Origin: Planctomycetia bacterium TMED53
GTDB taxonomy: Bacteria; Planctomycetota; UBA8108; UBA1146
Assembly: GCA_002167285.1 (NCBI GenBank)
Contig: NHDG01000103.1
Span: forward strand, 1 to 35,688
DNA: 35,688 bases
Direction of reading: 5' to 3'
Shown: in pieces, positions 1 through 35,688 of the stretch
How positions within the stretch are numbered: position 1 is the first letter of the stretch
How the letters are laid out: every line of letters starts with the position of its first letter
Position numbers and translations under genes: made by a program
The notes under the pieces: generated by a model
The model's input: the letters and a program-made list of their open reading frames with translations, nothing else
Told to the model about the DNA's origin: nothing
Databases searched by the model: none

Positions 1-1194
1 TTCTCTGTCCGGGTCTGCCATACAGACGTCGATGATGTGAGCGCCACCTCGATCTTGTTTGCGGCCGACCTCTGCTGCTTTTTCAAATTCATTCTTGGCG
101 ATCAACTTTTTGAATTTGCGGCTACCGATCACATTGGTGCGCTCACCGACAATTAGAGGAGTGGTGTCTTCTGTGACATCCACCGCCTCGATGCCTGACA
201 GCGTCAGAGTGTCTTTTGATTCGATAACACGGGGTTGGGCAGCTTTTGCGATCTCAGCGATGGCTGCGATGTGTGAAGTCGTCGTTCCACAGCAGCCGCC
301 GACGACATTGACCCAACCCTGGTCGAAAAAAGGTTTCAGATTTGCCGAGAGAATCTCGGCGGTCTCTTCGTACTCGCCATCCGCATTGGGTAATCCCGCA
401 TTCGGATATACGGAGACGGGAAATGCCGAGATGGATGCGAGGGTACGAAGGTGGTCTGTCATGAACTTTGGGCCTGTGGCGCAGTTCATGCCGATGAAAA
501 TCGGTTCGAAGTGCTCAACGCTGGCATAGAACGCTTCGATGGTTTGCCCTGCCAACATCGTTCCCATCGGTTCGATGGTGCAAGAGATGGCGACCGGCCT
601 GCCGAAGCCGAGTTCCTGTTCAGCCTTTTCAATGCCGATTTGGGCAGCTTTCAGATTGAGCCCATCCTGCACGGTTTCGAGAAGCAGAATATCGACACCA
701 CCGCGTAACAACCCAAGAGCCTGGATTCTGAAGTTATCGACCAACTCGTCGAAGGAAATCCCTCCGGTGACAGAGAGAGTTTTAGTCGTAGGCCCCATCG
801 AGCCTAAAACCCAACAGGGCCGATCAGCAGTAGAGAAAGAATCTGCTTCGGCCCTGGCGAGTTGAGCTCCAACTTCATTAATTTCCAATGCGAGGTGTCC
901 CAGAGAATATTCATCAAGGACTAAGGGGGTTGCGCCAAAGGTGTTGGTTTCGATGCAGTCTGCCCCAGCCTCCAAATATTTACGGTGAACGGATCGAATC
1001 ACTTCCGGTCTTGTGAGGATGAGATTTTCGTTGCAGCCGTCTAGATCTTCTCCGCCAAAATCTTCTGCGGTCAGATCCAGTTCTTGGAGTTCGGTTCCGG
1101 TAGCTCCGTCGATGACCAGAATCCTGTCCTGGAGAATTTCCATAAACCGATTGCGGATTTCAGCTTTGGAAATCGTGGAAGGATCGACAGTCAT
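1..1194 (-). CDS. metH: Methionine synthase MetH, N-terminal part (cut by window edge)
   Basis: Cobalamin-dependent methionine synthase, which transfers a methyl group from methyl-tetrahydrofolate to homocysteine in the cytoplasm. The ORF track misses it because the frame runs off the left edge; I translated 398 codons by hand. Residues ~20-320 form the homocysteine-binding barrel: DGATGTELQ near the start, ETNTFGAT, GMNCATGP, and the zinc-ligand motif GGCCGTT near residue 300. From about residue 350, PLIVGERTNVIGSRKFKKL begins the pterin-binding domain, which continues outside the window with the expected cobalamin and activation domains. The barrel followed directly by a pterin domain separates it from stand-alone homocysteine methyltransferases, although a short BhmT/pterin two-domain protein cannot be excluded. 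The ATG at 1194 has AGGAG about 7 nt upstream. It lies downstream of the coiled-coil gene on the same strand with a 98-nt gap. Confidence 0.93.
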   Translation of the reverse strand, partial: MTVDPSTISKAEIRNRFMEILQDRILVIDGATGTELQELDLTAEDFGGEDLDGCNENLILTRPEVIRSVHRKYLEAGADCIETNTFGATPLVLDEYSLGHLALEINEVGAQLARAEADSFSTADRPCWVLGSMGPTTKTLSVTGGISFDELVDNFRIQALGLLRGGVDILLLETVQDGLNLKAAQIGIEKAEQELGFGRPVAISCTIEPMGTMLAGQTIEAFYASVEHFEPIFIGMNCATGPKFMTDHLRTLASISAFPVSVYPNAGLPNADGEYEETAEILSANLKPFFDQGWVNVVGGCCGTTTSHIAAIAEIAKAAQPRVIESKDTLTLSGIEAVDVTEDTTPLIVGERTNVIGSRKFKKLIAKNEFEKAAEVGRKQDRGGAHIIDVCMADPDRE

Positions 1195-1292
1195 TCGGGG
1201 AGCTCCTGTTTGGATTTACAGCTAAACTCTAAATATAAAAGGGGAGCTACGAAGGGGGTAGAGATCATGCGAAGAAATATAAAGAAGTTTCA

Positions 1293-1982
1293 TCATGGGG
1301 TTGGGGGTGATTTGAGGATCTCGACTTCTTGACGCAATGCGTCATGTGAATCGAGGAGCTCCTCAATCAGTTTTTGCATTTGTCCCTGTCGAAGGACGAG
1401 ATCGATACGATCCTGACCTGACGATCGTACTTGCTGTTCCAGGTCTCTGATTCGTTGCTTCATCGCTTCGATGGCGCTGGCGTCTTCAACTCTCGAATCT
1501 CCCAAGGTGCTCTTGAGGGTGTCCAGCATCGATTCGAGTCGCTCGATTTTGCTTCCCAAAACCAACCTGGCCTCTTCAGCAGATTTCCCTGCGGATTCTG
1601 TACTTTTGAGTTCTTCGGCGAGTTTTGCCTTTGCCTGTTGAAGCTCTTCGATTCGTTCCAAGAGTTCACGGTGAGATTCATTCTGTTGATCGAGTCGATC
1701 GGAGTGAGCTTGGCTGGTTTCTTCAAACTTTCCAGAGAGAGTGTCGTGGAGCGCGCGATTCTCTTCGATTTTCGAAGAGTTCTTCTCGATGAGTTCTACA
1801 TTCTTTTTCAGTGAATCATCCATCGCGCCTTGAGCGATCCTGATGGTTTCAAAGTTTTGATCATTGGAAGCTTGTTTACCTTCCAGATCACTGACCCGTG
1901 ATGAGATCGCTGAATCTCCCCAAATCATGAAGGCAAGGACTGAGATGAAAGCCAGGACGACCGCGATGATGATGCTTCTCAT
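1293..1982 (-). CDS. Membrane-anchored coiled-coil protein, unknown function
   Basis: I do not recognise a named family. The protein is 229 aa from the start chosen here. Residues ~4-21 form one hydrophobic segment (IIIAVVLAFISVLAF), probably a signal anchor. Almost all of the rest is a long heptad-like coiled coil rich in Glu, Lys, Gln and Ser, ending in a short proline tail. The ORF track starts 11 codons earlier at 2015, but that ATG has no ribosome binding site and lies only 8 nt beyond the 3' end of the tRNA-Ser gene. The ATG at 1982 has GGAAGG about 7 nt upstream and puts the hydrophobic segment right at the N terminus. It sits between tRNA-Ser and metH on the same strand. The topology suggests an inner-membrane protein with a periplasmic or cytoplasmic coiled-coil rod; no catalytic motif is visible. 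Confidence 0.7.
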   Translation of the reverse strand: MRSIIIAVVLAFISVLAFMIWGDSAISSRVSDLEGKQASNDQNFETIRIAQGAMDDSLKKNVELIEKNSSKIEENRALHDTLSGKFEETSQAHSDRLDQQNESHRELLERIEELQQAKAKLAEELKSTESAGKSAEEARLVLGSKIERLESMLDTLKSTLGDSRVEDASAIEAMKQRIRDLEQQVRSSGQDRIDLVLRQGQMQKLIEELLDSHDALRQEVEILKSPPTP

Positions 1983-2022
1983 TTGTGGCCTTCCATGATG
2001 GATAGTGGCAGACACATAAAGT

Positions 2023-2112
2023 TGGCGGTGGGGGTGGGATTCGAACCCACGGGAGCTGTTACACCCCGCCGGTTTTCAAAACCGGTGCAATCGACCACTC
2101 TGCCACCCCACC
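2023..2112 (-). tRNA. tRNA-Ser(UGA)
   Basis: Read on the minus strand, the sequence folds as a class II tRNA. The acceptor stem is GGTGGGG paired with CCCCACC, followed by discriminator G and an encoded CCA (2023-2025). The anticodon stem CCGGT/ACCGG encloses TTTGAAA with anticodon TGA. The long variable arm (CGGGGTGTAACAGCTCCCG) is typical of serine tRNAs. The T loop reads TTCGAAT. It decodes UCA codons. The gene lies between the coiled-coil protein and the CNNM protein, all on the minus strand. Confidence 0.97.
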
Positions 2113-2184
2113 GCTATCGGCTTATTTTTACAGCACAAAAGATTCGCCCGTAATCGGTTCCCGAACAGGTTAACGGATCCCGGC

Positions 2185-3264
2185 TCAGGAAGCACCCTCG
2201 TCGATCCCTTTGGCTCTAAAACTTCGTTCTTTCCTCAGCCTCGCTAGGCGCTTTTCGCGCAATGACTGGGCGAAGTCTCGGAGGTCAGTGACCTGGTCCA
2301 GTTCATCGACGACCTCGATTCCGAGAATCGTTTCAAAGAGATCCTCGGTGGTGATCACTCCGCATGTGCCGCCATGCTCGTCTGCGACCATGGCAATCGG
2401 ATCCTTACCACTGGTGAGGTCCGAAAGGGCTTGCCGAAGAGTCGCCACTTCAGGAACGAAGCGGATTTCTCGGCGAAATTCGTTTAGTGAAGCTGAATTC
2501 CGATTGGAATCTAATGCTGCGGTCAACACTTCCCTGAGAAGAATGTAGCCGGTGACGTCATCCCGGGTATTTCCATACACGGGGATTCTACTAGGAAGTT
2601 TGCCACGGCGATTTTCTGCAAGAAGATCTTCGACGGTCGATTCCTGCCACAGATCGACGAGGACTGTCCTCGGGGTCATCACATCTCCGACCCGAATCTC
2701 ATCGAGGCGGAGAATGTTTCTGTAGAGAGCCTGCTCATGCTGGGCCAGTGTGCCTTCATTGCCTGCCATATCGATCATCGCTTCCACTTCGCCACGGGAG
2801 ACATTTTCGCCACGGATTTCACCGAAGTACCGGGTTAAGCGGCTGGTAAATGCGACGAATGGCTTCAGCAGGATGGTGAGCAATTTCAGTGAATATCCGA
2901 CGAGTCCCGACAATTTCCGTGAATGAACGGCACCGATCGTTTTCGGGATAATCTCTGAAGTCGTCAAGATCAGAAAAGTGAGGATGGCTGAGAACGCACC
3001 CACCCAAGCCTGGGAGAGTTGGCCGACCAAATATCCCGCATATGCGGCTCCAGCGGTGTGGGAGATGGTGTTCAGAATCAGGATTGCGCCAAGGGCGTCA
3101 TCCAGACGTTCCTTTTTCAGCTGGTAGAGCAGAGCGACCCCGCGGCTCTTTTCCCGCCTTTCTTCCAAACTGGGAAGGGAGACAGAGAGAAGCACGGCTT
3201 CGAGCAATGAGCAGAAGAAAGAGATCGACAGCGTCAGAAAGACCACGGTCAACAGATAGGTCAC
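2185..3264 (-). CDS. CNNM/CorB-type membrane protein with CBS pair
   Basis: Transport-associated membrane protein of the CNNM (DUF21) plus CBS-domain family; relatives are linked to magnesium and cobalt efflux or homeostasis. From the chosen start, an N-terminal hydrophobic region (YLLTVVFLTLSISFFCSLLE) and further membrane segments, including TSEIIPKTIGAVHSRKL, make up the CNNM domain of about 170 residues. A cytoplasmic CBS pair follows: VGDVMTPRTVLVDL begins the first and GTCGVITTEDLFETILG lies in the second. The C-terminal CorC_HlyC domain of larger relatives is absent, and the protein ends in a basic tail. The ORF-track start is a TTG at 3366 without a good ribosome site. I prefer the GTG at 3264, preceded by GGGAG, which starts right at the first membrane helix. 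The gene is divergent from the flagellar operon. Ion specificity cannot be read from the sequence. Confidence 0.85.
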   Translation of the reverse strand: MTYLLTVVFLTLSISFFCSLLEAVLLSVSLPSLEERREKSRGVALLYQLKKERLDDALGAILILNTISHTAGAAYAGYLVGQLSQAWVGAFSAILTFLILTTSEIIPKTIGAVHSRKLSGLVGYSLKLLTILLKPFVAFTSRLTRYFGEIRGENVSRGEVEAMIDMAGNEGTLAQHEQALYRNILRLDEIRVGDVMTPRTVLVDLWQESTVEDLLAENRRGKLPSRIPVYGNTRDDVTGYILLREVLTAALDSNRNSASLNEFRREIRFVPEVATLRQALSDLTSGKDPIAMVADEHGGTCGVITTEDLFETILGIEVVDELDQVTDLRDFAQSLREKRLARLRKERSFRAKGIDEGAS

Positions 3265-3360
3265 GGAACTCCCAAATCCAGCCTTGAGGCACCGACAGAA
3301 TACCCGGAACCGGCCGCCGAGGGATCGGATCCGAGCATATCGCGTTACCGGAACTTCTGG

Positions 3361-3390
3361 GCGCAAATTGCGCTTTACACTTTATAAAGT
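3361..3390. promoter_or_regulatory. Two adjacent short palindromes, possible operator
   Basis: GCGCAA-A-TTGCGC (3361-3373) is an inverted repeat with a 1-nt centre. Six bases later comes the perfect 12-nt palindrome ACTTTATAAAGT (3379-3390), which contains TATAAA. Both lie about 100 nt upstream of the preferred CNNM start, where an operator or core promoter would be expected. There is no direct evidence of a regulator. Confidence 0.35.
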
Positions 3391-3519
3391 ATGTGTCACC
3401 CTTTCCTCGGGTTCGCACCCCAGTGTGCGAATTCGAGCAAAGAGTGATCGGCTCAGCAGCAAGTTTTTTGCGGTCGATCAAAGGAAGAGGGAGAAACGGT
3501 CCTTGAATCGGGTCGTTCC

Positions 3520-3544
3520 AGCTGTCTGAAAATTTTCGACAGCT
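3520..3544. promoter_or_regulatory. Long palindrome upstream of the fliF promoter
   Basis: AGCTGTC and GACAGCT are perfect 7-nt arms around a central palindrome GAAAATTTTC, offset by one T. The structure is immediately upstream of, and touches, the sigma-54 -24 element. It could bind a regulator of the flagellar operon, or form an RNA hairpin if transcribed from further upstream. It is not followed by a T run, so it is not a normal intrinsic terminator. Confidence 0.4.
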
Positions 3545-3545
3545 T

Positions 3546-3562
3546 TGGCACGACTACTGCTT
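3546..3562 (+). promoter_or_regulatory. Sigma-54 (RpoN) promoter of the flagellar operon
   Basis: TGGCACGACTACTGCTT matches the sigma-54 consensus TGGCACG-N4-TTGCW with one mismatch. It keeps the invariant GG (3547-3548) and GC (3559-3560) separated by exactly 10 nt. It lies about 95 nt upstream of the fliF start and in the right direction. RpoN control of the basal body and export genes is established for polar flagellates that also carry flhF, flhG and fliA, as here. An RpoN enhancer-binding protein is not in the window. Confidence 0.7.
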
Positions 3563-3657
3563 GTGTAAGAAGGCCTCGTTTTTCCGTTTTAAAAAATCAG
3601 GATTCTGGGGGAAGAGTCTTCAACGATTGAAGGCGGAGATCGGGAAAGAGGAACGGG

Positions 3658-5601
3658 ATGACACAGCAGAATGGTGACACGGGACGACAGACTCCGGAGC
3701 GAGTCTCCAGTACCTATGAGTTCGAACGTGTTTGGGACAACCTCGGTCAAGGCGGGAAAGTCATCTTGACCTTATGTACGGTCATTCTGGTCTACAGTTT
3801 TTTCTTCAATGGAAACTCATTCACAGAGCTTTCCGAAATTGATGTGGTCGGCGAGGAACGTGACAAGTTGGTCAAGTATCTCGAAGAAGAAAACATCGAT
3901 TTCCGATACACAGAAGAAGGGGTCGTTCGAATCCCGAGTAATAAAGTCAGTGAAGTCTACGGATTTCTCGACAGGTTTGTGAAGGTTGAGCAAGAGTCAA
4001 CAATAGCTGCAGCTGCAGCTACACCAGTGAATCTGCCGGATCTGACCAACTTCCGCCTTGGGAGTTTCAATAGATCTACCAATCGCCTTGAGAAAAAAAT
4101 CAAAGCGACAGAGGCAGAGATCGCACGCTACGATGGAATCGATTCCATCAGCATCGTTCCAAATAGACTTGCCACAGAGAGGCAGTCTTTCGACAGAGCG
4201 CCGAGCTTTAATCGGGTGACTGTTCAGGTCGAGCTGGAAGAAAACAGAAGGTCGATCGGGCTCGGTAGTGACATGATCAAGCTGATCAAGTCCCACGTCA
4301 GCGCTGCGATGGACATTCCTATCTCCAACATTCAAATGTTTGATTTGAGCGGACGTAGTTACGATTTCGTAGATAGAGGCTTTACGGCAGCGGACATTCG
4401 CCAAAAGGCCGGAATCGTTGAGAACCGGGTTGCGGATTTCATGGCCAACATTCTGCCGTTGGACAGCTTCCGTATTCAGGTAGATGTGGGCGCTCCAACA
4501 CTGCCAGCATCAGTCAACGGTGACGAAGTAATTCCTGAGCTTCGGCAAATCAATGATCGCATCATCCAGTTGACCCCCGTGACCGCTCCTCTTCCAGAGG
4601 ACGTTGTCACCATCACTGCTCTTCAAAATGCGCAGTCGAAGTTCGGCAACAGTAATTTGAATAACCCAGAGATCAGCAATGTCGCGGTGACGGTCTTTAT
4701 CGATCGTGAGCCCGCTCGCGCTGTCTTGGATAGGGAAGAATACGAGCGTCGCCTCAGCTTTGATCCGGTGATTTCAATCCCTCCCCAGGAAAGTTTTCAG
4801 TCGATCACACGCGATATCGCAATCCATTTGGAAGATCACTTGAGGGCTACTTTCCCTGAAGACAGTGTTACTGCCAGGCTTGTTCCGGTGAACCTCATCG
4901 GAGCCAATGGCCAGTTGGCAGATTCCTCTTGGGTCTCGCGGGAGTTCTTCGTTCCAGCGGCCGCAAATGGGAATAGTTCCCAGAGTTCGACCATCTTCTT
5001 CTTCGCCCTCGTGTCGTTTTTGTTTGTGGTGCTGATGTTCAGAGACGGGCCGAAGGACGCTGAAAATCGTTATTCCATCAAAGGTTTTCACGGAGGAATC
5101 GTCGAAAGATCGGTGCCCAGTTTCACTTCCGGCAACGGTTTTGCCACAGGAGTTACTCCTGGGGAAGATCCTGTCATCGTTCAGCAGATCGTACAGAAGT
5201 CCTTCGAGGAGCGAATCGAAGTACTTAGAGCCATCGTACGCAATGGGGCTGAAAACCTTCCAGGTAGCGGTGTTCTCGCGCTGATGATTTTTGATCTTTC
5301 TGAGAATCGTCAAGATTTCTTCACTGCTCTCACAGAAGAGGAATGCAGTGTCCTCTTCGAGTTGGTAGACGGAATCGTTGCTCCCATCGCAAAAGAGGAA
5401 ATCGAAGACGCTTTTGCAGCCTTCGAGTTGATCAACAAGGGTCTGGCCAATGGCAACGATATTCCTGTTTTGGTGACCACCGTTCCGACTCGTCCTCAAA
5501 TCGATCAAAAGGTGATCGAGGACATTCGTTCGACCAACCCTGCATTGGCTGACGTGATCTCGAAAAACCGTGAGGGTGCCGACCGGGAAAAGAGAAGTTG
5601 A
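3658..5601 (+). CDS. fliF: Flagellar MS-ring protein FliF (with extended, FliG-N-like tail)
   Basis: FliF forms the MS ring in the inner membrane, the base for the rotor and the housing of the export gate. It has a membrane helix at residues ~33-50 (VILTLCTVILVYSFFF), a periplasmic ring-building part including a divergent YscJ/FliF domain (RSTNRLEKKIKATEAEI through SNIQMFDLSGRSYDF), and a second membrane helix at ~444-462 (STIFFFALVSFLFVVLMF). At 647 aa it is longer than the usual 530-570. The extra length is in a cytoplasmic tail of about 185 residues. Part of that tail (~538-596, VLALMIFDLSENRQ... to EEIEDAFAAFELINKG) resembles the FliG N-terminal helical domain. No fliG follows; fliH begins within a few bases of the stop. 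The ATG has AGAGGAAC upstream. It is the first gene after the sigma-54 promoter. The FliF call is secure; the tail interpretation is inference. Confidence 0.9.
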   Translation: MTQQNGDTGRQTPERVSSTYEFERVWDNLGQGGKVILTLCTVILVYSFFFNGNSFTELSEIDVVGEERDKLVKYLEEENIDFRYTEEGVVRIPSNKVSEVYGFLDRFVKVEQESTIAAAAATPVNLPDLTNFRLGSFNRSTNRLEKKIKATEAEIARYDGIDSISIVPNRLATERQSFDRAPSFNRVTVQVELEENRRSIGLGSDMIKLIKSHVSAAMDIPISNIQMFDLSGRSYDFVDRGFTAADIRQKAGIVENRVADFMANILPLDSFRIQVDVGAPTLPASVNGDEVIPELRQINDRIIQLTPVTAPLPEDVVTITALQNAQSKFGNSNLNNPEISNVAVTVFIDREPARAVLDREEYERRLSFDPVISIPPQESFQSITRDIAIHLEDHLRATFPEDSVTARLVPVNLIGANGQLADSSWVSREFFVPAAANGNSSQSSTIFFFALVSFLFVVLMFRDGPKDAENRYSIKGFHGGIVERSVPSFTSGNGFATGVTPGEDPVIVQQIVQKSFEERIEVLRAIVRNGAENLPGSGVLALMIFDLSENRQDFFTALTEEECSVLFELVDGIVAPIAKEEIEDAFAAFELINKGLANGNDIPVLVTTVPTRPQIDQKVIEDIRSTNPALADVISKNREGADREKRS

Positions 5602-5603
5602 AG

Positions 5604-6443
5604 ATGAGTTCGAATCCCCAACCCGACTACGAATTGGAGGGCCACGTGGAGGAGCAGGATCTTCTCAACGCTCGGATGGAACTCGAAGCCCTTAGGGAGG
5701 CTTATGACGACCTGAAGAGGGGATTGATTCTCGAGGGCGAGCAGCAAAAGGCAAGATTGCAGGAAGCTCGTAAAGCCGAGAGCGAGCGCATCATTCAGCG
5801 GATGGAAGATGAGCGAAAAAAGTCCGAAGAAGCGCGTCAAAAAAATGAAGTCATTTGTCAGGAGCTTCGTCAGGCAAGTTCTGAGGAAGGGCGACGTCAG
5901 GGTTATGAGATCGGTTACGAGGAAGGACTGCAAAAAGGCCTCGAAGAAAGCCGACGTGTAGCGCGAGAAAACACTGAAAGAGCAGCGAAAGAAATCCTTG
6001 GAGATTCTTGCGACACATTACCCGCGACATTGGCGAAGTGTCTGGACGACTTCGATCGTGCATGGCGTGAAACGGTTTCAGAGATGCGCAGGGATACCGT
6101 TGCGCTATCCAGAGGAATCGCTGAGAGGATCATTCGTAGAGAGCTCGATCAGCTACCACAATTGGTTCTCGAAAACATCGAGGTTGCGGTACAGCGCATC
6201 TCAGATCGTCGCCGTTTGTGTATTGAAGTGCATCCTGCTGATTTGGAAGCAGTGGTGCAATTCCTTCCAGAGCTCGGTCGTCGCATTAGGGGTGCAGAAG
6301 CAGCCGAAGTTGTTGGGCAAGAGTTCATCCAAAGAGGTGGGTGTCGCATTCAGAGTGAAACTGGGCAAGTCGATCTTCGTATCGACACTCAGCTAGATCT
6401 CATCGAATCAGCGCTCATCAGAAACACACAGGTGTCAGGATGA
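5604..6443 (+). CDS. fliH: Flagellar export ATPase regulator FliH
   Basis: FliH is the stator-like partner of the export ATPase FliI; it binds FliI and docks it at the export gate. The first ~150 of 279 residues are highly charged coiled coil (EEGRRQGYEIGYEEGLQKGL shows the typical glycine-spaced helix). The C-terminal ~110 residues form the conserved FliH/YscL domain, with IEVHPADLEAV and the family's terminal signature GGCRIQSETGQVDLRIDTQL. The ORF track begins at a TTG (5598) that overlaps the fliF stop. I prefer the ATG at 5604, with GAGAAG about 8 nt upstream; either start changes only two residues. It is coupled to fliI through an ATGA overlap at its end. Confidence 0.93.
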   Translation: MSSNPQPDYELEGHVEEQDLLNARMELEALREAYDDLKRGLILEGEQQKARLQEARKAESERIIQRMEDERKKSEEARQKNEVICQELRQASSEEGRRQGYEIGYEEGLQKGLEESRRVARENTERAAKEILGDSCDTLPATLAKCLDDFDRAWRETVSEMRRDTVALSRGIAERIIRRELDQLPQLVLENIEVAVQRISDRRRLCIEVHPADLEAVVQFLPELGRRIRGAEAAEVVGQEFIQRGGCRIQSETGQVDLRIDTQLDLIESALIRNTQVSG

Positions 6444-7765
6444 ATTTCCTCTCCGCATTGGAAAACCTTGACCAGCAAGGACTCGTCAGGGTGCAAGGGA
6501 GAGTGGTCGCCGTCACGGGAGTTCTCGTCGAGGCTGAGGGGCTTTCTCTGCCCGTCGGCGCAGAATGTGAAATCGTGACTCGCGCCGGCATCCGATCCAA
6601 TGCGGAGGTGGTGGCTTTTTCTGGGGATAAAACTCTCCTACTTCCGGAATCCGGGATTGAAGGAATCGGGCCCCAGGACACTGTGATTCATGATGGGGGG
6701 GTCCCTAGTATCCCCGTATCAGCAGAGTTATTGGGGAGAGTCATCGATGCGAGGGGTAATCCCATCGATGGATTGGGTCCAATTTCAAATGGCACTCTTT
6801 TTCCAATACACAATGAGCCGATTCCAGCCCTGCGTCGTGGATTGATTAACCAACCGATGACGACAGGTGTAAGGGCTCTCGATGGGGTTTTAACTGCCGG
6901 GCGTGGTCAACGTCTGGGAATCTTCTCAGGGAGTGGTGTCGGAAAATCAACTTTGATGGGGATGATCGCGAGAAATACCGATCTACCAGTCAGAGTGATC
7001 GCCTTGATTGGTGAACGCGGCCGGGAAGTCAGAGAGTTTGTTGAACGAGATCTCGGTCCCGATGGTTTGAAAAACTCAGTTGTTGTTGTCGCGACCAGTG
7101 ATGAGGCTGCAGTACTTAGAATCAGAGCCGCGAAGGTGGCGACATCTATCGCTGAATGGTTCCGTGACAGCGGATCAGACGTACTGCTAATGGTGGATTC
7201 ATTGACTCGAATTGCACTGGCGCAGAGAGAAGTGGGATTGAGTGCAGGGGAACCTCCAACAACCCGCGGATACACTCCCAGCGTTTTTGCCATGTTACCG
7301 AAATTGCTCGAGCGAAGCGGGCCAGGGGAATCGGGAACCATCACTGCGTTCTACTCAGTTCTCGTTGAAGCGGATGATCAAAACGATCCGATTGGCGATG
7401 CGGTACGGGGAATCCTGGACGGTCAAATTTGGTTGTCCCGGGATCTAGCAAGCAAAGGTTGGTTTCCGCCGATAGAGCCATGCTCGAGTAAAAGCAGAAC
7501 AATGCCTGCAGTGGTTTCAGAGGATCACCTCAAGGCTGCTCGCAAACTGACTGAACTGATCGCGACTTACGCAGAGATCGAGGACATGATTCGCCTGGGG
7601 GCCTACAAAAAAGGTCAAGACATGGGTGCGGATACAGCTGCAGAAATGCGCCCAGCCATAGAATCTTTTTTGCGCCAGGAACCCAAAGAGTTCTCAGCAT
7701 ACGAAGAGACTTTGAGCAGGCTTCTTTCCATCGATGAGTCATCGAGGAGAGGAGATCGCCGATGA
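6440..7765 (+). CDS. fliI: Flagellum-specific export ATPase FliI
   Basis: FliI is the ATPase of the flagellar type III export apparatus and is related to the F1 beta subunit. At 441 aa it has normal family length. The P-loop GSGVGKST is at residues 164-171, the catalytic GERGREVREFVE segment at about 193, and the Walker B strand VLLMVDSLTR at 248-257. The family-specific GEPPTTRGYTPSVF follows. ATG at 6440 overlaps the fliH stop by 4 nt (ATGA), and the fliJ start overlaps its own stop in the same way. FliH-FliI-FliJ is the standard soluble export complex. The type III signatures, together with flanking fliH and fliJ, exclude an ATP synthase subunit or Rho. Confidence 0.97.
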   Translation: MNFLSALENLDQQGLVRVQGRVVAVTGVLVEAEGLSLPVGAECEIVTRAGIRSNAEVVAFSGDKTLLLPESGIEGIGPQDTVIHDGGVPSIPVSAELLGRVIDARGNPIDGLGPISNGTLFPIHNEPIPALRRGLINQPMTTGVRALDGVLTAGRGQRLGIFSGSGVGKSTLMGMIARNTDLPVRVIALIGERGREVREFVERDLGPDGLKNSVVVVATSDEAAVLRIRAAKVATSIAEWFRDSGSDVLLMVDSLTRIALAQREVGLSAGEPPTTRGYTPSVFAMLPKLLERSGPGESGTITAFYSVLVEADDQNDPIGDAVRGILDGQIWLSRDLASKGWFPPIEPCSSKSRTMPAVVSEDHLKAARKLTELIATYAEIEDMIRLGAYKKGQDMGADTAAEMRPAIESFLRQEPKEFSAYEETLSRLLSIDESSRRGDRR

Positions 7766-8220
7766 AGTCTTCAACTGAGCGATTGAAATCAGTCCTTAAA
7801 ATCAGAGAAGCAGAGCTCGAATCTGCAGTCGGTCTACTGTTGCTAAAAAAATCCGGACTCCACGAAGTCATGGAGCAGCTCAAAGAATTAAAAAAAGAGA
7901 GCGCCAGTATTTCGCAGGAGATGAAGTCAACAAACGGTGTCGATGAGTCTTTGGAGCCGATGGTTCATGGGCGATATTTGGCTCGGTTACGCCGGGAAGT
8001 GATGAGATTGAGCAAGGAAGTCACGGGTCTTCAGGAAACTGTCGATGTTGCGCGATCAAAGGTCAAATCCGCACATGGGCGACACGGTGCTGTGAAACTG
8101 CTCATCACGCAGCGGCAGGAGAAGGAACTTCTTCAAGAAATGCAGAAAGAACAGCGGCAGGTCGATGGTGATTCATGCCAGCGATTTATCGCGAATGAAA
8201 TCAGGGGTGAGGTCAGCTGA
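7762..8220 (+). CDS. fliJ: Flagellar export protein FliJ
   Basis: FliJ is a small coiled-coil protein that inserts in the FliI hexamer and links it to FlhA. The 152 residues are nearly all helical with charged heptads (EVMRLSKEVTGLQETVDVARSKV), which matches FliJ in length and character. FliJ is poorly conserved, so the call rests on size, coiled coil and position directly after fliI with an ATGA overlap. A gap of about 60 nt then separates it from fliO, one of the few spaces in the operon. Confidence 0.8.
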   Translation: MKSSTERLKSVLKIREAELESAVGLLLLKKSGLHEVMEQLKELKKESASISQEMKSTNGVDESLEPMVHGRYLARLRREVMRLSKEVTGLQETVDVARSKVKSAHGRHGAVKLLITQRQEKELLQEMQKEQRQVDGDSCQRFIANEIRGEVS

Positions 8221-8281
8221 TCGGAGTGTCTTCTGTTGAAAAGACTCATCGATCAATAGACTCAGGGGAAAGGAACAGGAA

Positions 8282-8911
8282 ATGAAAAATCAGGGGCTTA
8301 GAGTTCTCCAGATTTGTGCAGTGGTTTTGTTGTTGGTGGTTTTGGGCGCCGGAGAAGCACACGCTCAGCTCTTTCCCATCGCTGATGGGGCAGCAGGGAG
8401 CACCGTCAATGGCGCAGTTTCTGGAGGTGCCGGAGCAGCTGGAAACAGCATCACCGGACCTGCGGGCTTGCAGTCTTTGCTGGAAGCGATCGGCGCGATT
8501 CTGATTTTGTCAGGTTGCGGCGTCGGAGTAGTTTTGCTCGCTAAAAAGTACTTCCCTGGTGCGATCCCTGGAACGGATGCACGAATGAAGGTGCTGACTC
8601 GAATTCCGCTGGGGAACCGCCAGAACGTAGTGACCTTCCGCATTGGAGAACGCGTCTTGGTTGTCGCTCAATCTCCAAATCGAGTCGATCTACTCTCCGA
8701 AATCACTGATCCGCGTGAAGTTCAGAATCTTAGCTATGGAAGTGATTTCTCCAGAGAAATCGAGAGAGTTCGTATCGATACACAAGATGACGAGTTCCCA
8801 GAGCAGTATGAGGTCGGTTCGACTGATACGAGTGTACGTGAAGAAATCAAATGGTTGCGTGAGCGCCTCGATGGCTACAACGAAAAGACGGAAGAAGAAG
8901 TTCACAGTTGA
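8282..8911 (+). CDS. fliO: Flagellar biosynthesis protein FliO
   Basis: FliO is a membrane protein that assists assembly of the FliP ring. The 209-aa product has an N-terminal signal-like segment (VLQICAVVLLLVVLGAGEAHA), a glycine- and alanine-rich stretch, a membrane helix at about 62-84 (LLEAIGAILILSGCGVGVVLLA), and then the family's cytoplasmic motif: RIPLGNRQNVVTFRIGERVL followed by VVAQSPNRVDLLSEI. The ATG at 8282 is preceded by GGGGAAAGGAACAGGAA. It lies immediately before fliP, which starts on its stop codon. Confidence 0.9.
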   Translation: MKNQGLRVLQICAVVLLLVVLGAGEAHAQLFPIADGAAGSTVNGAVSGGAGAAGNSITGPAGLQSLLEAIGAILILSGCGVGVVLLAKKYFPGAIPGTDARMKVLTRIPLGNRQNVVTFRIGERVLVVAQSPNRVDLLSEITDPREVQNLSYGSDFSREIERVRIDTQDDEFPEQYEVGSTDTSVREEIKWLRERLDGYNEKTEEEVHS

Positions 8912-9747
8912 TCAAAGTTAGAAACTTATTGGCGCTGGGAACATGCCTGGCAGCGATATTGGTCACCATGGGTTCAACCGTGGTTCATGCCTCAGAAGGA
9001 GGGGCTGATATCGTCAGTCGGGTCTTGGATGGAAACCCCGAGAATGTCGGGGTTTCCATCAAGTTGCTGCTGTTGACTACAGTGGTCGCAGTTGCACCAG
9101 CGCTATTGCTTCTGACGACAAGTTTTACCCGAATCATCGTTGTCCTCGGGTTTGTCCGCCGTGCAATCGGCACTCAGGATGCGCCTCCAAACCAGGTGAT
9201 ATTCGGCTTGTCCCTTCTTTTGACCTTGGTAGTGATGGGACCAACTTGGTCCGATATTTACAGCAATGCCATCCAGCCCTATTCAGAACAAACGATCTCC
9301 CCGGTGACCGGGGAAGTGATGGATGCGCAGCAAGCCAGCAAGTACGCGGAAACTCGCATACGCGAGTTCATGTACCCATTCGTGGATGTGGACGACCTTT
9401 TACTGATGGCTCGGGTTGGTGCACCACAGGTATATCGTGAACTTCACGATGACAATCAAGTTGAAGTCTCACGGCAGTTTGTGGAAGCCCTTCCACTGAC
9501 AGTTATCGTCCCCGCGTTTGTTCTGTCTGAGTTGAAGTTGGCTTTCCAAATGGGGGTGATGATCTTTATCCCCTTCCTGATCATCGATCTCGTCGTCAGT
9601 TCCATACTCGTGTCGATGGGCATGTTCATGTTGCCACCGATACTGGTCTCTCTGCCATTCAAGATTTTGGTGTTCGTGATGGCAGATGGCTGGTCACTGG
9701 TTGTAGAACAATTGCTCTACCATGGAACAGTGGGGACAGCGGGATGA
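8908..9747 (+). CDS. fliP: Flagellar export gate protein FliP
   Basis: FliP forms the pentameric core of the flagellar export gate with FliQ and FliR. The 279-aa product has a cleavable-looking signal peptide (LLALGTCLAAILVTMG...VHASEGG), as FliP proteins usually do, then the conserved TSFTRIIVVLGFVRRAIGTQ and PNQVIFGLSLLLTLVVMGP, and C-terminal helices ending in MFMLPPILVSLPFKILVFVM. The start is a TTG at 8908 that overlaps the fliO stop (TTGA), with AGAAGAAG upstream. It is favoured because it supplies the complete signal peptide. Next is fliQ with an ATGA overlap. Confidence 0.96.
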   Translation: MIKVRNLLALGTCLAAILVTMGSTVVHASEGGADIVSRVLDGNPENVGVSIKLLLLTTVVAVAPALLLLTTSFTRIIVVLGFVRRAIGTQDAPPNQVIFGLSLLLTLVVMGPTWSDIYSNAIQPYSEQTISPVTGEVMDAQQASKYAETRIREFMYPFVDVDDLLLMARVGAPQVYRELHDDNQVEVSRQFVEALPLTVIVPAFVLSELKLAFQMGVMIFIPFLIIDLVVSSILVSMGMFMLPPILVSLPFKILVFVMADGWSLVVEQLLYHGTVGTAG

Positions 9748-10022
9748 TCGATTTCGATCGGGTTTTAGATGTTCTTCAAGCGGCATTGGTGCTGGCACTA
9801 CAGCTTTCAATACCGGTATTGGTGGCTGTGATTGTCGTGGGGATTGCGACCAATCTCATTCAGGCAATTTTTCAATTGCAGGATCAAAGCTTGTCGCTGG
9901 TTCCCAGGATGATTGCGGTAGCTCTGGTATTGGCGTTGATGGCCCCGACGATGCTCGAATGGATCGTGACTTTCACCCGGGACAGTTTTCAGGCTTCAGC
10001 TGATTTTTTGTCAGGTGGTTGA
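9744..10022 (+). CDS. fliQ: Flagellar export gate protein FliQ
   Basis: FliQ is a small two-helix membrane subunit of the export gate. At 92 aa it is the usual family size. Two long hydrophobic helices (ALVLALQLSIPVLVAVIVVG and SLVPRMIAVALVLALMAPTML) flank the conserved loop NLIQAIFQLQDQSLSLVPR. The ATG overlaps the fliP stop by 4 nt. Only 3 nt separate it from fliR. The FliP-FliQ-FliR order is standard. Confidence 0.95.
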   Translation: MIDFDRVLDVLQAALVLALQLSIPVLVAVIVVGIATNLIQAIFQLQDQSLSLVPRMIAVALVLALMAPTMLEWIVTFTRDSFQASADFLSGG

Positions 10023-10025
10023 TCG

Positions 10026-10856
10026 ATGAATCATCTGATCGAGATCACTACTGCATCCTGGTCTACATGGGCACTCGTCAGCGCCAGATTTTTTGGCGCC
10101 ATGCTGATTTTACCGTTCTTTTCAGAGCAGTCGATTCCGCTTCGTTTTCGCTGGGGATTCGCATTTCTTTTGGCATTGGTAGTGGCTCCTCTCGATCTAT
10201 CTGGAAACGACGCTGTCGTCGCTTTTTCCGACCCGCTTTCGGCAATGATCAGTCTCGGCGGAGAGTTGGCTCTCGGTTGGATATTAGGCGCAACCATCGC
10301 TGTCGTGATTTGGGGAGCGAGATTGGGTGCTGCTTGGTTGGGGGCTTTTACCGCAGATTCTGCATTTGCCACAGGTGAGCAGAATCAATCGGAGGAATCT
10401 CCGTTGACCACGATCATGACTCTCTTGGCTGCGCTCGTATTTTTAGCGTTGGAGGGCCACCGCTTAGTGATGCTGATGCTAATGGATTCATTTCAAAAGA
10501 TCCCTGCAGGCATCTTTTCCTCCGTGCTATCCGGAACCGAGGCGCAAAGCTCAAACGTGAAAACCGATGGGATTGCTGGGTTCGTTGAGATGGCAGGGCA
10601 ACAAACGTGGGTCATCGGACTCGAAATCGCCCTGCCTGCGATTTTTGCATTGCTTCTGATTACCTTGGTTCTCGGAGTCCTAAGTCGTGTCGTTCCCGAA
10701 ATCGATGTGTTCTTCACCGGATTCGCCTTACGGACTTGCGCCGGGTTTGCCCTGATTTTTGTCAGCTTACCGTTTATCTCTGAGATCTTTGCATTTGTCG
10801 TTACTCAAAGTTTGAACCAATCCAGCGCAGTTCTTGGAATCCTTGCGGGGGGTTAA
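10026..10856 (+). CDS. fliR: Flagellar export gate protein FliR
   Basis: FliR is the single-copy subunit that completes the FliP5-FliQ4-FliR1 export gate in the inner membrane. The 276-aa product is strongly hydrophobic with about six membrane helices. ARFFGAMLILPFFSEQSIPLRFRWGFAFLL near the N terminus is the typical FliR opening (the full region is conserved). LSRVVPEIDVFFTGFALR near the C terminus corresponds to the family's conserved 'R..PQ.nvf..g.plk' region. It starts 4 nt after fliQ and is followed 2 nt later by flhB. Confidence 0.94.
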   Translation: MNHLIEITTASWSTWALVSARFFGAMLILPFFSEQSIPLRFRWGFAFLLALVVAPLDLSGNDAVVAFSDPLSAMISLGGELALGWILGATIAVVIWGARLGAAWLGAFTADSAFATGEQNQSEESPLTTIMTLLAALVFLALEGHRLVMLMLMDSFQKIPAGIFSSVLSGTEAQSSNVKTDGIAGFVEMAGQQTWVIGLEIALPAIFALLLITLVLGVLSRVVPEIDVFFTGFALRTCAGFALIFVSLPFISEIFAFVVTQSLNQSSAVLGILAGG

Positions 10857-10858
10857 CG

Positions 10859-11659
10859 ATGTCGGCAAATGAAAATCGAATTCACAAACCGACACCTCGG
10901 CATCTGCGCCAGGCCGCAGAGGCGGGGATCTTCCCATTTAGCCAAGATTTGGCAGTGGCCAGCACCATCGTTGTGGGTGGCCTGATATTGGCGTGGTACT
11001 CGGACACGTTGTTGTTGGAGATGATCGCTGCCTTCAAGAGCTTCTATTCTGTTGGATTGAAAGATCCAGCAACAGGAAATCAGCTCTTGCTCGAAGTTCC
11101 ATGGTTGATCGCGAAATTGGTAGCTCCAGTTTGTTTGACGATCTTCTTTACGGCAGTTGCGATTTCATGGCTTCAATCACCAAAGGTGCTTCGCCAAGAA
11201 TGGATCGCCACTTCTGTTTCGAATTGGAAACCAGGTCAAAAACTGTTCGATCTGTTCTCACCGATGACCCCTGGAAGGCTGTTGTTTCAACTCTGCCGAA
11301 TCGGAGTCATTTCAGGATTGGCGCTTCTCGGTTATCAGAAAATAGTCGAGCAAATCAGCGCTTCAGCGATTTCCCCAACTAGAGTTCCATTTGGGGATTA
11401 TTTCGTTCCTGTCTCGACGACTCTGGTCCAGATCTCTTTTGCACTGATCCTGTTTGCTGTTGTCGACAAAGTATATCGACACTGGCAATGGAGGAACTCT
11501 ATGCAAATGACCCCAGAAGAGTTGAGACGTGAACAAAGAGAAGTTCAGGGAGATCCACGAATTCGTAAGCGTCGAAAATCAGCGCATCTCCAGTTGATAA
11601 AAAATACCTCCGCTACACCTCCAGCAGCCAAGGAAATCCTCGATGGGAGTTCCCAATGA
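10859..11659 (+). CDS. flhB: Flagellar export switch protein FlhB, lacking the C-terminal autocleavage domain
   Basis: FlhB surrounds the closed export gate and normally switches substrate class through autocleavage of its cytoplasmic domain at NPTH. The N terminus fits the family: RIHKPTPRHLRQAAEAGIFP, then four membrane segments. After the last one comes the expected linker MTPEELRREQREVQGDPRIR. The protein then ends after about 30 more residues at 266 aa, against a usual 350-390. NPTH and the rest of the cytoplasmic domain are absent. The flhA start overlaps its stop (ATGA), leaving no space for the missing part, and I saw no continuation of the domain in another frame. It is therefore either a natural short FlhB with the C domain encoded elsewhere, or a switchless form. 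Confidence 0.9.
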   Translation: MSANENRIHKPTPRHLRQAAEAGIFPFSQDLAVASTIVVGGLILAWYSDTLLLEMIAAFKSFYSVGLKDPATGNQLLLEVPWLIAKLVAPVCLTIFFTAVAISWLQSPKVLRQEWIATSVSNWKPGQKLFDLFSPMTPGRLLFQLCRIGVISGLALLGYQKIVEQISASAISPTRVPFGDYFVPVSTTLVQISFALILFAVVDKVYRHWQWRNSMQMTPEELRREQREVQGDPRIRKRRKSAHLQLIKNTSATPPAAKEILDGSSQ

Positions 11660-13857
11660 ATCTGAATTCACCAAGCAAGCTGGCCAACTCGGATGAATGG
11701 CGTGGTTCCATTCATCGAAATCGAGACCTCGCGCTAATTTTGGCTCTCGGTGGAATTTTGGTGGCGATCCTCGTGCCTTTGCCTGGCCCGGTGATGGACG
11801 CACTCTTGGGAGTCAACATTGCGGTTTCGGTGTTGATTCTTCTGACGGTGGTTTATCTGCGCGGGCCTCTCGAATTTGCCGCATTTCCTTCGATGCTTTT
11901 GATCGCGACTCTCTACAGACTTGCGCTCAATATCGCAACGACACGTTTGATCCTCAGTAATGCAGGAACAGAAGGGCCCCTCGCTGCCGGAAAAGTGGTG
12001 AACTATTTCGGCGACTTCGTTTCAGGCTCAAATGTTGTAGTTGGTTTCATCATCTTTTCAGTTTTGGTGTTGATTCAGTTCATGGTCGTGACCAAAGGGG
12101 CTTCCCGCATCGCAGAGGTGGCTGCTAGATTCTCACTCGATCGGATGCCCGGCGCTCAGATGGCTATCGATGCAGATTTGACTGCTGGGAATATCACTTC
12201 TTCGGAAGCACGCTTGGCAAGGGAGGATTTGGCCCTCCAGGCAGATTTCTATGGAGCGATGGATGGTGCGAGCAAGTTCGTTCGCGGGGATGCCATCGCT
12301 GCTGTTTTGATCACTTCCATCAATATCTTTTTCGGTATCGGTCTCGGCGTCATTTCATATGGAATGGACATTTCTGAAGCGGTTGCGGTCTTTGCCACAT
12401 TAACGATCGGTGACGGAATCGCTACTCAGCTACCGGCACTCTTCATCAGCGTGGCTGCTGCATTGATGGTGACCCGCGCTTCATCCCGTGGCCAAGTGGG
12501 GCACGCCCTCGTTGGACAAGTGTTTGCAAATCCACGTGCTTTGTTCATCACCGCGATGATTCTGTTTCTTCTAGGATTCGTAGGGTTGTCACCCCTCGCT
12601 TTGGGAACATTAGCTGTGGGTTTGCTGGCCGTCGCATTTCTCAAAGGCTCAACCAAACCTGAGGTGCAGGTGATTCCTGAGGTCACCAATGTGGGTGATC
12701 TGGAATCGACCTCTCCCTTCAATGATAATGATTCGACAAATCTAGCAACGATATCCGCAGATTCTGACATCTATCGTTTCCCCTTCGGTATCGAACTCGG
12801 TACGGGTCTTCATAGTTTGATCCAGCCCGGAGAGGGTACGACTTTGGCGGTTGCTGTTGAAGATTTGCGGCGTCGCTTCCGTGAGCGATTGGGAATCGAT
12901 CTTCCGGCGGTCAAAGTGAGTATCAATCCGCAGTTGGATCGCAGAGATTACCGGATCTATCTGCGCCAGATCGTTGCCGCCAAGGGGTCGATTTTGAGTG
13001 ATATGAACTTCCTCAGCGAGGGGCAGCGCTCACTTCGAGGTGTCGAGGGAGTCGATGGTCGTCATCCGGTGACTGGGCAGGCCGGGAAATGGGTCGCAGA
13101 AGAGGAAGCCTTGATGCGGACAGCCTTAGGGTTCGTCTGCCATAGGGGGCAAGAGATTTTACTTCTGCACCTTGAGACGGTAGCTCTCGCTCATGCTCAG
13201 GAATTGTTGACCCGGTCTGAAGTTCAAGCCCTCCTCGATCATGTCCATGAAGGGGCCCGTCCTCTGGTGGCGGAGCTGATCCCGGCGGTCTACTCCCTGG
13301 CGGAGGTTCAGAGGATTCTTCAAGGTTTGGTCTCAGAGCAGGTCTCTCTAAGAGACCTGGAAAAGGTACTTGAGGCTCTGGGAGAGATCGCCATCGAGTG
13401 GCCTGAAGCCAGTCGTAGGCCTGTTGAGGCCGTGGTCGAAAAGGTCAGAAACCGCATTTCTCGGGCAATTTGCGCCACTTTGGCCACCGAGGAGGGGGTT
13501 GTCCACGCCTTGACCCTGGACCCTGAAGTCGAGCAGCGAATCTACGAGGCTCGTCTGAATGGGGTAGCGGGCTCGGTTCCGGAATTGGCACCCCATGATC
13601 ACCGCTCAATCATCCAGTCGATCAATAATTCGCTTTGTGAATTGGAATCAGAAGGTCTCCAGGGAGTCATCTTGTGCTCCCCTGAGCTGAGGCTTTCCAT
13701 CAAGAAGTTATTGGAGAAGGAAGTGCCAACGGCAGCTGTCCTCTCCTACAATGAAATCGCACACGGGTTCACCGTGAAATCCGGGGGGATTGTGAGTACC
13801 GACTCCTGCTCAGCAGAAGTTCCACTCACAGGGGGAAGGGAAACGTCCTTTGAATGA
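11656..13857 (+). CDS. flhA: Flagellar export gate protein FlhA
   Basis: FlhA forms the nonameric export ring that receives substrate-chaperone complexes and uses the proton motive force. The 733-aa product is slightly longer than the usual ~690. The N-terminal half has about eight membrane helices with the conserved FHIPEP-type stretch FPSMLLIATLYRLALNIATT, and the FlhA cytoplasmic loop (GASRIAEVAARFSLDRMPGA, MAIDADLTAGNI). The C-terminal half (~360-733) is the soluble domain, with HPVTGQAGKWV and ELIPAVYSLAEVQRILQGLV. ATG overlaps the flhB stop, and the end overlaps the flhF start. Confidence 0.97.
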   Translation: MNLNSPSKLANSDEWRGSIHRNRDLALILALGGILVAILVPLPGPVMDALLGVNIAVSVLILLTVVYLRGPLEFAAFPSMLLIATLYRLALNIATTRLILSNAGTEGPLAAGKVVNYFGDFVSGSNVVVGFIIFSVLVLIQFMVVTKGASRIAEVAARFSLDRMPGAQMAIDADLTAGNITSSEARLAREDLALQADFYGAMDGASKFVRGDAIAAVLITSINIFFGIGLGVISYGMDISEAVAVFATLTIGDGIATQLPALFISVAAALMVTRASSRGQVGHALVGQVFANPRALFITAMILFLLGFVGLSPLALGTLAVGLLAVAFLKGSTKPEVQVIPEVTNVGDLESTSPFNDNDSTNLATISADSDIYRFPFGIELGTGLHSLIQPGEGTTLAVAVEDLRRRFRERLGIDLPAVKVSINPQLDRRDYRIYLRQIVAAKGSILSDMNFLSEGQRSLRGVEGVDGRHPVTGQAGKWVAEEEALMRTALGFVCHRGQEILLLHLETVALAHAQELLTRSEVQALLDHVHEGARPLVAELIPAVYSLAEVQRILQGLVSEQVSLRDLEKVLEALGEIAIEWPEASRRPVEAVVEKVRNRISRAICATLATEEGVVHALTLDPEVEQRIYEARLNGVAGSVPELAPHDHRSIIQSINNSLCELESEGLQGVILCSPELRLSIKKLLEKEVPTAAVLSYNEIAHGFTVKSGGIVSTDSCSAEVPLTGGRETSFE

Positions 13858-15400
13858 CTTCAAAGATATGGTCGATGCGGAGCACACCCGTGTCGTTGCA
13901 CCAGATTACGCAACTGCAGTTCGCATTCTTCAGGAAAGATTTGGTAGTGATTGGACGGTGGTTCACTCACGCAAAGTAAGACGTCCTGGGATATTGGGAT
14001 GGCTTGGACTTTCCGATGTGGTCGTGATCGTTAGAACACAAAAGTCCAGCAATGACATCCTTACTGCTCCAATTCAATTGGAGACTGCAATTGAAGAAAA
14101 GATTCCAGTACTTGCCGGAGAGTTTTCCGGTGAGATGGAAGAAACTGAATCGACCGTTTCCAATGATGAAGCGGTCGATGCTCCATACTCTGCCCCTGCA
14201 TCAGTGCAGGAGATTTCTGCGAGCTTAGGAGATGGTAATTTCAGTGCGGATTCTCAAGCCGAGAACTCAAATCCTGTAGCCCCCCACATTACTTCTTCTA
14301 CAGGAGATACCGATTTGTCGATGTCTGGCTTTAGTGGTCGCAATGAAATCTCCGATTTGAATACGACATCGGAAGCGATTTCCGTGGTTCCTGAATCAAT
14401 GAGTGAACTCTCCGCAAGATTGGAAAGTTCGCGACAGCGCATCGCTGAGGAGCTGAGGGCATTCAACTCTAGTTCTCCATTCCACAGAACTCCTGATTCT
14501 TGGCAGGCTGAGGCGAGCTCGGAATTCAAAGAGTTCCCGAAGGCGGGATTAGGTGAGACTCTGGAAGAGGTTTCTGAGGTTCAGGATGTCTTCGAAGATC
14601 CTGTTTTACTCGGGAAGGTGACTTCTATCCTCGAGAAATGTGGCTTCTCCTCCGGGGCAAAGAGCGAAATCATGTCTGCTGTAAGCGGCGTTGGAGTCCC
14701 CAAGGATCTCGACGAGGTTGGGTTGGATTCTTTGATCGAGAATCGAATCGGATCTTGTGTCATGAGTCGAGTTCCCCAAGCCAGTGGGATCTCTTTGACG
14801 AATACTGTTGGCAAGACCAAGTTTGTTGCACTGGTGGGTCCAACCGGGGTGGGTAAAACCACAACCCTTGCAAAACTGGCGGCCTACTTCCACGTCGTCG
14901 AGAAAAAGAAGGTCGGCTTGCTGACCCTCGATTCATATCGACTGGGAGCCATCGAGCAGTTGAGAAGATTCGCAGATATCATCGGTTTGAATTTCAAGAC
15001 GGTGAATGAGCCTGAGCAAATCGCCGAAGAGATCGCCTCATTCAATAATTTTGACATCGTCTTCATCGATACCGCGGGACGCAGCCAAAAAGACGTTGAT
15101 CGCCTTAAAGAAGTCAGGGATTGCCTCGCAAATGTGAATGATCTTGAAGTTCACCTTTGCCTATCGCTGGGAGCCGCTCCTGAAGCGTTGCTGGCAACAG
15201 CAGACGCATTCCGCATCGTTGGCTACGATCGAGTGATCTTTACCAAGAAGGACGAATCGTACTCAAAAGGCTTCTTGTGGGATCTCTTTGGCATCATGCA
15301 GGTTCCCGTTTCCTACGTTACCTGTGGCCAAGAAGTACCCGAAGATTTTGATACAGCCAGTAGGGACAAAATCAGGGATATGATCCTCGGAGTGGAATGA
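13850..15400 (+). CDS. flhF: Flagellar placement GTPase FlhF
   Basis: FlhF is an SRP-type GTPase that determines where a flagellum is built, usually at a pole. Of 516 residues, the first ~235 are a variable, acidic, low-complexity B domain, starting with YATAVRILQERFGSDWTVVHSRKV as in other FlhF proteins. An NG domain follows. Its P-loop GPTGVGKTT begins at residue 330, then LLTLDSYRLGAIEQLRRFA, DTAGRSQKD and the guanine-specificity motif TKKDE (more often TKLDE). The start is a TTG at 13850 overlapping the flhA stop, with GGAAGGG about 10 nt upstream. The ATG at 13868 is an alternative that would lose six residues. It overlaps flhG by ATGA, and the FlhF-FlhG pair normally acts together. Confidence 0.95.
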   Translation: MNDFKDMVDAEHTRVVAPDYATAVRILQERFGSDWTVVHSRKVRRPGILGWLGLSDVVVIVRTQKSSNDILTAPIQLETAIEEKIPVLAGEFSGEMEETESTVSNDEAVDAPYSAPASVQEISASLGDGNFSADSQAENSNPVAPHITSSTGDTDLSMSGFSGRNEISDLNTTSEAISVVPESMSELSARLESSRQRIAEELRAFNSSSPFHRTPDSWQAEASSEFKEFPKAGLGETLEEVSEVQDVFEDPVLLGKVTSILEKCGFSSGAKSEIMSAVSGVGVPKDLDEVGLDSLIENRIGSCVMSRVPQASGISLTNTVGKTKFVALVGPTGVGKTTTLAKLAAYFHVVEKKKVGLLTLDSYRLGAIEQLRRFADIIGLNFKTVNEPEQIAEEIASFNNFDIVFIDTAGRSQKDVDRLKEVRDCLANVNDLEVHLCLSLGAAPEALLATADAFRIVGYDRVIFTKKDESYSKGFLWDLFGIMQVPVSYVTCGQEVPEDFDTASRDKIRDMILGVE

Positions 15401-16284
15401 GGGATCAGGCCTACAAGTTACGAGCACTGATGGCTGAGACCACGGCGCCCTTTGAAGGTAATGGGCGAGTGATTGCGGTGACCAGCGGTAAAGGTGGAGT
15501 CGGCAAGACCAATGTCTCGGTCGGCTTGGCGCTATCCGCGGCACGTTCAGGAGTTAGCACGGTCTTGATCGATGGTGATCTTGGACTCGCCAACATTGAT
15601 GTACTCCTCGACCTTCACTCCGGTAAAAACCTGGGGCACTTGGTCGAGGGAGAGGCGAAACTCCACGAAATTTTGATCTCTGGCCCAGAGGGAATTCGTG
15701 TTCTCCCTGGTGCGAGTGGACTGACTCAGGTTGCAGATTTGAGCCATAGCCGTCAGCAGCGTCTCTTCGATGCGATGGGGGAGCTGGTTCGTGAGCACGA
15801 CTTGGTCATCATCGATACCGGCGCTGGCATTTCCCGATCGGTCATCGATTTGTGCCAGGCGGCTGGAGAAGTTTTGGTGGTGACGACGCCTGAGCCGACT
15901 GCAGTCGTCGATGCTTATGCAATGCTCAAAGTGTTTTCATGTGAAACTCGAACTCCCAAGTGTTGGCTGACAGTGAATCAGGCTCAGTCCAGGGGGGAAG
16001 CACAGCAGGTCTCCAGTAGGATCAAAGCTCTCGCCAAAAAGTTTCTTTCTCTGGATCTTGAAGATGGGGGAGCTGTCTTGTTTGACCCAAGAGTCTCCGC
16101 CTCAGTCCGGAAACGGCAACACTTCTCAAGGGCTTATCCTTCCTCACCGGCTTCCCGAAGTTTGCGCGAATTAGCCGAACGTCTGGGCATACAGAAACAA
16201 AGACGATCGCGTGGAGGATTCCTGAACAGGCTGAAAGAAGTCTTTGTCGGGGATATGGGAGGTGCTCGAGAGCGTTCTTTCTAA
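15397..16284 (+). CDS. flhG: Flagellar number regulator FlhG (MinD-like ATPase)
   Basis: FlhG (FleN, YlxH) is a MinD-type ATPase that limits flagellar number and stimulates the GTPase of FlhF. The N terminus MRDQAYKLRALM carries the DQAxxLR activator motif known to act on FlhF. The deviant Walker A SGKGGVGKT follows at residues 30-38, then LIDGDLGLANIDVLLDL and the Walker B strand LVIIDTGAGIS. The C-terminal part has basic clusters (QKQRRSRGGFLNRLKEVF) that could serve as the membrane-targeting helix. At 295 aa it has normal length. The ATG overlaps the flhF stop by 4 nt. Confidence 0.95.
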   Translation: MRDQAYKLRALMAETTAPFEGNGRVIAVTSGKGGVGKTNVSVGLALSAARSGVSTVLIDGDLGLANIDVLLDLHSGKNLGHLVEGEAKLHEILISGPEGIRVLPGASGLTQVADLSHSRQQRLFDAMGELVREHDLVIIDTGAGISRSVIDLCQAAGEVLVVTTPEPTAVVDAYAMLKVFSCETRTPKCWLTVNQAQSRGEAQQVSSRIKALAKKFLSLDLEDGGAVLFDPRVSASVRKRQHFSRAYPSSPASRSLRELAERLGIQKQRRSRGGFLNRLKEVFVGDMGGARERSF

Positions 16285-16433
16285 TGGAACAGAAAGATGG
16301 CTCTCTCATAACGCTGGCTGATCGGTTTTCGGGACTAAAATTTGCCACTAGGGATTCGGATCGGTGTTTTGGGGCAGTTATCTACGGTAGGGATCCTCAC
16401 TCAGGATCGAAGGAACACGAATAGGAGACCGTT

Positions 16434-17279
16434 TTGGCCCAGGCCGAAAAAAGTGATATCGAGAAAGATTTCCCGGGCACTCATTCTCTGGTCGGCAAGA
16501 CCCGACTCAGTGAGGACCCCAAACTTGAACGTACTTGGATCGATTACAAAGAAACTCAAAGCCACCAGTTAAAAAATGAACTGTTGGAGAGATACCTTCC
16601 CATCGTTCGTTATGCCGCGGATAGATTGCATCGCAAACTTCCACAGCAGGTCGATGTAGACGATCTCTACGGCGCAGGAATCTTCGGTTTGATGGGCGCA
16701 ATCGAGGGCTATGACCTCGAGCGTGGAGTCAAGTTTGAAACTTACTGCAACACCAGAGTGAACGGCGCCATCATCGATTCCCTGCGGGCTCTGGACTGGG
16801 TACCTCGTATGGTACGCAGTACCGCCAATCGACTGAGCAAAGCTTGGAAAGAGCTTGAGCTTGAGGCGGGACGTGAACCGACGGACCTGGAGATGGCACA
16901 CCACCTCGGGGTCACAGAAGAAGAATACGAGCAGCTTCAGAGAGAAGCCTCCGCAGCCTCCATCGTTTCGCTGACCGATCATGTTTCCGATGAAACCGAT
17001 TCTCGTTCCCTTCGCAAGATCGACATGCTCAATGATGCCAAGACTCCTGCTCCTGAATCGAATCTTCAGATGGAAACGATTATGGAGACTCTCAACGAGA
17101 AACTGGATGAACGCGAGCGGCAGATCTTCATTCGCTACTACTGGAATGGCGAAACCATGAAGGAGATCGGTGAACGACTGGAGCTCTCAGAATCGAGGGT
17201 GTGCCAGTTGCACTCCAGGACTGTGCTCAAGTTGCGCCAACTCTTTGGTCACAGAGCGGAAGATTTTTCTATCGATTGA
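16434..17279 (+). CDS. fliA: RNA polymerase sigma factor FliA/WhiG (sigma-28)
   Basis: Sigma-28 family factor that directs RNA polymerase to late flagellar genes such as flagellin. The 281-aa product has region 2 (DVDDLYGAGIFGLMGAIEGY, then GVKFETYCNTRVNGAIIDSL and LDWVPRMVRS, the FliA/WhiG signature), region 3 (EAGREPTDLEMAHHLGVTEE), and the region 4 helix-turn-helix near the C terminus (ETMKEIGERLELSESRVCQL). The N-terminal extension of about 50 residues is a little longer than usual. The start is TTG at 16434 with AGGAG six bases upstream; no nearby ATG has a comparable site. It follows flhG after a 149-nt gap and closes the flagellar run. FlgM, its usual anti-sigma factor, is not in the window. 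Confidence 0.94.
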   Translation: MAQAEKSDIEKDFPGTHSLVGKTRLSEDPKLERTWIDYKETQSHQLKNELLERYLPIVRYAADRLHRKLPQQVDVDDLYGAGIFGLMGAIEGYDLERGVKFETYCNTRVNGAIIDSLRALDWVPRMVRSTANRLSKAWKELELEAGREPTDLEMAHHLGVTEEEYEQLQREASAASIVSLTDHVSDETDSRSLRKIDMLNDAKTPAPESNLQMETIMETLNEKLDERERQIFIRYYWNGETMKEIGERLELSESRVCQLHSRTVLKLRQLFGHRAEDFSID

Positions 17280-17302
17280 TCAAATCACGGGTGTGAAATA
17301 CT

Positions 17303-17344
17303 ATTCAGTAACCCTCCAAGTGCCCTCATAGGGGAGTACTGAAT
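17303..17344 (+). promoter_or_regulatory. Inverted repeat covering the next gene's ribosome site and start codon
   Basis: ATTCAGTA (17303-17310) and TACTGAAT (17337-17344) are perfect 8-nt arms; inner CCCT and AGGG segments can extend the pairing. The ribosome site GGGGAG and the first two bases of the ATG at 17343 lie within it. It could limit translation of the membrane protein. There is no T run, so it does not look like an intrinsic terminator for fliA. Confidence 0.45.
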
Positions 17345-19196
17345 GATCGATCCAGAGAATCCGCCAGACGAAGAAACAGAAGAATCTGAAGATGATGAGA
17401 TTCCCGGCATTCGGGGGAAGATCATCTCAGGTTTGGCTTGGATCCTATTTGTTCCAATCTATCTTCTGGTGAACCTTCTGGACAAATTCGGCTTTTATCT
17501 GGCGATTTTTCTGATCGCTCTTTCCTTTGGGCAATACCTTCCCAAAGCCATCGACCTGATCACCTTTCCCCATGAGTTGCGATACGGTGAAGCTGTCGTT
17601 GCTGATCAAGTACGTCGGGTTTCTGAAGAGCCAGGCCTATATCCGCCGATTGGTGCCGAGCCGTGGCTGTTTGACCAATATGCTCCCGGATATCCAGCAC
17701 TCGTGAGTCTATTTCAACCCCTCTTCGATTCTCCATATGAAGGAGGACGTTGGATCTCGCTCATCTTCACCTTGCTAGCGGCCATCTTCCTAGGGCTATG
17801 GGTTAAATCCAGCGGAGAGTCTTTTGGTAAAGTTTTAGATTCAGAAGAACAAAATGATCCCAAACTACTGGCCAGAACAGCCTCCCTGCTCGCCGTAGCA
17901 GGGGTATTTTCGCTCCTAGAGTTTATCCAATTTGGATTTTTGATGCGGATCGATGCGATGGCTCTGGGGCTGACATTGGCAGGGGCGTGGCTGACGCTGG
18001 GGGTATCCCCCCGTTGGAGGTGGTTGGGGGCGCTTTGTTTCTTCTGTGCTGTTTACACACGTCAAACGATGATGGCCATCCTCATTTTGACATATGCAGA
18101 GCTGTATTTGCGCGAAGGGAAAATAGCGACCCGCTGGGGCTTGAGTCTCTTGGCTGCGGGTTTGCTTTTCTTTGTCGGTTTGAATTGGGCTTCAAGCGGT
18201 GGGTTCTACCAACACGCCGTGGCTTCAAATTTGTTTCCGATGAATTGGGAATACGGAGTCAAAAAGTATTTCGGCTCCTTCCCACAGTGGAAAACTCCCG
18301 TGTTCTTGGCACTGTTCATGGCCTTGTTTATGCACTTTTGGAAGGTACCAAGATACCGGGCATTGGCATGGACACTTCTTGGAGCGGTCGCCACTCTCAC
18401 AATCCCCGTTTTTTGGAGTTCTTTAACGAGTGGGAAGATCGATAACAACGATCTTGGATTTATGCTTGGCGCGCACGGTGTGTTGATTTTTACCAGTCTA
18501 GCCTTGGTGATACTACGACCCTCCAGAGAAGGAGCCTTCGACGGTTGGAGATCACTGACGATCCTAGGGTTTACCTTGTTGATTGCCCGAGACGGATCAG
18601 ATTTAAACTACCTCTTTGAGCCTACTTTACTGATGTTATTGATACCGTTGCAAAGCGTCGTGCGTCATGGGGCGAATCATAGCTGGGGTTCCGCAACGAT
18701 CTTGCTCTTCGTTGTTTTACAAATTGTCCTCGGGGTTTATCGAAGTGGGACGATTACCGAGTTTAACCCGGAACGTCTCGAAGAGATGTCGGAGCGAACT
18801 CGAGTCATCAAAAAGCTGGAGTCTTTTGAAGGTCCGATTCTCAGTGAAGAACCTTGGGTGTTAGTGGAGTCGGGGCGTCCTCTGGTAATTGAACCCTACA
18901 CTGCTCGGCAGATGTATGAATCAGATGTCTGGACTGCGAATGATCTGCGCAAGGCTATCGAGGGAGGCAGATATCCCGCAGTGATTCGATCGAAGCAGAG
19001 AGTGTACGCCGGGATCGACCCGAATACGGGCAGGCCCTACTTCGGCCCTTGGACTTTCAATAGTGTGCGCTCATTTCCAAGAAAAATTCAGGACATCCTT
19101 GATCGGCATTACGTTGCCCTTGAGGGATCTGAGTTCATCGAGAAAATCACGGACTACTATTTGGAGGGTCGGCAGATCTGGGTTCCTAGAAAATAG
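17343..19196 (+). CDS. Polytopic membrane protein, probable GT-C type glycosyltransferase
   Basis: The 617-aa protein begins with an acidic cytoplasmic tail (NPPDEETEESEDDE) and has about ten or more membrane helices. The first helices are followed by an extracytoplasmic loop with HELRYGEAVVADQVRRV (~77-94) and PWLFDQYAPGYPALVSLF. This resembles the first loop of ArnT/PMT-like (family 39) GT-C glycosyltransferases, where acidic residues are catalytic. The C-terminal ~150 residues are a soluble domain without a recognised motif (EGPILSEEPWVLVESGRPLV). Such enzymes transfer sugars from polyprenyl-phosphate donors. The gene follows fliA by 63 nt, so a role in modifying a surface or flagellar component is possible but unproven. 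No specific substrate can be assigned. Confidence 0.65.
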   Translation: MIDPENPPDEETEESEDDEIPGIRGKIISGLAWILFVPIYLLVNLLDKFGFYLAIFLIALSFGQYLPKAIDLITFPHELRYGEAVVADQVRRVSEEPGLYPPIGAEPWLFDQYAPGYPALVSLFQPLFDSPYEGGRWISLIFTLLAAIFLGLWVKSSGESFGKVLDSEEQNDPKLLARTASLLAVAGVFSLLEFIQFGFLMRIDAMALGLTLAGAWLTLGVSPRWRWLGALCFFCAVYTRQTMMAILILTYAELYLREGKIATRWGLSLLAAGLLFFVGLNWASSGGFYQHAVASNLFPMNWEYGVKKYFGSFPQWKTPVFLALFMALFMHFWKVPRYRALAWTLLGAVATLTIPVFWSSLTSGKIDNNDLGFMLGAHGVLIFTSLALVILRPSREGAFDGWRSLTILGFTLLIARDGSDLNYLFEPTLLMLLIPLQSVVRHGANHSWGSATILLFVVLQIVLGVYRSGTITEFNPERLEEMSERTRVIKKLESFEGPILSEEPWVLVESGRPLVIEPYTARQMYESDVWTANDLRKAIEGGRYPAVIRSKQRVYAGIDPNTGRPYFGPWTFNSVRSFPRKIQDILDRHYVALEGSEFIEKITDYYLEGRQIWVPRK

Positions 19197-19223
19197 GAAC
19201 GGTAGCTCTTCGATAAAATGAAA

Positions 19224-19321
19224 TGGCGGGGGTGCATCGGAATCGAACCGACCTACGACGTTGTTCGCGCCGCACCATGGATTTGAAGTCCAGGAGGCCC
19301 ACCAGGTGCCCATTCACCCCC
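19224..19321 (-). tRNA. selC: tRNA-Sec(UCA)
   Basis: Minus-strand reading gives a 95-nt body plus an encoded CCA (19224-19226). The anticodon arm TGGA-CTTCAAA-TCCA carries anticodon TCA, which decodes UGA, and is identical in this segment to E. coli selC. Features specific to tRNA-Sec are visible: an 8-nt acceptor strand GGGGGTGA opposite GCACCCCC, a 6-pair D stem with a very short loop (GGGCAC/GGGCCT, one mismatch), and a long variable arm (GCGGCG/CGTCGT). The T loop is TTCGATT. It lies 79 nt downstream of selD on the same strand, next to the genes that charge it. Confidence 0.96.
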
Positions 19322-19360
19322 GTAGTGGATCTAAGAGTGTGGCAATTCCACAGCAAATTG

Positions 19361-19386
19361 GCAAGATCCCCTCTTGTCGATCTTGC
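19361..19386. repeat. Inverted repeat between selD and selC
   Basis: GCAAGATC (19361-19368) and GATCTTGC (19379-19386) are perfect 8-nt arms with a 10-nt loop. On the minus strand the hairpin lies just after the selD stop and before selC. No T run follows, so it may be an RNA processing or stability element between the mRNA and the tRNA rather than a terminator. Confidence 0.4.
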
Positions 19387-19400
19387 TGAAAAGACGCGAC

Positions 19401-20453
19401 TTATCCTTGGATGTGAACTGTGGGGGTCGCAGAGCTGGCTCTGACCTCTCCGATGATGGCATGTTCTGCGACACCCGCAGCCGCCAAATCATTGATCAAG
19501 GCATCGACCCGCTCTTCAGCGACCGCGAGAAGCAATCCGCCAGAGGTTTCCGAATCGAGACATAAGGAAACCAGTGATTCCTCGATCCCATCTTCAACTT
19601 GCAGTTTCTCACCCAGATGTTGACGATTTCGAACTGAGCCGCCGGAGCAGAATCCAGCCTTTGCCAAGTCAGCGACGCCGGGAAGTAGCGGTAAAGCGTT
19701 TGCCAAGATCAACAGATCGACGCCACTTGCCAGAGCCATTTCGGAACCGTGGCCTACGAGACCAAAGCCGGTGACATCGGTCGCGGATTGAACTTGGTGA
19801 TTCAATGCGATGCTTGCACCAGCTGCATTCAGAGTTGCCATCGAATCGGAGGCTGCGGCAACGATCTCCGCATCGACCTCCGACTTATTGAGGGCGGTGC
19901 TCACCGTTCCCGTTCCGAGGGCTTTGGTGAGAAGAAGAACATCTCCTTCTTTAGCGCCACCATTGGTCAGCATGTGATCCGGATTGATGGTGCCAGTGAC
20001 GGCGAGGCCGTACTTGATCTCTGAGTCACGAACACTGTGCCCACCGAGGAGGGCGCATTGAGCCTCCTGCATCTTTTCCGCACCTCCAGCGAGAATCTCA
20101 CCGAGGATTGAAACAGGTAGGTCTTGGGGGAAGCCGACGATGTTGAGCGCGCTGAGAGGAGTTCCACCCATGGCGAAGATATCGGAGAGGCTGTTCGCCG
20201 CTGCGATACGGCCAAACTCCCGAGGGTCATCAACGATCGGTGGAAAGAAATCCACGGTTTGTACGATGGCATGATCGGAGCCTGGGATGCGGATCACTCC
20301 GGCATCATCGAGGGTATCAGGGCCGTGAAGGACCTCATCACGGGTGGGCATCGATAGGTTGGAGAGGACCTCGACCAGGTCCCCGGGTGAGAGCTTGGCA
20401 GCTCAGCCCGCACAGGATGCGTAGTTGGTCAGGCGAATCGGTTCGTCAGACAT
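19401..20453 (-). CDS. selD: Selenide, water dikinase SelD (selenoprotein, Sec17)
   Basis: SelD makes selenophosphate from selenide and ATP, the selenium donor for SelA. The ORF track begins at an internal Met (20351) because an in-frame TGA lies upstream. Reading from the ATG at 20453 (AGAGGAGAG upstream) gives MSDEPIRLTNYASCAG-U-AAKLSPGDL with TGA at 20405-20403. This is exactly the SelD active-site loop, where Cys or Sec is catalytic and the following Lys is essential (G-C/U-xx-K). The full product is 350 aa, matching the family's ~347. Downstream are DFFPPIVDDPREFGRIAAANSLSD, FAMGGTPLSALNIV, SDVTGFGLVGH-like TDVTGFGLVGHGSEM and ETSGGLLLAV. A bSECIS-like hairpin follows the TGA. It sits between selA and selC. 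Confidence 0.96.
20364..20384 (-). promoter_or_regulatory. bSECIS-like hairpin for SelD Sec17
   Basis: On the minus strand, beginning 19 nt after the TGA, GGGGACCT pairs with AGGTCCTC (8 pairs, one G-U) around the 5-nt loop GGTCG. A short stem with G residues in the apical loop, placed within about 15-40 nt of the UGA, is the known bacterial SECIS layout recognised by SelB. It lies in the coding frame, as in other bacterial selenoprotein mRNAs. Confidence 0.8.
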
Positions 20454-20547
20454 GGCGCTCTCCTCTCTGGAACTGGAAAGATCCCCTGCAGTCTCGGTGA
20501 GGTCAAGGGCAAGTGAGCACTGAAGAGCTGGTTGTCGCGTTTTCGCT

Positions 20548-21954
20548 TCAGGAACCGACGATTTCAGCGACTCTGGCGGCGATTTCGGCGATTTCTGTCT
20601 TTTCGATGGTTCGCACATCAAGAATCACCGCATCGTCCTGGACCGTCGGCAAGATGGCGGGTTCTCCAGTACGCAACAGGCGGGCGAGCTCCTGCACAGG
20701 CATTCTTGAGGTTGTGATCTGCACACCTTTGGATGCGATGGGGCGGGCAGGAAGTGATCCGCTGCCGGCGTAGCCATCGTGATCGAGGGGTTGAACGACG
20801 AGATCTGTGAGCGAATCCAACTCTTTCAGCAGCAACTGCTGGCGTTCTGTGAGTACCTCTTCAGATTCGAGGACTCTACGTAAGGAGGGAATCGCCTGAA
20901 TCGATTCCTCTTCTCCCCTGAGGTAAACGCGAAGAGTCTGCTCCAAGGCGATGTAGGTCATCCGACCTGGTCGCATGGCACGGTAAAGAGGATGCTTGCG
21001 GCACTTTTGAACCAACTCAGCGGATCCTGCGATGATCCCCGCTTGAGGACCACCGAGAAGCTTGTCACCACTAAAGCACACGAGTGCGCAGCCACTTTCG
21101 AGACTGTCTCGGACCCACGATTCGCCACGCAGTCCACGGGAAGCCAAATCGACCATGCAACCAGAGCCCATATCGTGAACGACGGGGACCTTGTGTTTCT
21201 TACCGATATCGCACAGTTCGCCTATCTCCGCTTCCTCGGTGAAACCTACGACTCGGTAGTTGGATGTGTGAACCTTCAAAACCATCGCAGAATCGCTAGA
21301 GCACGCTTTGTCGTAGTCGCTGGCACGGGTGCGATTAGTCGTCCCCACAGCTTTCAGGCGAGCTCCTCCCTGCTCCATGATGTCAGGGATTCTGAAGGAA
21401 CCACCGATCTCGACCAGCTCACCGTGGGAAACGAGGACTTCCTTGTCCTCCGCGAGAGCTGAGAGAAGCAACAGCGTTGCTCCGGCGTTGTTATTGACGA
21501 TGGTCGCATCTTCAGCGCCGGTGAGTTCCTTGAGTAACTGGGCGCAGCCTTCATCGCGACTGCCTCGCAATCCTGATTCGAGATCGATCTCGACCCGAAC
21601 CGGATGGCGTAGTTGTTCGACCAGGGCATCCGTGACTTCGTCAGCGAGAGGCGCGCGCCCCAGTCCTGTGTGGAGGACAACACCGGTCGCATTGATGACT
21701 CTCCGGTGATAGGGCATCTGTCGTTGAGATAAGCGTGCTCCAAGCTGGGCAATGATGGAATCTTCGGAGAGCTCATCCGCTGCGATTTCTCCCGCCAAGG
21801 CATTGGCACGGAGGGAGTCGAGAAGAGCTCGACATTCACTTAAAACCAATGATCGTGAATGGGTGTCGATGAGAGTTTCCACAGCAGCGGAATTGACGAG
21901 TCGATCCACTTGGGGAAGTTTTCTCAGCAGGGCACCGATTTCGGTGGGTGTCAT
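20548..21954 (-). CDS. selA: L-seryl-tRNA(Sec) selenium transferase SelA
   Basis: SelA is a PLP enzyme that converts seryl-tRNA(Sec) to selenocysteyl-tRNA(Sec) with selenophosphate. The 468-aa length is normal. The N-terminal domain contains LRKLPQVDRLVNS. The catalytic domain has RRVINATGVVLHTGLGRAPL, NNNAGATLLLLSAL and VHDMGSGCMVDL. The PLP lysine is K298 in CFSGDKLLGGPQAG, near the position known for E. coli (K295). The C terminus includes the family's LPARPIASKGVQI. ATG at 21954 overlaps the stop of the DUF3108 gene by 4 nt, so the two are translationally coupled. selD follows after 94 nt. selB is not in the window. Confidence 0.97.
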   Translation of the reverse strand: MTPTEIGALLRKLPQVDRLVNSAAVETLIDTHSRSLVLSECRALLDSLRANALAGEIAADELSEDSIIAQLGARLSQRQMPYHRRVINATGVVLHTGLGRAPLADEVTDALVEQLRHPVRVEIDLESGLRGSRDEGCAQLLKELTGAEDATIVNNNAGATLLLLSALAEDKEVLVSHGELVEIGGSFRIPDIMEQGGARLKAVGTTNRTRASDYDKACSSDSAMVLKVHTSNYRVVGFTEEAEIGELCDIGKKHKVPVVHDMGSGCMVDLASRGLRGESWVRDSLESGCALVCFSGDKLLGGPQAGIIAGSAELVQKCRKHPLYRAMRPGRMTYIALEQTLRVYLRGEEESIQAIPSLRRVLESEEVLTERQQLLLKELDSLTDLVVQPLDHDGYAGSGSLPARPIASKGVQITTSRMPVQELARLLRTGEPAILPTVQDDAVILDVRTIEKTEIAEIAARVAEIVGS

Positions 21955-23117
21955 CGAGGCCTCTCGGCAGATTTCTCCATCAGGGCCTTTTGGGTAGAGG
22001 CCCGACGCAACTTGATGATTTCGGCATCTCCCGTTGAGATCAACTCGATTCTTGCTTTCAAATCGAGCACCGACACAGGCAGTGTACCCTGAATCAGCAA
22101 TGGTTTGCGAGATTCAGCATCGACCCAAACACGAAGTGAACCGTGGATACCAAAGAGCCCCTTGAATCGTTTCTTTTTGTCGCCATCTGAGGCAACAGGT
22201 GTGAGGCTCAATTCGATGGCGTCGTAAGTTCCTTCAGCAACTTTGAGTTCTTTTCGCTGCAATTTGTGAACTTCCACCATCCACCGGTGGTCGTCATTGA
22301 CAGCAGGGATAATCATCGGCTCCCCCTCGACGGGGAAGGTGGCAGTGCGCGCGACGTAGATCGATGACAGTAAATCTACGTAAGGTTCATCGACTTCATG
22401 AACTTTTTTGGTCATCCAGGATTCGTGGGCAGCGATGCCACAATCACGATTCCCACAATGTTTCGATTTGGTGCCCCAAGGAATTGGGCCCTTCCATTCG
22501 ACCTCGGCAATCTGATGACTTTCATCTTTGCACTCGGGATCGCGACAATGCTCTCGCCGAGTGTAGGTAATCTTGCCGTCCTCGAAGTCGAGCTTTTTGG
22601 TGTGATGCTCACTGCCACGCTGGATGTTGGTGTATTCAGTGGGGTATCCGGTGGATCGATCCAAGTGCGAAGTGATCTGCTGATCGATGGTGTAGCCGAA
22701 TCTTTCTCCCTTGCCACGTGCATGAAGGATGGTGGTCTCTTCATTCTCATGGAATGTCGCCAACTCGAGATGGCCGACCAAAACCTGTGCGCCCTTCCAT
22801 TCAACGGTCGCTCTGAAGACGAGGCGTTCACCGAGGGGAAGGGAGGAAGGCACGATTCCTGCGAGTGATTCGATGGCAATCGCGGGACTTGGGGCAGAAT
22901 CTTCGGGAGAAATTTCACCCCCATCTTGTGATTCGCCGGCGGGGGAGTTGCTGCCGTCATCGAGGGATTTTGGGGGTTTTTCCTTTGTTTCTATCTCGAT
23001 CTCGACAGCACCTACGGAGGAATCATCTCCGGTTGCCTCGACAGGAATCGAGAAGCAAAGAGTCACGATCGCCAGTAGTAGCAAGTCATTCCAAGGAATG
23101 AACCTATGGCTTGACAC
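21951..23117 (-). CDS. Exported DUF3108 domain protein with two CX4C motifs
   Basis: The 388-aa protein has an N-terminal signal-like segment (LLLLAIVTLCFSIPVEATG) followed by an acidic, low-complexity linker to about residue 80. The DUF3108 domain comes next: PLGERLVFRATVEWKGAQV, DLLSSIYVARTATFPVEGEP, then a C-terminal GSLRVWVDAESRKPLLIQG. Inside it is an insertion with two cysteine pairs, CRDPEC (191-196) and CGNRDC (221-226), each near a histidine. DUF3108 proteins are exported and have no established enzyme activity. The start is GTG at 23117 with GGAG six bases upstream. Its stop overlaps the selA ATG (ATGA), so it heads the selenocysteine operon, although a role in selenium metabolism is not implied by family knowledge. 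Confidence 0.8.
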   Translation of the reverse strand: MSSHRFIPWNDLLLLAIVTLCFSIPVEATGDDSSVGAVEIEIETKEKPPKSLDDGSNSPAGESQDGGEISPEDSAPSPAIAIESLAGIVPSSLPLGERLVFRATVEWKGAQVLVGHLELATFHENEETTILHARGKGERFGYTIDQQITSHLDRSTGYPTEYTNIQRGSEHHTKKLDFEDGKITYTRREHCRDPECKDESHQIAEVEWKGPIPWGTKSKHCGNRDCGIAAHESWMTKKVHEVDEPYVDLLSSIYVARTATFPVEGEPMIIPAVNDDHRWMVEVHKLQRKELKVAEGTYDAIELSLTPVASDGDKKKRFKGLFGIHGSLRVWVDAESRKPLLIQGTLPVSVLDLKARIELISTGDAEIIKLRRASTQKALMEKSAERPR

Positions 23118-23446
23118 TCAGATCTCCACATCCAGGAATTAGGGGCATGGAGGTGGATCTCACAGCGATCCATCCCCCCGGATCGGCAACGTTACGATGG
23201 TATACCCCATCCCTCGGACATGCCAACGTAGAAGGGGTGTCTTTTGGTTCCCAGTGGACAAATATGTCGCTGAAAGCCTGATTTTATTGGCAGGATGCTA
23301 TTGCAGGAAACGTTTGCTGGAACATACTAAAGCCGGATCGGGGTCGGCTTTGCCCACGGATGCCCCGTTACTTGCAGGATCGAGCTTCCGCCGCGAAGGC
23401 AGGCGGGACAAGGATTTCGGGACATTCTCGATAGAAGGAGTACTTC
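23118..23446. other. Intergenic region between DUF3108 gene and HU gene
   Basis: This 329-nt divergent region contains no gene I trust; the ORF listed at 23197-23460 has no family features and unusual composition. A possible vegetative promoter for the HU gene is TTGCAG (23301-23306) and CATACT (23323-23328) with 16-nt spacing. GATGG/CCATC around TATACC (near 23195-23210) is a small inverted repeat. Confidence 0.5.
23301..23328 (+). promoter_or_regulatory. Possible sigma-70 type promoter for the HU gene
   Basis: TTGCAG and CATACT are separated by 16 nt, each with about two mismatches to the sigma-70 consensus. They lie about 120 nt upstream of the HU start in a region that should hold its promoter. 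This is a weak match and only a suggestion. Confidence 0.25.
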
Positions 23447-23716
23447 ATGAACAAGGGTGAGTTGATTGCATTCGTACAGAAAGAGTTGGACGAAACCAAA
23501 GCTGGCGCAGAGCGTTGCGTTAACGCGGTTATCGATGGCATCAAAAAAGGTGTCAAGAAGGACAAGAGCGTCCAGGTCGTAGGTTTCGGAACCTTCAGCA
23601 TTCGTAAGCGTGCAGCTCGCACCGGTCGTAACCCTCAGACCGGAGAGACCATCAAGATCAAAGCTTCGAAGAGCGTTGCCTTCAAGCCGTCCAAGACTTT
23701 CAAGGACATGGTCTAA
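23447..23716 (+). CDS. HU-family DNA-binding protein
   Basis: Histone-like HU/IHF family protein that bends and compacts DNA. The 89-aa length is normal. The N-terminal dimerisation helices (MNKGELIAFVQKELDETKAG) are followed by VQVVGFGTFSIRKRAARTGR and NPQTGETIKIKASKSVAFKP, which is the DNA-binding arm with the conserved proline in RNPQTG. A single-gene HU is more likely than IHF here, but the two cannot be fully separated from sequence alone. AAGGAG precedes the ATG. It is a monocistronic unit ending in a strong terminator and convergent with priA. Confidence 0.96.
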   Translation: MNKGELIAFVQKELDETKAGAERCVNAVIDGIKKGVKKDKSVQVVGFGTFSIRKRAARTGRNPQTGETIKIKASKSVAFKPSKTFKDMV

Positions 23717-23743
23717 TCAGATTCCATTAGGAATCTCAGTAAA

Positions 23744-23779
23744 GGGTGGGTGCTCGGATAGAGCACCCACCCTTTTTTT
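23744..23779 (+). terminator. Intrinsic terminator after the HU gene
   Basis: GGGTGGGTGCTC (23744-23755) and GAGCACCCACCC (23761-23772) form a perfect 12-pair stem with loop GGATA, followed by seven T residues. The last T bases overlap the stop codon of the convergent priA gene. Confidence 0.95.
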
Positions 23780-26012
23780 ATAGCAAGTTTTGAGGATCGA
23801 TATCCAGAGTGATACGAGTGGAAGACCAACGCGGTTTTTCCGAGTGAGCCAGTTTTCCCAACTCTCGAAGCGCTTCCCTGGAAGAGCTCTTCAAAAGCAC
23901 ATGTAGACGAAATCGACCGCGTAGCTTTTCAAGGGGAGCGGGAGCGGGTCCAAGAATTTGTACCTGTTGGGTGGCGATCTCTTGAAGACGATTCACCAGT
24001 TGTTCAGCACTCTCTCGATTTCGCTTTTCATCTTCATCTTCAAAGACAATCCGTGCCAAAAAGCCATGGGGTGGGTATCTCAACATCTGACGAACAGAGT
24101 TTTCGTGTTCGAGGAGTTGCTCCAAGTCTTGGTGTACTGCACAGGCGATGGCGTAGTGCTCCGGTTGCCGGGTTTGCAGGGCGACGCGCCCCGGTGAATC
24201 ACCACGGCCTGCACGGCCGGCAACCTGGCACAGCAATTGGGCGGTCTTCTCCGCGGATCTGAAATCGGGGAGTCCCAATGCCACGTCTGCGTCGAGGACT
24301 CCGACCAGGGTGACACCGGGAATGTCATGTCCTTTTGCGACCATTTGGGTGCCAACCAAAATCTGAGTTTCTCCCTCTCGGAAACGTTGAAGAATTTGTT
24401 CCATGCGCCGACCACTCGTCACCGTATCCCGATCGAGTCGATCGACGGTCGTATCGGGAAAGAGGGACAATAGCGTTTCCTCAACCCGTTCTGTTCCGGG
24501 GGATCGTTGGCGTAACCCGGTGAAGTGGCATTGTGGGCAGCGGTCAGGGATCGAGCGCTGTTCGGCACAGTAGTGGCACTGAGCGACATCCCTGTGTTTG
24601 TGATAGGTCATGGGAATGTCGCAACTGCTGCAGCGGAAGCTGTAGCCACATTGACGGCAGTTGACATCTCTGGCAAAGCCACGTCGGTTGAGAAACAGCA
24701 AAACTTGTTCGTTTCGACCGAGAGTTTCTCGAATCAAATCGATCATTCTTCTCGAGAGTAGGCCGGATGAGTCACCGGTTCCCTTTTCTTTTCGGCGGTC
24801 GATGATTTCGATCGTCGCCATGGAGCGATCACTGACCCTCTTAGAAAGAACCAACTTTTCGTAACGGCCCTGACGGGAGTTTTCGAGGGATTCCATCGAT
24901 GGAGTGGCGGATCCGAGCACGCACGGGATTCCCGATTGGTGAGCTCGCATGACAGCCACATCCCTGGCGTGATACCGAGGGTTGTTCTCTTGCTTGTAAG
25001 AACTCTCATGAGATTCGTCGACGATGATCAAGCCCAGGTTTTGGACTGGAGCAAAGACCGCACTGCGTGCTCCCAATGCCAGTTTCACTTCTCCGCTGCG
25101 CAATCGTTCGTGATGCACAGCCCGTTCAGTGTCTGAAAGCATCGAATGCAGAACCGCTACAGGGCCGAGGCGTTCTGTGAAGCGTTCGATCGCTTGGGGA
25201 GTGAGTGCGATCTCCGGGAGTAGGACCAGAACCCCTTTTTCAGCAGCGAGGGCCGCTTGTGCAGTTCGAATGTAGACTTCGGTTTTGCCGCTGCCGGTGA
25301 CTCCGTGAAGAAGAAAGGTGCGGTATTCCTCCAGAAAGATCTGTTCACGGATGCGCTGGATGGCCGCTTGCTGTTCTTCATTGGGATCAAAAGGCGCAGA
25401 TTGATCCCAGGGGCTTTCGGCGCTTAGGGTTTCACCAGGTGTTCCAAACTCGGGTGGAAGACCTTCAAAAATTTCCACACGTCCCTTTTTGTGGAGCGTC
25501 TTCACCGGGCTATCGCTGATGCCACACTCCTCGACAAGTCTGCGCAGTGGAATCGGTTTCGGATGTTCTCGCAGAAATTCGAGGACCCGATTACGAGCAT
25601 CCGCTCCACCGCCTTTTTCATCGGGGGAAGATTCACCTTGGGTACGAACCCAGCGCACCTGGCGCACTTTGCGCTCACGTACCGGCTTGGGCAAAGCGGT
25701 TTCGATGGCTTCACCGATTCCACAAACGTAATAGTCGGCGGTCCAATTGAGGAGAGACAAGAGCTCCTCAGAAAGGGTTGCACCATCCTCGACGACGGAG
25801 TGAATCTTGCGCAGACGGGGGTGTGGGGAACTCTCTGCCAGTTCAGTGACCCAGCCGTAACGGCGTGTGGGCCCGAAGGGCACGAGCACCGGTGTTCCGG
25901 GAGTCACTGAAGAACTCAGCTCTTCCGGGATGAGGTAGTCGAAGGGTTCGTGGACCGGGACAGGGATGGCAACTCTGGCTATCTTTTTCACCCTATCCCC
26001 GTTTCTGGTCAT
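23778..26012 (-). CDS. priA: Primosomal replication restart helicase PriA
   Basis: PriA is the superfamily 2 DNA helicase that recognises stalled forks and reloads the replisome. The 744-aa length is normal. The N-terminal 3'-DNA binding domain reads VAIPVPVHEPFDYLIPEEL. The helicase core has Walker A GVTGSGKT at residues 237-244, DESH at 332-335 and VLGSATPSMESL. The zinc-binding insertion has eight cysteines in pairs from about residue 450 (CRQCGYSFRCSSC, CHYC, CPQC). Motifs V and VI appear as LVGTQMVAKGHDIPGVTLV and QVAGRAGRGDSPG. ATG at 26012 gives a short extra N terminus; GTG/ATG alternatives nearby would shorten it slightly. It is divergent from the methyltransferase gene. Confidence 0.97.
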   Translation of the reverse strand: MTRNGDRVKKIARVAIPVPVHEPFDYLIPEELSSSVTPGTPVLVPFGPTRRYGWVTELAESSPHPRLRKIHSVVEDGATLSEELLSLLNWTADYYVCGIGEAIETALPKPVRERKVRQVRWVRTQGESSPDEKGGGADARNRVLEFLREHPKPIPLRRLVEECGISDSPVKTLHKKGRVEIFEGLPPEFGTPGETLSAESPWDQSAPFDPNEEQQAAIQRIREQIFLEEYRTFLLHGVTGSGKTEVYIRTAQAALAAEKGVLVLLPEIALTPQAIERFTERLGPVAVLHSMLSDTERAVHHERLRSGEVKLALGARSAVFAPVQNLGLIIVDESHESSYKQENNPRYHARDVAVMRAHQSGIPCVLGSATPSMESLENSRQGRYEKLVLSKRVSDRSMATIEIIDRRKEKGTGDSSGLLSRRMIDLIRETLGRNEQVLLFLNRRGFARDVNCRQCGYSFRCSSCDIPMTYHKHRDVAQCHYCAEQRSIPDRCPQCHFTGLRQRSPGTERVEETLLSLFPDTTVDRLDRDTVTSGRRMEQILQRFREGETQILVGTQMVAKGHDIPGVTLVGVLDADVALGLPDFRSAEKTAQLLCQVAGRAGRGDSPGRVALQTRQPEHYAIACAVHQDLEQLLEHENSVRQMLRYPPHGFLARIVFEDEDEKRNRESAEQLVNRLQEIATQQVQILGPAPAPLEKLRGRFRLHVLLKSSSREALRELGKLAHSEKPRWSSTRITLDIDPQNLL

Positions 26013-26143
26013 TTCAGGGGGAAAACCGCCCCTGTGACCCTTCTCAGTAACGCTTTAGAAGGGCACAGGCAAGGGCCAATAAACGTTCACTTCATCGGCT
26101 ACGGTTCCCTTGTGAGGGCGGAACTTGAGCGGGAAAATGGGAT

Positions 26144-26971
26144 ATGGACACGACACCGGCAATTCGCCGCAGAATACGGAAGATCATGAAGAACTCCGAA
26201 GCTGACACTTCGAACCCCGAGACTTCAGAATGGTACGAGCGTGCCTTTCAGGCTGAGTACCTGGAGGTCTACCCCGCCCGTACCGTCGAAGCGGCTGAGC
26301 GGGAGGTGGAAGCCGCACTGAGGTGGCTATCCCCTGGGTCCGGTGATCGCTGTCTCGATCTGTGCTGTGGGGCAGGTCGGCATTCCCATTGGTTGGCAAA
26401 ATCCACAGTTGATTTGCACGCCCTTGATTTGTCCGCAGAGCTTCTTGAGCAGGCGCAGCAAAAGTTGCCGGAGAAGGTCAAGCTGCACCGTGGCGATATG
26501 CGCCAGCTTCCTTTTGAAGATCAGTTCTTCGATCACGTGATGATGTTTTTCACCTCCTTTGGTTACTTCGAAGAGGATGAGGAGAACAGCAGGGTTTTGG
26601 CAGAGGTGGCTCGGGTCGTTCGTCCTGGAGGAGGATTCCTCCTCGATCTTCCAGATCGAGAATCGACTCTGAAGAGTCTTGTTCCCAACAGTCAACGCAG
26701 AGTCGGAGAGTTGACCATCGAAGAGGCGAGAAGCATCACCGCCGATGGCAAGAGGGTTGAGAAGCAGGTCAGCCTGAAGGGACCCTCCGGAGAAGAAGGC
26801 TACATCGAATCGGTACGCCTCTTTTCCGCTGAAGAGGTCACCTCGATGCTGAAGCAGGAGGGTTGGGGTGATATTCGCTGTTATGGCGATTGGAATGACC
26901 AGCCCCATCGATCCGGCGAGTCACCAAGGATGATTTTTTCTGCTCGGCGTTCCCAGGCGGAGTCGAAATGA
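26144..26971 (+). CDS. Class I SAM-dependent methyltransferase
   Basis: The 275-aa protein has a Rossmann methyltransferase core. Motif I is CLDLCCGAGRHSHWLA (~68-83), followed by LHALDLSAELLEQAQ, HRGDMRQLPFEDQFFDHVMM and VRPGGGFLLDLPD. The final ~90 residues form a small mixed domain seen in many small-molecule methyltransferases. The substrate cannot be read from the sequence. Its stop overlaps the bshC start (ATGA), so it belongs to the bacillithiol operon; action on a thiol or a pathway intermediate is possible but only suggested by position. The start is uncertain: the ATG at 26186, with GGAAG close upstream, gives MKNSEADTSNPE and may be the real one; 26144 is the longest option. Confidence 0.85.
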   Translation: MDTTPAIRRRIRKIMKNSEADTSNPETSEWYERAFQAEYLEVYPARTVEAAEREVEAALRWLSPGSGDRCLDLCCGAGRHSHWLAKSTVDLHALDLSAELLEQAQQKLPEKVKLHRGDMRQLPFEDQFFDHVMMFFTSFGYFEEDEENSRVLAEVARVVRPGGGFLLDLPDRESTLKSLVPNSQRRVGELTIEEARSITADGKRVEKQVSLKGPSGEEGYIESVRLFSAEEVTSMLKQEGWGDIRCYGDWNDQPHRSGESPRMIFSARRSQAESK

Positions 26972-28584
26972 ATTCGCACCATGAATCTCCCTCTGGCAAA
27001 GCGACGTTATCCGATGCGCTCGACTTGCGTCTCAAAGGAGGAGCCGCTGAAGAGGCCATCATGGGCCCCATCGCCATCGATGCGGAGTCTGTCGCGGATC
27101 ACATCGAGCGCCATCGTCACGATCCTGAAAAGCGCAACAAGTGGTTCGAGGCCCTTCGACCCACCTGGGAGGCAATGGACCTGTCTGCGGGTTCAAAGGG
27201 GGCTTTGGCCAAGTTACAGGATCCCGATTGCCGCGTGGTGATGACGGGACAGCAGCCAGCTCTGTGGGGTGGCCCGCTCCTGTGCATGATGAAGTTGCTG
27301 GCGGCAACGAGATTGGTGGCAGATCTCGAAGGCAGGGGAATCCCTGCGGTCGCGCTCTTTTGGATCGCCGATGATGATCACGATACTGGCGAGCTCGACC
27401 CCGGTTGGTTTCGCTCTCGATCAAAAGTGATCAATCCCTTCCCCAGGGGCAAAGTACCGATTTCAAGCCTCTCACTCTCGGAAGAGCAAGAATCCGCCAC
27501 TGAACGACTTCGAGCGGCCATCGAAGCTGCTCCGGCAGCGAGTGATTTGCTCAAGCGAATCGACGATGAAGTTTCGTCGGTATCATCACCTTCGCAGCAG
27601 TTCGTGAAGATTTTACAAATGCTCGCTCCCGATGAATCTTGGCTACCGGTGTTTCCAAAGTTACTACGGACTTTGCAATGGCCCTGGATTGAAAGAGCAG
27701 CCAAAGACACGAGCCAGTTTCAAAGCTGGGTTAGCGCGGCGAGTGACGAGCAACTGGCACAGGGAATCCCCGCTCCGGTAAAGGTGCGTGGGGGAGCTCC
27801 TTTCTTCTTTGTTGATTCTGCAGGGGAAAGGGTTCGGCCGGAAAAATCGAAAGAGTATTCGCAAGAGAATCTGATTGAACTGAAGGATCGACTCTCTGCA
27901 GATGCCCTGCTTCGAAGTGTGGTTCAGGATGGAATTTTTGAACCCGCTGCTGTGGTTTTGGGAGTGACCGAATGGTGTTACACCTTGCAGACCCGCGAAG
28001 TTCGGCGTGCATGGCAGGTTTCTCAGCCACTATGGCTTCCTCGACCCAGCTTACGTCCACTGGAAGCGGAGTTGGTCGAGCACTTCAGGGAACTGGGAGT
28101 GAGCGTCGAGCGTCTATCCCCAGAGTTGGATATCGCAAATGTGATTCCTTCACCGCGTGGCCAACTGAAGGGGCTCGAATTGGATCAGGCGGTCGCGGAG
28201 ATCTTGCAACGACTGAAAGAGTTGGAAGATGGGGATATGGCGAACCCCGCCCTGCGACGCAGGGCTCGCAGATTGTCATTACAATGGCAACGTCAACTGG
28301 AAGCTCTAAAGGTGGCCATCGATCATGGGCTCGACCGTGATGTGGAAGCACGCCGTCATCGATTGCGAGATATGCTTCAACAAGCTTTCCCGAGTGGTAA
28401 AGAGCAGGAGCGGTGTCGCAACTTGCTCGATCTGGTCGCATGGCATGGCGAAGAGGTGATCTCGCAGGCGAAAGAGCAAATCACCGCGGCGATCACCCGT
28501 TGGGATGGTGCCGTTAAGCCATGGATCTTGCCAAGTTTGAACGTCACTTGCGAAGAGGAGGACTCTGATGCAACCCCTTCCTGA
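26968..28584 (+). CDS. bshC: Bacillithiol synthase BshC (putative cysteine adding enzyme)
   Basis: BshC catalyses the last step of bacillithiol synthesis, adding cysteine to glucosaminyl-malate. The 538-aa length is normal for the YllA/BshC family. The nucleotide-binding-like N-terminal part has VVMTGQQPALWGGPLLCMMK at about residues 91-110 and VALFWIADDDHDTGELD at about 129-145, both hallmark segments of BshC. A long helical C-terminal arm follows (RRARRLSLQWQRQLEALKVA). ATG overlaps the methyltransferase stop, and bshB1 starts inside its last codons. Identification is strengthened by bshB1 and bshA being next. Confidence 0.94.
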   Translation: MNSHHESPSGKATLSDALDLRLKGGAAEEAIMGPIAIDAESVADHIERHRHDPEKRNKWFEALRPTWEAMDLSAGSKGALAKLQDPDCRVVMTGQQPALWGGPLLCMMKLLAATRLVADLEGRGIPAVALFWIADDDHDTGELDPGWFRSRSKVINPFPRGKVPISSLSLSEEQESATERLRAAIEAAPAASDLLKRIDDEVSSVSSPSQQFVKILQMLAPDESWLPVFPKLLRTLQWPWIERAAKDTSQFQSWVSAASDEQLAQGIPAPVKVRGGAPFFFVDSAGERVRPEKSKEYSQENLIELKDRLSADALLRSVVQDGIFEPAAVVLGVTEWCYTLQTREVRRAWQVSQPLWLPRPSLRPLEAELVEHFRELGVSVERLSPELDIANVIPSPRGQLKGLELDQAVAEILQRLKELEDGDMANPALRRRARRLSLQWQRQLEALKVAIDHGLDRDVEARRHRLRDMLQQAFPSGKEQERCRNLLDLVAWHGEEVISQAKEQITAAITRWDGAVKPWILPSLNVTCEEEDSDATPS

Positions 28585-29332
28585 TTCCCTCGATCTTTTG
28601 GTCGTTGCTGCTCACCCGGATGATGCGGAGATCTCCATCGGCGGCACGATCTTGGCGACCCTTTCAGCGGGTCACCGTGTTGGAATCGTCGATCTGACCC
28701 GTGGTGAACTTTCGAGTCGTGGGACCCCAGAGTTGCGCGCTCAGGAAACAGCCGCAGCGACCGAGATTTTAGGGGTTCACTTCCGTACTTGCCTCGATCT
28801 ACCGGATGGAGCGGTTCGAGATACGGATGAAGCGCGAGAAAAGTTGGTGGCGGTCGTACGGCATACTCGCCCACGAATCTTGCTCGCACCTTGGAGAGAT
28901 GACCTGCACCCGGACCATGCTGGAGCGGGCTTGCTGGCTTATCGAAGTCTCTACCTGGGAGGAGTGAAGATGTATCCAGGGGGAACACCAGCGGCGATTC
29001 AGCATCGGCCAGCGACCCTCGGATATTACATGTGTCACACCCCCTTCGATCCCAGTGTCATCGTCGATGTCACCGACCACTGGTCGCGTAAATGTGAAGC
29101 GGTGCAATGTTACGCTTCCCAGTTCCACCAGCCGGGTCAGGACGGGCCACCAACGAAGATTTCACGCCCCGAGTTCATGCTCGCGGTGGAAGGGCGGGCC
29201 CGTGATTTGGGAAGCCGCGTGGGAGTCGAGTTCGGTGAAGCCCTTCGCTGGCAAGATCCCCCGGCGGTCTCCAATCCTGTCGATGTCATTACAGGCAAGG
29301 GTTTGAGCTCCAATGAATCGAAAGAGGCCTGA
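28568..29332 (+). CDS. bshB1: GlcNAc-malate deacetylase BshB1 (LmbE/PIG-L family)
   Basis: Zinc-dependent deacetylase that converts GlcNAc-malate to glucosaminyl-malate in bacillithiol synthesis. The 254-aa product carries VVAAHPDDAEISIGGTI, with the zinc-binding HPDD at residues 16-19, then IVDLTRGELSSRGTPELRAQE and the second metal motif HPDH at 114-117. YRSLYLGGVKMYPGG is typical of the BshB1 subgroup rather than the mycothiol or PIG-L enzymes. ATG at 28568 is preceded by GAGGAGG and overlaps the bshC end by 17 nt. bshA follows directly. Confidence 0.93.
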   Translation: MQPLPDSLDLLVVAAHPDDAEISIGGTILATLSAGHRVGIVDLTRGELSSRGTPELRAQETAAATEILGVHFRTCLDLPDGAVRDTDEAREKLVAVVRHTRPRILLAPWRDDLHPDHAGAGLLAYRSLYLGGVKMYPGGTPAAIQHRPATLGYYMCHTPFDPSVIVDVTDHWSRKCEAVQCYASQFHQPGQDGPPTKISRPEFMLAVEGRARDLGSRVGVEFGEALRWQDPPAVSNPVDVITGKGLSSNESKEA

Positions 29333-29333
29333 T

Positions 29334-30464
29334 ATGAAGATTGCCATGGTTTGCCATCCGACCCATGGAGGTAGCGGGGTGGTCGCTTCTGAATTGGGAA
29401 TGAGGCTTGCCGGCAAGGGGCATGAGGTTCACTTCGTTTCCCATGAGCGACCTTTTCGTCTCGACCCGATGACGATCGGAGTCCACTTCCACCGGGTTCA
29501 TGTTTCTTCATACCCACTTTTCCGTTATCCGCCTTACGCCCTCGCCTTGGCAAATCAGTTGTCGCGGGTCATCCAGGATCACGACATCGACATCGTTCAC
29601 GCCCATTATGCGATTCCCCACTCCCTCGCGGGAATCTTGGCGCGAAACATGAATCGTGATCGCGACGTCAAAGTGGTGACGACTCTGCATGGAACCGACA
29701 TCACTTTGGTCGGTACGGATCCCTCCTACACCGACATCACGCGGTGGGCGATGGAGGAGAGTGACTACGTAACAGGAGTCAGTGATTGGCTCGCTGAAGA
29801 AACACAGCAAACACTGGGGCAGCAGTTGATTGTGAAAACGATTCCCAACGCTGTCGATACGGAAGCCTTTTCACCAGAGAAAGCGTGCCCGAATCTTCGT
29901 CAAAGGTTCTGCTCCGGCGGTGAGCTTTTGGTCGCTCACGTCAGCAACTTTCGACCGGTTAAACGAACGGAAGATGTCATCCGAATCTTTGCCAAGGCCT
30001 CTGAAGGTTTATCGGTAAGGATGTTGATGATCGGAGACGGCCCTGACAGGGCCGCGGCAGAAGCGGAGGCACGCAGATTGTCGATCTGGGACCGTGTCGA
30101 ATGGCTTGGCATCATCGACGATACCGCTCCATTACTAGCATCCTCTGACCTATTTCTCTTACCCAGCGAAAATGAGTCCTTTGGACTCGCAGCTTTAGAA
30201 GCGATGGCTTGTGGTCTGCCCGTCGTCGCCACCGGTTCTGGAGGGATCCCCGAAGTCGTGATCGAGGGAGAGACAGGCTCGCTGGCGGCGGTCGGTGATA
30301 TCGAAACCTTGGCCCGAAAAGCCCGTGAACTGATCGAAGACGAGGAGCGTCGCTCCAGCTTTGCCGGTACTGCTCGCCAACGGGTTCTCGAACGCTTCCG
30401 TTGGGATCCCGTGATCGAGCAGTACGAAACCGCCTACGGGCAGCTCTTCTCCGGCGGATCGTGA
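29334..30464 (+). CDS. bshA: N-acetyl-alpha-D-glucosaminyl L-malate synthase BshA
   Basis: GT4-family glycosyltransferase that joins UDP-GlcNAc and L-malate, the first step of bacillithiol synthesis. With the ATG at 29334 the product is 376 aa, the usual size. It begins MKIAMVCHPTHGGSGVVASE, a BshA hallmark, with HAHYAIPHSLAGILA and TTLHGTDITLVGTDPSY in the N-terminal domain. The GT4 nucleotide-sugar motif LLPSENESFGLAALEAMACG is near residue 275. The ORF track starts 7 codons earlier at 29313, inside bshB1. I prefer 29334, which has AGAGG seven bases upstream and lies just past the bshB1 stop. The 3' end overlaps mogA on the other strand by 31 nt. Confidence 0.95.
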   Translation: MKIAMVCHPTHGGSGVVASELGMRLAGKGHEVHFVSHERPFRLDPMTIGVHFHRVHVSSYPLFRYPPYALALANQLSRVIQDHDIDIVHAHYAIPHSLAGILARNMNRDRDVKVVTTLHGTDITLVGTDPSYTDITRWAMEESDYVTGVSDWLAEETQQTLGQQLIVKTIPNAVDTEAFSPEKACPNLRQRFCSGGELLVAHVSNFRPVKRTEDVIRIFAKASEGLSVRMLMIGDGPDRAAAEAEARRLSIWDRVEWLGIIDDTAPLLASSDLFLLPSENESFGLAALEAMACGLPVVATGSGGIPEVVIEGETGSLAAVGDIETLARKARELIEDEERRSSFAGTARQRVLERFRWDPVIEQYETAYGQLFSGGS

Positions 30465-30979
30465 GGAGCGGGGGCTGCATCCTCCGCTTCGATATCGGGG
30501 CCTCCAGCAGTTTCTATTGCGTGTGGGATCGCTGGCCAAATCTCCTCCAGGCACTCTGCGATCGCTTTCGGATTTCCTGGTAGATTGATGACCAGACAGG
30601 TGCCGATCCGACCAGCGATGGCCCGGGAGAGGATGGCCGTGGGCACCCGATCCCAAGTCTTTGCGCGCATCTTTTCACCGAATCCAGGAATCAAAACTTC
30701 ACAGGCATCGGCGGTCGCTTCCGGAGTGACATCCCGAGGGCCGAAGCCGGTACCACCGGTGGTGATGATCAGGCAGCAGGTCGCAGACATCTCCTCGATG
30801 GCCTGACAGATTCCAGCGCGGTCATCAGAGACGATGCGCATTTCAAATGGGGGGGAGGAGGGGATTTTTGGTTCGAGCCAGCGGCGTACCTCGGGTCCGC
30901 CCTTATCCTCGTAGACCCCTCTGTAAGCGCGGTCTGAGATCGTTAGAACGCCAATGGCGGGTAATTGGGGTGAATTCAT
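30434..30979 (-). CDS. mogA: Molybdopterin adenylyltransferase MogA
   Basis: MogA/MoaB family enzyme that adenylates molybdopterin before molybdenum insertion. The 181-aa product has the family order: IGVLTISDRAYRGVYEDKGG at the start, IITTGGTGFGPRDVTPEATA in the middle (the MPT-binding glycine motif), then LIPGFGEKMRAKTW and LVINLPGNPKAIAECLEEIW. The YxDKGG N terminus and RDVTPEAT followed by PGFGE fit MogA better than MoaB, though the two are close. The C-terminal acidic/proline tail (DIEAEDAAPAPHDPPEK) is unusual. The gene is convergent with bshA and overlaps its last 31 nt. No other molybdenum cofactor gene is nearby. Confidence 0.92.
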   Translation of the reverse strand: MNSPQLPAIGVLTISDRAYRGVYEDKGGPEVRRWLEPKIPSSPPFEMRIVSDDRAGICQAIEEMSATCCLIITTGGTGFGPRDVTPEATADACEVLIPGFGEKMRAKTWDRVPTAILSRAIAGRIGTCLVINLPGNPKAIAECLEEIWPAIPHAIETAGGPDIEAEDAAPAPHDPPEKSCP

Positions 30980-31297
30980 CGGTCCAGCCTGCCTTTCAAA
31001 AGCACCATAAACCCCGATTCAGCACTGAGAAAGGGCTACAAATTCCCCCTTATCTGAGGAACAATGGAGGAATCGTGGATTGAGGGGTGCGCCAAAAAAT
31101 CTGGAAATTCCGCGAGGGATCTCCACGGGGTTGGCGTCTTCCTGTTGTGAGGCACATTTTGTGGCGTTTGAAGAGCGATAAGCTGTGCCTAACTTCACCA
31201 ATTTGGTCACGAATACGATCACCAAACAGAGCCCGGCTGGTTTTATCAGTTCGGATTTTTGACAGTTCGAACTTTTACCAGTTCAGAGAGGATCATC
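30980..31297. other. Intergenic region upstream of first VWA gene
   Basis: This 318-nt region lies between divergent mogA and the first VWA gene. I see no gene in it. Just before the VWA start there are three copies of CAGTTC at an exact 16-nt period (31247, 31263, 31279). No clear -35/-10 pair stands out. Confidence 0.5.
31247..31284 (+). repeat. Triplet of CAGTTC at 16-nt period upstream of VWA gene
   Basis: CAGTTC occurs at 31247, 31263 and 31279, with T-rich spacers between copies. The third copy runs into the ribosome site AGAGG. The even spacing could reflect a regulator-binding array or a decayed short duplication. Confidence 0.45.
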
Positions 31298-31978
31298 ATG
31301 CGTAGCCTGACCCTCATTTTTGCCTTTTTGTTCGTCATTACGACCGCGGGGTGGATGACTGCCCAATCGCCAGACGGTTCTCGCCGTCCCCTCGATCTTC
31401 CATCTGGAGGAGCTGGAGATGGAGATGAAGAAGAGGACGCCCCCGAGACGATCAACTTCTGGGGGGGTGAATACGAAGGGGATGCCTTCTTCTGGTGCCT
31501 CGATAAATCCTGCTCGATGGGTTGGAACGGGGAGATCGAAGATCTCAAGCAAGAGTTCACCCAGACCCTCAACTCCCTCTCTTCTCAGGCGGAGTTCGGA
31601 GTGGTGGCCTTCTCTGAAGGTCACGTGGTTTGGAATCCGATGCCGCAGCGCGCCAATCCTGCCAACAAAGGCTCTGCTACAGCTTGGGTGCTGAACCTTC
31701 AGGCCGCCGGCTGGACCTGTCTCGGTCCTGCAGCTGTCGAAACCTTGAATATCGCCAACCAGTGTTCGAAAGCGATGAAGCAGGTCTTAGTTCTTTCTGA
31801 CGGAGAGCCCTACTGCAACGGAACCAACACGGCGACTCAGGTTCTGACCGATGTCGCTGCCGCTAACTGGCAGCAGATCCCGGTGAACACCATCTATATC
31901 GCCTCTGATACTGGTGGAATCTCGTTTATGCAGCAGCTTGCCGCCCAGAACAACGGAACCTTCTACCAGCCCCAGTAA
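31298..31978 (+). CDS. Exported VWA-domain protein, first paralogue
   Basis: The 226-aa protein has a signal peptide (MRSLTLIFAFLFVITTAGWM), a short proline/acidic linker (RPLDLPSGGAGDGDEEEDA), and one von Willebrand factor A domain. The metal-binding (MIDAS) motif is DKSCS at residue 69, with a cysteine where glycine is usual. Further MIDAS elements are GWTCLGPA and LSDGEP. Four cysteines recur in the domain. The ORF track starts 13 codons earlier at a TTG; the ATG at 31298 has AGAGG about 7 nt upstream and starts the signal peptide cleanly. VWA domains bind protein or matrix ligands via a metal. A second copy lies at 33503, so this is a local duplication. The ligand is unknown. It ends in an intrinsic terminator. 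Confidence 0.88.
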   Translation: MRSLTLIFAFLFVITTAGWMTAQSPDGSRRPLDLPSGGAGDGDEEEDAPETINFWGGEYEGDAFFWCLDKSCSMGWNGEIEDLKQEFTQTLNSLSSQAEFGVVAFSEGHVVWNPMPQRANPANKGSATAWVLNLQAAGWTCLGPAAVETLNIANQCSKAMKQVLVLSDGEPYCNGTNTATQVLTDVAAANWQQIPVNTIYIASDTGGISFMQQLAAQNNGTFYQPQ

Positions 31979-32000
31979 GCAAGGCGTTGGTACTAGGAAA

Positions 32001-32036
32001 AGGGTCGCAGTCCTGCCTGGGCTGCGACCCTTTTTT
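32001..32036 (+). terminator. Intrinsic terminator after first VWA gene
   Basis: AGGGTCGCAG (32001-32010) pairs with CTGCGACCCT (32022-32031), followed by a run of T to 32036. It lies 22 nt after the VWA stop codon. Confidence 0.93.
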
Positions 32037-32107
32037 CAATGCTGGAAGTCATCTTTGAAGCCGCGTCAATGACTGAATTCAGATGTTGAAACAGAGAACT
32101 TCGAATA

Positions 32108-32149
32108 CTGAGGAAGCAATGCTGAGGAAGCAATGCAGAAGAAGTAATG
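32108..32149 (+). repeat. Three tandem copies of a 14-nt repeat
   Basis: CTGAGGAAGCAATG occurs twice back to back (32108-32135). A third copy CAGAAGAAGTAATG (32136-32149) has three mismatches. The period is 14 nt, not a multiple of 3, so it does not look like coding repeat. It lies in the leader region between the VWA terminator and the micro-ORF. Confidence 0.7.
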
Positions 32150-32265
32150 AGTCGAACGCAGTTGGAACGAATGTTTCTCTATACTCGATTTTAGTTTGAG
32201 GCATGCCCTCATCAGCATGCCGAGAGCTCTGAAATGCCTGCCGCTCTCTCACCGAGAGGAGCGTC

Positions 32266-32343
32266 ATGAGACTATTGATGGTCTCTATCGCCCTGTTTTT
32301 TGCTGTGGAGGACAGGAGAACAGGAAGACAGGAGAACGGTTGA
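32266..32343 (+). CDS. 25-codon micro-ORF with signal-peptide-like start
   Basis: The frame begins MRLLMVSIALFFAVEDRRTG and stops at TGA 32341-32343, 12 nt before the ATG of the PfkB kinase. An excellent ribosome site (GAGAGGAGCGTC) precedes it. The first 14 residues look like a signal peptide; the rest is polar and contains an 11-nt direct repeat (GACAGGAGAAC at 32311 and 32327). It could be a leader peptide coupled to the kinase, or the truncated start of a lost gene like the VWA pair, whose first member has a similar ribosome site and start. It is too short for the ORF track. Function is unknown. Confidence 0.4.
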   Translation: MRLLMVSIALFFAVEDRRTGRQENG

Positions 32344-32355
32344 GTGGGAGGGTGT

Positions 32356-33312
32356 ATGCGTAAGAAAGTCGTCTGTCTTGGGGCCGTGGTCGCGGATCTG
32401 GTCGCTCTTCCAGTCGCTTCTCTTCCGCAACCTGGGGCTTCGGCGAGAACTCCGGAAATCACCCTACACATCGGCGGTTGCGCCGCTAATACGGCCACTG
32501 GTCTTGCCCGCCTCGGTCGCGAGGTTCAACTCTGTGGTGCGGTTGGGGCTGATCCATTCGGTCACTTTCTGGCGCAAGCACTTCAGGAAGAGGGTGTCAG
32601 CCTAGAGCACTTTCAGACTCGGAAGGGGCACCGCACCGGGAGCACTTTCGTCATCAATACCGAGGGAGAAGACCGACGCTTCATCTCTGATACCGGCGCG
32701 AATGATGGCGATTGGCCCCAGCAGGTGGGTGCTGATCTCCTCGAAAAAGCAGCGGTGCTCTCGGTTCACGCCCACGGATTGGCGGAGCGACCCGATGTGG
32801 GGGAACTCCTCGCTTGGTTTAAAGAAGCTCGTTCTCAAGGAGTCCGAGTGATCCTCGATATTATCTGTATTCCGGGACGGGCACTGATGGAGGAGTTGGA
32901 GCAGCTTCTTCCTTGGGTCGATCTCTTCACTCCAAACGAACAAGAGGCTCTCGCTTTAACTGGTGTTAAAGATATCCAAAAAGCAGCGCAAGCTTTTCAC
33001 GACATGGGAGCACAAACGGTGGTGGTGACCCGTGGTGCAGACGGGTTGATTTGGTGTGATTCAGAAAGCAGAGGTTCGTTGGTTGCTCCCCAAGTGGAAG
33101 AGGTCGATGCCACCGGGTGTGGTGATGGGTTCATCGCCGGGTGTATCGATGCTTATCTCGATGGAGAGTCTCTTACCGATCAATTACTGCGCGGAACTAT
33201 GGTCGGGGCTTTGGTGAGCCAGCAACCGGGCGCGATCAAGGGGCTTCCTCGTCGTTCAGAGCTTCAGCAGATGTTCCAGGAATATCGACACCTCCTTCCA
33301 GATCCTTCCTGA
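32356..33312 (+). CDS. PfkB-family carbohydrate kinase
   Basis: Ribokinase/PfkB family kinase that phosphorylates a sugar or nucleoside. The 318-aa product has the substrate-binding N-terminal part HIGGCAANTATGLARLGREV (the family's GG-x-x-x-N motif) and the C-terminal signature EEVDATGCGDGFIAGCI with catalytic Asp at residue 257. The usual GAGD is here GCGD, with cysteine in the anion hole. VDLFTPNEQEALALTG and VVVTRGADG are also typical. The substrate cannot be named. The ORF track starts at GTG 32344; I choose ATG 32356, which has GGGAGGG at the right distance. It lies between two VWA paralogues and may be a passenger in that neighbourhood. Confidence 0.93.
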   Translation: MRKKVVCLGAVVADLVALPVASLPQPGASARTPEITLHIGGCAANTATGLARLGREVQLCGAVGADPFGHFLAQALQEEGVSLEHFQTRKGHRTGSTFVINTEGEDRRFISDTGANDGDWPQQVGADLLEKAAVLSVHAHGLAERPDVGELLAWFKEARSQGVRVILDIICIPGRALMEELEQLLPWVDLFTPNEQEALALTGVKDIQKAAQAFHDMGAQTVVVTRGADGLIWCDSESRGSLVAPQVEEVDATGCGDGFIAGCIDAYLDGESLTDQLLRGTMVGALVSQQPGAIKGLPRRSELQQMFQEYRHLLPDPS

Positions 33313-33502
33313 AGTCGGCAGATATTGCACACAGGGCAAACTCTGTGCCTGGGAACCTTCCCGCTGATTGGCGCGTCAAACCGCTGATGGGGGAGACTTC
33401 TTCGGCAAAAGGCCACTGTTGTAGAAGGTCTGTCCGATAAAGCCCTGCTTTCCGGATGTACCAAATAACCCCGCGAAAATTTTGGAGAGAGGGAGGGATA
33501 CT

Positions 33503-34231
33503 ATGTCCTCCAACAATGCCCACAATTTCACCGCTGATTCCCTGCGTGGGTGGACCATCCTGTGTATGGCGATGGTGTTACTTGTGACCATGGGAGCGAA
33601 CGCATTTTCATTGGAAGAACCTGCAGGAAAGCCTCGTCCTCTAGATTTGCCCTCCGGTGGAGGAGTCAGCGACGATGACGAGGAAGACGCCCCTGAGACG
33701 ATCGTCTTCTACGGTAACGATTACGAAGGTGACGCTTTCTTTTGGTGTCTCGATAAATCCGGTTCGATGGACTGGGGCGGGGCGATGGAAGATCTCAAGC
33801 AGGAGGTCACTTCATCGATCAACTCCCTGAGTACCGAAGCAGAGTTTAGCATCGTCGCTTTCAGTACCAATACGGTGACTTGGTCGCCGATGCCGAAGCG
33901 GGCTTCCTCTGCGCATAAAGCTTCAGCGATCGCTTGGATCAACACCCTGGTTCCCGATGGTTGGACTTGTCTGTCCCCGGCAGCGATTACGACTTTGCAG
34001 ATCTGCAACCAGTCGAACAAGCCCGGGCGTCAGTTGCTGATTCTCAGTGACGGGGTTCCCACTTGTGATGGTCTCAATACTGCTGCAACAGCGTTGGCAG
34101 AGATCACCTCTGCGAACTGGCAGCAGGTTCCGATTCACACCATCTACATCAACGATGACAGTGAAGGGATCAACTTCATGCAATCCCTCGCTTCCCAGAA
34201 TTTCGGGACCTTCTACATCTTCGATAACTAA
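33503..34231 (+). CDS. Exported VWA-domain protein, second paralogue
   Basis: Paralogue of the gene at 31298. The 242-aa product has a longer N terminus with a signal peptide (ILCMAMVLLVTMGANAFS), then the shared linker RPLDLPSGGG followed by a D/E stretch, then YEGDAFFWCLDKSGSMDWGG. The MIDAS starts at D84 as a regular DKSGS, unlike DKSCS in the other copy. GWTCLSPA and LSDGVP complete the site. Cysteines in FWC, WTC and PTC are shared with the first copy. The ATG at 33503 is preceded by GGGAGGG; the track's TTG start adds seven residues without a better signal. It ends in a bidirectional terminator. The ligand is unknown. Confidence 0.88.
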   Translation: MSSNNAHNFTADSLRGWTILCMAMVLLVTMGANAFSLEEPAGKPRPLDLPSGGGVSDDDEEDAPETIVFYGNDYEGDAFFWCLDKSGSMDWGGAMEDLKQEVTSSINSLSTEAEFSIVAFSTNTVTWSPMPKRASSAHKASAIAWINTLVPDGWTCLSPAAITTLQICNQSNKPGRQLLILSDGVPTCDGLNTAATALAEITSANWQQVPIHTIYINDDSEGINFMQSLASQNFGTFYIFDN

Positions 34232-34247
34232 CTTCGATATCGACATG

Positions 34248-34287
34248 AAAAAGGCCCCTGTGCTCGTCGAGCATCGGGGCCTTTTTT
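34248..34287. terminator. Bidirectional terminator between VWA gene and M48 gene
   Basis: AAGGCCCC (34251-34258) pairs with GGGGCCTT (34276-34283); an inner TGCTC/GAGCA stem with loop GTC extends the hairpin. It is preceded by A residues and followed by six T, so it can end both the VWA gene and the convergent minus-strand gene that stops at 34304. Confidence 0.93.
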
Positions 34288-34303
34288 CGTAGGAGGTTCT
34301 CAT

Positions 34304-35688
34304 TCAGCGCCGTGCTTGTAAGCGACAAGCGAGTGCGCTCCACGGTTCATCCAGTCGTTCGTAGACATCTGCGAGTTGGAGGAGGAATGGTGACAGCAAC
34401 GGATGGCGCGGATCGAGCTTTCGCAGCTCTGCCACCGTCAGCAGCAAGAGTTCCTCAGATGCTTCCAGCAGTTGTGTTTCTCTTTCAGAGTTAACCCAAG
34501 GGCGCTCTTGGCGAAGGTCGATGGCGTGGATCAGATCGATCGCTTCGTCAGCGTGGTACTGCCATGCCTCGACAGCGACCGATTGTTGCGCCTGCCAAGT
34601 AAGGAATCCCGCACCTGAAATCAGTGCGGTGAAGGTGAGGATTCGAATCCAGCGCCCTTTACGGTCGAAGGACGCTCGAAACTGGGCATTTTCACGGTGA
34701 CGGTGGAGCACCCGAATTCGATCGAGGATCGATGGGTGTCGCCAGCTCGATTTCTCTCTCCAGCGCTTGCCCCCTCGACGCAGCTGCAGAAGCGCCTGAA
34801 GGATGGAACCTGGTTTTTCGGTGAGGGATTCACTGAAGAGGTCCGCCTCATGTTCCATGTGGTGTGAAACGATGCGGAACGCGAAATAAAATCCGATCAG
34901 AAATAGAAACGGAGTCACTCCACTCAATAGCAGGTCCGAGATCCATGGGTCGATGAGGAACGCCCACATCAGGATGGACCCAGCGAAAGCGATGTAGATC
35001 CAAAGATGAAAGCGACGGGCGTGGGCCAATTCGTGGGCGAGGACCGCATCCTGCTCGTCGTCGCTCAGCGAGTGGAGGAGGACATCGGTCATGAAGACCC
35101 TGCGCTGGTAGGGGAGGAGTCCGGTCATCATCGCATTGGCCATCGGTCGCTGACCGGTTTGCCAGATCTTTGGCTGGACATCCCGCAGGCCGGATTTTTG
35201 GCACAGTGCCAGAAAGCGATCCTTCATCGATCCGGCAGGCAAGGGAGTGCTCTTCAGGATCTTCTCAAAGAGCCAGGGAGCCAGGCCAAGAATCAGCAGT
35301 ACCGGAAGGCCAATGAGAAAGAATTGAACGGGCGATGGGAGAGCCAGAAACAGGTCCGGGTTAAGGCGGGTCCATTCTTCCAAACCCTGAATCAATGCAA
35401 AGGGCATCAACACGATCAGGTTGGGGCGCAGGACTCTCCACATTTCGGCACGCTGGCCAGAGGCACTGGCGATACCGGAGGCACGGCCTTGAGGAAGGGT
35501 CAAAAGGGCGAGCCCTGCCAGCAGCGGAAGACACGCCAGCAGCATCGTCACGCCGTAGGCGCTGCTCGGAATGACAGAAGCGACGGTTCCCGGCCAGTCA
35601 AAGGCCAACAGAGAGGCGCCCCAGGCGAACAGGGAAGTCAGAGATCCCGAGATCTGGGCCCGAACCCACCGTTGCCGTGTCAGCGGTC
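34304..35688 (-). CDS. M48-type membrane metallopeptidase (5' end beyond window)
   Basis: Integral membrane zinc endopeptidase of the M48 (HtpX/Ste24) type. The frame stays open from the right edge, so I extend it past the TTG at 35608 that the ORF track uses; the extra residues (LTRQRWVRAQISGSLTSLFA) fit a further membrane-proximal segment. Three or more N-terminal membrane segments precede a catalytic part with HELAH (two zinc ligands and the catalytic Glu), two further membrane segments, and HHMEHEADLFS, where E supplies the third ligand. A C-terminal domain of about 170 residues includes another helix (ILTFTALISGAGFLTW) and a helical repeat-like tail (LLQLADVYERLDEPWSALAC). M48 enzymes remove damaged membrane proteins or CAAX tails; the target here is unknown. 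It is convergent with the second VWA gene. Confidence 0.87.
   Translation of the reverse strand, partial: PLTRQRWVRAQISGSLTSLFAWGASLLAFDWPGTVASVIPSSAYGVTMLLACLPLLAGLALLTLPQGRASGIASASGQRAEMWRVLRPNLIVLMPFALIQGLEEWTRLNPDLFLALPSPVQFFLIGLPVLLILGLAPWLFEKILKSTPLPAGSMKDRFLALCQKSGLRDVQPKIWQTGQRPMANAMMTGLLPYQRRVFMTDVLLHSLSDDEQDAVLAHELAHARRFHLWIYIAFAGSILMWAFLIDPWISDLLLSGVTPFLFLIGFYFAFRIVSHHMEHEADLFSESLTEKPGSILQALLQLRRGGKRWREKSSWRHPSILDRIRVLHRHRENAQFRASFDRKGRWIRILTFTALISGAGFLTWQAQQSVAVEAWQYHADEAIDLIHAIDLRQERPWVNSERETQLLEASEELLLLTVAELRKLDPRHPLLSPFLLQLADVYERLDEPWSALACRLQARR

Follow-up and report, generated by a model that had tools for sequence, protein, structure and literature searches.

A short FlhB that ends before its autocleavage site is conserved in planctomycetes with a flagellar-type export operon

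The switch domain of FlhB is regarded as central to flagellar export, and a flhB gene that stops short of it raises the question of what its export gate can still do. Such a gene lies in the window, the whole stretch of 35,688 nucleotides analysed here, on contig C8 of a planctomycete MAG (2.98 Mb, 125 contigs, 83% complete).

10859-11659, + strand: flhB, 266 aa, transmembrane domain and start of the cytoplasmic helix, without NPTH and FlhB_CC

The protein carries the linker EVQGDPRIRKRRK and stops, at 266 aa, behind the basic linker GDPRIRKRRK; no NPTH occurs in the frame. The flhB TGA (11657-11659) overlaps the flhA start (ATGA, 11656), which leaves no room for a C domain. The Pfam profile Bac_export_2 matched FlhB over positions 2-243 of 335 only (E 7e-36). 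The planctomycete protein aligned with residues 4-255 of the Vibrio FlhB structure (E 2e-37) and with residues 5-257 of the 383 of 36hu FlhB, and with nothing beyond in either. The cleavage site of the Salmonella FlhB is N269 (PMC13344023). Measured against the FlhB family (PF01312/TIGR00328), the four-helix transmembrane domain is present and the NPTH autocleavage site and FlhB_CC domain are missing; the score of 100 bits is below the TIGR00328 equivalog cut-off of 349 bits. The four-helix transmembrane domain of FlhB wraps the FliPQR gate. The fold was predicted with low confidence (pLDDT 62), so its match to FlhB 6s3l (E 0.003) adds little to the sequence match. A profile of the FlhB C domain (A1), run with filters off, drew a blank in every frame of the window (best E 4.6), and no match elsewhere in the source genome was obtained at E<=10. 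An earlier note on this DNA had described an FlhB that stops at 266 aa after an EGDP-like linker, without NPTH and the cytoplasmic switch domain and with flhA starting on its stop codon. The frame, the Pfam extent and the structure alignments confirm the first point, the blank C-domain searches in window and genome the second, and the ATGA overlap at 11656 the third.

To place the truncation, FlhB was compared across the class, where all 29 genomes examined gave an FlhB-family match. FlhB is short in 21 of them, the source included: all seven genomes of the genus (G000-G006), six from two other genera of the same family (G008, G009, G011, G013-G015) and eight of families f5 and f6 (G020-G023, G025-G028), with G023 cut by a contig end. 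In the six further genomes of the genus, FlhB has the same end point and a similar tail. A full-length FlhB with NPTH was found in G010, G012, G018 and G024, and one with a degenerate motif in G007 (SPGR), G017 and G019 (both NPSE); G016 has a stand-alone C domain only. The suggestion that FlhB is naturally switchless was thus right, and it holds across the clade, whose named members include UBA1146 and BS30m-G49. An initial contig scan with FlhB as query had returned no relatives. The title of one record, L108, reads "Bacillota bacterium MAG 7" and is probably wrong; by its operon and its FlhA the record belongs to this planctomycete clade.

On the FlhA tree, the short FlhB requires three changes (bootstrap range 3-3), in family f1, in f5 with f6, and in the Planctomycetales contigs L118 and L135. 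If the strongly supported branches are taken by themselves, a single change is enough, so that the count of three is likely, not proven. The genome of L118 (G098) yielded no flagellin, C domain or FliG_C, and L135 is not clean evidence, since a full FlhB is present in its genome (G099) as well. The short FlhB apparently evolved more than once. In both L118 (7934-9837) and L135 (1-1584), a gene resembling sulfotransferases in sequence stands on the opposite strand between flhB and flhA. The FlhA studied here falls among those of flagellated members of its own planctomycete family, and FlhA models give it a higher score than SctV models do; the gate phylogeny outside flagellar sequences that marks a non-flagellar T3SS (injectisome) was not found.

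The short flhB belongs to an operon whose order in its own clade is fliF-fliH-fliI-fliJ-fliO-fliP-fliQ-fliR-flhB-flhA-flhF-flhG-fliA followed by a glycosyltransferase-like gene, flanked by a divergent CNNM gene before and selD after.

3374-3398, no strand assigned: conserved motif TTTACACTTTATAAA.. TATGTGTCAC, from an alignment of five genus members
3658-5601, + strand: fliF (MS ring), divergent, 647 aa, assigned by position, orthologues and fold match to FliF
5598-6443, + strand: fliH (Pfam FliH, E 1e-18)
6440-7765, + strand: fliI, export ATPase, P-loop SGSGVGKS intact
7762-8220, + strand: fliJ (Pfam FliJ, E 6e-9)
8282-8911, + strand: fliO (Pfam FliO, E 6e-10)
8908-9747, + strand: fliP (Pfam FliP, E 1e-67)
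9744-10022, + strand: fliQ (Pfam Bac_export_3, E 1e-18)
10026-10856, + strand: fliR (Pfam Bac_export_1, E 3e-42)
11656-13857, + strand: flhA, with a conserved transmembrane core and an altered docking dimple in the C domain
13850-15400, + strand: flhF, SRP-type GTPase (Pfam SRP54, E 4e-37; operon position)
15397-16284, + strand: flhG, ParA/MinD-type ATPase
16434-17279, + strand: fliA-type sigma factor (Pfam sigma-70 regions 2, 3 and 4)
17343-19196, + strand: 617-aa membrane protein resembling PMT_2/GT-C glycosyltransferases, conserved at the operon end

The FliOPQR-FlhA gate, the FliHIJ ATPase complex and the MS ring FliF of a flagellar type III secretion system are therefore present. Pfam does not recognise the divergent FliF of this genus; orthologues at the same position match YscJ_FliF, and its predicted fold, of low overall confidence, matches FliF rings. 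The gene order is the same in three genera and all frames are open. Between close members of the genus, dN/dS is 0.13-0.15 for flhB, lower for most other operon genes and at most 0.01 for fliA; the operon is under purifying selection. The 617-aa gene closes the operon in each of the three genera that make up the clade, and its link to the exporter is putative.

To determine whether the partners of the switch are retained, the class genomes were searched for FliK, flagellin/FlgL, rod and hook proteins, FliM/N and FliG_C, with positive controls. FliK, flagellin/FlgL and the rod and hook proteins were undetected in every class genome with a short or degenerate FlhB, while FliK, flagellin and rod/hook proteins were all present in the four flagellated relatives with NPTH; G016 gave a weak FliK match and one rod-type match. 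FliM/N was absent throughout the own clade (13 genomes, 83-95% complete), and so was FliG_C, except for marginal matches in G002 and G006. Missing contigs cannot explain these absences, because 13 genomes share them. In the source genome (G000), no C ring (FliG, FliM, FliN) was detected, nor the rod/hook, the filament or the FliK ruler. FliM/N is still kept by f6 and G025, and FliG also by G021 and G025; G017 and G019 have a FliG without its middle part. The earlier note had pointed out that known flagella require this domain for switching from hook to filament. The truncation poses no riddle of flagellar assembly: with the hook, rod, filament and FliK genes undetected, there is no flagellum left to switch. 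In genomes that have neither flagellin nor FliK, three loci (L048, L051 and L190) encode a full-length FlhB whose NPTH is degenerate (SPGR or NPSE), and FliG lacks its middle part in L051 and L190; these loci look like intermediate stages.

The docking site of FlhA was then compared with that of Salmonella, whose dimple with D456, F459 and T490 binds chaperone-filament substrate complexes (PMC10965912). The dimple is changed here (D456H, F459T and T490L, Salmonella numbering). T490 is kept in none of the 20 distinct short-FlhB genomes (one of them, L110, was placed by clade, its contig starting at flhA), whereas it is kept in 60 of the 71 other loci and in all three rows with a degenerate NPTH. 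Eleven other loci, among them L142, whose genome has flagellin, have also lost it, which makes the loss an association rather than a rule. The FlhA C domain is 24-32% identical to that of Salmonella here versus 34-40% in the other loci, a divergence that may reflect loss rather than change of cargo. The transmembrane residues R94, R147, R154, D158 and D208 are kept (D208 is E in f6). A short FlhB together with a lost T490 may be usable as a marker for recognising repurposed export gates in genomes.

The anatomy of the locus, the truncation shared between genomes, the failure to detect the partner genes, the recurrence of the short state on the FlhA tree and the purifying selection are observations. 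From them we infer, with a probability of roughly 0.6, that this is a flagellum-derived switchless export apparatus that was kept after loss of the flagellum and whose cargo is probably not flagellar. FliF, the FliHIJ ATPase complex and the FliOPQR-FlhB-FlhA gate would have remained. FlhB would have shed the cleavable switch domain at its C-terminus, on which rod and hook substrates also dock, since no hook, filament or FliK ruler was left. The gate would then behave like the Salmonella FlhB lacking 270-383, with no early-substrate mode and no FliK-triggered switch, and by this analogy it may have a constitutive single export mode. It presumably still exports proteins. Their nature is probably not flagellar, because the FlhA site for chaperoned filament substrates is also changed; with both flagellar docking sites lost, a new cargo or, less likely, none is expected. 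Without a rod, the exported proteins would get no further than the periplasm, unless they have a different conduit. FlhF and FlhG would place the complex at a pole, and such polar placement is probable. To a more specific reading we give somewhat less than even odds: a dedicated secretion system that consists only of MS ring, ATPase complex and gate, is fixed in one mode and carries non-flagellar cargo, with the docking site of FlhA remodelled, and that arose in three or more planctomycete lineages in parallel.

The nearest comparison comes from a 2026 study in which Salmonella mutants were selected for secretion of a late substrate without rod or hook; they included an FlhB stop at residue 258, and a deletion of 270-383 gave the same result (PMC13344023). 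The truncated Salmonella FlhB allowed FliK-independent late secretion and no export of hook protein (PMC13344023), since the domain that it lacks holds the early docking site. In the planctomycete FlhB the end falls at about this position, before NPTH, and in neither protein are rod/hook export and FliK-driven switching possible. The differences are that the Salmonella truncation is a laboratory mutant of a flagellated species, whereas that of the planctomycetes is natural, conserved and accompanied by undetected rod, hook and filament genes and a changed FlhA docking site. To work, the truncated Salmonella FlhB needs both overexpression and the absence of Flk, and its assembly seems to be poor (PMC13344023), so that the analogy supports and does not prove activity here. 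No natural FlhB without the switch domain was found in the open-access literature searched, and the planctomycete protein is the natural counterpart of a mutant so far known only from the laboratory. Its loss of the domain agrees with the Salmonella result that domain removal is itself the switch (PMC13344023). The cause is ordinary (no flagellum, no switch) and the consequence, a conserved switchless export gate, is unusual: the apparently repeated loss of the switch domain, along with all that it serves, in a gate under selection separates the transport core from the switch in nature. Marine planctomycetes with a short FlhB are systems for asking what a flagellar gate does without a flagellum.

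The main rival holds that the gate no longer secretes and that the proteins form a polar membrane complex with another task, for instance in support of type IV pili, nanotube-like structures or cell polarity. There is a precedent in the non-flagellated Lysobacter enzymogenes, where twitching needs flhA, flhB, fliI and fliR, not fliP and fliQ (PMC7277350), and both the loss or change of the two known substrate-docking sites and the retention of FlhF/FlhG would fit. We nevertheless consider this role unlikely, at somewhat better than one chance in four. Purifying selection has conserved every gate subunit, fliP and fliQ among them, along with the ATPase and the transmembrane residues of FlhA, as expected for a working transporter, and the Lysobacter apparatus itself still exported heterologous flagellin (PMC7277350). 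Lysobacter and the planctomycetes both keep flagellar export genes without flagellin, a feature of co-opted flagellar type III secretion systems of non-flagellated bacteria, and those of Lysobacter serve another use (PMC7277350); for the planctomycetes, purifying selection is indirect evidence of a role without flagella. The planctomycete FlhB has lost the switch domain, and the Lysobacter system exported the test flagellin. The basal bodies of Buchnera likewise combine an export apparatus and MS ring with absence of flagellin and motor; they keep rod genes and often a partial hook (PMC8109811), whereas no rod or hook protein was detected here. The Myxococcales-type T3SS is also a conserved locus without parts usually thought necessary; it is an early non-flagellar branch (PMC3459982), unlike the FlhA described above.

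That the operon is instead a relic of the lost flagellum on its way to deletion, with FlhB truncated by decay, is improbable. Many flagellar genes have indeed disappeared, and intermediate stages are seen in relatives (a degenerate NPTH in G007, G017 and G019, partial FliG in G017 and G019). Against decay speak the low dN/dS of flhB and the still lower values of most other operon genes, the open frames, the single gene order of three genera and the FlhB end point shared by several lineages.

Still less probable is a split FlhB, with the C domain encoded elsewhere and joining in trans, as the earlier note had also envisaged. Two relatives, G012 and G016, do carry this same domain as a separate gene, and in this they differ from the short-FlhB class genomes. 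Searches with Pfam and a 14-sequence profile, up to E 10, found no stand-alone C domain in the genus, and in the other class genomes with a short FlhB the best match had only E 0.24; none of these genomes thus yielded a separate C-domain protein, and FliK, the switching partner, was undetected as well. A split could hold only if the domain had become unrecognisable in all of them, and is otherwise effectively refuted. The separate C domain of G016 lies at L050 8100-8600, after a FliK-like frame; the FlhB membrane part was not found in this genome, which is incomplete.

A frameshift or assembly error that removed the end of a normal FlhB can be rejected almost with certainty, even for a fragmented and incomplete MAG, since no frame holds C-domain sequence, the six other genus genomes agree in end point and tail, 19 other class genomes share the end point (the 20th being the contig-cut G023), which rules out a sequencing error, and the close relatives are all short, so that the grounds named earlier for dropping the switchless reading, a base correction or full-length close relatives, fail.

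Some minor features of the locus were also recorded. At its C-terminus FliF carries an additional helical region, possibly similar to the FliG N domain. FliG_N matched FliF of three relatives weakly (Pfam E 0.006-0.009) and hhalign gave a probability of at most 18%; a FliF-FliG_N fusion is possible. PADLOC found nothing. The FliA promoter pattern, used to look for cargo genes, matched once across 14 genomes; the two flagellated genomes among them had no match, so the consensus seems inapplicable here. The AT-rich motif TTTACACTTTATAAA between the divergent CNNM gene and fliF is strongly conserved in the genus, and the motif at 3374-3398 is a possible regulatory site. At 19404-21954 of the window, an AIR-synthase-like gene (probably selD) and selA adjoin the operon, and the organism may therefore use selenocysteine.
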